NCBI GenBank assembly: GCA_020726025.1
Contig: DYTH01000003.1
Coordinates: forward strand, 1-53,407
From: Syntrophus aciditrophicus
GTDB taxonomy: Bacteria; Desulfobacterota; Syntrophia; Syntrophales; UBA5619
Direction of reading: 5' to 3'
Length of the DNA: 53,407 bases
Shown piece by piece: positions 1 to 53,407 of this stretch. The number at the start of each line of letters is the position of its first letter. Position 1 is the first letter of the stretch. Below the pieces are notes generated by a model. It ran no database searches and was not told where the DNA came from. It saw only the letters and a program-made list of their open reading frames with translations. Position numbers and translations under genes: made by a program.

Positions 1-48
1 AGCACGGAATGACAAAAAGGGGCAAAATCGACTTTTGACGAGTTCATC
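1..48 (-). repeat. Truncated copy of the dispersed MITE-like repeat
   Basis: The reverse complement of these 48 bases matches 21057-21104 with two substitutions by direct reading (46/48). The match covers the terminal inverted repeat of that element and the start of its GTCATTCC hairpin arm. The copy is cut by the window edge, so its other end and any target duplication cannot be seen. Confidence 0.85.
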
Positions 49-301
49 AAGCTTACAAGCAAGCAACTAAACTGAACCGCGTTGATCCTCATCCGCAAAA
101 GCGGGAGGCATTTTGAATTAAATAGACTACGTGAAAAGAACTTTTCCGCTAACAAAAGACGGTTGCTGGATAACAGGCATTTTTTACAATGTCAACAGAA
201 AAAATGAAAAAGTGTGACGCATTTCACAACTGAGTTCACAACAGCGGTTGACGGGTAAGAGGCAGGAACGGCCAACCCCCTCCACGTACATGCATTCGCA
301 C
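49..301. other. Intergenic stretch downstream of the export operon
   Basis: No convincing gene. Reading leftward on the minus strand there is a possible promoter: TTGACA (190-195), a 17-base spacer, and TATCCA (167-172), which would fire away from the SecA-like gene. The -10 is weak. No clear hairpin with a T-tract was found directly after the SecA-like stop codon, so the end of that transcript is unknown. Confidence 0.3.
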
Positions 302-2290
302 CTACATTTCTCCTCCCGACCCGGCGAAGGAAAGGGCTTCCTCCAGCCACGTATCCATCTTCAACACCTCCCGGCGCTGACGGTAAGCGAGCCGCTGGGC
401 GGTTCTCTGCGCCTGGAAAAGCGCGATTCTGGCCAGCACGTCCACACCCGGCGTCTTTCCCTGAAGCGCCGCGGCAAGTCTTTTCCTGAGCAGGGGCGAG
501 ACAAAACGCCGGATCAATTCGTCTTCCACGCTCATGAAGGCCTGGGCGGCGCCAGGGTCTCCCTGTCTCGCGCAACGGCCGAAGAGCTGGCGGTCGATGC
601 GCCCCGATTCATGGCGCTCGGTGGCTATCACATGGAGACCACCCATCTCCGCGACGCCGTGTCCGAGCTTGATGTCGGTGCCTCGTCCGGCCATGTTCGT
701 GGAAATGGTTACCCTCCCCTTTTCACCCGCAGCGGCCACGATCCTCGCTTCCTCGCTGTGGCGGACGGCGTTGAGAAGATTATAGTCGAGACCTCTGGCG
801 GCAAGCATGAGGGCGAGTTTTTCACTGACCGTGACGCTTCTTGTTCCTACAAGCACCGGACGTCCGGTATTCCGCAGCATCTCGATTTCATCGACCACGG
901 CCTCGAACTTCTCCCGCTCCGTGGAAAATATCCGGTCGGGCATGCTTACCCTTATGCAGGGGCGATTGGTAGGAATCGTCATGACAGGGAGGCGGTAAAT
1001 ATGCCAGAACTCCGCAGATGCCTCTTTTGCGGTGCCGGTCATTCCGCTCAATTTCCTGAAAAACCGGAAAAACCTCTGGAAGCTCAGTCTCGCCAGTGTC
1101 TCGCTCGGGTCGTTCACGGTAATGCCTTCCTTTGCCTCGATCGCCTGGTGCAATCCGTGCCGCCATGTCCTGTTCGGCATCAATCTACCGGTAAACTCAT
1201 CGACAATCGCAACCTTGCCGTCCTGGACGACATACTGCTGATCCCGCTTGTAGAACTCCCTTGCCGTCAGAGCCTGCTTTACCAGTTCCTCCCGCCTGGC
1301 CGACCCGCGCCATATTCCATTGAGCATCACCGACTGTTCGTCAACCTTTCGCTCCCCCTCCTTCGTGAGCGAAATCTCCTTATATCGCTGGTTGATTAAA
1401 TAATCCCGACCGGCGTCCAGTGGCTCAACGAGCCGGTGGGTTATTTCGCACGCCTCGACCAGCGAGGAGTTCTTCTGAGGACGGGAGATGATAAGCGGGG
1501 TTACCGCCTCGTCGATCAGGACGCTGTCCGCCTCATCGACAATGGCCGTGTCCAGCCCCCGCAGCACCGTATTGTCGGCGGCTGTCGGGGGACGCAGAAG
1601 CTGGCGGAGCTGCCGTCTTGAAGCGTTGTGCAGCTCTCCGATTATCAGCCTGTCCCGGAGAAAATCGGCCACCAGTTCCTTGAGCGTCGTATAAACAACA
1701 CCTTTCTCATAATTGGCACGCCTATCCTTCGGCTCCATCTGCGAGGTCACACAGCCTACGGAAACACCGCAGAACGAATAAAAGTCCTTCATCTCCAAGG
1801 CATCCCGGTCGGCAAGATAGTCGTTCACCGTGACAAAATGGAAGGGTCGCCCCGTCCAGGCGGCCAGCACCGCCGGCAGACAGGCGGTAAGACTCTTGCC
1901 TTCACCGGTGGCCATCTCGGCAAGGTAGCCGTGGTAGAGGGCGAGCGCCCCCATCACCTGAACCGGATAGGGGAGCATGCCGGTGGTTCGGTTGGACGCC
2001 TCGATCATATACGCCAGGGCCTCGGGCAAAAGCTGGTCAACCTCCTTCCCCCGGCGGCGAAACTCTGTTTGAAGTTCGCCGAGGTTCCCCCTCAGTCTGC
2101 TGTCGGATAAATAAACAAGCTTCCTGGCGTCTTCACTAATTTTGTCCGCATCTGCCTTCAACAAACGGGCGACGGAGGGACGTCGTTTGTTCCACCCCTC
2201 AAACCCGTGGATAAGCGCGTCCATCCCCTGATGGAGCTTTTCAGGAATCACAATGCGGGTACGGTGATAATCCTGGGACGGGACTCTCAT
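302..2290 (-). CDS. Compact SecA-like ATPase of a dedicated export operon
   Basis: A SecA-family motor, 662 aa from the ATG at 2290. Visible motifs: Walker A EMATGEGKS (125-133), TVNDYLADRD (about 154-163), DEAD box VDEADSVLIDEA (251-262), VDEFTGRLMP (363-372), TNMAGRGTDI (531-540) and the arginine-finger region GRCARQGDPG (571-580). Housekeeping SecA is usually about 850-900 aa. This one stops just after the first part of the long scaffold helix and lacks the rest of the C-terminal region, including the zinc-binding tail. The conserved GTNNEFGFDYLRDN stretch of true SecA is replaced by TTLKELVADFLRDRL. It is therefore an accessory paralogue, not the main SecA. The ORF track start at 2512 lies inside the upstream gene; the chosen ATG overlaps that gene's stop codon as TGATG, which implies translational coupling. 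Likely role, by inference: it powers export of the substrate handled by the four upstream envelope proteins. Confidence 0.9.
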   Translation of the reverse strand: MRVPSQDYHRTRIVIPEKLHQGMDALIHGFEGWNKRRPSVARLLKADADKISEDARKLVYLSDSRLRGNLGELQTEFRRRGKEVDQLLPEALAYMIEASNRTTGMLPYPVQVMGALALYHGYLAEMATGEGKSLTACLPAVLAAWTGRPFHFVTVNDYLADRDALEMKDFYSFCGVSVGCVTSQMEPKDRRANYEKGVVYTTLKELVADFLRDRLIIGELHNASRRQLRQLLRPPTAADNTVLRGLDTAIVDEADSVLIDEAVTPLIISRPQKNSSLVEACEITHRLVEPLDAGRDYLINQRYKEISLTKEGERKVDEQSVMLNGIWRGSARREELVKQALTAREFYKRDQQYVVQDGKVAIVDEFTGRLMPNRTWRHGLHQAIEAKEGITVNDPSETLARLSFQRFFRFFRKLSGMTGTAKEASAEFWHIYRLPVMTIPTNRPCIRVSMPDRIFSTEREKFEAVVDEIEMLRNTGRPVLVGTRSVTVSEKLALMLAARGLDYNLLNAVRHSEEARIVAAAGEKGRVTISTNMAGRGTDIKLGHGVAEMGGLHVIATERHESGRIDRQLFGRCARQGDPGAAQAFMSVEDELIRRFVSPLLRKRLAAALQGKTPGVDVLARIALFQAQRTAQRLAYRQRREVLKMDTWLEEALSFAGSGGEM

Positions 2291-4446
2291 CAAAGCTGGT
2301 ACCTCTTCTGCAACATCTGGCGGAACAGATGGCCCCACTGGAAAAGCAGCGGCCGTGGCTTGAGGGTGAAACGGAGTTTCCCCGACATTCCATGCAGCAG
2401 TAGTACTTCCGGCGTCGGCACGATATCGGCATAAATCTGGAAAAAAGGCTCGGAGGCCCGGGTACCGGTTTCGTCTTTCACGGAGACGGCAAGGTCCCCG
2501 CCTCCCCGCCATCCCAGCGCGGCGGAGGGCAATTTCTCCTGCCGATAAGGAATGATCCGGAATTTCGATACGGCAAGATTTGTCTCGCCCTGCCCGTATA
2601 TCCTCACCTCGACTTTGCTAATACCGCCGACGAAAAGTTCCGCAGCCTCATCCTGGGAGACAACCGCCGAAAAGCGGAAGGAGCGCTCATTAACGATCTG
2701 TCCTATCACGCCCCCCCTGTCCAGCCAGGAACCGACCAGGTCGTTTATCCTGGGGGCCACCCAGATTCCCGCTTCTCTTGCCCTTACGGTGAGAGAAGCC
2801 CGTTGGAGTTCCAGATCCTTAAGTTTCGCGTCAATGGACTCAAGACGTTTTTGAAGCGGCTCAAGATCGGCGGTTTCCTTGTTGAGCGCCTTGAGAATGA
2901 GCGCCTCAGTTTCTTTCTTTTGGCCGATTACCGCCTCAGTTTCCAGTTCGAGCTCGCGGTCATGCATCTCCAGAAGCGCCATACCGGGGCTCACCTGTCG
3001 GCCCGAAGGAACGATCACCTTTTTCAGGTAGCCGGGGGCGTCGTTCACCACCTGGACGTACTGCATCGTTTCCATCACGCCCGGGGCGCGAAATCTGTCG
3101 GGAAACGGGATAAGGGCAAGAAAAAGAACCAGAAGCGAGAGGAACCCCGCAGAAACGAGGACGGCCCTCATTCTCGTCCGGGCCAGACGGGGGTTCGTGG
3201 AAAGGTAAATGAAAAACTTGTAAAGAGGAACCACCACCCAGGTCACGACGCCGATCAGCGCCATGATCATCCCGGCGAGCAGAAACTTGTCCGCTACGAA
3301 AAAGATGATCCCCGAAAAGACGATGACCCGGTAAATACCGCTCAGAATCGCGAAGATGGTCAGATAAACGGTTTCCCTGCGCCCCTGCGCCGGGCTGAAT
3401 GACTCCTTGTAGCCGAAGGCATACCTTTCCACGAGATGGCGGAGGTGCTTCATCGCCCGCGAGCTGAGGTTAGGAATGTCAAGTAAATCCGAGAGTATGT
3501 AGTAGCCGTCAAAGCGCAGAAGCGGGTTTCCGTTGAACAGGACAGTCGAGACGGAGGCAATGAACATGATGTTGTAGGCGAGGCTGTGGAGGGTCCCCTC
3601 CCCGGAGTAGGCCCAGACAAACGTGGCGATCGCCGCCACGAAAATCTCCATGATCATTCCGGCGGCGCCGACAAGCGCCCTCTCCCAACGGCTCCGGAAG
3701 GCCCAGCTCGATGTCGCGTCCATGTACGGCAACGGGGTAAAAACCAGCAGCATCACACCCATCGTATGCACCTCTCCGCCATAGCGGCGGCACACCAGGG
3801 CATGACCGAACTCGTGAATCGTCTTGACGACGATCAGCCCCAGATACAGCAGAAAGAGGTTGTCCGGGGCAAGTATCCCCTGCACCTGATCGAAGGCCAT
3901 ATCGAAACGATCCACTACCAGCTTGATCGCCCAGCCTGTTGAAACAAGCCACAACAGCGCCCCCAGCGGCGAGATAAGCAGCCGGAAAATCGGCATCAAC
4001 TGTTTAAGGAGATTATCAGGATCGAAAAGGGGCAGCCGCATGAACAGAATACTCATGAGTTTCGACTGCATCTCCCGCTGGCGGCGCTTCCGGTAACGCT
4101 CGAAAAGCTTGGCGCTGTCCGCAGGTTTTTCGAAATGGAGAAGGTTGGCGAAATAGAGCTGGGTCAGCAACTGAATCACGTCTTCCTGTCCCGGCGCGTT
4201 GTCGGGATCCCGATTGAGGCACTCCTCCCAGACTTCCGAGACGGTACGATCCGACCGGAGCCGGATCACGAAATCGTGCGCCTCCGACCGCAGACGAAAG
4301 AACTGGTTGTTAAAGGGGTCGCGGAACATGTACCATATCTCGCCGCGAAAGCGCCTTTTGCTTACCTGGACGGACGGGTGGAGGCTGACCTTGAGATCTG
4401 CCACGCGATACCACGACTCACTGAATGTTTTTCCAGCCTTTTGCAT
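2290..4446 (-). CDS. PqqD-like / M50 site-2-type protease / HlyD-like fusion protein
   Basis: A 718-aa membrane protein. Residues about 14-105 resemble the PqqD winged-helix fold: a strand-rich start, FFRLRSEAHDFV, a TVSEVW turn and two helices ending LLTQLYFANLL. PqqD folds bind leader peptides in RiPP systems. Several membrane segments follow, with the zinc-protease motif HEFGH at 211-215 and the second-site motif NPLLRFDGYY near 307-316, both intact, so protease activity is plausible. After the last membrane helix (about 440-460) comes a periplasmic adaptor-like part: half of a lipoyl domain (GYLKKVIVPSGRQV), a coiled-coil hairpin, and the other half. The start chosen is the ATG at 4446, one base after the stop of the preceding gene; the track start (4536) would overlap that gene by about 90 bases. 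A known architecture class is peptidase M50 with biotin/lipoyl attachment; its combination with SecA is the odd part. Confidence 0.85.
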   Translation of the reverse strand: MQKAGKTFSESWYRVADLKVSLHPSVQVSKRRFRGEIWYMFRDPFNNQFFRLRSEAHDFVIRLRSDRTVSEVWEECLNRDPDNAPGQEDVIQLLTQLYFANLLHFEKPADSAKLFERYRKRRQREMQSKLMSILFMRLPLFDPDNLLKQLMPIFRLLISPLGALLWLVSTGWAIKLVVDRFDMAFDQVQGILAPDNLFLLYLGLIVVKTIHEFGHALVCRRYGGEVHTMGVMLLVFTPLPYMDATSSWAFRSRWERALVGAAGMIMEIFVAAIATFVWAYSGEGTLHSLAYNIMFIASVSTVLFNGNPLLRFDGYYILSDLLDIPNLSSRAMKHLRHLVERYAFGYKESFSPAQGRRETVYLTIFAILSGIYRVIVFSGIIFFVADKFLLAGMIMALIGVVTWVVVPLYKFFIYLSTNPRLARTRMRAVLVSAGFLSLLVLFLALIPFPDRFRAPGVMETMQYVQVVNDAPGYLKKVIVPSGRQVSPGMALLEMHDRELELETEAVIGQKKETEALILKALNKETADLEPLQKRLESIDAKLKDLELQRASLTVRAREAGIWVAPRINDLVGSWLDRGGVIGQIVNERSFRFSAVVSQDEAAELFVGGISKVEVRIYGQGETNLAVSKFRIIPYRQEKLPSAALGWRGGGDLAVSVKDETGTRASEPFFQIYADIVPTPEVLLLHGMSGKLRFTLKPRPLLFQWGHLFRQMLQKRYQL

Positions 4447-4447
4447 A

Positions 4448-6304
4448 TCACCACCACAAAAGGATGCGGAGGAAGTCGATGGTCCTGTGAGCGAAAATCC
4501 AGAGGATGTTCCTCTTGCCGACGTTGATTTTCGCAACCCCGCTCATCCCGGGACGCCACCACGTCTCGGGTTTATCCGGAAGCAGGGCGCGGGCAAGATA
4601 GACGTTCCTTTCGTCTTGCGTGACGGCCACCGGATCCACGCGGTCAACCCGCACCGGAAATTTCAGATCCGGCCTCCCCACAAAGGCTATCTCACCGGCG
4701 CTTTTCACGGCTACTTCGTGAACGTCCCGTTCGTCAACCTTCATCTCGACGTACATATTTCCAAGTCGGGCCACCTTGAAAAGGATGTCTCCCTTTTTCA
4801 CCGGCGCGCCCAACAACTCTTTAAGGTCTCCCTCGACGACAATACCTTCAAAAGGCGCCCTCACGTCTGCATGATTCAGATGGTAGTGCACCATCTTGAG
4901 ACGGGCATCCGCCTGTTCTTCAAGCGCACGGGCGACCTTCATATCGGCCAGCGCCTTCTGGGCATAAGCCTTGGCGGCCTCCCTGACGTAACGGTTCTGA
5001 TTTGCCACCGCCGTCGCTTCCTCAAGAAGCAACTCGCGGGTGTCCAGTGAAAGGAGCGGACTCTCTTTCCTGACGCGGTCGCCTATCTTTACGTGCACCT
5101 GGTGAATATAACCATCAAAAGGCGCCGGAAGATACGAAAGATCATCCGTTTTCAAAATGAAAGGCGCCTCGACGCGGTACTCCATCTTTCCAAAAATCAA
5201 AACCGCCAGGGCGATTGCGACCAGAACGCCCAGCAACTTGGCGAAGGTGTGTTCAACACCGAGAAGTTTGCCCAGCGCCTCCCGCACAGAAGCAAAAATT
5301 CGCGCCCCGAACCAGCGGTCAAGACGTTTCAGGTCTCCGAGACGACGTGCCGCCTGGTCGCAGAAGACGCGCAGACCCCGGACATCCTCTTCAGAAAATG
5401 GTTCCTCGGAGCGCTCACAGGTAAGCACCGCCTCCGGATTGTCGTCAAGTCGGAGCGTAAGCGATGCGAGGTACCGCGCCCCCTGCTCCCGGGAATACTT
5501 TTCGTGGTCGCGGACAACCGAAAGAGCACCCTCCGGACGGGGCCAGATGATCTCCTCGTCCTGGTCAAGCGCCTCTTCCATCGCCGCCTCGATGGCCTGA
5601 ACTGCCGTCATTTTCTTCTCGAACTTCTCGATATGGCTGATAGCCTGCACCCGGACATAGCCGTCCTGCACCCAGCCAAGACTGACTCGATCGCATCGAT
5701 AGCGGGAGGCGATCTCGTTGCAGAAGGTCATCGCTGCGGCAACGTATCTTTTTTCGGCATTGAGAAGCACCATCAGGTCGAGCGCTTCGGAAAACTTCGC
5801 CACGTCGTTTCGGGCGCGGACAACCACATTTCCCAACTGGTAAACCGAGGGAGTGTCCGCAACCAGCTCAAGGCGGGTTTTGGCCTCAACAGCGGAGATA
5901 CGGGCGCCCTGGGAGATCAAAAACGTGGCAGCGCTGTTCCTTGCGTCTTCAGTTACAAGCTTGACCGCCACGACAAGACCTTCGGCGGGGATCGGCCCTT
6001 CCCATCCGACTGGTTCAGTGACAAACCCTTCACTCATCGCCATACCAGCCGCCAGCTCCATCCTTTTTATTATGTCGGCGCTTTTGGAAACCTTCACGGC
6101 GGGGTCCTGCCAGAGGGAAAGCTTTCGCCAGCCTTCGTTATTTTCCTGACGGAGAAGCAGCAACCCCATGTCCGCCTCTACCAGTCTCGCCGCCTCTTCG
6201 AGAAAGGCTGGCCAGAATTCGGAGGGGGCTCCAGTGAAGCGGCGAATCTGCGTTATCCTCTTCCCGACAGCTTCTCTGTGTTCACTTTCTTTTACGTTTT
6301 CCAT
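4448..6304 (-). CDS. GAF-domain / membrane helix / HlyD-like adaptor fusion
   Basis: 618 aa. The N-terminal half appears cytoplasmic: a degenerate GAF-like segment (about 25-135), a linker, then a clearer GAF-like domain (about 175-325, from LLNAEKRYVAAAMTFCNEIA to FCDQAARRLGD). One membrane helix follows (about 355-372). The C-terminal part is a periplasmic adaptor: lipoyl half YLPAPFDGYIHQVHVKIGD, a helical hairpin with many Ala/Lys/Glu, the second half DVRAPFEGIVVEGD, and a beta-barrel region. A further hydrophobic, Trp-rich tail (ILWIFAHRTIDFLRILLWW) ends the protein. GAF domains normally bind small molecules or mediate dimerisation, so the fusion could gate export by a cytoplasmic signal; this is inference. 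A short ribosome-binding site (AGGA) precedes the ATG. The gene sits 70 bases after the hlyD-like gene and one base before the M50 gene. Confidence 0.85.
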   Translation of the reverse strand: MENVKESEHREAVGKRITQIRRFTGAPSEFWPAFLEEAARLVEADMGLLLLRQENNEGWRKLSLWQDPAVKVSKSADIIKRMELAAGMAMSEGFVTEPVGWEGPIPAEGLVVAVKLVTEDARNSAATFLISQGARISAVEAKTRLELVADTPSVYQLGNVVVRARNDVAKFSEALDLMVLLNAEKRYVAAAMTFCNEIASRYRCDRVSLGWVQDGYVRVQAISHIEKFEKKMTAVQAIEAAMEEALDQDEEIIWPRPEGALSVVRDHEKYSREQGARYLASLTLRLDDNPEAVLTCERSEEPFSEEDVRGLRVFCDQAARRLGDLKRLDRWFGARIFASVREALGKLLGVEHTFAKLLGVLVAIALAVLIFGKMEYRVEAPFILKTDDLSYLPAPFDGYIHQVHVKIGDRVRKESPLLSLDTRELLLEEATAVANQNRYVREAAKAYAQKALADMKVARALEEQADARLKMVHYHLNHADVRAPFEGIVVEGDLKELLGAPVKKGDILFKVARLGNMYVEMKVDERDVHEVAVKSAGEIAFVGRPDLKFPVRVDRVDPVAVTQDERNVYLARALLPDKPETWWRPGMSGVAKINVGKRNILWIFAHRTIDFLRILLWW

Positions 6305-6374
6305 AGATCCTGCCCGTGATGGTTGTCTGGATTCTTTTTCGGCGCCTATTGAACAGAAGGTCGACCGGTATATC

Positions 6375-7253
6375 TCATCTTCCTAATAGCAGGAAACCGG
6401 CTACGCCAGGTCTCACCACACCGTCTTTGTTGTCAAATTCAACTTTTACCTCAAGCAGTCCACTCGCAGGATCGACCACAGGGGAGACAAACACCGTCTT
6501 ACCCTTGATAGGCATCGCGCTTTTTCCCGTGTTAATCTTGAGATTGACCATCTGGCCTGTGTGGAGACTTCGTCCGATCCATTCTTCCACGTTACAGACA
6601 AAAATGGACCGGCTGGTATCCACGAGGTGAACAAGGGGTTGATTCACTTCGACCCCCTCACCCTCATCAAAAAACAGTTTGATTACAGTACCGTCGATCG
6701 GCGATGCAAGACTTCTTCGGGAAAGGGCCTCAATGGCCATCCGGTACTCAATCTCCTCCCGTTCTTCCTGAGCTGTCAGCCGTTTCTGCTCGGCCACGGC
6801 CAGGTCGTACTCCAGCTTTAACTTCTCAAGTTCTTCCCGGCTTACCGAGGCGGTTGTATTGAAAAGCTCCTGATTCGAGTCCAAAATCCACTTGAGTGTT
6901 CGTACCCGGAATGCAGCCGCTTCCAACTCGGATGTGGCGTCCCGAATGAGTTTTCTTCTTTCGGTTTCCAGTTCATCCAGTTGTTTTTCCATCTCCAGAA
7001 GAACGGTTCCTTTGCTGACAACATCCCCTTCCCTGACGAGGATTTCAGAAACCACGCCGGCCATCGTTGCACTCAAATTGACATCCCGAAAGGGCTCCGT
7101 GATCCCGGCGACTGATATCCCCTCACCCGCCCGCACCATACACGGGAAAAACAGCGCGACAATCAGAAAAAACGTAATTCCAACAATCGCGGGAATCCGC
7201 ACCTTCCGGTGCGGCCTCACTTTCGGTTTGTTGTTGAGATGTATCATGGTCAT
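6375..7253 (-). CDS. HlyD-family periplasmic adaptor protein
   Basis: 292 aa. An N-terminal membrane anchor or signal segment (about 20-42) is followed by a classical adaptor layout: a first lipoyl half with SATMAGVVSEILVREGDVV, a coiled-coil hairpin rich in Glu/Leu/Lys (about 90-165), the second lipoyl half SPIDGTVIKLFFDEGEGV, and a beta-barrel ending LRPG-like as VRPGVAGFLLLGR. Such proteins bridge an inner-membrane transporter and a TolC channel. The ATG at 7253 overlaps the stop of the TolC-like gene by four bases (ATGA), so both belong to one transcript. A second in-frame ATG at 7247 is possible. It is one of three adaptor-domain proteins in this operon, and no ABC or RND pump is encoded here. 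Confidence 0.88.
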   Translation of the reverse strand: MTMIHLNNKPKVRPHRKVRIPAIVGITFFLIVALFFPCMVRAGEGISVAGITEPFRDVNLSATMAGVVSEILVREGDVVSKGTVLLEMEKQLDELETERRKLIRDATSELEAAAFRVRTLKWILDSNQELFNTTASVSREELEKLKLEYDLAVAEQKRLTAQEEREEIEYRMAIEALSRRSLASPIDGTVIKLFFDEGEGVEVNQPLVHLVDTSRSIFVCNVEEWIGRSLHTGQMVNLKINTGKSAMPIKGKTVFVSPVVDPASGLLEVKVEFDNKDGVVRPGVAGFLLLGR

Positions 7254-8926
7254 TGTCGTTCGACCTCCTTGATTTCTACTCCTCTGTTCATCAGCAGAGC
7301 CCCTTCCGCCAAATCAAGCTGGTGGAGAGCTTTCATGAATTTGACAAGGGTTTCCGCCTCGCCCTCCCGTGCGTTGATCAGATTTTGCTCCCGTTCAAAC
7401 AGCATCCGGCTGTTGCTTTTTCCAATACGGAATCTTTCCGTTTCCGTATCGAGCAGTTTTCTGGTCATCTCGACAACCCCTGATTGTTCTTTGACCTGTT
7501 CCAGACTATTGTCCACATTCCGCAACGCGGTCTCAATAGAATTGGCGAGGGAGACTTCCACTGCCTTTACCTCCAGCAAAACCTGACGTCTGCGTTGCAA
7601 CGCGGCTGCATGTTCGCTCGAAGCCTTTTTATTCCCCCCCAACGGTATTTTTAATTCAAGTCCGACCATCCAGGATGGATGCTTCGCCTTCGTCGCGTCG
7701 TTGAATGGATCGGCGTATCTGTCGGTCAGTCCATTCAAGAAGTAACTGCCCTTCAAGTCAATTTGCGGCCATAACTGGTTTTTGGCATAGGCAAGCCGGA
7801 CATCCTCACGTTCGACTTTTTTTCGTACCGCCAGATACTCGCCGCGGAGTTTAAAAGATCGGTTGAGACTCTCTGCAAAATCTCGGTGGGTAACCTCTAT
7901 CGACGGACGATCCACTGTTTCGATCTCTTCTCCTGCCAGAGCCACTGAGGTGGAAAGGAATGTTCGAACCATGTTCATGGCGGCCACCACGGCCTGTTTA
8001 GCCTCGCTGACCAGCGACCGGCGGGCGGCGAGCGCTGCTTTGGCCTCGATAACCTCGGTCTCGGCCATTTTTCCCGTCTTGAGCCGGACAAAATTGTCAT
8101 GAAGAATTTTTTCGGCAGTCCGCGCCGAATCCCGACGCAGCAATAATTTTTCACGGGCGAGAAACAGATCCCAGTAAGCGGACATCGCCTCGGCAACCAC
8201 CCGCATGGCCTGCATCCGGTAGTTCTGGAAGGCGATGTCCCTATCCGCTTCGGCAATGCGTATCGGCGCCATTGTCGGCGCAACACCGGCATCTTTCAGA
8301 AGTGGCTGGCTGATGCTGGCCCCGAGCGTTGTCTGTTTGTACTTGTCGAATCCGTAGCCTTCATTCACGCTATCGGAAAAATCACGGTACGAATATGCCA
8401 GCTTGACCCTCCCGCCTACCGGGAGCAGTTCCTCGACGGCAAGTTGCTGGCTGTAACTGTCTTCCCAGAACTCCGGCAGAACAAAACCTCCGTTATTGAA
8501 AGTTGACATCATCTGTTGGGCGGTATTTTTTCTTTTATCGTACTGGAGCTGATAAGTCCCGAGCATCACAGGTTCAAAAACAGCCTTCGCGCCCCTGACA
8601 GCCTCACGGGTAACCGCCCACTCCGCATCTTGAAACGCGATCTGCTCGTTGTTTCTCATGACGCTGACGACATAGTCGTTCAAACTGACCAAAAGAGTTC
8701 GGGGAACCTTTGTGACTTGCGACGGCTTTCCGGCAATCCCGGCGACAGATTCTTTCGGTGATCCTTTCATCTCATCCGCTGCCGTAATGATTCCGGGGAA
8801 GCCCATACAAATCATTGCGGCAATCAGACAATGAGCAAATCGTCCCATCCCGGGGACGCTCCGTGATACGGCTCCGCTTCTATTTGCGGGCAAACGCCCC
8901 GATCGTAAAGACAAACCATCGCTCAT
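7250..8926 (-). CDS. TolC-family outer-membrane channel protein
   Basis: About 558 aa and first gene of the export operon. The body has the alternating long helices and short strand regions of outer-membrane efflux proteins, including internally repeated segments such as ISQPLLKDAG (about 190-205) and a LKIPLGG strand in the second half. TolC-type trimers form a channel across the outer membrane. I chose the ATG at 8926 because GGTGGAG lies about 8 bases upstream; the track ATG at 8944 has only a poorly spaced AAGG. A signal-peptide-like stretch begins at an internal Met (MGRFAHCLIAAMICMG), so the true start may even be there, about 25 codons later. The three downstream genes overlap or nearly touch, supporting one operon. 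Confidence 0.88.
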   Translation of the reverse strand: MSDGLSLRSGRLPANRSGAVSRSVPGMGRFAHCLIAAMICMGFPGIITAADEMKGSPKESVAGIAGKPSQVTKVPRTLLVSLNDYVVSVMRNNEQIAFQDAEWAVTREAVRGAKAVFEPVMLGTYQLQYDKRKNTAQQMMSTFNNGGFVLPEFWEDSYSQQLAVEELLPVGGRVKLAYSYRDFSDSVNEGYGFDKYKQTTLGASISQPLLKDAGVAPTMAPIRIAEADRDIAFQNYRMQAMRVVAEAMSAYWDLFLAREKLLLRRDSARTAEKILHDNFVRLKTGKMAETEVIEAKAALAARRSLVSEAKQAVVAAMNMVRTFLSTSVALAGEEIETVDRPSIEVTHRDFAESLNRSFKLRGEYLAVRKKVEREDVRLAYAKNQLWPQIDLKGSYFLNGLTDRYADPFNDATKAKHPSWMVGLELKIPLGGNKKASSEHAAALQRRRQVLLEVKAVEVSLANSIETALRNVDNSLEQVKEQSGVVEMTRKLLDTETERFRIGKSNSRMLFEREQNLINAREGEAETLVKFMKALHQLDLAEGALLMNRGVEIKEVERQ

Positions 8927-9202
8927 AAGATACTCCACCACCATCCTTTATTCATGTTATTCCGAAGAACCAACGATCATCGGAAGATAAGGACATTACA
9001 GGTCAACGACGCATCCCTGCTGTTTTCTGACATGAGCGTGTCGTCGATCTGCTTATGCAATCCGAATCCAGCTGCGCATGACAGGCCAATCTGTAAAGCC
9101 CGTGAAGGAAACGGCCCTGGTGGCAAGTCCAACCATGGCCGCCCGCGAAACACGCGTAAATCTATATGTGAAAAAGAAATGGTTGTCAATAGAAGGACCC
9201 AC

Positions 9203-9367
9203 TGATGAAGCATCATCTGCCACCATAATTATGAACTCTTCGCTGTGCGCCATGCTGACTTGCTCCAGATAAAGGGATATGCTCACTGTGTTCATCATCT
9301 CCGTGGTCATGAAATCAGTATAGCCATCCCATGGGCTGACCGCCGCATATTTATAACGGAATTTGGG
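9203..9367 (-). pseudogene. IS630-type transposase remnant
   Basis: Reading leftward, a 55-codon stretch runs PKFRYKYAAVSPWDG through LEQVSMAHSEEFIIMV to DDASS. This resembles the middle of IS630-family DDE transposases, where a YGAVSP.DG segment is followed by a strand and a catalytic D.A..H motif. The similarity stops right after DDASS; the downstream catalytic half and the N-terminal helix-turn-helix are missing, and no terminal inverted repeats were found. This is decayed debris of an insertion sequence, recognised from memory of the family only. Confidence 0.5.
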
Positions 9368-9596
9368 TCCCGTGATTTTATATTTATTTTTCGTGAACGG
9401 GGTTAAACGAATATTTACATTCCAAATTGAATCAGGCTTGCATTGCATCTACATAACGGCGAGTAAGATAAAGAAAATCCAGTTTGGGAATGACAGGGAC
9501 GTAAAAGAGCAACGATCATCTTTTTTTAACTGCCTGTCCGGCGGGGCAAAATTTTTTTCAAGTCGCTTATTATCAAATAATATCAACCACATTACC

Positions 9597-9616
9597 TATG
9601 TCGGTGCACCGACATA
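9597..9616. promoter_or_regulatory. Perfect 20-bp palindrome upstream of the parB-like gene
   Basis: TATGTCGGTGCACCGACATA is identical to its own reverse complement. It lies 160 bases before the ATG of the ParB-like gene. Its inner 16 bases (TGT...ACA) have the length and end bases of a parS site but a different centre. It could be a parS-like site or a dimeric repressor operator. There is no T-tract, so a terminator is unlikely. Confidence 0.45.
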
Positions 9617-9776
9617 CCCCTTCAGTAACGGATGAATTGAATCCCCCTGAGCGGCGTCTGATTACGGCTTCGGGACATTGTCAAAAAAACTAAATATTGC
9701 AAATATTATCGAAATAATGGATATAGCGGGCAAAATGTCGCGTCCCCCAACCACCAAATTTTGAAAGGAGCCTCCC

Positions 9777-10565
9777 ATGGCAACAATGACCCCGCCTCCC
9801 TCGTCAACCTATCAGAAAGGACAATTCTACCAAATTCCCATCACGGACTTTAGACCGGACCCCGACCAGCCTCGCAAGTTCGTCGATCCCGGCCCTCTCG
9901 CCGAGCTTGCCGCCTCAATCGCCAAACACGGCATTGTCCAGCCGCTCCTTTTTCGCGATGCGGGGCAGGGTTGGCTCTATATCGTCTCCGGCGAACGCCG
10001 CTATCTCGCCGCCCAGCAGGTGGGTTTGACCGTGCTTCCGGCGATCTGCGTCGAGGGAAACCACGCCGAGATCGCCCTGGTCGAAAATTTACAGCGTCAG
10101 GATCTCACTGCCGTTGAGGAAGCGGAGGCGCTCCAGCGGCTTATGGACGAACAGAATTATACACAGGAACAGTTGGGAGACATACTCGGGAAAGCCCGCA
10201 CAACCATCACCGAGATAATGCTCCTGAACCGCCTTCCCCTGCAAATTCGCGACGAATGCCGTGGAGATCGCTCAATTTCCCGGGCTGCCCTGATCGAAAT
10301 TGCCCGTAAAAAACAGGAGCGTTCGATGTTCACCGCCTACACCGCCTTTCGGGACAAACAGCAACAGGGAAAGCGGGAAGTTAAGAAAAAAGACCCCAAC
10401 AATCCCGTTTACGCGCTGAGCACAGTGGAAAGGACCACGGCCAAAATCAGCACGATCGACACATCGGCATGGGCAGAAGACGACCGGGAGAGTTTCCGCG
10501 TCTCCCTCGTTAATCTCCAAACCGGGATAGAAAATTATCTGAATCCGCACCCGGAACTGGCATGA
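9777..10565 (+). CDS. Orphan ParB/Spo0J-family DNA-binding protein
   Basis: 262 aa. The N-terminal ParB/sulfiredoxin-like domain is clear: IPITDFRPDPDQPRK (20-34), GIVQPLLFR, the CTPase-type box SGERRYLAA (about 71-79) and ALVENLQRQDLTAVEEA (about 101-117). A helix-turn-helix follows (YTQEQLGDILGKARTTITEIMLL). The C-terminal 80 residues are charged and divergent. Canonical ParB is about 280-300 aa and sits beside parA; here no ParA is present in the window, so chromosome segregation is unlikely to be its only role. A strong ribosome-binding site (AGGAG, 7-8 bases upstream) supports the ATG. Neighbours are an IS remnant upstream and the pilin gene downstream. It may be a Noc-like regulator, a plasmid- or phage-derived ParB, or a second partition factor. 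Confidence 0.88.
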   Translation: MATMTPPPSSTYQKGQFYQIPITDFRPDPDQPRKFVDPGPLAELAASIAKHGIVQPLLFRDAGQGWLYIVSGERRYLAAQQVGLTVLPAICVEGNHAEIALVENLQRQDLTAVEEAEALQRLMDEQNYTQEQLGDILGKARTTITEIMLLNRLPLQIRDECRGDRSISRAALIEIARKKQERSMFTAYTAFRDKQQQGKREVKKKDPNNPVYALSTVERTTAKISTIDTSAWAEDDRESFRVSLVNLQTGIENYLNPHPELA

Positions 10566-10757
10566 CGGCGCCTGAAGGGTAAACAGGAGTCATTCAGGGG
10601 TCAATCCGATGCCGGGAGGCGTTCATCCGGGAAAATGACGGGGCGGTCCGTGAAGAACACGGATTCGGGGACGCGGCAATCACTGAACATCGCCTCGCCA
10701 TGCCTTCGTGAAAAACTTAATCCCCTTGTATTTGCTTGCATCTATCAATAGTATCGG

Positions 10758-10809
10758 CCTGCATGGATATGTGGCATCGATACGTGGCATTGACAAGTGG
10801 CATTGATGT
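10758..10809 (+). repeat. Four head-to-tail 13-bp repeats in front of pilA
   Basis: Three units begin exactly 13 bases apart at 10771, 10784 and 10797 and share GTGGCATYGA at their start. A degenerate fourth unit (10758-10770) keeps GCATGGATA. The last unit overlaps the -24 element of the sigma-54 promoter. Such phased copies are just over one helical turn apart and could be activator sites or echo copies of the -24 box. Confidence 0.8.
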
Positions 10810-10813
10810 TGCT
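10798..10813 (+). promoter_or_regulatory. Sigma-54 (-24/-12) promoter of pilA
   Basis: TGGCATTGATGTTGCT matches the TGGCAC-N5-TTGCW consensus with correct spacing between the invariant GG and GC pairs. Transcription would start near 10824, leaving a 5' leader of about 108 bases. Type IV pilin genes are commonly driven by sigma-54 with the PilS/PilR pair, which is established for other proteobacteria; the regulator itself is not in this window. Confidence 0.75.
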
Positions 10814-10931
10814 TTACGATAGTGCAGTCAACGACGAGGAAAGGAGGGACGCCGGGAAAACAAAAATTCGGTTAATCCAGGGGAAACAGTTAGACAACAA
10901 CCTACACTAAATAGAAAAGGAGAAAAAAATC

Positions 10932-11312
10932 ATGTTTAGTACATTTCACAAAAAAAACAGCAAGGGCTTCACGTTGATCGAACTCATGATCGTTATCGCC
11001 ATTATCGGCATCCTGGCGGCTATCGCCATCCCGCAGTTCACCTCCTACAAGACGAGAGGCTACAATACCGCGGCGAAATCCGACCTGAAAAATGCCTACA
11101 CGGCCGCGCAGGCCTATTTCAGCGACTACCCGGCTGCTACGATGGTCGTGGGGAATCTTACCTCGTACGGTTACAAAGCGTCATCGACAGTTACCCTTAC
11201 CGTTACGACCGGCACGCAGGCGGCTCTTGGCATGAGGGCTATTGGCTCCGCCGGAGGCGGCACAGGCAATATCACCTATTCCGTGAACAGCGCCGGAACG
11301 ATAACGCCTTAA
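10932..11312 (+). CDS. pilA: Type IV major pilin (PilA-like)
   Basis: 126-aa prepilin. A 12-residue basic leader ends in Gly and is followed by the class III cleavage motif G^[18 protein letters not shown], with Phe at +1 and Glu at +5 of the mature protein; PilD would cut and methylate there. The hydrophobic alpha-1 helix leads into a short globular domain rich in Thr, Gly, Ala and Ser. There are no cysteines, so the usual C-terminal disulfide loop is missing. Mature length is about 114 aa, shorter than Pseudomonas pilins (about 145-150) but longer than Geobacter-type truncated pilins. The Thr/Ser-rich C-terminus would suit O-glycosylation by the membrane glycosyltransferases downstream, which is inference. 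The gene has its own sigma-54 promoter and terminator, so it is a single-gene unit. A minor pilin or a type II secretion pseudopilin is less likely given promoter strength. Confidence 0.9.
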
Positions 11313-11331
11313 TTATCCCCGTTTCAATGGG

Positions 11332-11363
11332 AAAAGGGCGAGGATTTTCCCTCGCCCTTTTTT
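11332..11363 (+). terminator. Rho-independent terminator of pilA
   Basis: AAAAGGGCGAGG pairs perfectly with CCTCGCCCTTTT (11350-11361) around a 6-base loop, and the run of six T ends at 11363. It lies 20 bases after the pilin stop codon and overlaps the track start (11364) of the next ORF, which argues for a later start of that gene. Confidence 0.92.
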
Positions 11364-11435
11364 ATGGCTGGGCCTTCGCTTCGAAAATATTGTAACCAGA
11401 CGCAAATCAGCAGGGTAAAAAGCAGGCGACTCCCG

Positions 11436-13211
11436 ATGGGAACAATTCCACGACAAAATAAAACATTTTTGATCTGCGCACTCCTTTCTCTGGCAGTCCT
11501 TGTCGTCTTCCGGCAGACGCTCACTTTCGATTTCATCGATTATGACGACGCGTTGTATGTCGTAAAAAACCCCTCTCTTCTCTATGGATTGACCAAAGAG
11601 GGGTTGGCGTGGGCCGCAGGCTCGCTGTACGCCGCGAACTGGCACCCCCTGACGCTGCTTTCTTTTCTGGTTGATTACGAGCTGTACGGCATGAATCCGG
11701 GCGGGTATCACCTGACAAACACGCTCATTCACCTTCTCGGCGGCCTGTTTTTGTTTTTCGCCTTCCGGGAGATGACCGGAAATAGCTGGAAAAGCTGCCT
11801 CGTTGCGGCAATTTTTCTTCTCCATCCCCTCCATGTGGAACCAGTCGCCTCGGTGGCGGGGCGAAAGGATGTTTTAAGCGGTTTTTTCTGGGCGCTGACG
11901 ATTCTCGCCTATGCCCGCTACACGAGAAAACCTGTTTTATGGGCTTATTTATTGACATGTTTCTTTTTTATCCTCGGGCTTATGTCAAAGGCGACCGTGG
12001 TTACACTGCCCCTCGTCCTTCTTCTCCTCGATTACTGGCCATTGAACCGATTTAACGAAATTTCCGAAGAACATTCAGCGCCTTTCGATAACCGTTTATT
12101 CTTCCCGAAGGCATCCCCTGCGCGACTGCTGACAGAGAAGATACCCTTCCTGCTTCTATCTGGCGTTGCGGGCCTGCTGACCTGGAAGGCCCAAACCGGC
12201 GCCGCGGCAATCGCCCCGCTGTTCGAGCTTGATTTCACCACCCGCGTCGGCAACGTGGCCCATTCCTTTCTCATGTACATCGGAAAGACCATCCGGCCGG
12301 TTGATCTTTCCTTCTTCTACCCGTATCATCCAGCCGGTAAAACCGGCTGGATTCTTCCGGCTGTGCTGCTTTTTACGGCCGTCGGCGCCCTCGGCCTGCG
12401 TCTGAGAAAATCCGCCCCCTGGTTTATCGTCGGCTGGCTGTGGTTTGTCCTGACGATGCTGCCGACAATCGGAATTGTCCAGGCAGGCTCGCAGTCCATG
12501 GCGGATCGTTACACCTATATCCCCATGATCGGCCTTTCCGTCATTGCCGTGTGGGGCAGCGGCATCTACAAACCATCCCGAAAGGGCAACATGATATTTG
12601 CCGCAACCTGGCTTGTCGTTTTATCGCTGCTTATCGCCGACAGCAAATGCCAGACAACATACTGGCAGAACAGCCGCACCCTTTTTGAACACGCGCTTTC
12701 CACAACAGAGGGCAATTATCTTGCCCACAATAATCTGGGGGCGTTCTTTATGAAACAGAATCAATACGATTCGGCCGAACGCCATTTTCGCGAGGCGCTG
12801 CGGATTAAGCCCGGCTATGCCGATGCGGGAATCAATCTGGCGCAGATTATGCTCATAAAAGGTAAAACCGTCGAAGCCGAGACCTCGTTTCGCAATGTAC
12901 TGAACTTCCATCCCGATAACGACCGCGCCAGAAGACTGCTCTGCGATTTCCTGCTGACAACGGGAAAAAACAGGGAGGCGATTGTGTGCTATGATAAGGC
13001 CGCAGCGGCAAGCCCCGACAATCCGGAACTGCAAAACAACCTCGCTGTGGCGCTCGCGGGAAACAACCAGATCGATGAGGCGATTATTCATCTCGAACGG
13101 GCGCTGCGCCTGCAACCGGGCTTCAAGGACGCAAAGAGAAATCTCGACCTGCTCCGGACGAAAAATGAAACCACCGGCAAAAAGACAGCCGCTTCCCCGA
13201 AAACCCCCTGA
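11436..13211 (+). CDS. TMTC-like GT-C membrane glycosyltransferase with C-terminal TPRs
   Basis: 591 aa from the ATG at 11436. The N-terminal two thirds is multi-pass membrane protein with features of the TMTC/O-mannosyltransferase-like family: a DYDDALYV acidic motif in the first outer loop, NWHPLTLLSFLVDYELYG, and HPLHVEPVASVAGRKDVLSG. The C-terminal 160 residues hold about four TPR units (for example NLGAFFMKQNQYDSAERHF and NLAVALAGNNQIDEAI). Such proteins transfer a lipid-linked sugar to acceptor proteins on the outer face of the inner membrane; the sugar and target are unknown. The track start at 11364 sits directly on the pilA terminator and lacks a ribosome-binding site, so the later ATG is preferred, although its own site (AGGCGA) is weak. 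The product is paralogous to the protein at 15060-16703. Confidence 0.8.
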   Translation: MGTIPRQNKTFLICALLSLAVLVVFRQTLTFDFIDYDDALYVVKNPSLLYGLTKEGLAWAAGSLYAANWHPLTLLSFLVDYELYGMNPGGYHLTNTLIHLLGGLFLFFAFREMTGNSWKSCLVAAIFLLHPLHVEPVASVAGRKDVLSGFFWALTILAYARYTRKPVLWAYLLTCFFFILGLMSKATVVTLPLVLLLLDYWPLNRFNEISEEHSAPFDNRLFFPKASPARLLTEKIPFLLLSGVAGLLTWKAQTGAAAIAPLFELDFTTRVGNVAHSFLMYIGKTIRPVDLSFFYPYHPAGKTGWILPAVLLFTAVGALGLRLRKSAPWFIVGWLWFVLTMLPTIGIVQAGSQSMADRYTYIPMIGLSVIAVWGSGIYKPSRKGNMIFAATWLVVLSLLIADSKCQTTYWQNSRTLFEHALSTTEGNYLAHNNLGAFFMKQNQYDSAERHFREALRIKPGYADAGINLAQIMLIKGKTVEAETSFRNVLNFHPDNDRARRLLCDFLLTTGKNREAIVCYDKAAAASPDNPELQNNLAVALAGNNQIDEAIIHLERALRLQPGFKDAKRNLDLLRTKNETTGKKTAASPKTP

Positions 13212-13253
13212 TCGCCGCAACAGCGGCAAACATACCAAAAGGCGTGATTCCTT

Positions 13254-14981
13254 ATGGACAAACAAGAGACGACAGTGCCAGACAGAAAAAGAAACCTTGC
13301 GCTGCTTGCGGTTTTTGCGGCTTCCGCAGCGATAAAATCCGCCATCTGCATTCTTGCGACCGATCCGATCATATTCAACAAATATCCATATTTTGCCCAG
13401 AAGCTGAGCTCAGGGGCGGATATCGGCGAAAGAATCCTCGATCTGAGCCCGCTTTACCTCTTTCTCGTTACGATATTTTTTGAAATTTTCGGCCCCAACT
13501 GGGATATTCTGACGGCGCTGCAGATAATCCTCGGCAGTTTCAATTGCGTCATCGTGGGGCTTGTCGGGACAAGACTATTCAACCCGGCGGTCGGGATACT
13601 CTCCGCACTCATCCTCATGCTTTACGGAAACATGACCCTGATCGAATGCGCCATCGAGCCGGAGGGCCTCTTTGTTTTCCTCAATTCACTGACGGTTCTT
13701 GCCCTGCTGTGGGCCGCCGGTGATAAAACATCGCCACCGCACCCGGCAAAATGGCTCCCCGGGGGGATATTGATTGGTCTTGCGGCTGTCGCAAAGGCGA
13801 ATGCGCTTTTGATAATCCCCGGCGCGGCCGTCTGGATATGGCTATCCACGAAGGAAAGACGCATCCGGTCTTTGACGCTGCTTCTTCTGGGGGCAGCGCT
13901 CGTAATTGCTCCGGTAACAATCAGGAATTTCTGTCTGTTTGACGATTTTGTCCTTTTGACCGCCGACGGCGGCAAGGTGTTTTTTCATGGCAACGGCCCC
14001 GGCGCAACCGGCATGGAAAGGGCGGACATGCCCGACCAGGGCCTTATCGAAGAGGGGCAAACCGAGCCTGATTACGCCCATGCACTGTTCCGTCAAAAGG
14101 CCCGCGAGGCGACAAAGACCAGCCTCAAACCATCGGAATGTTCATCTTACTGGTTTTCACAAACCCAAAGGCATCTACTCGCCGCTCCAAAGGCCGCACT
14201 TTCCGGTTTTCTGAAGAAATTCCTTCTATTCTGGAACAATTACGAGGTGCACGACCTCGATACAACCTATAAGAGCTATAAAATAATCGGGAAATGGCCG
14301 TTTCTTACTGCGGGGATAATTGCCGCCGCGGGCATCCTCGGCATGATCTTTTCCGCAGGCATGCTCAGGCGGTTTTTTCTTTTGTACTGGATGGTTGCGA
14401 TATACATCGTTTCGGTCGTTGTCTTTTTTGCCGCTTCGCGTTACCGCCTGCCCGCCTTCAATTTTCTCGCAATCTTTGCCGCTGGTTTTCTGTATGAACT
14501 GTACGTTGCCATCAGCGGCAAAAAGCTTGAAAAAACCATCGTCGCCTTTCTGTTGATCCTGGTTTTCCTGGCATTCACCCACCTGCCCTTACGTGACGAA
14601 ATCAGAAAATACGACCTCTGGCAACACATTTCCCGGATAGATTACAGCCTCGGCGGAAGAATGCTGTTCAAAAAAGGAAATTTCCCGGAAGCAGCCCGTG
14701 AATTTGAGAAGGTTGTTTCTGCGGCCCCCGATTTTGTTCCGGCAGTCAACTACCTCGGCAAGACCTGCGCCATTCTCGGCAACTACGACTGCGCGTCGGA
14801 CTGTTTCCGGAAAGTCATCCGGTTAGCGCCCGCTTCCGACGAGGGCTACCTGAATGCCGGCCTTCTGCTTGAACTCCGGGGAAATAAAAGGGAGGCAAGG
14901 CGCTATTTTGAAAAAGCGCAGGCGTTAAACCCCAGAAACGTAAAGACCAGAGATCATCTGAACACCATAAGCCGCGAATGA
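13254..14981 (+). CDS. GT-C (PMT/ArnT-like) membrane glycosyltransferase with TPR tail
   Basis: 575 aa. The first 430 residues contain roughly ten hydrophobic helices with the layout of glycosyltransferase family 39-like GT-C enzymes: a first loop carrying acidic residues (ERILDLSPLYLFL), then an EPEGLF segment and a cluster of Arg/Lys-flanked helices. The C-terminal 110 residues form about three TPR units (MLFKKGNFPEAAREFEKVV, NYLGKTCAILGNYDCASDCF, NAGLLLELRGNKREARRYFEKA). It starts 42 bases after the previous gene and likely shares its transcript. The reaction is expected to be sugar transfer from a polyprenyl-phosphate carrier; substrate and acceptor cannot be read from the sequence. Assignment to the superfamily is firm from topology and TPR architecture, but the exact subfamily is not. 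Confidence 0.75.
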   Translation: MDKQETTVPDRKRNLALLAVFAASAAIKSAICILATDPIIFNKYPYFAQKLSSGADIGERILDLSPLYLFLVTIFFEIFGPNWDILTALQIILGSFNCVIVGLVGTRLFNPAVGILSALILMLYGNMTLIECAIEPEGLFVFLNSLTVLALLWAAGDKTSPPHPAKWLPGGILIGLAAVAKANALLIIPGAAVWIWLSTKERRIRSLTLLLLGAALVIAPVTIRNFCLFDDFVLLTADGGKVFFHGNGPGATGMERADMPDQGLIEEGQTEPDYAHALFRQKAREATKTSLKPSECSSYWFSQTQRHLLAAPKAALSGFLKKFLLFWNNYEVHDLDTTYKSYKIIGKWPFLTAGIIAAAGILGMIFSAGMLRRFFLLYWMVAIYIVSVVVFFAASRYRLPAFNFLAIFAAGFLYELYVAISGKKLEKTIVAFLLILVFLAFTHLPLRDEIRKYDLWQHISRIDYSLGGRMLFKKGNFPEAAREFEKVVSAAPDFVPAVNYLGKTCAILGNYDCASDCFRKVIRLAPASDEGYLNAGLLLELRGNKREARRYFEKAQALNPRNVKTRDHLNTISRE

Positions 14982-15059
14982 TTGCCGCCCGTCGCCATTT
15001 GACTATTAGCAGCGCTCAGGATAAGAGGCTGCCCGACAAAGAACAGTGAGCCCGTTGAG

Positions 15060-16703
15060 ATGGACGATATGAAGGCAAAACCCGAAGATGAGCAAAAAGT
15101 TACCTTGATGCGGCTGGCGATCATGGCTGGTCTGGCGTTTCTTGTTATCTCCGTGTATTGGCCTGCGGCATGGTTTGATTTTATCGAACTGGACGACAAC
15201 CTCTACCTCCTCGAAAATCCGAATATTAAAATGGGGCTGTCGCCGGCGGGAATCAAATGGGCTTTTACCACCTTCCATACAACAAACTGGCATCCCCTGA
15301 CGTGGATTTTGCTGCTTGCCGAATTCAGCCTCTCTGGCCTCAATCCGGCAGGTTTTCACATTGTCGGCGTCCTTCTGCACATTATTAATACGGCGTTGCT
15401 TTTTCTGGTCATGGTGCGGATAACGGGCGGGAAATGGAAGGCAATGGCCGCAGCGGCCCTGTTTGCCGTTCACCCCATGAATATCGAATCCGTGGCATGG
15501 ATCGCGGAGCAAAAGAATCTCCTCAGCACGCTGTTCTGGTTTCTGACGATATTGGCCTATCTGCGTTATGCCAAAAAACCTGGGCCGTCAATTTATCTGG
15601 CAACGCTCGGGCTTTTTGCGCTGGGTCTGATGGCCAAACCGATGCTGGTGAGTCTTCCCTTCATTCTGCTGCTTTTCGATTACTGGCCGCTCGGCCGTCT
15701 TTACCCCGTTCATTTTGTCGAAGGCGCGGAGGCCAACAAAAAAACGGGCATAAAAAAACTGCTAATCGAAAAAATCCCGTTTTTCTCCCTGGCGTTTTTT
15801 TCCGTCCTGCTGACGCTTTACGCGGCCCATGCCGGCGGCGCCATGAAATCACTTGAGACGTTTCCTCTTTACGGTCGCATGGCAAACGCACTGCTCTCCT
15901 ATTCGGCCTACGTTGCCATGCTGCTCTGGCCGTTTGATCTTTCCATCTTTTACCCGCATTCCTCCTTAAAGCCGCTCGGAGACATTTCCGCCGCCTTTTT
16001 CGCCCTATCGGCGACATCCGGGCTGGTTGTATGGAAAGGCTCGAAATACCGATATCTTACGGTCGGATGGCTCTGGTATCTGGTAACGCTTCTGCCGGTC
16101 ATCGGGCTCGTCCAGGTCGGTTTCCAGGAGATGGCCAATCGGTACATGTACGTCCCGTCTATCGGCATTTTTTTGATTTTTGCAATGGGACTTCCGGATA
16201 TCGCAAAACGGTTCAGTAAGATGAAACCCTTTCTGCCGGCGCTGATGGCCCTCCCGGTTGTACTTTTTACCGTCAGCTCGGCTTTTGAGCTTCCCCACTG
16301 GCAAAACACCGAAACGGCATTTACGAGGGCGCTGGAGGTTACAAAAGACAATCATGTCGCCCTGCTCGGCCTCGGCAATCTCTACCAGAAAAAAGGGGAT
16401 ATCAAGGCGGCAGAGACGCATTTCCGCGCGGCCCTCCGTGTAAAGCCGGATTACGCGGAGGCGCACAACAACCTTGCCGTGCTCCTGATGCGAAGCAATC
16501 GCGGCAAGGAGGCGGAGTTCCACCTGCGGGAGGCGATAAGGCATCTCCCGCGTGCGGCCAGGTCCCACAACAACCTTGGCGCCCTGCTCGCCGGACAGGG
16601 AAGATTGCAGGAGGCGCGCCCCTGCTTTGAAAAGGCGCTTGAGATAAACCCGGATTACGCGGAGGCCCGTGCGAACCTCTCTTTGTTACTGGCGGGCAAA
16701 TAG
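15060..16703 (+). CDS. Second TMTC-like GT-C glycosyltransferase with TPRs
   Basis: 547 aa, clearly paralogous to the product of 11436-13211. Shared landmarks in the same order are FIELDDNLYLLENP versus FIDYDDALYVVKNP, NWHPLTW versus NWHPLTL, HPMNIESVAWIAEQKNLLS versus HPLHVEPVASVAGRKDVLS, and LLLFDYWPLGRL versus LLLLDYWPLNRF. Three TPR units end the protein (about 430-545). Family proteins are integral inner-membrane glycosyltransferases whose TPR part faces the acceptor side. An ATG at 15060 is used; a second ATG lies three codons later (15069). There is a 78-base gap from the preceding gene. The pair probably arose by duplication followed by insertion of the PMT-like gene between the copies. 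Confidence 0.8.
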   Translation: MDDMKAKPEDEQKVTLMRLAIMAGLAFLVISVYWPAAWFDFIELDDNLYLLENPNIKMGLSPAGIKWAFTTFHTTNWHPLTWILLLAEFSLSGLNPAGFHIVGVLLHIINTALLFLVMVRITGGKWKAMAAAALFAVHPMNIESVAWIAEQKNLLSTLFWFLTILAYLRYAKKPGPSIYLATLGLFALGLMAKPMLVSLPFILLLFDYWPLGRLYPVHFVEGAEANKKTGIKKLLIEKIPFFSLAFFSVLLTLYAAHAGGAMKSLETFPLYGRMANALLSYSAYVAMLLWPFDLSIFYPHSSLKPLGDISAAFFALSATSGLVVWKGSKYRYLTVGWLWYLVTLLPVIGLVQVGFQEMANRYMYVPSIGIFLIFAMGLPDIAKRFSKMKPFLPALMALPVVLFTVSSAFELPHWQNTETAFTRALEVTKDNHVALLGLGNLYQKKGDIKAAETHFRAALRVKPDYAEAHNNLAVLLMRSNRGKEAEFHLREAIRHLPRAARSHNNLGALLAGQGRLQEARPCFEKALEINPDYAEARANLSLLLAGK

Positions 16704-16787
16704 TTTTCAAATTCATTGAGGACGACGACAATCTCTCTTTTTCGAAAATCGCAAACTCGAGCTGGAACTCTTGCTGAAAGGGATAAC

Positions 16788-18821
16788 ATGGGAGCCGATC
16801 ACCTTCCTTGCAATAAACTGACATTCGCTGAAGCGACTGTTCCTGCCGGCAGAATGCCATCTTCAGGGAATGTGATCGAAAATCGACGGGGTTCGGCAAA
16901 AATTTATCTCCTCGTCCTTGCAGTCGCGTCCATCCTTATCACGGCGGCGATATGGCATTTTCACGGCAATACGCAACTGCTTGTCAATGAAAAAGACGCC
17001 CAGTGGATACGGTTCCCCGAGCCGTTTCAACTCAGGATTCATCACGCCCGAAAGATCAAAACCAGTTTCAGAACTATTGTAAAAGCCCCTGTTATCCGCA
17101 GAACGACCGTTTTGACCTTTCGTTCGGTCGGGGAGGCAACCGTGTTTCTCGACCAGAAAGAGCTGGTTGCCACTCCTTCTTCCCTCACGAAAGCCATCGG
17201 AGAAAGACAGCGGGTGGATCTGACTCCGTTTCTTACGCCGGGCAGTCATGTGCTCCGTATTGACGTATCGAACACAACGGGCCATCCGCTCCTCATCGCC
17301 TGGTCAGAGAGTCCGGGATTGTTTACCGGGGAAAGCTGGGAGGTCAGCAAAGACGGATATCACTGGCTTTTTGCCGTCGCTGCCGAAAAAAACCGCCGCC
17401 TCAACATCTCGCAGACATTCCCCCGCCTGGGTCCGAGCATTCGCTCCCTGGCCCCGTTTTACATATCCGTTTTCTTTCTTTTTTTCTTCTGGAGTCTCCG
17501 GAAAGACAAAAATGCGGAAGGAACATCTTTAATAAAACCTGTCAATGCCCGATCAGTCCGGTGGTTTGTCATGCTGGCGTGGCTGTTTATGGCCATCAAC
17601 AATTTCTGGAAACTTCCCGTGGATATGGGAATGGACTTCAAAGGACACATGCAATACATCAGCTACGTGGCGCAATACGGCCGCATCCCTCTGGCGACCG
17701 ATGGATGGCAGATGTTTCAGCAGCCGCTTTATTACCTTCTTGCCGCAGGTCTCTACAATCTTTCACACATTTTTTTCAATGACGACGTTTCAATCAGGGT
17801 TATAAAACTCATCTCCGTTCTCTGCGGGATGCTCCAGGTAGAGATAGCGTACCGCGCTGTTAAACTGCTCTATCCACGCCGAGAGTCAATACAGATATTC
17901 GGCGTCGTACTGGCTGGATTCATGCCGATGAACCTGTACATGTCCCAGTCAATCGGGAACGAACCTCTTGCCGCCCTTCTCACCTCCCTTGCGATTCTGG
18001 CAGCGATAAGAATGGCCCTGACGGATAACGCTGCCACCCGGGAGCGATTGCTGCTGCTCGGTTTTTTACTCGGGCTTGCGCTTTTGGCCAAGGTATCGGC
18101 AATCTTGATCTTCCCGCCGCTCCTTCTTTTCATCTCTTTTGAAGTGCTCGCCTCAAGCGGAACAATCCGGGTCAGGGCTAAACTGGCAGCAAGTTCAGTG
18201 ACGGTGGCGTTGTTGACCGCTTTTTTGGCGAGTGGATGGTACTACATCCACAACTACATGGAAATGGGACATTTTTTCATAGGTGGATGGGACATTGCGC
18301 GGAAGATAGTCTGGTGGCAGGACCCGGGATATCGCACCCTCCGGCAACTCTACTTTTTTGGCGAATCGCTGTTTTATCCCGTTTTTTCCTCGCTCTACGG
18401 ATTCTGGGATTCCATCTACTCGTCTCTATGGGCGGACGGCTATTTGAGCGCCTACAACCGGCCCCCATGGAATTACCCGCTCATGATAACGGGGATGTGG
18501 CTGGCGCTTTTCCCTTCAGCGGGGATTCTCGTCGGCATCGGGGCGGCGCTGCGGATGGCTGCGGGAAAGTTGCGGCGTATTCTTCTGATGTCGGCAGGAA
18601 GTGTTCTACTCTATCTTTCCGCAATCTTGTACATATTTATAACCGTCCCTTTCTTAAGCTCCGCCAAGGCAAGCTACGCGCTGGGCCTTCTTCCCTGCTT
18701 TGCGCTGCTTGCCGCCGCCGGATTTGATGTCCTGACTAAAAACAGATATCTGGAAGCGGCTTCCCAAGCTCTTTTTGCCTGCTGGGCGATCGGCTCGTAT
18801 CTTTGCTGCTTCGCGCTATAG
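16788..18821 (+). CDS. Large GT-C-like membrane protein with N-terminal beta domain
   Basis: 677 aa from the ATG at 16788, which has AAAGGGAT just upstream; the track start at 16716 is a TTG without a good site. After a first membrane helix (about 38-56), residues 60-215 form a soluble domain rich in strands, resembling a carbohydrate-binding-like sandwich (TTVLTFRSVGEATVFLDQKEL, LTPGSHVLRIDVSN). A PMT-like multi-pass region follows, with the first-loop motif MDFKGHMQYISYV and QQPLYYLLAAG, typical of GT-C enzymes where Asp and His sit near the catalytic site. There is no TPR tail, unlike three of its neighbours. Likely role: an inner-membrane glycosyltransferase acting on the periplasmic side. 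The beta domain might recognise sugar or acceptor; that is inference. Confidence 0.7.
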   Translation: MGADHLPCNKLTFAEATVPAGRMPSSGNVIENRRGSAKIYLLVLAVASILITAAIWHFHGNTQLLVNEKDAQWIRFPEPFQLRIHHARKIKTSFRTIVKAPVIRRTTVLTFRSVGEATVFLDQKELVATPSSLTKAIGERQRVDLTPFLTPGSHVLRIDVSNTTGHPLLIAWSESPGLFTGESWEVSKDGYHWLFAVAAEKNRRLNISQTFPRLGPSIRSLAPFYISVFFLFFFWSLRKDKNAEGTSLIKPVNARSVRWFVMLAWLFMAINNFWKLPVDMGMDFKGHMQYISYVAQYGRIPLATDGWQMFQQPLYYLLAAGLYNLSHIFFNDDVSIRVIKLISVLCGMLQVEIAYRAVKLLYPRRESIQIFGVVLAGFMPMNLYMSQSIGNEPLAALLTSLAILAAIRMALTDNAATRERLLLLGFLLGLALLAKVSAILIFPPLLLFISFEVLASSGTIRVRAKLAASSVTVALLTAFLASGWYYIHNYMEMGHFFIGGWDIARKIVWWQDPGYRTLRQLYFFGESLFYPVFSSLYGFWDSIYSSLWADGYLSAYNRPPWNYPLMITGMWLALFPSAGILVGIGAALRMAAGKLRRILLMSAGSVLLYLSAILYIFITVPFLSSAKASYALGLLPCFALLAAAGFDVLTKNRYLEAASQALFACWAIGSYLCCFAL

Positions 18822-19050
18822 CGTCGCGTCTCTTATTTTGCATGACGATCCCGCCCTTGCCCACGGCAGGCGCGTCTTACAGTCTGTTTAGCTTCAGAAG
18901 GCGCAACACGAGGAAAATCATGACCACGGCAAAAAAGACGGCAAACGACGCGAAACCCGATACTTAACGGCGCTGTTTACAAAAGTCGCGGGTTGATGCA
19001 TGCAACGTGAAAAATAAAAGCGACCTCTTTAAAATGATATAGAGAAAACC

Positions 19051-20988
19051 ATGTTCGAAATATTTGTTCAACACACCTTATCGATCCTCTCCACCGTCAT
19101 CTGGTGGCTGCTGATTACGGGCATCGGACTGCTCTGCCTGGGGCGCTTATCCATACCCATAACCTCGCGGTGCGAGATGCTTTTCGTTTCTTTCGGAATT
19201 GGGCTGGTCATTGTCGGACACTCGGTGTTTCTTTTCGGCGTTGCCGACGCGCTACAGCCCTTTTGGATTGCATGCATGCTTTCATTTCTGGCGATCCTGG
19301 CGCTCAGTGGGTGGCTGCGGCTGCCCGCAGTCATACTTCCCCTGTCTGCGACGCCTTTGAACCAAACGTCGGGCCCCGGTGTTCAACGTTTTACACGCGA
19401 CTCACCGGGAATCCATTCCGGCCGCGGAAATTCAGTGGAACGTGTCGCTGGGATTGCGCTCTCGCTTTTGCTCGCTGCGGCTTTTCTGTTGACTGTAACG
19501 CCTGAGTCGGGAAAGGATGCGCTCATCTATCACCTTGCCGTGCCGAAGCTTTTTCTTCAGCATGGCGGGTTTTACACAATCCCCGGAAATATCTTTGCCG
19601 ATTATCCACTTCTGGCAGAGATGCACTACCTTCTTGCCCTTTTCGTCGGAAACGACATTACGGCAAAGACGATGAATTACGTTGTATTAATCGAAATACT
19701 TGCCGCAATTTACCTTATATCCCGCAATCTGGCCAAAAATCATGCTGTTCCAGCCCTGAGCATGCTGGTATTTTTGTCCATCCCGTCCGTTTTTGCCGTT
19801 TCGCATACCGCCTACAACGACCTTTTTGTCGCATTTTTTACTCTTGGGGCCTTTTACGCTTTTCTGCGCTGGTCGGAGGGAGGCCTGAACGGCTGGCTTG
19901 TTCTCTCCGGTATTTTCACCGGGGGGGCCATCGCCTGCAAGTACACGGCGTTGCTGATCATTCCACTGGGGTGTCTTGGCATTCTGTTTTTTGCATACAG
20001 GGACAAACGAACCGTTTGCGTAACCTTGAAGACGCTTCTCGTATTCGGGGCGACGGCTTTCGTATCGGGAAGCGCGTTTTACCTGAAAAACTGGCTCGTT
20101 ACAGGCAATCCGTTTCATCCTTTCCTCTACGCCGTCTTCGGCGGCCGGGGATGGGATGCCGACCAGGCCAGACTCTACGACATTATGGTGCAGAGTCTCG
20201 GCATGGGAAGGGAACTGATGGATTATATTCTGCTTCCCTTTAACCTGAGCTTCCGGGCAAAAATGGACAGCATCGCCTTCGACGGCTCCATAGGGCCGGT
20301 CTTTTTCCTCGTCCTCCCCTTTCTTGCCTTCATCCGCCGCGAAACATCCATCTTGCTGATTGTTTTCTTTTCGTTCTTTTCCTTTCTGTTCTGGGCATCA
20401 TCGGCCCAGCAGATACGCTACCTCATCCATTTATTCCCGCTTCTGGCGATTCTCGTCGGCGCGACAGTTTCCCGCGTCCGGGACCGGAAGATCGTTTATC
20501 CCCTGTTGCTGCTTATGATCGGTGGAGGCATCGCCTTCAACTGCCTTCCTATCGCCCGGGATTTCATCAGGACGTCCCCGCTCAAGGTGGCAGTCGGCCT
20601 TGAATCCCGCGAAGATTTTCTCTCCCGGATGGTTCCAGTCTATCCTATGTACCGATTCGCCAACGAAAACCTCCCCGCCGACGCAAAGATCTTTCTCATT
20701 TACATGAAGAATCACACCTTTTTCTGCAAACGCGACTGCTACAGCGACGCGATGTTCGAGACCCATACGATCGAAAAAATCCTCCGTCATTTTTCAACGC
20801 CGGAGGACGTCGCCGCGGCCCTGAGAAAGGACGGCTTCACCCATCTGATGTACGATAAACGATACCTCGCAGGGCCTGTGAGCCCGCTTTCAGCGAAAGA
20901 GCAGGGGCTGTTTTTGCGTTTTCAGAAACAATGCCTGTCCGTTGTCGCCGCAAGAGGCCCCTGGCATCTGAGCGCCATTTGCCGATAA
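19051..20988 (+). CDS. GT-C (family 39-like) membrane glycosyltransferase
   Basis: 645 aa with about twelve hydrophobic segments. The first large outer loop carries ESGKDALIYHLAVPKLFLQHGG and NIFADYPLLAEMHYLL, where Asp and His match the usual acidic catalytic site of PMT/ArnT-like enzymes. The C-terminal 130 residues are soluble and include several Cys and a conserved-looking FANENLPADAKIFL segment, similar to sugar-transferase C-terminal domains. It lies 229 bases after the previous gene, so it may have its own promoter; none is obvious. It closes the row of five GT-C genes. Substrate cannot be determined; glycosylation of pili or other surface proteins, or of a cell-wall polymer, would fit. 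Confidence 0.75.
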   Translation: MFEIFVQHTLSILSTVIWWLLITGIGLLCLGRLSIPITSRCEMLFVSFGIGLVIVGHSVFLFGVADALQPFWIACMLSFLAILALSGWLRLPAVILPLSATPLNQTSGPGVQRFTRDSPGIHSGRGNSVERVAGIALSLLLAAAFLLTVTPESGKDALIYHLAVPKLFLQHGGFYTIPGNIFADYPLLAEMHYLLALFVGNDITAKTMNYVVLIEILAAIYLISRNLAKNHAVPALSMLVFLSIPSVFAVSHTAYNDLFVAFFTLGAFYAFLRWSEGGLNGWLVLSGIFTGGAIACKYTALLIIPLGCLGILFFAYRDKRTVCVTLKTLLVFGATAFVSGSAFYLKNWLVTGNPFHPFLYAVFGGRGWDADQARLYDIMVQSLGMGRELMDYILLPFNLSFRAKMDSIAFDGSIGPVFFLVLPFLAFIRRETSILLIVFFSFFSFLFWASSAQQIRYLIHLFPLLAILVGATVSRVRDRKIVYPLLLLMIGGGIAFNCLPIARDFIRTSPLKVAVGLESREDFLSRMVPVYPMYRFANENLPADAKIFLIYMKNHTFFCKRDCYSDAMFETHTIEKILRHFSTPEDVAAALRKDGFTHLMYDKRYLAGPVSPLSAKEQGLFLRFQKQCLSVVAARGPWHLSAICR

Positions 20989-20993
20989 CTTTA

Positions 20994-21040
20994 GAGCCAA
21001 TTGCAAAAGTCCTTCTTCGTCATTCCGGCAAAAGCCGGAA
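20994..21040 (+). repeat. Partial MITE-like repeat, left end and hairpin
   Basis: GAGCCAATTGCAAAAGTC (20994-21011) matches the ends of the element at 45148-45280. A perfect hairpin follows (TTCCGGC-AAAA-GCCGGAA, 21023-21040). The right end of this copy is not visible; a second element (21057-21188) lies directly behind it and may have interrupted it. The hairpin is six bases after the last gene's repeat boundary and could also stop transcription weakly, but it has no T-tract. Confidence 0.6.
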
Positions 21041-21056
21041 AACGAAGTTTAATGTT

Positions 21057-21188
21057 GATGAACTCGTCAAAAGTCGATTTTGTCCCCTTTTGTCATTCCG
21101 TGCTTGACACGGAATCCAGTGAATTTAGTCACTTATGGATTCCGGCTTTCGCCGGAATGACGGTTTTTGGACTTTTGACGAAAGCATC
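21057..21188. repeat. 132-bp MITE-like element with target duplication
   Basis: The ends GATGAACTCGTCAAAAGTC and GACTTTTGACGAAAGCATC are 19-bp imperfect inverted repeats (16/19). Inside are GTCATTCC and GGAATGAC arms and a hairpin from TTCCGGCTTTCGCCGGAA. The element is flanked on both sides by the direct repeat AATGTT (21051-21056 and 21189-21194), as expected for a target-site duplication. It has no coding capacity. Confidence 0.75.
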
Positions 21189-21218
21189 AATGTTCTCGTA
21201 AAAAGTCGTCACACCGGT

Positions 21219-21243
21219 GAAAGCGAAGCTTCATGTTCATAAT
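21219..21243. repeat. Short dispersed repeat shared with 24439-24459
   Basis: TGAAAGCGAAGCTTCATGTTC occurs here and again in reverse orientation at 24439-24459, in both cases in noncoding DNA next to other repeats. It contains the palindromic core AAGCTT. Confidence 0.65.
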
Positions 21244-21455
21244 CCAGTCTTTTCAGTCCATTCCGGGCTGGCCTTGACAGGAGCTTTGCTCAACCGGACG
21301 GGACTTGCGCAAAGAGCAGATTCCATTGTTCTGCCGGGGCGCCAGGAACTTGTATGGAGCAGCCAGCACGACTACCGCATTGATGGGATCATGCTTGCAA
21401 ATTGTCAAGTTCTTCCTGACAGATGTCTTTCCCTCGCAGTCCCCTTTTTCTTCGC

Positions 21456-21484
21456 TTGACAAAAGAATAGTCTCTTTGTAGATT
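21456..21484 (+). promoter_or_regulatory. Sigma-70-type promoter of the RHH/RelE pair
   Basis: TTGACA (21456-21461), a 17-base spacer and TAGATT (21479-21484). Transcription would begin near 21491, almost at the AGGAGG ribosome-binding site, giving a very short leader. The position fits the toxin-antitoxin pair that follows, which usually represses its own promoter. Confidence 0.65.
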
Positions 21485-21503
21485 AGTGTCAGGAGGTGGC
21501 GCT

Positions 21504-21752
21504 ATGGCAACGACGACCGTACGAATTCCTGAAGACAAACGAGATATGCTGAAAATTGTGGCGAGCATAGAAAAAAAGGATATGCAGATGATCCTTTCGG
21601 AACTCATTGACGAATACCTGGAACGGCACAAAGAGACGCTGGAAATTCTTTCCAATCCTCAATGGGTAGATACAATACAAGAAGGGCTGAGGGCATCGGA
21701 AAGGGGTGAGGCGATTCGATGGCGAGACAAGAAAGCTGGAATATTTTCCTGA
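21504..21752 (+). CDS. Antitoxin of a RelE/ParE-type pair (RHH/CopG-like)
   Basis: 82 aa. The N-terminus TTTVRIPEDKRDMLKIVASIEKK looks like a ribbon-helix-helix DNA-binding fold, and the acidic, helical C-terminus (QWVDTIQEGLRASERGEA) is typical for the toxin-neutralising arm. The ATG at 21504 follows AGGAGG at ideal distance; the track start at 21486 is not needed. The stop lies 34 bases inside the toxin gene, a strong coupling sign. The expected role is to bind the toxin and repress the shared promoter. It may be closer to the CopG/DUF6290 group than to RelB; only the fold is proposed here. Confidence 0.8.
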   Translation: MATTTVRIPEDKRDMLKIVASIEKKDMQMILSELIDEYLERHKETLEILSNPQWVDTIQEGLRASERGEAIRWRDKKAGIFS

Positions 21753-21994
21753 CCAAACCGGCTGAAAAGGATTACGACCATGTGACCGGCGAACTGCAGG
21801 AACAGTTTGATCATTGCTTTGCAGCTCTGGAAGACAATCCCCTGTACGGGACAAATATAAGACCGCTAACCGGATCACTCAAGGGAATGTTTCGTTACAG
21901 AACCGGCGATTGGCGGATTATTTACCGGCCGCTACGAAACAAAAGGATAGTTGAAATCATTGCCATTTTACCAAGAGGGGATGCTTATAAATAG
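21719..21994 (+). CDS. RelE/ParE-superfamily toxin
   Basis: 91 aa, the normal length for the superfamily. It reads IFLTKPAEKDYDHV at the start, GTNIRPLTGSLKGMFRYRTGDWRIIYRP in the centre and ends in a strand (VEIIAILPRGDAYK). The LKG..RYRTGDWRIIY segment is the family hallmark; the Arg and Tyr residues there are the ones used by ribosome-dependent RelE nucleases. RelE members cut mRNA in the ribosome, ParE members poison gyrase; sequence alone does not decide between them here. It overlaps the antitoxin gene by 34 bases in another frame, so it is translated with it. Confidence 0.88.
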   Translation: MARQESWNIFLTKPAEKDYDHVTGELQEQFDHCFAALEDNPLYGTNIRPLTGSLKGMFRYRTGDWRIIYRPLRNKRIVEIIAILPRGDAYK

Positions 21995-22000
21995 AGTAGA

Positions 22001-22016
22001 TGGGGTCAGGTCTTGC
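22001..22016. repeat. Left copy of a 16-bp inverted repeat bounding a TA island
   Basis: TGGGGTCAGGTCTTGC lies seven bases after the RelE-type toxin stop. Its exact reverse complement is found at 23253-23268. This word resembles the sequence often seen beside REP-associated (IS200-like) transposases, a recollection that needs checking. Confidence 0.75.
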
Positions 22017-22040
22017 GTGCGGACGGGCAAGGTCGCGCAA

Positions 22041-22187
22041 TCAAGCGGGTGAAAGTCCTGTCCCGGTTCTTGGATGTTCAATCAGTTCCCTGGTTAAATC
22101 AAATGATTTGATATAGCTGCTTTTGTCATTTTTCCTGAACCAGTTTAAATCCTCTTCAGCCTTCTTCACAATGATAATTCTATACAT
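22041..22187 (-). pseudogene. Truncated Txe/YoeB-type toxin
   Basis: Not in the ORF track. Reading leftward from ATG at 22187 gives 48 residues: MYRIIIVKKAEEDLNWF, then SYIKSFDLTRELIEHPRTGTG, and then a frameshifted LSPA and stop. The intact part looks like the first half of Txe/YoeB toxins (MY.I.FTK.A.KD, helix, LI..P..GTGKPE). The catalytic second half, with the LKG, RRI and HRLVY motifs, is missing. Its ATG overlaps the stop of the antitoxin remnant (GATGTATAG), the normal order for such operons. The break is 25 bases from the inverted repeat at 22001-22016. Confidence 0.7.
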
Positions 22188-22356
22188 CGGCGAAGGCCTT
22201 CTCTAAATTGATCCCGGTCGGCCTTTTTCCCCTGGCTCTTGCAGCATGCGATTCGAACAAGGAGGTCAGCGCATCCTTGTCGCTCAGCAGGCGAAGGGTT
22301 TCCTTTATGTGCGACCATTCACTTTCATCAAGGATAACGACAGCCCCGGTAATTTT
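22180..22356 (-). pseudogene. N-terminally truncated Phd/YefM-type antitoxin
   Basis: Not in the ORF track. The leftward frame reads KITGAVVILDESEWSHIKETLRLL, then LTSLFESHAARARGK and INLEKAFADV and stop. This is the second half of a Phd/YefM antitoxin, where a VVI.L.EY.S..ETL.LL segment precedes a variable toxin-binding tail. A stop codon directly precedes the first Lys, so the DNA-binding N-terminal part is gone. The fragment keeps its natural overlap with the following toxin remnant. Confidence 0.65.
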
Positions 22357-22568
22357 TCATGACTATGGTATTACACAAAATAGTATTACATTGTAAATAA
22401 ATCCCGAAGAAATAATCAGGGACGCCGTTCGGCAACGGAAGTGCGTTCCCCTTGCGGTTTCAAACGGAGCCATGGCGCCTCTTTTACTTTCGCAGTCGAT
22501 ACGCTGAGGGAGCGCATCTTATCCTGGAGCGCAGATGCTGCCCCGCAAATTGCCCGGCGATTCATCTT

Positions 22569-22910
22569 TTAGATATCGTAGTGCAGACGGAGCGCCGCCT
22601 TTACTTTTGCCATCAATTCAGCGGGCAGGCTGCCGACTAATTGCACCAACCGGACCTTGTCAACGGCTCTTGTCTGGTTGACCATAACTTTGGAGAGGCT
22701 GGTCAAACTTGATGTCCCCGCTGGAATTTCGACTTCAAATGAGTAAACGCGGGTCACGTTGGAAGTGATGGGAGCGATGGATACGATTGGGGAATGTTCA
22801 TTGTTGATATCATTGGAAACCACGACGGCAGGGCGGACTTTCCTGACTTCAGCGCCCACTGAAGGGTCGAAATTGACCCGGAATACGTCTCCCTGTTTAA
22901 TCGATTCCAT
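22569..22910 (-). CDS. mazF: MazF/PemK-family toxin
   Basis: 113 aa from the ATG at 22910. It carries the family's SH3-like barrel motifs: IKQGDVFRVNFDPSVGAEVRKVRPAVVVSND near the N-terminus, with Arg in the RPAVVVSN motif, and VMVNQTRAVDKVRL in the middle. MazF proteins cut mRNA or tRNA at short sequences. Full length compared with the usual 105-120 aa, with no visible damage. AAGGAG stands 9 bases before the ATG; the track start at 22916 is a TTG two codons earlier. The gene overlaps its antitoxin gene by 14 bases. The pair lies inside the island bounded by 16-bp inverted repeats. Confidence 0.9.
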   Translation of the reverse strand: MESIKQGDVFRVNFDPSVGAEVRKVRPAVVVSNDINNEHSPIVSIAPITSNVTRVYSFEVEIPAGTSSLTSLSKVMVNQTRAVDKVRLVQLVGSLPAELMAKVKAALRLHYDI

Positions 22911-23121
22911 CGGCAATGGCTCCTTCCAGATCGGCGCTTATCCGTTTGATCTCCTGGCCTGCTTCACGGTATTCAGCCGCAAGCCTCAGGTTGCGTCTTT
23001 TCGTGAGGGCGTCGCGGATTGCCTCGCTGATAAAGCGGCTTCTCCCTCTGGATTCAACCTCTTCAGTGAGCTCCTGGTAGGTTTCCCTGGGCAGACTCAT
23101 ATTGATTCTAACAACATTCAT
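22897..23121 (-). CDS. MazF-partner antitoxin of the ribbon-helix-helix type
   Basis: 74 aa. VVRINMSLPRETYQELTEEVESRG is a ribbon-helix-helix start, and SRFISEAIRDALTKRRNLRLAAEYREAGQ gives the second helix and the toxin-binding tail. The track start (23283) would add 54 unrelated residues; the ATG at 23121 follows GAGGTG at good distance. Antitoxins with this fold often pair with MazF-like toxins in deltaproteobacteria and mycobacteria. It should neutralise MazF and repress the promoter at 23152-23180. Confidence 0.82.
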   Translation of the reverse strand: MNVVRINMSLPRETYQELTEEVESRGRSRFISEAIRDALTKRRNLRLAAEYREAGQEIKRISADLEGAIADGID

Positions 23122-23151
23122 AATGCACCTCATTCGTGTGTTTTCGTTTGA

Positions 23152-23180
23152 TGAATAAAATAAAACATTTTTATTGTCAA
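23152..23180 (-). promoter_or_regulatory. Promoter of the MazF pair
   Basis: Reading leftward: a perfect TTGACA (23175-23180), 17 bases of AT-rich spacer and TATTCA (23152-23157). The antitoxin ATG is about 30 bases further. The -35 is strong and the -10 weak. Confidence 0.5.
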
Positions 23181-23252
23181 CTTTTTCGTGACAAGTCTCT
23201 TGTAAATTCGCGCAAAAAGATTGTGTCCGGAATAACAAACGAAAGTGGCAAG

Positions 23253-23268
23253 GCAAGACCTGACCCCA
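23253..23268. repeat. Right copy of the 16-bp inverted repeat
   Basis: GCAAGACCTGACCCCA is the exact reverse complement of 22001-22016. Together the two copies enclose 1.27 kb with the Txe/YefM remnants and the intact MazF pair. Confidence 0.75.
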
Positions 23269-23365
23269 CATTACAATATCCATTTCCTTCTTCGGGATAA
23301 TTTGCTAAACGATTCCAGCGATTGAGATCAATAGGTCTAACACATTTTTTAGAGGGGGAGAAGTT

Positions 23366-24370
23366 ATGAGAAAACTTGCCGCAATCAGGAAGGTTGACGA
23401 GATACGGCCGATCGAGGGCGCCGATGCGATTGAGCTTGCCGTCTTCGGCGGCTGGCAGGTGGTCGTCAGAAAGGCGCAGGAAATAAGGCCGGGCATGGCC
23501 GTCGTCTATTGCGAGATCGATTCTGTCTTTCCCGAGGAAAAGCGCTATGAATTCCTGCGCCAGGACAAGTTTCGCCTGAGGAGCAAGAAGTTTCGCGGCG
23601 CCCTGTCGCAGGGGGTAGTTTTCAGGATCGACGAGGCGCTGCCGCCCGGCAGGTATGAAGATGGCGACGATGTTACTGAAATTCTTGGCATCACTCTCTA
23701 TGAACCGCCGATACCCGCGGCCATCGCGGGCGATATCGCTGCCCCCTATCCGGGGCATGTCCCGAAAACAGACGAGGAGCGGGCGCAAAATCTCGATCTC
23801 GCCGCCTTCTCCGGGATTCCCTTTTTTGTCACGGAAAAGCTCGACGGCACATCGGCGTCATTCATCCTCGACGAGGCGGGTTTTCACGTCTGCGGCAGGA
23901 ACTGGGAGTTTCGGAACACGCCCGGCCAGACCTTCTGCAAGCTTGCCGCCGATTATGACGTCGAGGCGCGGCTGCGCGACTTCCATGACCGGACGGGGAG
24001 CTATCTCGCGCTGCAGGGCGAGGTCGTCGGCAACGGCATCCAGTCCAACACTTACGCCTTGAAAGGACAGGATATCTTTATTTTCAACATCTTCGACATT
24101 GGCCGACAGCGCTGGTTATCCGCCCGCGCCTACCGCGCCCTGCTCGACGACTTCGGCCTCAAAGGGGTTCCCATTGTCGAAGAGAGTCTTTCGATCGACG
24201 GCCTTGACCACGCCCAACTGCTCGCCTTTGCCGAAGGCAGGTCGCTCCTCAACCCGCAGGCTGAGCGCGAGGGGGTGGTTTTCCGTTCCGTTTCCGTAAC
24301 GGAGTCCGGTCAGGGGAAAATATCCTTCAAGGCGATCTCCAACCGCTACCTGCTGAAGCACGGCGGATGA
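23366..24370 (+). CDS. DraRnl-type (Rnl5) RNA ligase
   Basis: 334 aa, close to the length of Deinococcus radiodurans DraRnl. The N-terminal 110 residues look like the family's OB-fold domain (AVFGGWQVVVRKAQEIRPGM, YCEIDSVFPEE). The nucleotidyltransferase part has the adenylation motif EKLDGTS with Lys158 as the AMP acceptor, then RNWEFRNT, LQGEVVGNGIQSN (motif IIIa-like), EGVVFRS (motif IV) and KISFKAIS (motif V). These ligases seal 3'-OH/5'-phosphate breaks in RNA strands of duplexes using ATP. AGAGGGGGAG lies before the ATG. The gene stands alone between a toxin-antitoxin island and a repeat. MazF- or RelE-type toxins cut RNA, so a repair role is tempting but unproven. Confidence 0.9.
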   Translation: MRKLAAIRKVDEIRPIEGADAIELAVFGGWQVVVRKAQEIRPGMAVVYCEIDSVFPEEKRYEFLRQDKFRLRSKKFRGALSQGVVFRIDEALPPGRYEDGDDVTEILGITLYEPPIPAAIAGDIAAPYPGHVPKTDEERAQNLDLAAFSGIPFFVTEKLDGTSASFILDEAGFHVCGRNWEFRNTPGQTFCKLAADYDVEARLRDFHDRTGSYLALQGEVVGNGIQSNTYALKGQDIFIFNIFDIGRQRWLSARAYRALLDDFGLKGVPIVEESLSIDGLDHAQLLAFAEGRSLLNPQAEREGVVFRSVSVTESGQGKISFKAISNRYLLKHGG

Positions 24371-24412
24371 AAATTCGATAATTATGCATCCGTTGTGACC
24401 CCGTATCCGGAT

Positions 24413-24460
24413 TTTATGATCATGAAGCTCCGCTTTGTGAACATGAAGCTTCGCTTTCAT
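24413..24460. repeat. Tandem 21-bp repeat in the ilvD/ligase gap
   Basis: Two adjacent units of about 21 bases (ATCATGAAGCTCCGCTTTGTG and the related AACATGAAGCTTCGCTTTCA). The second unit is the reverse complement of 21219-21243. The reverse strand gives an artefactual His/Lys-rich ORF in the track, which is not a gene. Confidence 0.6.
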
Positions 24461-24544
24461 CGTTCGTTGTGCCCGCCCGGGCATGGAGGTTTATATAAAG
24501 CCGCACACCCCTGTTATGACAGTACGGCTTCAGATAAATACCTG

Positions 24545-26203
24545 CTACTCGATGACCGCGCCACGAGCGCCGGAGGTGACGACCCGGCGGTAACGGTTCA
24601 GGTAGGGACTGTCAACCTGCTGCATATACGGTTTCCATAACCCGCGGCGGCGCTCCAGTTCCTTTTCATCAACGAGGAGATCGAGTTTCTTGGACGGGAT
24701 GTCCACGAGGACCATATCTCCCTCTTCCACCAGCGCAATGGGGCCGCCGGCAGCGGCCTCCGGCGAGACATGGCCGATCGAGGCCCCCCGGCTGGCGCCG
24801 CTGAAGCGGCCGTCGGTGATAAGCGCCACGGTCTTGTCCATCCCCATCCCGGCAAGAGCGGAGGTGGGGCTCAACATCTCGCGCATGCCGGGGCCGCCTT
24901 TGGGCCCTTCGTAGCGGATGACAACAACATCGCCTTCCCTGATTTCCTTTGCCTGAATGGCTGCGTAAGCCTCCTCTTCGGAATTGAAGACGCGGGCAGG
25001 GCCCCTGTGGACGAGCATCTCCTCGGCCACGGCCGACTGCTTGACGATGGCGCCCTCAGGGGCAAGCGATCCCTTCAGCACAGCCAGCCCTCCTTGGGCA
25101 TGGTAGGGGTTGGAAAGAGGACGGATGACGGTTTCATCCTTCACCGCTGCATCGGCAAGGTTTTCCTTCACCGTTTTCCCCGATGCGGTGATGAGGCCTG
25201 TCTTGATCAGCCCCCCCTCGACCAGGCGCGCCATGACCGCATGCACTCCCCCGGCCCGGTAAAGGTCCTGGATATGATGATTTCCCCCGGGGCTCATGTT
25301 GCACAGATGGGGGACTTTTTCCCCGATGGCATTGAAAAGCTCGATGGGGAGTTCCAGGCCTGCCGCATGGGCAATCGCGGGAAGGTGCAGGGTGGTGTTG
25401 GTGGAACCGCCCAAGGCCAGATCGACGGCGATCGCATTTTCAAATGCCTCCCGGCTCAAAATATCGCGGGGCAGGATCTTCTTATCCAGAAGTTCCATGA
25501 TTTTCAGCCCCGCTTCTTTTGCCAGCCTCTCCCTCTCCGAATAAACGGCGGGGATCGTGCCGTTTCCAGGCAGGCCGAGCCCCAGCGCCTCGATCATGCA
25601 GTTCATCGTATTGGCGGTGAACATCCCGGCACAGGAGCCGTAGGTCGGGCAGGCGACGTTTTCTATCTCAATGAGTTCCTCTTCGGCAAGCGTTCCCGCC
25701 ATCACCTTTCCCACCGACTCGAACACGGTGGAAAGATCAATGTCCTGCCCTTTATGAACGCCAGCCAGCATGGGGCCGCCGCTGATAACGATTGCCGGAA
25801 TGTTGAGCGACGCCGCGGCCATTGCCATGCCGGGAATAATCTTGTCGCAGTTTGTCACCAGAACCAGTGCGTCAAAGGCATGAGCCTGGGTCATGATCTC
25901 GATTGAATCCATGATCAGTTCCCGACTCGGAAGCGAAAACTTCATCCCCGGATGGTTCATGGCGATGCCGTCGCAGACGCCGATTACGGGAAACTCTATC
26001 GGCAGTCCACCGGCCGCATTCACGCCGGCCTTGACCGCGTCTGTTATTGTCCGTAAATGGACATGTCCGGGGATAATGGCGTTATACGAATTGACAACCC
26101 CTATCCAGGGCCGTCTGATTTCTTTATCCGTGAAACCTGAGGCCTTCATCAACGACCGGTGCGGCGCCCGGTCTATTCCGTTTTTTGCCTTGTCGCTTCT
26201 CAT
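24545..26203 (-). CDS. ilvD: Dihydroxy-acid dehydratase
   Basis: 552 aa from the ATG at 26203, the typical size. The enzyme removes water from 2,3-dihydroxy-isovalerate or its methylvalerate homologue in the third step of valine and isoleucine synthesis. Visible family markers: [11 protein letters not shown] at the N-terminus, [29 protein letters not shown] (iron-sulfur cysteines), [19 protein letters not shown] and [22 protein letters not shown] near the C-terminus. AAGGAGG stands 7 bases before the chosen ATG; the track start (26305) lies 34 codons upstream without support. No other ilv gene is adjacent, so it is a single-gene unit here. 6-phosphogluconate dehydratase (Edd) is related but the RSLMKA start and overall length favour IlvD. 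Confidence 0.95.
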
Positions 26204-26454
26204 GTCAATCCTCCTTAAGTTAGAGCTTGTCGGCTGTGTGCGTATTTCAACGCCGATAAACAACCGTGACGTTTTCTGTCTATACAAGCATCGCATTTTT
26301 TTCAAGAAATTTTTACCGGAGAATTTTCGACGGACAAGCGCCGAAAAAATCCAACATCTGTCCTTTCAGACAATGGAAGCGGGCGCCATTTTTCCGTTAT
26401 CGTCGTCGGCGTTTTTGTGATATAGGGCGGCCAAAATAGTCAAGGAGATGTTTC

Positions 26455-26823
26455 ATGTTTGAAATTACCATAAAAAAGAGCTTTGCAGCCGCCCATCAAC
26501 TGCTCGATATCGGCGGGAAATGCGAAGAGCTGCACGGTCACAACTTTACCGTTGAGGTTTCGGCGGGAGGGGAAAAGCTCAACGACGAGGGTCTCCTGCT
26601 CGATTTCCGCCAGTTGAAAAAATGGACCAACGAACTGCTGGAAGAACTCGACCATAAATATCTGAATGACCTGCCTTTTTTTAAAGACATGAACCCGTCG
26701 TCGGAAAATATCGCCCGCTTCATGTTTGAAAGATTGTCCGAAAAAACAAAAACCCTTCATACACCCATCACCCGCGTGACTGTCTGGGAATCGGAGGACG
26801 CACGGGTATCATACAGCCTATGA
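26455..26823 (+). CDS. queD: 6-pyruvoyl-tetrahydropterin synthase / QueD-family protein
   Basis: 122 aa, COG0720 fold. The zinc site is visible as His in FAAAHQL and as HGH in KCEELHGHNF; the catalytic position carries Cys in the C-x3-HGH spacing of QueD. The same motif also has Glu at E-x2-HGH, the pattern described for PTPS-III enzymes, so a folate-side role is possible as well. QueD makes 6-carboxy-tetrahydropterin from dihydroneopterin triphosphate for queuosine. It is first in an operon with folE2, which supplies that substrate; stop and next start overlap (ATGA). AAGGAGATG precedes the ATG. QueA and Tgt, which act late in the queuosine pathway, are encoded 19 kb away in the same window. 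Confidence 0.88.
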   Translation: MFEITIKKSFAAAHQLLDIGGKCEELHGHNFTVEVSAGGEKLNDEGLLLDFRQLKKWTNELLEELDHKYLNDLPFFKDMNPSSENIARFMFERLSEKTKTLHTPITRVTVWESEDARVSYSL

Positions 26824-27587
26824 TAGACATACAGAACCTGAAAGACGACCGCAACGTCAACATCCAGAAGGTGGGTGTCAAGGGACTAAAATACCCGATA
26901 ACCGTCCTCGACAAGGCCCGCAAAACCCAGCAGGTCAACGCGACCATCAGCATGTACGTGAGCCTTCTGCACCACTTCAAGGGGACCCACATGAGCCGCT
27001 TTGTCGAGGTGCTCAACGAAATCAGGGAACAGGTCAACATCCGTACCTTTCATGGCATCCTGGAAAAGATACGGACGAAGCTTCACGCTGAGTCGGCCCA
27101 TATCGAAATCGAATTCACCTATTTCATCGAAAAAACGGCGCCCCGTTCGGGGGCAAAAAGTATGATGGACTACCGCTGCCGCTTTATCGGCGTCTGCGAC
27201 AACACGGGGATGGATTTTATCGTCGGGGTGGATGTTCCGGTGACAACGGTCTGCCCCTGTTCCCGGGCGATAAGCCTCGTCGGCGCCCACAATCAGCGAA
27301 GTATTGTCACGGTGCTGGTGCGCTTCCAGAAATTCTTCTGGATCGAAGATCTCATCAAACTGATTGAATCCTCCGCCAGCAGCGAGGTTTATTCGCTGCT
27401 CAAGAGGGTGGATGAAAAATACGTCACCGAACAGGGCTACAATAACCCGATGTTTGTCGAGGACGTGGTGCGCAACGTGGCCGTGCGCCTGAAAGACGAC
27501 GCCAATTACGCATGGTTCAAGGTGGAGGCGGAAAACTTCGAAAGCATTCACAACCACAGCGCCTACGCGTGCGTTGAGAAGGAATGA
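26820..27587 (+). CDS. folE2: GTP cyclohydrolase FolE2 (type IB)
   Basis: 255 aa, the usual length. The enzyme opens GTP to 7,8-dihydroneopterin triphosphate, the entry step to folate and queuosine. Family markers are [14 protein letters not shown] near the start, [11 protein letters not shown], the [16 protein letters not shown] segment with the conserved metal-site Cys, and AHNQRS. Unlike zinc-dependent FolE, FolE2 works with several metals and often replaces FolE when zinc is short; this is established for the family. The ATG overlaps the queD stop by four bases, and its own stop overlaps the nadE start by four bases (ATGA), so all three are translationally coupled. No FolE gene is in the window. 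Confidence 0.95.
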
Positions 27588-29656
27588 CGATGGAAAGCGC
27601 AGACGGATTCTTCAATCTTTACAATCATGGATTCATAAGAACCGCCGTCTGCCTTCCCGAAGTGCGGGTGGCCGACGTCTCCTTCAATACGGCCGAAACG
27701 ATCGCCCTGGTAAAAAAGGCAGCGGCTGAAAAGGCCATTTTCGCGCTTTTCCCGGAGTTGGGAATCTCGGCTTACTCCAATGACGACCTCTTTCAGCAGG
27801 AGGCGCTCCTCGACGGGGTTCTGGCGTCGATCCGGGAAATTGCCTCTGAAACGGGCGGTCTCAACATCGTGGTCGCCGTCGGCGCCCCGCTTCGGATTGA
27901 TTTCCGTCTTTTCAACGCCGGGGTTGTCATCTACCGGGGGAAAATCATCGGCGCGGCGCTGAAATCCTATCTCCCCAACTATAGGGAATTCTACGAGGTC
28001 CGGCAGTTCTGCCCCGCCGAGGAGGCGGTTTCAAAAACGATCATGCTCTGCGGACAAAAGGATGTTCCCTGCGGCGCCGACCTTATTTTTACCGTCGAAA
28101 ACATTCCCCACTTCCGTCTTTTTCTGGAGATGTGCGAGGATCTCTGGGTGCCGGTTCCCCCGTCATCCTTCGCGGCGCTGGCCGGAGCGACCGTGATCGG
28201 GAATCTTTCCGCCTCGAACGCCACCATCGGGAAAGCGGAATACCGCCGCAGCCTGGCCTCGAATCAGTCTGCCCGCTGCCTTGCCGCTTATCTCTATGCG
28301 GCGGCCGGCCCCGGGGAATCGACAACCGACCTGGCCTGGGACGGCCACGCCATGATTTACGAAAATGGCAATCTGCTTGCCCAGTCGGAGCGCTTCTCCG
28401 ACCACTCCCGGATCATCATCGCCGACATAGACCTGGACCGTCTCGCACAGGACCGGATGCGGCAGACAACCTTCAGCAAAAACGCCTTCACCCATAAAGA
28501 TAAAGTCGCTGACTTCCGCACGATTCGAATCCAGACCGAACCGATCACGGGGCGTCTCCCCCTCCAGCGCGAATTCGGACGGTTTCCCTACATCCCGGCC
28601 AACCCGGAAAAACGCAACGAGCGCTGTTACGAAGCCTACAATATCCAGGTACAGGGGCTTTCGCAGCGGTTGAAATCCTCGGGGATTGAGAAGGTCGTGA
28701 TCGGCATCTCCGGAGGGCTTGACTCCACGCACGCCCTGATCGTAGCCGCACGCACGATGGACCTCCTGAAGCTGCCCCGCACCCATGTTCTTGCCTACAC
28801 CATGCCGGGATTCGCGACCTCCGACAAAACGCACAGAAACGCGCTCAAGCTGATGCAGGCGCTGGGCGTAGAGGCCAACGAAATCGACATACGACCGAGC
28901 TGCATGCAGATGCTGAAGGATATCGGCCACCCGTTCGCGGACGGGAGGGCGGTTTACGACGTGACCTTTGAAAACATCCAGGCCGGAGAGAGAACCTCGC
29001 ACCTCTTTCGCATCGCCAACAACAGAAACGCGCTTGTTGTCGGCACCGGCGATCTGAGCGAACTGGCGCTCGGCTGGTGTACTTACGGGGTCGGCGACCA
29101 TATTTCCCACTACAACGTCAACGCCAGCGTTCCCAAAACGCTCATCCAGCACCTGATCCGCTGGGTTGCAAAATCAGACGACTGCCCACCGGAAACATCG
29201 GCAGTCCTGCTCGACATCCTCGAGACGGGAATCAGCCCGGAGCTGATTCCCGGGGAAAAAGGCGCGCAGCCCTTCCAGAAGACCGAGGAGATCGTCGGCC
29301 CTTACGAACTCCAGGATTTCAACACCTTTTACGCGACACGGTACGGTTATCTTCCGACAAAGATCGCCTTCATGGCCTGGTGCGCCTGGAGCGACATAAC
29401 GAAGGGCGACTGGCCGGACGTCCCTTCGGATAAGAGGAACCATTACTCTATCAACGAGATTCGCCACTGGCTGCACATCTTTCTGTTCCGCTTTTTTCAG
29501 ACCAGCCAGTTCAAGCGCTCCTGCATTCCCAACGGCCCCAAGGTCGGCTCCGGCGGCTCGCTGTCGCCGCGTGGCGACTACCGCGCCCCCAGCGACTCGC
29601 AGGCCGCCGTCTGGCTGGAAAATGCCAGAAATATCCCGGAGAATGACGAAGAATGA
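27584..29656 (+). CDS. nadE: Glutamine-dependent NAD+ synthetase
   Basis: 690 aa, a two-domain enzyme. The N-terminal nitrilase-type glutaminase has its triad in view: Glu in [15 protein letters not shown], Lys in [16 protein letters not shown] and Cys in EMCEDLWVP. The C-terminal synthetase has the PP-loop [13 protein letters not shown] and the [12 protein letters not shown] segment. It amidates nicotinate adenine dinucleotide with ATP and glutamine, the last step of NAD synthesis. Length matches the long bacterial form (about 640-690 aa). Start and stop both overlap neighbours by four bases, which makes it part of the queD-folE2-nadE-zinc ribbon operon. The link between pterin and NAD synthesis genes has no obvious metabolic logic. 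Confidence 0.96.
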
Positions 29657-29856
29657 AACCAAGACCCCAATACGACGATTTCAACGCGACCGAACTCTTC
29701 TGTCCGAAATGCAAACGGGCCGTTCCGGTCAGAAAGCGTCTGCTGCTGATCCTGCCGGAAGGCGACAAGTACGACTACTACTGCCCCTACTGCGGCACCT
29801 CCGTCGGGGAAAAACTCGTCACCGAGCGCGACAAGCCCTTTTCGCTGCTCCGATAA
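29653..29856 (+). CDS. Small zinc-ribbon protein of unknown role
   Basis: 67 aa. Two pairs of Cys (CPKC near residue 17 and CPYC near residue 44) form a zinc ribbon, with basic RKR between the pairs and a Tyr-rich stretch (KYDYYCPYC). It has no membrane segment or signal peptide and should be cytoplasmic. The ATG overlaps the nadE stop by four bases, and the operon terminator follows directly, so it is a genuine last gene. I do not recognise a named family. A metal store or partner for an enzyme of this operon would be guesswork. Confidence 0.75.
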
Positions 29857-29895
29857 ATAAAGAAAGGGCGGGAACCATCCCGCCCTTTCTTTATT
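29856..29895. terminator. Strong bidirectional terminator between convergent operons
   Basis: A perfect 17-bp stem (AATAAAGAAAGGGCGGG with its complement, 29879-29895) closes a 6-base loop. A/T-rich arms on both sides give a U-run in either direction. It serves the nadE operon from the left and the acetoacetyl-CoA synthetase gene (stop at 29916) from the right. Confidence 0.95.
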
Positions 29896-29915
29896 ACAAA
29901 CCATCAAAAAACATC

Positions 29916-31871
<1,956 letters not shown>

Positions 31872-31910
31872 GTTGTCTCTCCTTTTTTAATTGCTGAACT
31901 ATGACTCTGT

Positions 31911-32363
31911 TTATCTCTTCTTTTCCATTGCTTTCTTAAGTTTCTCAGCCAGGGCGCCCATACCCTCCCGGGCGCCCGGATCGGCATAAAATACAACCTG
32001 TTCCCTGGGGGCGGTTGTTCCCTCGAAATAATCGCCCAGAAGCTCGCGACTGTGAACATCCTCGTGACAGTAGGCGCAGAGGTTTTCCCAGTTGCTTCCA
32101 TCCGGCGGATTGTTGTGATGATTGCCGTCTTTATGATGCACGGTAAGAAGATGCCGGTTGGAAGCGTCAAACTCTCTGCCGCAGCGGGCGCAGACCAGCC
32201 CGTGCATGGCGAGAGCTTTTTCCCGGTAATCCTCCTCGCCGGGCGCTTGCGCCGCCTTCATCTGGCGCACGATATCTTCTGCGGAACGGGATGAAGATGC
32301 CTTCTCGGGCGTCTTTTTGACAACGACATGCCCCCCTCTTTTACCGTAGGTTACTGCGGCCAT
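31911..32363 (-). CDS. YajD-type HNH nuclease-like protein
   Basis: 150 aa. The C-terminal half has an HNH fold with two zinc knuckles: CARCGREFDASN and LCAYCHEDVHSRELLG, and between them LLTVHHKDGNHHNNPPDGSNWENL with the catalytic His and Asn. The N-terminal 45 residues are charged and likely unordered. Proteins of this group (E. coli YajD) are putative nucleases of unknown biological role. GAGG lies upstream of the ATG. The gene is 39 bases from the acetoacetyl-CoA synthetase start and directly after the DUF948-like gene. Confidence 0.85.
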   Translation of the reverse strand: MAAVTYGKRGGHVVVKKTPEKASSSRSAEDIVRQMKAAQAPGEEDYREKALAMHGLVCARCGREFDASNRHLLTVHHKDGNHHNNPPDGSNWENLCAYCHEDVHSRELLGDYFEGTTAPREQVVFYADPGAREGMGALAEKLKKAMEKKR

Positions 32364-32372
32364 CCAAAGACC

Positions 32373-32759
32373 TCATTTATTTTTCAGGGAATCCCAAAAA
32401 GCCCTGACTCCTTTGATAACCGCTCCGTACTTCCAAAAGGCGTTAGCAAAAGGAAGGGCGACCTGTTCCCGAAAAATCTTCTCCCTGTCCAGATAAAAAT
32501 TCATGGACGAGTTGATTTTTTCTACTGTCAAAACAATATCTTCCGTTTGCCGTTCTACGGCGCCGGCAACCCTGTTCGTACGGGCCGTGATCTCTTCGAG
32601 GTTTTTCATCACAGCGGGAAGGCTCTGATTGATACTGCAAAGGGTCTCTTCGGCCTTCGCCGCCGTTTTTTTGATCTGAATCAAAAGCGGGACGGCCCAG
32701 GCAGCCAGGGCAAGAAAGGCCACGCCAATAACCAGCAGGATGATTTCCATCTTCGTCAT
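32373..32759 (-). CDS. DUF948-like membrane-anchored coiled-coil protein
   Basis: 128 aa. One N-terminal membrane helix (about 5-27) is followed by a heptad-rich region (KKTAAKAEETLCSINQSLPAVMKNLEEITA) and a C-terminal basic tail. The layout fits DUF948 proteins, which are often encoded next to YtxH-like proteins. No enzymatic motif is visible. It probably sits in the inner membrane facing the cytoplasm. The track's second minus-strand ORF here (32443-32790) is a shadow in another frame. Confidence 0.75.
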   Translation of the reverse strand: MTKMEIILLVIGVAFLALAAWAVPLLIQIKKTAAKAEETLCSINQSLPAVMKNLEEITARTNRVAGAVERQTEDIVLTVEKINSSMNFYLDREKIFREQVALPFANAFWKYGAVIKGVRAFWDSLKNK

Positions 32760-32793
32760 GGCAAACTCCTTTTCGATACCACGGGATCATCCC

Positions 32794-33168
32794 CTAAACC
32801 TTTTTCTGCTCTTCCTTGAAGGCCTCCACGCCGGCTGTAAGGGCGTTTTTCAGACGGCTCTTGCCGTCCGTCAGTGTATCTTTGCCCTGTTCCTTCAATT
32901 CCGCGACCTTCTCTTCCACTGCGTCAACCTTCTGCTGGGTCTGCTCTTCCAGTTTTTTCAGCTTTGCCAGCGTCGCTTCGTAGGCCTTCCTGCTTTTCTC
33001 GACGGCAATTTCGTATTCGTCCTTTGCCCTGGAAAGAAGCTCGTCCGTCTTTCTGCTTATATCCTCGCGCGTCTCTCTTCCGCTTTTTGGCGCATAAATA
33101 ATCCCCACCAGGGCGCCCAAAAAACCACCGATAACAATACCCGCAATCAAATCACCGCGATTACTCAT
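32794..33168 (-). CDS. YtxH-domain protein
   Basis: 124 aa. The N-terminus DLIAGIVIGGFLGALVGIIYAPKSGRETREDI is the classical YtxH motif: a glycine-rich membrane helix followed by APKSG..TR. The remainder is a long charged coiled coil. YtxH-like proteins are stress-associated envelope proteins in Bacillus and occur widely; the biochemical role is unknown. GGAGG stands before the ATG, and a promoter is visible at 33212-33241. First gene of the leftward YtxH-DUF948-YajD-acetoacetyl-CoA synthetase row. Confidence 0.88.
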   Translation of the reverse strand: MSNRGDLIAGIVIGGFLGALVGIIYAPKSGRETREDISRKTDELLSRAKDEYEIAVEKSRKAYEATLAKLKKLEEQTQQKVDAVEEKVAELKEQGKDTLTDGKSRLKNALTAGVEAFKEEQKKV

Positions 33169-33211
33169 GGTTGCACCTCCATTATCGTTTTTTTATCGAA
33201 ATGACCCGTCG

Positions 33212-33241
33212 TTTATATAATAGATTGGGGAAGATAGTCAA
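33212..33241 (-). promoter_or_regulatory. Promoter of the ytxH operon
   Basis: Reading leftward: TTGACT (33236-33241), an 18-base spacer and TATAAA (33212-33217), about 44 bases before the ytxH-like ATG. Both hexamers match the sigma-70 consensus at five of six bases. Confidence 0.65.
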
Positions 33242-33253
33242 AAATTAAGATAA

Positions 33254-33284
33254 AAAAAGGCTGGAACAATGTCCCAGCCTTTTT
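33254..33284 (-). terminator. Terminator of the small lipoprotein gene
   Basis: AAAAAGGCTGG pairs perfectly with CCAGCCTTTTT around a 9-base loop; on the minus strand the stem is followed by a run of T. It lies 16 bases after the lipoprotein stop codon and just before the ytxH promoter, separating the two units. Confidence 0.9.
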
Positions 33285-33299
33285 GAGCGTGATACAGAA

Positions 33300-33494
33300 T
33301 TACTTTGTTGCCGGAGCTGCTGCGGGGGTAGCCGGAGCTGCCGGGGCTGCTTCGGGGGTAGCCGGAGCCGGAGCCGGAGCCGGGGCTGCTGTCTCCGCGG
33401 GTTTCGGCTCTTCTTTCTTGCTGCAGCCTACAACCGCGAAGGAAATCGTTGCCAGAAATAAAATAGAAATAATCATTGCAATTGCCTTCTTCAT
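33300..33494 (-). CDS. Small Pro/Ala-rich lipoprotein
   Basis: 64 aa. A lipoprotein signal peptide (KKAIAMIISILFLATISFAVVGC) ends in a lipobox-like VVGC, with the lipidated Cys near residue 24. The mature 40 residues are KKEEPKPAET followed by alternating Ala and Pro (APAPAPATPEAAPA). Such tails are flexible spacers. The DNA shows internal repeats of roughly 30 bases, so length may vary between strains. AGGAGG precedes the ATG. It forms a single-gene unit with its own terminator and a possible promoter overlapping the one of the next, divergent gene. Confidence 0.82.
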   Translation of the reverse strand: MKKAIAMIISILFLATISFAVVGCSKKEEPKPAETAAPAPAPAPATPEAAPAAPATPAAAPATK

Positions 33495-33583
33495 TTAATG
33501 TCTCCTCCTTTCGTAGAATGTGATCCTGCAAGTCATCAAAACAATCACTGCAAGTTGGCGGCTATTTACTCTTTTTTTTCAGC

Positions 33584-33612
33584 TTGTCAAGAGAATTTTA
33601 TCAAGATATAAG
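33584..33612 (+). promoter_or_regulatory. Promoter of the hydantoinase-like gene
   Basis: TTGTCA (33584-33589), a 17-base spacer and TATAAG (33607-33612); both hexamers match five of six consensus bases. The -35 lies in the near-palindrome CTTGTCAAG, whose other strand reads TTGACA and could serve as the -35 of the divergent lipoprotein gene. Confidence 0.7.
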
Positions 33613-33637
33613 AAGCAGGGTATAAGGAGATCAGGTT

Positions 33638-35314
33638 ATGATTCTTGGCATAGACGTAGGCGGAACGCACACCGATGCAGCGCTGATCGATGGCTGCCGG
33701 GTTGTTAAGAAGGCTAAGGTCCCCACGGACAATGACAGCATCCTTCTTTCCCTGCTGGAGGTCACAAAAGAAATCATCGACAACTCCGTAATCCCTCTAC
33801 TCGAGCGGGTTGTCCTGAGCACGACAATCTCCACCAACGCGATCGTGCAAAATAAGATAGAGCGCGTCGGCATGTTGATTTCAAGCGGTCCGGGCGTCTC
33901 TTTCGATTCACTGAATGTCTGCCCGGACACCCATTTTCTGTCGGGTTCCATCAATCACCGCGGCAAGGAGATGGAGACGTTGAACGCAGAAGAGGCAAAA
34001 AGGGCTCTTGCGCATTTGACTTCCAGTGGAATCAAAAATATTGGAATCGTTGGAAAGTTCTCGATCCGCAATCCCAAACATGAGTTTGAGCTCATGGAAC
34101 TTGCCCGCAACCAGGCGGATCACGTCACCATCGGCCACAACATGTCCGGACGGCTTAATTTTCCCAGACGCATCTCCACAACCTTTCTCAACGAGGCGGT
34201 CTGGCGAATCTACCGGGAGTTTGTCCACAATGTCTCCGATTTTATCAGCAGACGGGGAGTGAACGTCCCCATCTACATACTGAAAGCGGACGGCGGCGTC
34301 ATGGAACTTTCCGGCTCCGCCGAATTTCCGGTGCAGACAATACTATCCGGGCCGGCGGCCAGCATCATGGGAATCATGGCAACAACGCGCTGTAAAACGG
34401 ACTCCTTCGCCCTTGACATCGGAGGCACAACCACCGATATTTCCGTATTTGCCGAGGGGGTTCCCCTGCTCGAACCCTTTGGCGTTACCATAGAAAATAA
34501 AAAAACATTGATCCGGGGATTGCGCACCCGCTCAATCGGTGTCGGCGGCGATAGCGTCGTCCGCATGGAAAAAGGCGCACTCGCAATCGGCCCTGACCGC
34601 GAGGGACCGGCAGCGGGACTGGGCGGATTGTTTCCCACGCCAACCGATGCGATGATCGTTCTCGGCCTGACAACCATCGGGGATTTTCAGAAGGCCTGCA
34701 ACGCACTCGCACCTTTGGCCGAATCGCTCTGTTGCGGGGTAAAGGATGCGGCCATGAAGATATATACGGAAACCTGCCGGAAAATTGCCTCGGCGTCGGT
34801 TGAGTTTCTCAATGAAATCAACGACGCCCCTGTTTATACGATTCATGAGATGCTCGACAACCGGAAGCTTGAACCGGAAAATCTCTTCGCTGTCGGCGGC
34901 CCGGCGAGGGAAATGGCCGGGGAGATCGCCAGACTGCTAAAAACGGAATTTGACATACCGTGCGATCCGCAAATCCCCGTCAATTACGAAATAGCCAATG
35001 CGATCGGGGCGGCGCTTTCCCGGACAACCGCGGAGCTGACCGTCCTTGCGGATACGGAAAGACGCCTTCTGACGATTGCGGAAGAAGGCTCGCAATCCCC
35101 GATTCCCGCCACGTTTACCCTTGCGCAAACCGCCGGGGTCTGCCGTGAACGATTGAGGGCCCGTATGGTTAACACGGACAATTTTAACGTGGAGCCGGAG
35201 ATTGAGATTGTCGAATCCCAGGAATTCAACATTGTCGATGAATTTTACACAGTCGGCAGGAACATCCGGGTAAAGGGACAGATTAAGCCGGGGATTATTA
35301 AAGAATGCCGATAG
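33638..35314 (+). CDS. Hydantoinase A / oxoprolinase family protein
   Basis: 558 aa. Two actin-type nucleotide-binding halves are visible: ILGIDVGGTHTDAALID at the start and SFALDIGGTTTDISVFAEG near residue 255, with ADGGVMELSGSAEFPVQTILSGPAAS just before it and GVGGDSV after. These are hallmarks of the HyuA/oxoprolinase group, which uses ATP to open lactam or hydantoin rings; related subunits serve in acetone carboxylase. Length is shorter than the roughly 680-aa classical HyuA, and no HyuB partner is nearby, so the reaction is uncertain. AAGGAG precedes the ATG and a good promoter lies 26 bases upstream of it. The histone-deacetylase-like gene starts 31 bases after its stop. Confidence 0.85.
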   Translation: MILGIDVGGTHTDAALIDGCRVVKKAKVPTDNDSILLSLLEVTKEIIDNSVIPLLERVVLSTTISTNAIVQNKIERVGMLISSGPGVSFDSLNVCPDTHFLSGSINHRGKEMETLNAEEAKRALAHLTSSGIKNIGIVGKFSIRNPKHEFELMELARNQADHVTIGHNMSGRLNFPRRISTTFLNEAVWRIYREFVHNVSDFISRRGVNVPIYILKADGGVMELSGSAEFPVQTILSGPAASIMGIMATTRCKTDSFALDIGGTTTDISVFAEGVPLLEPFGVTIENKKTLIRGLRTRSIGVGGDSVVRMEKGALAIGPDREGPAAGLGGLFPTPTDAMIVLGLTTIGDFQKACNALAPLAESLCCGVKDAAMKIYTETCRKIASASVEFLNEINDAPVYTIHEMLDNRKLEPENLFAVGGPAREMAGEIARLLKTEFDIPCDPQIPVNYEIANAIGAALSRTTAELTVLADTERRLLTIAEEGSQSPIPATFTLAQTAGVCRERLRARMVNTDNFNVEPEIEIVESQEFNIVDEFYTVGRNIRVKGQIKPGIIKECR

Positions 35315-35345
35315 AGAGGCCGCAAAAGTCAGGGGTTCATGGTCA

Positions 35346-36659
35346 ATGACAACAAAAAAGCTGAAAAAAACCGGTTTGATATTCTTTCCCGCCTTCGACT
35401 GGGCGATATCTCCCACCCACCCGGAGAGGGAGGAGCGCCTGCTCTACACGCAGGATCAGGTCTTCGAGGAAGGGCTTTTGGATTTTGACAACATCCGCGA
35501 ATACAAACCGGAAGTAGCCGCAGCCGAAGACATCAACCGAGCCCACATCTGCGTGCCCGATGCCGGGTCCGTCGTTACCGAATCCCATCTTATTTCGGCC
35601 GGAGGGGCCATCACAGCGGCAAGGAAGGTTCTTTCCGGGGAGGTTGACAACGCCTTCGCCCTTGTCAGACCGCCCGGCCATCATGCCATGCTCGTCGTTC
35701 ATGGGGCCAGGGGTTTCTGCAACGTGAATATCGAAGCCATCATGATCGAGTACATTCGCCGCCATTACGGCCACAAAAGAATCGCCGTCGTGGATACCGA
35801 CTGCCATCACGGAGACGGAACCCAGGATATCTTCTGGAACGACCCTGATACCCTCTGCATCTCCATGCACCAGGATGGGCGGACGCTTTATCCGGGCACA
35901 GGATTCATCAACGACTTCGGCGGCCCCAACGCCCTCGGTGCGACCATCAACATCCCGCTCCCGCCCGAAACCGGCGACGAGGGCTATCTGAGCGTTGTCG
36001 AACGGGTCGTTCTGCCGATACTGGACGCGTTCAAACCCGATATCGTCATCAACTCGGCCGGTCAGGACAACCACTACTCCGACCCGTTGACCAACATGCT
36101 GGTTTCCGCGCAGGGATACGCCAGACTCAACGAATTGCTCGCCCCCGACATCGCCGTTCTTGAGGGGGGCTATTCGATTGAACGGGCTCTTCCCTACACC
36201 AATGTCGGGATCATCCTCGCAATGGCCGGGCTCGATTACAGCCATGTCCGGGAACCCGATTACAATCCGGAAAAACTCCGTCAAAGCTCCTCCGTCACCA
36301 GGGCAATAGACGGGGAAATCGATGAGATACTGGATCTCTGGAAACACCGGCACAGCATGAAAAAAAAGGTCGCCGGCGATGCACGTTACTTCAAACGCAA
36401 AAAATCCATTTATTACGACACCGACAACATCCGGGAGACACAGACCGAGACGGTGCGCATCTGTGATGACTGCGGCGGAATGGTGATGATCGAATCCTTT
36501 GCCAGCACCGGCAACAACATCTTTGCCGTTGTTCTTCCCCCCCGCTGCTGTCCGGAGTGCCGGGCGGAGGGAGAGGAATTTTACGCCTGCACCGATCACG
36601 GCAGGTACAACCACATCTATTTTCAGGACAGAGACAGGGGAATTTTCCTGTCTAAATAA
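35346..36659 (+). CDS. Histone deacetylase / acetylpolyamine amidohydrolase-like protein with Cys cluster
   Basis: 437 aa. Residues 1-340 form an arginase/deacetylase fold: RPPGHHAM (108-115), VDTDCHHGDGTQDIFW with the zinc ligands Asp152 and His154, a third ligand in AGQDNHYSDPL, and EGGYS with the catalytic Tyr position. These enzymes remove acyl groups from lysine, polyamines or other amines in the cytoplasm. The last 80 residues are an extension with CDDCGG and CCPECRAE pairs, likely binding a metal, which ordinary bacterial homologues such as AcuC do not have. AGGGG lies about 11 bases before the ATG. Flanked by an oxoprolinase-like and a CMD-like gene with short gaps (31 and 18 bases), so co-expression is probable. 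Confidence 0.9.
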   Translation: MTTKKLKKTGLIFFPAFDWAISPTHPEREERLLYTQDQVFEEGLLDFDNIREYKPEVAAAEDINRAHICVPDAGSVVTESHLISAGGAITAARKVLSGEVDNAFALVRPPGHHAMLVVHGARGFCNVNIEAIMIEYIRRHYGHKRIAVVDTDCHHGDGTQDIFWNDPDTLCISMHQDGRTLYPGTGFINDFGGPNALGATINIPLPPETGDEGYLSVVERVVLPILDAFKPDIVINSAGQDNHYSDPLTNMLVSAQGYARLNELLAPDIAVLEGGYSIERALPYTNVGIILAMAGLDYSHVREPDYNPEKLRQSSSVTRAIDGEIDEILDLWKHRHSMKKKVAGDARYFKRKKSIYYDTDNIRETQTETVRICDDCGGMVMIESFASTGNNIFAVVLPPRCCPECRAEGEEFYACTDHGRYNHIYFQDRDRGIFLSK

Positions 36660-36677
36660 AAAACAAAGGAGTGATTC

Positions 36678-37067
36678 ATGGCAGACGCGATTGACGAAAA
36701 AACAAAAGAAACAGCAAAGAAGCTTTTTGATGGCGGTGCGAAACTTGAGCCGTCGTACCTCATCTGGAAGGCCTTCGACAAGGACCTGGCCAAGGATTTT
36801 TCCCGTTTTATTACCGGAAATCTCTACTCGCGGACGGTGCTGACCCCGCAGGAACGGCAGATGGCGGCATGCGCAATCCTTGCCTCAATCCGCGCGGGTG
36901 AGGAATTGAAGCTTCACGTCAACGCCGCGCTCAATGTCGGCTGCGACCCCAAAAAGCTTGCGGAAGTCTTCTTCCAGGTGGCCACCTACGCGGGGATGCC
37001 CGCCGTCAATGAAGCGCTGGCGGTCTTCCGGTCTGTCCTCGTCGAGCGGGGAGAGTGGCCGGTGTAG
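36678..37067 (+). CDS. Carboxymuconolactone decarboxylase (CMD) family protein
   Basis: 129 aa, all-helical. LTPQERQMAACAILASIRAGEELKLHVNAALNVGCDPKKLAEVFFQVATYAGMPAVNEAL contains the family's Glu and His pair; the CxxC of AhpD-type peroxidase relatives is absent, so a thiol peroxidase function is unlikely. True decarboxylase activity cannot be inferred either, as no aromatic ring-cleavage gene is nearby. AAAGGAG precedes the ATG. It lies 18 bases after the deacetylase-like gene and ends the operon; the convergent enoyl-CoA hydratase gene stops 12 bases later. Confidence 0.85.
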   Translation: MADAIDEKTKETAKKLFDGGAKLEPSYLIWKAFDKDLAKDFSRFITGNLYSRTVLTPQERQMAACAILASIRAGEELKLHVNAALNVGCDPKKLAEVFFQVATYAGMPAVNEALAVFRSVLVERGEWPV

Positions 37068-37078
37068 AAAAAAGGGTG

Positions 37079-37876
37079 TTACTCGCCGCGGAAAACCGGT
37101 TTTCGCTTTTCCGCGAAGGCGGCAAGCGCCTCCATGCGGTCTTTGGTCGGAATCGTCACATCATACGCCTTCGACTCAAGGGGCAGGCCCACCCCCAGGG
37201 ATGCCTCCATCCCGTAATTTACCGCGAACTTCGCCTGGGCAACCCCGATCGGGCCGTTTTTGGCTATCTCCCGCGCCATTTCCAGAGAGGCCGCCATCAG
37301 TTCCTCCGGCTCGACAACCTTGTTGACAAGCCCTATCTGGAGGGCGGTCTGCGCATCGATCCTGCGTGCGGTAAAGAGAAGCTCCTTGGCTTTGGCGATT
37401 CCCACGATTCTGGGCAGCCGCTGGGTGCCTCCGCCGCCCGGGATAATGCCAAGGCTGGTTTCGGTAAGCCCCATGATGACGCTGGAAGAGGCGATCCGGA
37501 TATCGCAGGCAAGGGCAATCTCCGTGCCGCCGCCAAAGGCGTAGCCGTTGATTGCGGCGATAACCGGCACGCGCACCTGCTCGACCGCGGTAAAGGTGTT
37601 TCGGATCGTGAAGATGAAGCGGCGCACCTGATCGTCGCTCAGCGTCCGGCGCTCCTTCAGATCGGCGCCGGTTGAAAACGATGATTTCTTCGGGTCGTCG
37701 CCCGCCGCGCCGGTGATAATGATGCAGCGGAGCGCCATGTCAAAGTTGGCCTCACGGATGACGTCCGAAAGTTCAGCCAGCAGGTCAAAGTTGAAGCAGT
37801 TCATCGCCTCGGGGCGATTGAGTGTGAGGATCAGGATCCCTTCGTCGGTTCTTTCCTTCAATAGAACATCAGCCAT
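37079..37876 (-). CDS. Enoyl-CoA hydratase/isomerase family protein
   Basis: 265 aa. The crotonase fold is clear: ILTLNRPEAMNCFN, SFSTGADLKER (oxyanion region), AINGYAFGGGTEIALACDIRIAS and LGIIPGGGGTQRLPRIVG, where Glu in the TETSLGI position is retained for catalysis. It hydrates or isomerises acyl-CoA intermediates in beta-oxidation or ring degradation. The ATG at 37876 follows AAGG; the track start at 37891 is a TTG five codons earlier. It is the last gene of the leftward liv/ligase block, 61 bases after the acyl-CoA ligase, which suggests that the ligase product is degraded by beta-oxidation-type chemistry. Confidence 0.92.
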   Translation of the reverse strand: MADVLLKERTDEGILILTLNRPEAMNCFNFDLLAELSDVIREANFDMALRCIIITGAAGDDPKKSSFSTGADLKERRTLSDDQVRRFIFTIRNTFTAVEQVRVPVIAAINGYAFGGGTEIALACDIRIASSSVIMGLTETSLGIIPGGGGTQRLPRIVGIAKAKELLFTARRIDAQTALQIGLVNKVVEPEELMAASLEMAREIAKNGPIGVAQAKFAVNYGMEASLGVGLPLESKAYDVTIPTKDRMEALAAFAEKRKPVFRGE

Positions 37877-37937
37877 TTCAATACCTTTCAATCAATTAAA
37901 ATGAAGTCGCCTGGAGAAGCCGGGGCATCCGGACGCA

Positions 37938-39746
37938 TTAATCCCCACCTTTGTACATCGATTCAATCAGATCCGCGTATTGCGCATTGATGAACTTGCG
38001 CTTGACCTTCATGGTTGGCGTTACCTCGCCGTCTTCGGTATAGAGCTTCTTGTCGAGGATCCGGAACTTGCGGATATTTTCAACCCGGGCCACCTGGGCG
38101 TTCACCTTGTTGATCTCTTCCTGTATCAGACTAATCACCTCTTCCGTGTGCGTCAGGCTGGCAAATGTGGTGAATTGAACCTTCATATCCTGGGCGTACT
38201 TGACAACATTTTCCTCGTCGATCACGATGATGGCGCTGACAAACTTGCGTTTGTCGCCGATGACCACCGCGTCATTGATATAGGGCGAGAATTTAAGCAG
38301 GTTTTCAATGAACTGCGGGGCGATGTTCTTGCCGCCGGCGGTGATGATCAGATCCTTCTTGCGGTCGGTGATCTTCAGGAAACCTTCCGCGTCGATCTCG
38401 CCGACATCCCCCGTATGCATCCATCCGTCCTGCAGGGCCTCGCGGGTTGTCTCCTCATCCTTGAAATAGCCCTTGAATATTCCCTTGTGGCGGACAAGAA
38501 TTTCACCGTCTTCGGCTATCTTGACATCTGTTTCGGGAAGGGCCCTGCCGACCGTCCCGATCTTGAAGTGTTTCTCTTCGGACATGTGGGTGATGCCGGT
38601 GGTTTCCGTCATCCCGTACCCTTCCCGGATCGGGATGCCGATGCTCTGGAAATATTTCAATATGCTTGCGGATATTGGCGCGGCCCCGGAAAAACCGATC
38701 TTGACCCGGTCAAAACCGAGCCGCTCCTTGAGTTTTCTGAATGTGACGAAATAGGCAAGCTGGTAGGCCAGATACAGCCCCAGGGGAACCGGCCTGCCGG
38801 CAAGTTTGTCGTTGTTGTACCGCTCGCCGATCTTGATCGATACGCCGTAAACAAACTGCTTGAACGGGGTGGCGTCCTTCATCTTCAGGACAATGCCAGA
38901 GTAGTACTTTTCCCAGATTCTCGGCACCGCGTGGAACAGCGTTGGCGAGACGTCCTTCATGTCCGCCATGACAGTGTCGGTGTTCTCGGTGAAATTCACC
39001 GTATGACCGACCGTCATGTGGACCATCATGTCGAAAATCTGTTCGTACACATGATTCAACGGCAGAAACGAGATCGTCTCATCCTCGGGATGCCCCTGGG
39101 TAACGATCGTGGCCTTCTCACCGACCCAGAGATACCCTTCCTGGCAGAGCATGGCGCCCTTGGGGGGACCGGTCGTTCCGGATGTGTAAATAATTCCGGC
39201 GATGTCCTCACCCTTTCCCTGGGCGACAAGCTCATCGAAAAGTTTCGGCTCCTCTTGATCGGTCTTCTCACCGAGCGCGAGCAACTCGTCAAAGCTCATC
39301 ACCATCGGGTCATGGAAATCGCGCAGCCCCTCCATATCCCACACGATCAGCTTCTTCAGGGCAGGGGTGTTCTGACGAAAGGTCAACGCCTTGTCGAGCT
39401 GTTCCTCGTCTTCACAGAGATAGACCACCGAATCGGAATGGCCCACCACGTACTCGCACTCCTTGACCGGGTTGGTCGTGTAAACGCCGACAAAAGTGCC
39501 GCCCGCAGCCATTGCCCCAAAGGCGCAGTAGAGCCATTCCGGCTTGTTTTCACCGATGATCGAGACGTGATCATTCTTCCGCACGCCCAGTTTGTGGAGC
39601 CCCAAAGCCACATAGCGGACCTTCCGCAGATATTCCGACCAGTGAACATCCCGCCAGATGCCGAAATCCTTGTATCTCAGCGCAACCCGTTCGGGCTGTT
39701 TTTCCGTCATCCTGATCAAGGCCTTGGGCATTGTATCTATAAGCAT
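37938..39746 (-). CDS. Long-chain acyl-CoA synthetase (FACS-type AMP ligase)
   Basis: 602 aa. YTSGTTGPPKGAM (P-loop), LPLNHVYEQIFDM, the YGMTETTG motif, GEILVRHKGIFKGYFKDEE, DGWMHTGDVGEID and ITAGGKNIAPQFIEN are typical of the long-chain acyl-CoA synthetase branch of the ANL superfamily, including its long linker region. It activates a carboxylic acid with ATP and CoA. An upstream GGGAG/AAGG marks the ATG. It follows livF at a 111-base gap and precedes the hydratase, so the ABC transporter and the ligase may act on the same acid. Chain length cannot be read from sequence. Confidence 0.92.
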   Translation of the reverse strand: MLIDTMPKALIRMTEKQPERVALRYKDFGIWRDVHWSEYLRKVRYVALGLHKLGVRKNDHVSIIGENKPEWLYCAFGAMAAGGTFVGVYTTNPVKECEYVVGHSDSVVYLCEDEEQLDKALTFRQNTPALKKLIVWDMEGLRDFHDPMVMSFDELLALGEKTDQEEPKLFDELVAQGKGEDIAGIIYTSGTTGPPKGAMLCQEGYLWVGEKATIVTQGHPEDETISFLPLNHVYEQIFDMMVHMTVGHTVNFTENTDTVMADMKDVSPTLFHAVPRIWEKYYSGIVLKMKDATPFKQFVYGVSIKIGERYNNDKLAGRPVPLGLYLAYQLAYFVTFRKLKERLGFDRVKIGFSGAAPISASILKYFQSIGIPIREGYGMTETTGITHMSEEKHFKIGTVGRALPETDVKIAEDGEILVRHKGIFKGYFKDEETTREALQDGWMHTGDVGEIDAEGFLKITDRKKDLIITAGGKNIAPQFIENLLKFSPYINDAVVIGDKRKFVSAIIVIDEENVVKYAQDMKVQFTTFASLTHTEEVISLIQEEINKVNAQVARVENIRKFRILDKKLYTEDGEVTPTMKVKRKFINAQYADLIESMYKGGD

Positions 39747-39857
39747 GCCTTTTTTCTCCCCGTTGGCATAGTATTGTCGCCTCTGCTGCCCTCCCCGGTC
39801 GGGGAGAGAAAATCGTGAGAGGTTTTTTAATCTTGAGCTTTGACGGCTCTTACGTCT

Positions 39858-40640
39858 CTACCGGAAACGCACCTTGCGGCGATACCGTTTATAGCCCTTC
39901 ACCGAAACCTCTTTGGCAATCCCGAGGTAGAACTCCTTGACGTCCTCATCCTCGCGGAGCGCCTCCGGCTTGTCGGCGCGGACAATCCGTCCGTTTTCCA
40001 TCAGAAAGGCAAAATTGGAATATTTAAGCGCCATGTTGACATTCTGCTCGACAACCAGAATCGTCACCCCTTCTTCCCGGTTTATATTGGAGATGATTGT
40101 GAATATCTCCTTCGTCAGAAGAGGCGAAAGACCAAGGGAGGGCTCGTCAAGCATGAGCAGCCTGGGTCGGCTCATCAGGGCCCTTCCGATTGCAAGCATC
40201 TGCTGCTCGCCGCCGCTTAGATGGCCTGCTTCCTGATCGTGCCTTTTTTTGAGGATCGGAAAATAAGTGAATATCCTTTCGACGTCGTCGTTTATCCCCT
40301 TGCGATCCCTTCTGGTATAGGCCCCCATCATGATGTTTTCCATGACGGAAAGCTCCGGGAAAACCTCGCGTCCCTCCGGCACGTAGCTGATGCCCATCCG
40401 GACGATCTCGTCGGTGTTTTTGCGGTCAATCCGCTCCCCGAGAAATTCGATCGTCCCCTTTTCAGGCTGCTCCTCCTTCGAGTCGTAGAGCAGCCGCATG
40501 ATCGTCTTGAGCGTCGTGGTCTTGCCGGCGCCGTTTGCTCCCAGAAGGGCGACGATGTCCCCCTGCTTGACTTCGAAAGAGATGCCGTGAAGGGCCCTTA
40601 TCAAATCATACCAGGTTTCGATATTGTTTACCTTCAGCAT
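39858..40640 (-). CDS. livF: Branched-chain-type ABC transporter ATPase LivF
   Basis: 260 aa, the smaller of the two ATPases. Walker A GANGAGKTT, signature LSGGEQQMLAIGRAL, Walker B RLLMLDEPSLGLSP and the switch His region are complete. The C-terminal tail is basic (KRYRRKVRF), longer than in E. coli LivF (237 aa). Its ATG overlaps the livG stop by one base (TGATG), as is normal for this pair. It works with LivG to energise uptake through LivH/LivM. Confidence 0.95.
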   Translation of the reverse strand: MLKVNNIETWYDLIRALHGISFEVKQGDIVALLGANGAGKTTTLKTIMRLLYDSKEEQPEKGTIEFLGERIDRKNTDEIVRMGISYVPEGREVFPELSVMENIMMGAYTRRDRKGINDDVERIFTYFPILKKRHDQEAGHLSGGEQQMLAIGRALMSRPRLLMLDEPSLGLSPLLTKEIFTIISNINREEGVTILVVEQNVNMALKYSNFAFLMENGRIVRADKPEALREDEDVKEFYLGIAKEVSVKGYKRYRRKVRFR

Positions 40641-41413
40641 CAGCTCTCCTCCCCAAGATACGCCTTGATGACCTCAGGGTGGCTCTGGACAACTGCCGCT
40701 GTTCCTTCAACAATTTTCTGTCCCTGATTAACCGCCAGTATGCGGTCGGAAATGCCCATGATCATCTTCATATCGTGCTCGATCAGCAAAATGGTCACTT
40801 TATAGTCGGCCTGAATGTCCTTTATCCAGATGTTGAGGTCTTCCTTTTCCTCGGTATTCATCCCGGCTGACGGTTCATCGAGAAGAAGCACCTGCGGCTC
40901 CAGGGCCAGCGCCCTGCCCAGTTCGACAAGTTTTCTTTTTCCATAGGGAAGACTGCCCACAAAGGTGTTGCGAACGGACTGAAGATCAAGAAAGTCGATG
41001 ATTCCCTCCACCAGTTCACGGTTGGCTATCTCCTCCCGTGCGGCGGAGGAGCCCCTTCCCCACATGAAGGCGCCTTTGAATATCCCCGTTTTCATGTGGA
41101 GGTGTCTTCCCAGCATCAGGTTATCCATCACCGACGCATTTCCAAAAAGCTCGATGTTCTGGAAGGTGCGGGCAACCCCCCGGCGGGCGATCCGATCCGG
41201 GGTGAGCCCCACCAGATTTTCTCCGTTGAAGACAATGCTGCCATGATTCGGCTGGTATATTCCGCTGATCATGTTGAAAATCGTGGTTTTGCCGGAACCG
41301 TTTGGCCCGATGATGGAAAAGATCGTATTCTTCTCGACGCTGAAGCTGATATCGTTGACCGCCTTCAGGCCGCCGAAGCTGATGCTTAAATTTTCTACCT
41401 TAAAATGATCCAT
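40640..41413 (-). CDS. livG: Branched-chain-type ABC transporter ATPase LivG
   Basis: 257 aa. Walker A GPNGSGKTTIFNMISG, the LivG-type insertion with MLGRHLHMKTG and RNTFVGSLPYGKRKLVELGRAL, and Walker B QVLLLDEPSAGMNTEE. The signature sequence is LPYGKRK instead of LSGGQ, a common LivG trait. It lies 114 bases after the binding-protein gene, with a stem-loop between them. The upstream ribosome-binding site is weak (GGAA), which would lower expression relative to the binding protein. Confidence 0.95.
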   Translation of the reverse strand: MDHFKVENLSISFGGLKAVNDISFSVEKNTIFSIIGPNGSGKTTIFNMISGIYQPNHGSIVFNGENLVGLTPDRIARRGVARTFQNIELFGNASVMDNLMLGRHLHMKTGIFKGAFMWGRGSSAAREEIANRELVEGIIDFLDLQSVRNTFVGSLPYGKRKLVELGRALALEPQVLLLDEPSAGMNTEEKEDLNIWIKDIQADYKVTILLIEHDMKMIMGISDRILAVNQGQKIVEGTAAVVQSHPEVIKAYLGEES

Positions 41414-41476
41414 TTCGAGGAATTTCCATGTATTGAATTCGGTATCGGTGGGTAATCACCATCTCCATGCAAAGAA

Positions 41477-41515
41477 GGCAGCCCCCGGGCGCATGCCGAT
41501 TGCCGGGAAGCTGCC
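41477..41515 (-). promoter_or_regulatory. Stem-loop between livK and livG
   Basis: GGCAGC and GCTGCC form the outer stem and CCCGG/CCGGG the inner one, with two mismatches between them. On the minus strand it is followed by TTCTTTG, a poor U-run. Intercistronic hairpins after the binding-protein gene commonly protect or partly terminate the message so that the binding protein is made in excess. Confidence 0.5.
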
Positions 41516-41527
41516 TGAAAAGTTCTC

Positions 41528-42724
41528 TTATTTGTTCCAGGTGGCCAGGTCGTTTTTCGTCCAGCCCTGAAGCTCGATGTAGCTGCCGTTCGGACCGCAC
41601 TTCTGAATCATGACCGAATCGGTGCCCTGATGCTGTTTTTCCGACCAGGTGACAGGGGGACCAAGTGTCTGGTGACCCTTCACGGAATTCAACGCTTTGA
41701 GCAGCGACTCGGTGCTCAGGTTTCTTCCGGCCTTTTTCAGCGCGTCAACGATCGGATCGGCGAAGAGAAGTCCCGCCATATAGAAGGTGCCCCAGCGCTC
41801 CTGCGGGGCAAGCCTCTTGGCCGCCTCACGGTACTTCACCACATATTTGTTGGTGGTGGAAGTGGGGATATCGCCGAAGGCGCCGGTGATAACGCCTTCC
41901 CAGAGGCCGCCGGTGATCTTGAACATCAGCGGATAATCAGAAAGGGTATCCGAGGAAACCCACTGCGGTTTGAAGCCGACATTGGCGCTTGTCTTGAGCG
42001 CGATGGCGGCCGTCGTGGGACCGACATACATCAGAACGGTATCCGCGCCGGAATTCTTTAGACGCAGAATCTGTGAGCCCAGATCCTTTTCCGTCGGCTC
42101 CACGGAAATTTCGGCGACAAACTGCATCCTGTAAGTGGCCAGCCTGTCCTTTGCCCCGTCAAGACCATCCTTCCCATAGGCGTCGTTCTGATACAATATG
42201 GCAATCTTTTTTGATTTCAGATTTTCAACGATGTACTTCGCCAGAATGCTCGCCTCATCCTTGTAGAGAGGATAGACGGCAAACAGATAGGGATTAAGGG
42301 GCTTGATGAAGTTGTCATCGGCGGCGGAAGGTCCCACCCAGACGATTTTGTTCTGGGCAAGGTAATCCTTGACCGCCATGCCGGTGGCAGACCCAACGCC
42401 GCCGACGAAGGCGAAGACGCCCTGACGCTCGACCAGTTCCTTCACCACGGCCGATGTCTGGGCGGGATTGTACATGTCATCCCGAATGAAATACTTTATT
42501 TTCCGACCGTTGATGCCGCCTTCCTCGTTTACGATATCAAAGAGAAGCTTGCTTCCCCGGGCCACCGAACCCCAGGGCGCGGCCGGCCCGGTCTGGGGGC
42601 CCCACTGGCCGATGCGGATTTCGTTATCGTCAAACCCCGGCGGATTGGCTGCCAGGGACACGCCTGACCACGCCACCGTCGCCGCCAGTACAACCATTGC
42701 GACAAACAATTTCTTCTTGTCCAT
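41528..42724 (-). CDS. livK: Periplasmic binding protein of the Liv-type ABC transporter
   Basis: 398 aa. A signal peptide (KKKLFVAMVVLAATVAWSGVSLAA) is followed by the two-lobed type I periplasmic fold: DNEIRIGQWGPQTGPAAPWG, the region GRKIKYFIRDDMYNPAQT, FVGGVGSATGMAVKDYL and AILYQNDAYGKDGLDG. It captures the substrate and delivers it to LivHM. The family binds amino acids, amides, urea, and in many anaerobes aromatic or aliphatic acids; the nearby acyl-CoA ligase favours an organic acid here, by inference. AGGAGGG precedes the ATG. The gene lies between the permease genes and the ATPase genes. Confidence 0.9.
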   Translation of the reverse strand: MDKKKLFVAMVVLAATVAWSGVSLAANPPGFDDNEIRIGQWGPQTGPAAPWGSVARGSKLLFDIVNEEGGINGRKIKYFIRDDMYNPAQTSAVVKELVERQGVFAFVGGVGSATGMAVKDYLAQNKIVWVGPSAADDNFIKPLNPYLFAVYPLYKDEASILAKYIVENLKSKKIAILYQNDAYGKDGLDGAKDRLATYRMQFVAEISVEPTEKDLGSQILRLKNSGADTVLMYVGPTTAAIALKTSANVGFKPQWVSSDTLSDYPLMFKITGGLWEGVITGAFGDIPTSTTNKYVVKYREAAKRLAPQERWGTFYMAGLLFADPIVDALKKAGRNLSTESLLKALNSVKGHQTLGPPVTWSEKQHQGTDSVMIQKCGPNGSYIELQGWTKNDLATWNK

Positions 42725-42824
42725 AATCTACCCTCCTCATCTGTGGTTTTCAGGATTTACCTTCTTGGACGCCCTACCTCCGCGGTTCAGTAAAATACTG
42801 AACAATATCAGTAATTTCGTGTCG

Positions 42825-43700
42825 CTAAACCTTTTTGACATAATGTTTTGCAAAAAGACCGCTCGGCTTTATACAGAGTACCAGGACAATGACGATGAAA
42901 GCGACAATCGGCTTCCACTCAGGCCAGATATAACCGAAATAATTTTCGATAAGCCCCATAAGTCCCCCCCCGATGATCACACCGGGAATGCTCATCAGTC
43001 CCCCAAGAACCGCTGCGGCAAAGGCGCGCAAAAAGGGCTCCATCATAAACGCGGGATCAAGCGTCGCCCGGGAGGCGAAGAACATGCCGGCAATCGCCCC
43101 GATCAAAGAGCTGAACCCCCACGCGAACGAAAAGACCCGCTCGGTCCTTATCCCCATGATTTTGGCTGCATTTTTATTCTGCTGAGTGGCCCGCATCGCG
43201 GTTCCCAGCCGGGTATATTTGAAAAAGACAAAAAGGATTAGCATGATCAGCGAAGAAACGGAAAGAACGGCGATGGACCAGTTGTTGATGATCATCCCTT
43301 TGATCGGTTCATAGGTGACGGAAGGATTGATGGGAAGGGCAAAAAACTGCTGCTCGGCGCCCCATTTCCAGCTTGCCAGCCCCATCAGAAACATCTCCGC
43401 CCCCAGCGTGATGACGATCATCCCCAGGATCGTCGGGTGTTTGGCAGGGCGCAGAAACAAAAATTCGATCAGAACGCCCATCGCTATCGAAAAGAGCATC
43501 GTGATCAAAAAGGCCATCCAGAAGGGGTAGCCGTAGAAATTGAGGATATGAAAGGCGACAAACGTGGAAAACATCGCCATCTCCCCCTGGGCAAAATTGA
43601 CAACTTCCGATGTCTTGTAAATGATCACCACCGCCGTGGCGAAAAGACCATAGCAGGCGCCGATCGCCAATCCTTCCACAAAAAGCTGACCAAAGGGCAT
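42825..43700 (-). CDS. livH: Liv-type ABC transporter permease LivH
   Basis: 291 aa with about eight membrane helices. GLAIGACYGLFATAVVIIYKTSEVVNFAQGEMAM at the N-terminus and the cytoplasmic loop RATQQNKNAAKIMGIRTERVFSFAWG, then AAAVLGGLMSIPGVIIGGGLMGLIEN, are diagnostic for LivH. The ATG at 43700 with GGGAAGG at good spacing is preferred over the GTG at 43709. It forms the transmembrane channel with LivM. It lies 49 bases after livM. Confidence 0.95.
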   Translation of the reverse strand: MPFGQLFVEGLAIGACYGLFATAVVIIYKTSEVVNFAQGEMAMFSTFVAFHILNFYGYPFWMAFLITMLFSIAMGVLIEFLFLRPAKHPTILGMIVITLGAEMFLMGLASWKWGAEQQFFALPINPSVTYEPIKGMIINNWSIAVLSVSSLIMLILFVFFKYTRLGTAMRATQQNKNAAKIMGIRTERVFSFAWGFSSLIGAIAGMFFASRATLDPAFMMEPFLRAFAAAVLGGLMSIPGVIIGGGLMGLIENYFGYIWPEWKPIVAFIVIVLVLCIKPSGLFAKHYVKKV

Positions 43701-43749
43701 ATCTACCACCTTCCCGAAAGTGTATTTCTTTCCATTATGAATGCATTCT

Positions 43750-44820
43750 TTAAAATGGCCAGGTCATCCAGTATTTCTTGAAGCGTATCCATATCCCGAA
43801 CATCCCGAGCGGCTCGAAGATGATGATGCCGATCATGATCAGCCCGATGGCCATGCTGCTGAAATTCTCCAGGCCGACTGTGGTGAACCACTTGTCGGAT
43901 ATGTAGAGCATGAACTTGCCGAAATAGGGAACTTCGGCAATATTCTTGAAAAGATCGTATTGCAGATAGGTTATCAGCGTCGCGCCCATGATGCTCCCCG
44001 AGACCGTGCCGAGACCGCCGACCACGACCATGACCAAAAACATGATCGACAGAATCATGTTGAAGGTGAACGGGTCGAAGAATCCGAGAATAAAGCCGAA
44101 GAGCCCCCCGGCGATTCCCGCATAGAAGGCGCTTACTGCAAAGGCCAGCGTTTTGTAGATGGTCAGATTTACCCCGATGACCTCCGCAGCGATATCGCTG
44201 TCCCGGATTGCAACGAATGAACGACCGACGCGCGTTTTCAGGATATTGACCGCACCCACGACCATGATCACCGCAATAATGAGTATAAGGTAGTATTTCT
44301 GAAGATCATTTGTAACCGGGAGACTCAACCCAAGCTGCGGAATTCCCAGATCGAGGACGGGGGTCTTGAGCCCCATGCGCCCGCCGAAGATTTTCATGGC
44401 GCCGATGATATGCATGATCGTCAGGCCGAAACCGAGCGAGGCAATGGCCAGATAGGGACCTTCAAGCCGCAGGGCGGGCAGCCCCAGAATAAAGCCGAAA
44501 AAGGCGGCGACAAAAGCGGCAATGATGATGGCGGCGACAAAGGGGATGTGAAATGTTGACATGAGCATGGCCGTTCCATAAGCTCCTATGGCAAAAAAAC
44601 CGGCATGGCCCAGGGATATCTGTCCGGTGGAACCGACAAGAATATTGAGACCGACGGCCAGTATCACATGCACCATGATAACATTCAGCAGGTATATGTA
44701 GTAGTTTGGCGCGTAAAGAGGAAAGGTGAACAGTCCCAAAAGAAGCGCCGCCGACCAGAAGAGAACCACCCCGCTCTTGAAAAGCTGAACGTCCTCATAG
44801 TACTCGCGTTTCATATCCAT
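43750..44820 (-). CDS. livM: Liv-type ABC transporter permease LivM
   Basis: 356 aa. LNILVGSTGQISLGHAGFFAIGAYGTAML, LPALRLEGPYLAIASLGFG, RVGRSFVAIRDSDIAAEVIGVNLTIYKTLAFAVSAFYAGIAGGLFG and the VVVGGLGTVSGSIMGA loop are typical LivM features, spread over about nine or ten helices. The ATG at 44820 has AAGGGG 9-14 bases upstream; the track start at 44829 is a TTG. It is the first gene of the leftward liv-ligase-hydratase block. No strong promoter could be assigned in the region to its right. Confidence 0.95.
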   Translation of the reverse strand: MDMKREYYEDVQLFKSGVVLFWSAALLLGLFTFPLYAPNYYIYLLNVIMVHVILAVGLNILVGSTGQISLGHAGFFAIGAYGTAMLMSTFHIPFVAAIIIAAFVAAFFGFILGLPALRLEGPYLAIASLGFGLTIMHIIGAMKIFGGRMGLKTPVLDLGIPQLGLSLPVTNDLQKYYLILIIAVIMVVGAVNILKTRVGRSFVAIRDSDIAAEVIGVNLTIYKTLAFAVSAFYAGIAGGLFGFILGFFDPFTFNMILSIMFLVMVVVGGLGTVSGSIMGATLITYLQYDLFKNIAEVPYFGKFMLYISDKWFTTVGLENFSSMAIGLIMIGIIIFEPLGMFGIWIRFKKYWMTWPF

Positions 44821-45092
44821 AAAAGACAACCCCTTGTTTGAGTATTAAGCTGCCAGAACCAGCCCGGACATCACAGAAAACAGAACACTAAACCAGAATA
44901 TGAAAATCCGCAAAGATGAATCCCTGTAAAACAGCGGCATCGAGGACTCATCAAGAAATATATGCAGGCAACCACATGGCGGGCGATCCATAAACCCGCA
45001 TAGAATCCAACAAGGTGATAGATTTAACAGCAACCCGGCAAAGCTGTCAAGGACTTTTTGCCGTCTGTCTTTCACACACCCCCGCATTTATC

Positions 45093-45121
45093 TTGACACG
45101 CCATTGCGAACCAATTATCCT
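45093..45121 (+). promoter_or_regulatory. Promoter in front of DUF2065/queA
   Basis: TTGACA (45093-45098), a 17-base spacer and TATCCT (45116-45121). A ribosome-binding site (AAGGAAGG) follows at about 45131-45138 and now ends in the inserted repeat. Confidence 0.65.
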
Positions 45122-45147
45122 TACAAAAAAAAGGAAGGCATGCCAAT

Positions 45148-45280
45148 GAGCCGATTGCAAAAGTCCCGAAGAGAAAAGAATTTGTCATTTCAGCGAACGT
45201 GGGAATCCAGTCCTTTCAGTACTTTACAAAAATTTCTGGATTTCCGTTTACACGGGAATGACGACTTTTGCTGTTGGCTC
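45148..45280. repeat. 133-bp MITE-like element inserted before the DUF2065 gene
   Basis: The ends GAGCCGATTGCAAAAGTC and GACTTTTGCTGTTGGCTC are inverted repeats (15/18). The element is flanked by the direct repeat CAAT (45144-45147 and 45281-45284). It shares end sequence with 20994-21011 and internal GGAATGAC-type arms with 21057-21188. It carries no gene. Confidence 0.75.
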
Positions 45281-45286
45281 CAATAA

Positions 45287-45472
45287 ATGAAATATTTTAT
45301 CTGCGTCATTGGAATGGTTCTGGTCATCGAAGGGCTCCCCTATATGACCTATCCGGAGTGGACAAAGGCCTGCCTTCGCAAACTCATGGAAATATCGAAT
45401 GCCTCCCTGCGCGTAACGGGGCTCCTGGCCGTCTCGATCGGGCTCCTTCTTGTCTATTTTGGAACAAGGTAG
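45287..45472 (+). CDS. DUF2065-family small membrane protein
   Basis: 61 aa with two membrane helices: MKYFICVIGMVLVIEGLPYMTYP and TGLLAVSIGLLLVYFGTR. EGLPYMTYPEWTK and the loop between match DUF2065 (YjeT-like) proteins, whose role is unknown. The ATG has no ribosome-binding site directly upstream because the MITE-like element ends six bases before it; the old site AAGGAAGG lies about 150 bases away on the far side. Expression may therefore have been lost or rewired. Confidence 0.8.
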   Translation: MKYFICVIGMVLVIEGLPYMTYPEWTKACLRKLMEISNASLRVTGLLAVSIGLLLVYFGTR

Positions 45473-45563
45473 TCTGATTTCTCCCTATTGCCTTTTATTC
45501 GTTGACTTTCGGGAAGCTTTCTGTTTATCTCCCGCAACTTTATCAAAGGCGGCGTCGGTAGGA

Positions 45564-47733
<2,170 letters not shown>

Positions 47734-47775
47734 CTGACAACAAAGACATTACAGAAACAAAAGGAGGTATGTACA

Positions 47776-48108
47776 ATGATTGATTCAGCATTTGCAATGG
47801 CCCCGCCCGGCGGCGGCGGAGGAGCCGCTGGTGGAGGAGATATCAGCTTCATCATCATGATGGCGGTGCTTTTTGGGATTTTCTATTTTTTGATGATCAG
47901 ACCGCAGCAGAAAAAGCAGAAGGAAATTAAAAGCATGATTGCCAACCTGGCCCACGGGGATACGGTAATGACCTCCGGCGGCATTCAGGGCAAGGTAGCC
48001 GGCCTGACGGAAACAGTCGTCACGCTGGAAATAGCCGACAAGGTGAAGATCAAGGTGAACAGGAACTTCATTTCAGCCGTCCTACAGAAGGGAACCTCCG
48101 GAGAGTAA
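47776..48108 (+). CDS. yajC: Sec translocase accessory subunit YajC
   Basis: 110 aa. A glycine-rich start (PGGGGGAAGGGD) precedes the single membrane helix FIIMMAVLFGIFYFLMIRPQQKKQKE, the hallmark of YajC, and a small cytoplasmic domain (GDTVMTSGGIQGKVAGL). It forms the SecDF-YajC subcomplex that assists export. AAGGAGG stands at about 10 bases before the ATG. Confidence 0.95.
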   Translation: MIDSAFAMAPPGGGGGAAGGGDISFIIMMAVLFGIFYFLMIRPQQKKQKEIKSMIANLAHGDTVMTSGGIQGKVAGLTETVVTLEIADKVKIKVNRNFISAVLQKGTSGE

Positions 48109-48234
48109 CCGGTTTCACCGTCTTCTACCGGAATTCTCTGGAACGGCAACGGCAAATTATTTAACCATAAACGGCTTGCAGGTCCTGCAGACGATACCTG
48201 ATTGGCGGCAGCCGACAATCGAAAGGGGTTAAAC

Positions 48235-49836
48235 ATGTTGAAAAGCATCAGAATAAGGGCCGCCATTGTGGTTTTGATCTGCTTGGCGGCGCTTGTCTAT
48301 CTGGCGCCCTCCCTCACCACCAATCTTCCCGAAAGCTGGAAAAAATACCTCCCCATGGACAAAATCCACCTTGGTCTCGATTTGCAGGGGGGAATGCACC
48401 TTGTCCTGGAAGTGGATACGGAAAAGGCTGTGGAAAGCACGCTGGCAAGATCGATAAACGACCTGAAGGAAACCATGATGGACAAAAGGATACGCTTCAG
48501 GATAACCACAAATGCCGCCGGAGGAAACGCGGTCTTTGAATTCCCCGATACACCCTCCCGTGAGGCGTTTGATTCCCTTCTTGCCAAACAGTACCCCGAT
48601 CTGGAGGTTGCCTCTTCCGGAGCCGTGGCAGGCAAAGGAACGGCAACGGTTAAAATCAAGGACAAACGCGCCCTTGAAATCAAAAAGATGGCGGTGGAAC
48701 AGAGCCTCGAGACCATCCGCAACCGGGTTGACCAGTTCGGCGTAACCGAACCGGAAATCATTCCCCAGGGCGATGACCGCATCATCGTTCAGCTTCCCGG
48801 CATCAAAGACACGACCCGCGCCAAAAACCTGATCGGCCGCACGGCCATGCTGGAGTTCAAACTCGTTGACGACGAAAACAGCATTGAAGAGGCGCTGAAA
48901 GGCAATGTCCCCGAAGGCGATGTCGTCGCCTATGAATCGCGTCTTGACAGAGCATCCGGTCGGAAAAACGAAATTCCCCTCCTTCTCAAAAGCAGAACCC
49001 TGATGACCGGGGACGCGCTTGAAACCGCCAAGGTGCAAATCGGGGACCGCTTCGGCGAGCCCCATGTCTCGATCAAATTCAACGCACAGGGGGCAACCGA
49101 ATTTGACCGGATCACCGGAGAAAACGTCAAAAAACGGCTCGCCATTGTCCTTGACGGCGTCGTTCATTCAGCGCCGGTCATTCAGGAGAGGATTTCCGGA
49201 GGAGACGCCCAGATCACCGGATCATTCACGATGGAGGAGGCCACCGACCTCGCAATTGTGCTGCGCGCAGGCGCCCTTCCCGCGCCGGTTACCATTCTCG
49301 AAGAGAGAACCGTAGGCCCGTCGCTTGGTCAGGATTCCATCGACAAAGGAACCCGGGCCAGCCTTATTGCCGGGATTCTGGTTCTTTTATTCATGCTGGC
49401 CTACTACAGACTGACGGGTATTGTCGCCGACGTCGCGCTGACAATGAACATGCTGCTTCTTCTGGGGGTAATGGTCATCTTCAAGGCAACCCTGACCCTC
49501 CCCGGCATCGCCGGCATCGTCCTCACCATAGGCATGGCGGTTGACGCCAACGTCCTGATCAATGAGAGGATTAAAGAAGAACTCAGCCTGAAAAAGACGC
49601 CCCGGGCGGCGATCGAGGCAGGTTATCAAAAGGCCTTTCTGACCATTTTTGACTCCAATGTTACAACCCTGGTTGCCGCGCTTTTTCTGTTCGGCTTTGG
49701 AACCGGCCCCATCAAAGGATTCGCCGTGACGCTCACCATCGGCATATTGGTCAGCATGTTTACTGCGGTCTTTGTTACGAGGATCATCTTCGATTATTTC
49801 ATCTGGAATCGTAAGATAGAAAAGATAAGCATCTAA
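48235..49836 (+). CDS. secD: Protein translocase subunit SecD
   Basis: 533 aa from the ATG at 48235 (AAAGGGG upstream); the track start at 48202 is a TTG. GLDLQGGMHLVLEVD near residue 45 is the SecD signature. The large periplasmic P1 region follows (IRNRVDQFGVTEPEI, IIVQLPGI), then six membrane helices with AGILVLLFMLAYYRLTG and GMAVDANVLINERIKEE, whose Asp takes part in proton-driven work. It helps pull exported proteins across the inner membrane. It is 126 bases after yajC. Confidence 0.97.
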   Translation: MLKSIRIRAAIVVLICLAALVYLAPSLTTNLPESWKKYLPMDKIHLGLDLQGGMHLVLEVDTEKAVESTLARSINDLKETMMDKRIRFRITTNAAGGNAVFEFPDTPSREAFDSLLAKQYPDLEVASSGAVAGKGTATVKIKDKRALEIKKMAVEQSLETIRNRVDQFGVTEPEIIPQGDDRIIVQLPGIKDTTRAKNLIGRTAMLEFKLVDDENSIEEALKGNVPEGDVVAYESRLDRASGRKNEIPLLLKSRTLMTGDALETAKVQIGDRFGEPHVSIKFNAQGATEFDRITGENVKKRLAIVLDGVVHSAPVIQERISGGDAQITGSFTMEEATDLAIVLRAGALPAPVTILEERTVGPSLGQDSIDKGTRASLIAGILVLLFMLAYYRLTGIVADVALTMNMLLLLGVMVIFKATLTLPGIAGIVLTIGMAVDANVLINERIKEELSLKKTPRAAIEAGYQKAFLTIFDSNVTTLVAALFLFGFGTGPIKGFAVTLTIGILVSMFTAVFVTRIIFDYFIWNRKIEKISI

Positions 49837-49897
49837 TACAGCGACGCGATGCTCGAGTGGAAGAAAAAGTGAGGAGATTGTTTACAAGGAGAATTGA

Positions 49898-50809
49898 ATG
49901 GAAATAATAAAATCGGAAACCCGTTATAACTTCGTAAGGCTGATGAAGCCGGCGACCATTGTGTCGCTTGCGGTTATTATAATCGGGATTGTTTCACTGA
50001 TATGGCATGGAGGCCCCAACTACGGCATTGATTTTGCCGGAGGCACCCTGATTCAGATAAAATTTAAAAACGCCACCCACACCGATAAGATACGCGGCGC
50101 CTTTCAGGAGGCTGGCTTCGCGGGAAGCATCATCCAGGACTACGGACCGCTGGAGGCGCTGGTTAGAACCACCGAACCAGGCAAGAATGCTGCCGAATTG
50201 TCGTCCGATGTAGAAAAGGCCGCGACGACTGCTTTCGGCGCCGGCAGCTACGAGATCCGGCGCATCGAGATGGTCGGCCCCAAGGTAGGCAAAGACCTGA
50301 CCCGCAAGGCAATTCTGGCGATCATCTTTTCGTGGCTGGGGATTCTCGTTTACGTGGGGGTAAGATTCGAATTCCGCTACGCCCTCGGAGGAATCGTCGC
50401 CCTTGTTCACGACGTGCTGGTCACGATCACCTTCCTGTCGCTCTTCGGCAAGGAGTTCGATCTCAATATCGTTGCCGCGCTGCTTACAATCGTCGGGTAT
50501 TCGATCAACGACACCATCGTCATTTTTGACAGGATACGGGAAAATGCACGCAAAAACATCAAGCAATCCTTAAACGACATCATCAATGCCAGCGTCAACC
50601 AGACGTTAAGCCGGACAATTCTAACCTCGCTTACCGTTCTGATCGTCCTTCTGGTTCTGTTTTTCTTCGGCGGCCAGGTGATTCACGATTTCGCCTTCGC
50701 TCTGATTATCGGAACAATATCGGGTGTCTATTCAACCGTGTTCATTGCCAGTCCGATTGTCCTGCTTTTTGAGAAGATCCGGCCCTCCGGGCTCAAAAGG
50801 AAAAAATAG
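49898..50809 (+). CDS. secF: Protein translocase subunit SecF
   Basis: 303 aa. NYGIDFAGGTLIQIKF is the SecF counterpart of the SecD signature; further on FEFRYALGGIVALVHDVLVT, LTIVGYSINDTIVIFDRIREN and NQTLSRTILTSLTVL are the typical helices. It pairs with SecD. AAGGAG lies 8 bases before the ATG. The 61-base gap to secD holds nothing notable. Confidence 0.97.
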   Translation: MEIIKSETRYNFVRLMKPATIVSLAVIIIGIVSLIWHGGPNYGIDFAGGTLIQIKFKNATHTDKIRGAFQEAGFAGSIIQDYGPLEALVRTTEPGKNAAELSSDVEKAATTAFGAGSYEIRRIEMVGPKVGKDLTRKAILAIIFSWLGILVYVGVRFEFRYALGGIVALVHDVLVTITFLSLFGKEFDLNIVAALLTIVGYSINDTIVIFDRIRENARKNIKQSLNDIINASVNQTLSRTILTSLTVLIVLLVLFFFGGQVIHDFAFALIIGTISGVYSTVFIASPIVLLFEKIRPSGLKRKK

Positions 50810-50811
50810 CC

Positions 50812-51324
50812 TTGAGCCCGCTTGAAATTTTGGGAACCGGTTTTTTCATTCTCATTTTGCTGCTTGGTATCTTCTCGATACTCTTCGGCATTCCCGGAAC
50901 GGTGATCATCCTGATCGACGCGGCCCTTTACGCCGCGTTGACAGGATTTGACAGAATCGGCTGGAAAACTCTGGCAACACTCCTCGTTCTCTCGATTCTT
51001 GCCGAATTGTCGGATTTCGCCATCGGTATGGCCGGCGCAGTAAAATTCGGCGCATCGAAACAGTCGCTCATTGCTTCAGTCGCCGGAAGCATCGTTGGCG
51101 CCGCAATGCTGGCGCCTTTTTTACTGGGAATAGGAGCTGTCATGGGGGCCTTCATCGGCGGTTTCGCCGCTGTTTTTATAGTCGAGACACTCAAACAGTT
51201 CAACATGAAACCGGCGTTAAGGGCCGCCTGGGGAACTTTTATCGGCAGGGCGGCCGGCATCTGCGTAAAAGGGGCGTTCGCTCTGGCAATGACGGCGATA
51301 ACACTCTCGGGAGTCTATGGTTAA
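50812..51324 (+). CDS. DUF456-family membrane protein
   Basis: 170 aa with about four to five hydrophobic, glycine-rich helices (LLLGIFSILFGIPGTVIILIDAALYA, LAELSDFAIGMAGAVKFGASK, GAFIGGFAAVFIVE). The pattern matches DUF456, with no known function. The start is a TTG two bases after the secF stop, with AAAGGA upstream; no nearby ATG would give the full first helix. It sits between secF and lepB and is probably co-transcribed. Confidence 0.78.
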   Translation: MSPLEILGTGFFILILLLGIFSILFGIPGTVIILIDAALYAALTGFDRIGWKTLATLLVLSILAELSDFAIGMAGAVKFGASKQSLIASVAGSIVGAAMLAPFLLGIGAVMGAFIGGFAAVFIVETLKQFNMKPALRAAWGTFIGRAAGICVKGAFALAMTAITLSGVYG

Positions 51325-51348
51325 ACCATCTGCGGACAGTCTCATCCG

Positions 51349-51374
51349 GCGTGGTAAAACCAGTTTCACCACGC
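51349..51374. promoter_or_regulatory. Hairpin in the leader of lepB
   Basis: GCGTGGT (51349-51355) pairs with ACCACGC (51368-51374) around 12 bases. No T-tract follows, so it is not a standard terminator; it may affect lepB translation or partial termination. Confidence 0.35.
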
Positions 51375-51406
51375 ATAACATTCAGGACATCATGTAAGGG
51401 AGATCA

Positions 51407-52018
51407 ATGACCCAGCAAAAATCAAAATTCAGGGAATACGTTGAAGCGATCGTTCTGGCCGTTGTCATCGCCTTTTTCGTAAGGACATTCATTATTCAGG
51501 CTTACAAAATTCCATCCGGTTCGATGAAGCCGACTCTTCTGATTGGAGACCACCTGCTGGTGACCAAATTCAACTACGGGGTCAAGCTCCCTTTGCTGCG
51601 CTCCATGCTGATCCCTTTAGGCGAGCCCAAGCGGGGGGATATAGTTGTCTTCATTTATCCGGAAGACCGCTCCAAGGATTTCATCAAACGGATGGTCGGC
51701 CTTCCCGGAGACACGATAGAGGTCCGAGACAAGAAGGTGTTCATCAACAACCTCCCCTGGAACGACCCGTACGGCAGGCATGTTGACAGCCTTATGATTC
51801 CCGGCGCCGTACAGCCGCGCGACAACTTCGGCCCGGTCACCGTCCCCGCCGGTTCCTTCTTCGTCATGGGAGACAACCGCGACGAAAGCTACGACAGCCG
51901 TTTCTGGGGATTTGTCAAGCAGCAGGACATACTCGGAAAGGCGCTGATCATTTACTGGTCATGGAACAGCGAAGAAAGCGGCGTCCGCTGGAGCAGAATC
52001 GGAAAAATTCTCAACTGA
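51407..52018 (+). CDS. lepB: Signal peptidase I
   Basis: 203 aa. One N-terminal membrane helix (EAIVLAVVIAFFVRTFII) precedes the catalytic Ser in IPSGSMKPTLLIGD; the catalytic Lys is in KDFIKRMVGLPGD, and GDNRDESYDSRFWG is the conserved box E. The enzyme removes signal peptides on the outer face of the inner membrane. Single-helix form, shorter than E. coli LepB (324 aa) and similar to Gram-positive SipS-type enzymes. AAGGGAG precedes the ATG. It closes the Sec block; the convergent metal transporter gene stops 16 bases later, without a visible terminator. Confidence 0.95.
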   Translation: MTQQKSKFREYVEAIVLAVVIAFFVRTFIIQAYKIPSGSMKPTLLIGDHLLVTKFNYGVKLPLLRSMLIPLGEPKRGDIVVFIYPEDRSKDFIKRMVGLPGDTIEVRDKKVFINNLPWNDPYGRHVDSLMIPGAVQPRDNFGPVTVPAGSFFVMGDNRDESYDSRFWGFVKQQDILGKALIIYWSWNSEESGVRWSRIGKILN

Positions 52019-52033
52019 TTCGGGGTGACTCGC

Positions 52034-53335
52034 CTAAGCGGTCAGCGAAAAGAAGATCATCGCCAGAGACAGTACCGTCAATACGGCAACGGTCGCCCAT
52101 GAAATGACATTCATCACGGGTCCGTTGACGTATTTTCCCATAATGCGCTTGTCGTTCACAAGAATCAGCATGAAAAACAGAATGACCGGCAAAAGCGCGC
52201 CGTTTATAACCTGCGAATAATACATGATCCGCACCAGCGGCATATCCGGCAGAAGAATGATTCCGGCGCCCAGAAAAATCATCAGGGTGTAGAGGCTGTA
52301 AAACTGGGGGGCCTCCATAAACTTCCTGTCGAGGCTCGATTCCCAGCCGAAAGCCTCGCAGATCGTGTATGAGGTGGATATGGGAAGAATGGACGCCGCG
52401 AAAAGGGATGCGTTCAGGAGACCAAACGCGAAAAGCAAAGCGGCGTATTGGCCCGCGAGCGGGGCCAGCGCCTGGGCCGCATCGACGGCGCTTTCTATGC
52501 GAATCCCATTTTTAAAGAGCGTCATCGCGCACAGCAGGATGATAAAAAAGGCAATCACGTTGACCATGATTGAGCCGACGATCACATCGATACGGGTGAA
52601 GGGGTAGTCTTTAATTTTCAGCCCCTTGTCAACAACGGAAGACTGGAGATAGAACTGCATCCAGGGAGCAATGGTCGTCCCGACCAGAGCCACGACCATC
52701 GCGATAAATCCGGGCTCCATCCTGAATGAGGGGGTGAGAAACGAGGTTCCCACCTCATTCCAGTCGGGATTTCCCATAAAACCTGAAAAAATATACGAAA
52801 AATAAACTACGCAGGCGAAGAGAAACACCTTTTCGACCGACTTGTAATTGCCCTTCACGACGAGCCACCAGACAAAGGCCGCGCTCACCGGAACGGACAG
52901 GCGCCGACTCACCCCGAAAATCTCCATGCTCGCCGCGATGCCCGCAAATTCCGAAATGGTATTTCCCAGGTTGGTCAGAAAAAGGGCGATCATCAGATAG
53001 AAGGTGACCCGCGCCCCGAATTTCTCCCGTATCAGGTCGGACAATCCTTTGCCTGAGACGACCCCCATCCGGGCGCACATCTCCTGAATGATGATCAGAA
53101 CCCCCGTGATCGGGATCAGGGTCCACAGAAGGGAAAGTCCATATTCGGAGCCGGCCAGCGAATAGGTTGTTATGCCGCCTGCATCGTTATCCACATTGGA
53201 CGTGATGATTCCGGGCCCGATCAAAGCGAGAATCAGCCAGAGTCTCCTCCAGCGGCCGGCGCCGACAAGACGGAGCTTCGAGGGAAAAATCGACTGCGCA
53301 AACCCCTGTAACTTTTCACCCAATGTCTTGCCCAT
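52034..53335 (-). CDS. Nramp-related divalent metal (possibly Mg2+) transporter
   Basis: 433 aa with about eleven membrane helices. The helix 1 motif, DPGN in classical Nramp, reads SNVDNDAGGITTYS here, keeping Asp and Asn-type ligands. The helix 6 motif, normally around a metal-binding Met-Pro-His, reads TTIAPWMQFYLQS, where Ala replaces the Met. Loss of this Met is the marker reported for the NRMT branch, which carries Mg2+ and Mn2+ rather than Fe2+. GGAAGG stands 8 bases before the ATG. It is convergent with lepB. MntH-like manganese transport remains possible. Confidence 0.88.
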   Translation of the reverse strand: MGKTLGEKLQGFAQSIFPSKLRLVGAGRWRRLWLILALIGPGIITSNVDNDAGGITTYSLAGSEYGLSLLWTLIPITGVLIIIQEMCARMGVVSGKGLSDLIREKFGARVTFYLMIALFLTNLGNTISEFAGIAASMEIFGVSRRLSVPVSAAFVWWLVVKGNYKSVEKVFLFACVVYFSYIFSGFMGNPDWNEVGTSFLTPSFRMEPGFIAMVVALVGTTIAPWMQFYLQSSVVDKGLKIKDYPFTRIDVIVGSIMVNVIAFFIILLCAMTLFKNGIRIESAVDAAQALAPLAGQYAALLFAFGLLNASLFAASILPISTSYTICEAFGWESSLDRKFMEAPQFYSLYTLMIFLGAGIILLPDMPLVRIMYYSQVINGALLPVILFFMLILVNDKRIMGKYVNGPVMNVISWATVAVLTVLSLAMIFFSLTA

Positions 53336-53365
53336 CCTTCAGCGCCTTCCTCGTCCATACAGTCC

Positions 53366-53407
53366 CTATCGTCCCAGTTTTGCCGCAACCACTTCAAGGA
53401 GATTCTT
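53366..53407 (-). CDS. C-terminal tail of a gene running off the right edge
   Basis: The leftward frame reads KNLLEVVAAKLGR and stops at 53366, 30 bases before the transporter ATG. Too short to identify; the close spacing suggests it is the upstream gene of the same operon. Confidence 0.35.
   Translation of the reverse strand, partial: KNLLEVVAAKLGR

What the first reader, a model, noticed from the sequence alone, without database searches (positions are those of the whole stretch)
302..2290. Compact SecA paralogue lacking the C-terminal scaffold and zinc tail
All ATPase motifs are present but the protein ends after the start of the scaffold helix, and the conserved GTNNEFGFDYLRDN stretch is replaced. 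This suggests a motor that no longer docks on SecYEG/SecB in the usual way.
Basis: partly seen in the sequence, partly recalled or inferred. Interest (0 to 1): 0.7.

Follow-up and report, generated by a model that had tools for sequence, protein, structure and literature searches.

The report
SecA-type motor for exporting giant proteins

Summary
It is a SecA with all motor motifs and the preprotein-binding domain. It ends at the start of the scaffold helix with its own conserved tail (LSFSGxxE). The same genome has a full-length SecA with a zinc tail and a single SecY. Twelve compact SecAs from four phyla form one group (100/100) at constant length, so this is no truncation. The family and its operon (TolC, adaptor, GAF-adaptor, M50-adaptor, SecA) were described in 2015 ('secondary SecA_DEAD', PMC4452313), role 'completely unknown'. 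New here is the likely cargo: giant proteins with an N-terminal LEPR-XLL motif and no Sec signal peptide. In 395 genomes of the phylum, all 10 with a strong M50 marker carry LEPR, as do 2 more in which compact SecA was found on checking; only 4 weak LEPR hits lie outside. In at least 15 loci the giant gene abuts the operon. In the same-genus genome its frame opens 244 bp after SecA; its orthologue here sits at the end of contig C5. Best reading: an ABC-free, type-I-like export machine powered by SecA. Substrate link likely; independence from SecY inferred.

The parts
302..2290 (-). Compact SecA-type motor (662 aa): NBD1, preprotein-binding domain and NBD2; ends at the start of the scaffold helix with the family's conserved C-terminal tail
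2290..4446 (-). PqqD-like N-terminal domain + M50 (site-2-protease) membrane core with HExxH (H211 E212 H215) and D313 invariant + periplasmic adaptor (MacA/MexA-like) C-terminal half, 718 aa; overlaps the SecA start by 1 base
4448..6304 (-). GAF domain + one hydrophobic stretch + HlyD/adaptor domain (618 aa)
6375..7253 (-). Periplasmic adaptor (RND_mfp type, 292 aa)
7250..8944 (-). TolC-type outer-membrane channel (564 aa)
1..301 (-). Start of the intergenic stretch after secA; the contig breaks here. In the same-genus genome the giant LEPR-XLL frame opens on the same strand 244 bp after secA; its orthologue (80% nt) lies at the end of contig C5 of this genome

Best explanation
The compact SecA is the cytoplasmic ATPase of a dedicated, ABC-transporter-free secretion machine whose cargo is giant, RTX/Ig/LamG-type surface proteins carrying an N-terminal LEPR-XLL motif instead of a Sec signal peptide. 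Proposed steps: (1) the LEPR-bearing N-terminus of the giant protein is recognised in the cytoplasm, plausibly by the PqqD-like domain of the M50 protein and/or the SecA preprotein clamp [inferred]; (2) SecA, lacking its two-helix finger, wing and zinc tail, feeds the unfolded chain by ATP-driven clamp movements [inferred from intact motor motifs] into a membrane assembly built around the M50-adaptor protein instead of, or in addition to, SecYEG [inferred]; (3) the M50 site, whose catalytic residues are invariant, trims or releases the leader [inferred]; (4) the adaptor proteins and TolC carry the chain outside [homology]; the GAF-adaptor senses a signal and gates [inferred]. Shown here: motor anatomy, operon, conserved tail, and co-occurrence and adjacency with the giant genes.
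For: Motor and truncation. Operon with TolC, adaptors and an M50-adaptor, with no ABC gene in it. Separate group of compact SecAs: (100/100). LEPR-XLL genes in this genome. Order level: LEPR in 4 of 5 genomes with compact SecA and 0 of 56 without (Fisher p=1e-5). Phylum level: LEPR in 10 of 10 strong-M50 genomes against 6 of 385 others (p=4e-16). Two of those six, G140 and G193, also have a compact SecA; the other four LEPR hits are weak (E 8e-4 to 0.01), and in them the A1 profile met only long (848-911 aa) SecA frames. Adjacency: giant gene, DUF3467, GAF-adaptor, M50, SecA in G211 (15,080 aa), G415 (10,562), G307 (9,795), Pontibrevibacter (10,603), Sinorhizobium, Ensifer, Rhizobium, Mesorhizobium, Methylosinus and others (DUF3467 not in all); giant gene downstream of SecA in G001, G438 and G146. 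The giant N-termini that could be read have no signal-peptide-like hydrophobic core. PqqD hits in 10 of 15 M50 proteins.
Against: No experiment. Association does not prove transport. Fisher tests are not corrected for relatedness (the 10 genomes span 8 families), and M50 rather than SecA was the marker in most genomes. SecYEG could still be the pore: each tested genome has a SecY. G027 has the operon but no LEPR hit (its contig ends close upstream). A few weak LEPR hits lie in genomes without the system. In the window genome the giant gene is on another contig, so adjacency there is inferred from G001.
Confidence: 0.68

Rival explanations
1. The compact SecA still drives translocation through the ordinary SecYEG channel (a 'SecA2-only' arrangement), and the adaptors and TolC merely take the periplasmic intermediate across the outer membrane.
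For: Each tested genome has exactly one SecY, and SecA2-only systems in Gram-positives share SecYEG (stated in PMC4452313). The preprotein-binding domain is intact.
Against: The two-helix finger, wing and scaffold that touch SecY in solved complexes (own knowledge) are missing in every family member read. The giant N-termini read lack a Sec signal-peptide core. Every operon brings its own multi-pass membrane protein fused to an adaptor.
Confidence: 0.22
2. The SecA-like ATPase is not the pump but an unfoldase or chaperone that keeps the giant cargo unfolded or feeds its leader to the M50 protease, while another transporter supplies the channel.
For: The M50 partner has invariant catalytic residues and a PqqD-like domain; SecA can bind unfolded chains on its own (own knowledge).
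Against: No ABC or other pump is in the window operon, and the gene set is otherwise a complete export conduit.
Confidence: 0.08
3. A broken or frameshifted secA fragment without function.
For: The protein is about 180 aa shorter than canonical SecA.
Against: Homologues at 40-81% identity have the same length and a conserved C-terminal tail; coding pattern intact (third-position GC 0.71); a second, full-length secA exists.
Confidence: 0.01

Closest known systems
Secondary SecA_DEAD domain proteins and their T1SS-like locus (Kamneva, Poudel and Ward 2015, PMC4452313)
   Same: Extra SecA_DEAD protein lacking SecA_SW; neighbours with weak M50, GAF+HlyD, HlyD and sometimes OEP domains; [quoted passage not shown] separate clade.
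   Different: That paper names no cargo and calls the role completely unknown; its text holds no mention of giant, LEPR, PqqD or DUF3467. Here: cargo link to giant LEPR-XLL proteins, M50 catalytic residues invariant, PqqD-like domain, conserved SecA tail.
Canonical SecA (SecA1)
   Same: DEAD motor, preprotein-binding domain, second motor domain, about 44% identity.
   Different: No scaffold, wing, two-helix finger or zinc tail; LRDN changed to LRDR; below NCBI's SecA cut-off (630 against 800 bits).
SecA2 of Gram-positive accessory Sec systems
   Same: Second SecA beside the housekeeping one, serving special cargo.
   Different: SecA2 keeps a C-domain and the accessory system can bring SecY2; here there is one SecY and adaptor/TolC partners; scores far below the SecA2 cut-offs.
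Type I secretion (HlyBD-TolC, LapBCE, SiiCDF) of giant RTX adhesins
   Same: Adaptor plus TolC conduit, giant RTX/Ig-type cargo.
   Different: No ABC transporter in the operon; SecA and an M50-adaptor fusion take its place; the shared cargo motif is N-terminal.
E. coli SecA N68 (5k9t), an engineered C-terminal truncation
   Same: About the same domain content as the natural compact SecA.
   Different: N68 is a laboratory fragment; the compact SecA is natural and has its own conserved tail.

Membership tests
Secondary SecA_DEAD family (PMC4452313) | SecA_DEAD present, SecA_SW absent or only a fragment | tested here: met
Secondary SecA_DEAD family (PMC4452313) | Encoded beside M50-like, GAF+HlyD and HlyD proteins (sometimes OEP) | tested here: met
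   all of these plus TolC in one operon
Secondary SecA_DEAD family (PMC4452313) | Present in addition to a canonical SecA | tested here: met
   full-length SecA on C133
Secondary SecA_DEAD family (PMC4452313) | Falls in the published clade | tested here: inconclusive
   One group of 12 compact SecAs at 100/100; the paper's own sequences were not in the tree
Canonical SecA | Scaffold, wing and two-helix finger | tested here: not met
Canonical SecA | NCBIfam SecA equivalog score (TIGR00963, 800 bits) | tested here: not met
   630 bits
SecA2 accessory Sec | Second SecY or Asp neighbours; SecA2 equivalog score | tested here: not met
   One SecY; TIGR03714 521 against 930 bits; no such neighbours
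Type I secretion system | Periplasmic adaptor and TolC channel | tested here: met
Type I secretion system | ABC transporter with the locus | tested here: not met
   None among the operon genes of the window; genome-wide ABC genes not surveyed
Type I secretion system | C-terminal uncleaved secretion signal on cargo | tested here: inconclusive
   RTX repeats near some giant C-termini; a shared C-terminal motif only in the DUF3467-bearing subgroup
LEPR-XLL giant proteins (NF012209) | LEPR-8K motif above cut-off near the N-terminus of very large ORFs | tested here: met
   C5 (29.7 bits) and C86 (28.4 bits) of this genome; cut-off 17; both ORFs are cut by contig ends or gaps, so full size not seen here

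The most novel reading that the evidence does not exclude
A distinct kind of bacterial secretion system: a SecA motor without SecYEG-docking parts, working on a membrane pore formed by a PqqD/site-2-protease/adaptor fusion and exiting through TolC, exports single polypeptides of up to about 15,000 residues tagged by an N-terminal LEPR-XLL leader.
Probability: 0.4. Interest if true: 0.88.

Novelty: new member of a known kind. Interest (0 to 1): 0.64.

Why it matters
How bacteria export proteins of ten thousand residues and more is poorly understood, and the 2015 locus had no known cargo. The correspondence found here gives both a partner, and gives an N-terminal motif to mutate. It also connects two published loose ends: in Methylobacterium extorquens AM1 the secondary SecA locus is META1p2399-2402 (PMC4452313) and the 15,831-residue RTX protein is META1_2412 (PMC2680597), ten locus numbers away; I found no sign that either paper connects them, and I did not inspect that locus. 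If correct, SecA motors are not bound to SecY, and genes now labelled 'DEAD/DEAH box helicase', 'prepilin peptidase' or 'PqqD family peptide modification chaperone' can be re-annotated as parts of an export machine.

Tried and rejected
Frameshift or pseudogene: rejected (conserved length and tail). Gram-positive-type SecA2/SecY2: rejected. Loading the whole genome into Python: not available. A shared C-terminal signal for all giant cargo: only a subgroup shows one, not the alphaproteobacteria, and the window lineage's giant C-terminus was not available. DUF3467 as a universal component: rejected, absent from this genome and its same-genus relative. Phages as carriers: the search gave only matches below 60% identity in records from hosts such as Listeria and Staphylococcus; none was inspected.

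Full report
WHAT IS THERE. The ORF lies on the minus strand, 2290 down to 302 (ATG to TAG, 662 aa). The plus-strand translation over the same coordinates is broken by stops. It is the last gene of a tightly packed operon: tolC (8944-7250), an RND-type adaptor (7253-6375), a GAF+HlyD adaptor (6304-4448), an M50+HlyD protein (4446-2290) and the SecA-like gene (2290-302). Neighbouring genes overlap by up to 4 bases or are separated by at most 70.

THE MOTOR. Pfam finds SecA_DEAD, SecA_PP_bind and P-loop_SecA but no scaffold/wing domain. The best solved relative is B. subtilis SecA, matched over chain residues 38-607. In an alignment with the genome's own SecA, relatives' SecAs and a Lactobacillus SecA2, every ATPase motif is kept (TGEGKS, TVNDYLA, DEADSVLIDEA, NMAGRGTDIKLG and the ERHESxRIDRQL/GRxxRQG block). 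GTNNEFGFDYLRDN reads TTLKELVADFLRDR; in the wider family it is mostly CTNKELVFDYLRDR, so the change LRDN to LRDR is a family trait. The protein stops where the scaffold helix begins and carries a short tail of its own, roughly D-x-x-L-x-x-x-L-S/A-F-S/T-G-x-x-E, seen in nearly all homologues down to 40% identity. An AlphaFold model (pLDDT 62) matches SecA structures and the engineered N68 fragment.

PARALOGUE, NOT FRAGMENT. The genome (2.16 Mb, 149 contigs, about 92% complete) has a full-length SecA on C133, with the CPCGSG zinc tail, and one SecY. Among 61 genomes of the order only five have the compact form: this one, a same-genus genome (81% identity) and three more distant ones. A maximum-likelihood tree puts 12 compact SecAs from Thermodesulfobacteriota, Nitrospirota, Verrucomicrobiota and Alphaproteobacteria in one group (100/100), with long branches noted. 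The scattered distribution fits horizontal transfer, one of the two options given in the 2015 paper.

THE PARTNER MEMBRANE PROTEIN. The M50 protein has three parts: an N-terminal stretch with PqqD hits in 10 of 15 members (weak, best E 5e-4); a hydrophobic core with HExxH and N-x-NPL-x-x-x-D, these residues being invariant in 19 sequences; and a C-terminal half that matches MacA/MexA adaptors by sequence and fold. PqqD-like domains are known to hold leader peptides in peptide-modifying enzymes (own knowledge). So this one protein could bind a leader, cut it and join the periplasmic conduit; that is inference.

THE CARGO. On alphaproteobacterial plasmids the gene set lies beside huge genes: 26.5 kb in Methylosinus, 31.6 kb in Mesorhizobium, 38.8 kb in Pseudosulfitobacter and 31.8 kb in Pontibrevibacter. 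The last two are annotated LEPR-XLL; the first two begin with ...FDTLEPRVLLNAD and ...FEALEPRLLLSAD. The window's own genome has two LEPR-XLL N-termini near contig ends (C5, C86). Testing the same 61 relatives for the motif gave exactly four genomes, all among the five with a compact SecA. In 395 genomes across the phylum, the ten with a strong M50 match (E at most 1e-200) all carry LEPR, against 6 of 385 others. Two of those six (G140, G193) proved on direct search to have compact SecAs with the family tail; the other four LEPR hits are weak, and in those genomes the profile matched only long SecA frames. The 14 control genomes gave no LEPR hit at the same threshold.

GENE ORDER. In G211 the order is giant gene (15,080-aa frame), two DUF3467 genes, GAF-adaptor, M50, SecA; G415, G307, G386, G259 and G263 agree, with one or two DUF3467 genes (for G263 and G259 the LEPR start lies on another contig). 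Ensifer, Sinorhizobium, two Rhizobium, Mesorhizobium, Methylosinus, Pseudosulfitobacter, Pontibrevibacter and Rhodobacteraceae M382 show the same neighbourhood with a giant gene upstream. In G001, G438 and G146 the giant gene instead follows SecA. In G001 its frame opens 244 bp after SecA; its first 430 or so bases are 80% identical to the end of contig C5 of the window genome, and a short inverted match links the C5 end and the window start. The window contig therefore most likely breaks just before its giant gene. A verrucomicrobial locus (L009) has a variant (MEQRLLLSA) on an open frame of at least 2,308 aa.

FEATURES OF THE CARGO. The N-termini that could be read are mostly basic and lack a signal-peptide-like hydrophobic core (best 15-residue hydropathy 0.8-1.75), whereas a 19-residue scan of operon proteins flags the TolC and adaptor N-terminal signal regions (the two scans are not identical in design). 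C-terminal parts carry RTX repeats, LamG, Ig and cadherin domains. In the DUF3467-bearing Thermodesulfobacteriota-type subgroup the giant proteins share a C-terminal motif ending in R-K/R-F-x-K/R-W.

WHAT IS KNOWN. Kamneva, Poudel and Ward (2015, PMC4452313) described these SecA proteins and their T1SS-like neighbourhood, suggested that SecA supplies ATPase activity and that the M50 protein forms the pore, and called the role completely unknown. Their text has no mention of giant, LEPR, PqqD or DUF3467. My searches of the open-access library found no paper joining LEPR-XLL to SecA; subscription papers and preprints were not searchable. In M. extorquens AM1 the SecA locus (META1p2399-2402) and a 15,831-residue RTX protein (META1_2412; PMC2680597) are near neighbours by locus number.

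VERDICT. The gene itself is a member of a known family. The co-occurrence and adjacency data give that family a likely cargo, which I rate the valuable part. That the motor moves the chain, and does so without SecY, is inferred. Limits: the statistics ignore relatedness, the marker in most genomes was M50, several giant genes are cut by contig ends, and nothing was tested at the bench.

Noticed in passing
G000 contig C86, 7610-11143 (L023): A second LEPR-XLL N-terminus on its own contig, so this organism may have two giant cargo proteins for one export operon.
   Followed up: partly
window 1-54 and the end of contig C5 (L022): A short inverted match (25 bases, 88%) between the window start and the end of C5 suggests that a dispersed, palindrome-like repeat broke the assembly between secA and the giant gene.
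   Followed up: partly
L103, L104, L105, L109, L110, L062 (ends of giant genes): Giant proteins of the DUF3467-bearing subgroup share a C-terminal motif ending in R-K/R-F-x-K/R-W, a possible second targeting signal or anchor; not seen in the alphaproteobacteria.
   Followed up: partly
DUF3467 genes beside the operon (L103, L106, L110, L122): A small protein of unknown function sits between the giant gene and the GAF-adaptor in many loci, sometimes in two copies; a chaperone role is a guess.
   Followed up: partly
G156, G160, G163, G365, G437: A more distant M50-adaptor paralogue (HELSH/HEFAH in the two read) occurs in genomes where only long SecAs were found; some of these have LEPRIMFDA- or LEERIVLDA-type N-termini, perhaps a sister system.
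   Followed up: partly
window 4448-6304: The GAF-adaptor appears to have a cytoplasmic GAF domain tied through one hydrophobic stretch to a periplasmic adaptor, which could let a cytoplasmic signal gate the conduit.
   Followed up: no
window 11364-20988: Five successive large proteins with PMT_2-type glycosyltransferase domains, three of them with TPR repeats; possibly a glycosylation block near the secretion operon.
   Followed up: no
window 23366-24370: An RNA ligase with a PHA02142-type OB fold, next to a ribbon-helix-helix protein on the other strand.
   Followed up: no
plasmid records NZ_AP022333.1, NZ_CP085155.1, NZ_CP049813.1, NZ_CP088148.1: Compact SecAs are annotated as 'prepilin peptidase' or 'DEAD/DEAH box helicase', and M50-adaptors as 'PqqD family' proteins; these look like misleading names.
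   Followed up: partly
Rhizobium johnstonii plasmid NZ_CP140822.1, 1-5413 (L125): An apparently decaying copy of the set: M50 frame intact, SecA only partly matched, no giant gene in the 49 kb read.
   Followed up: no
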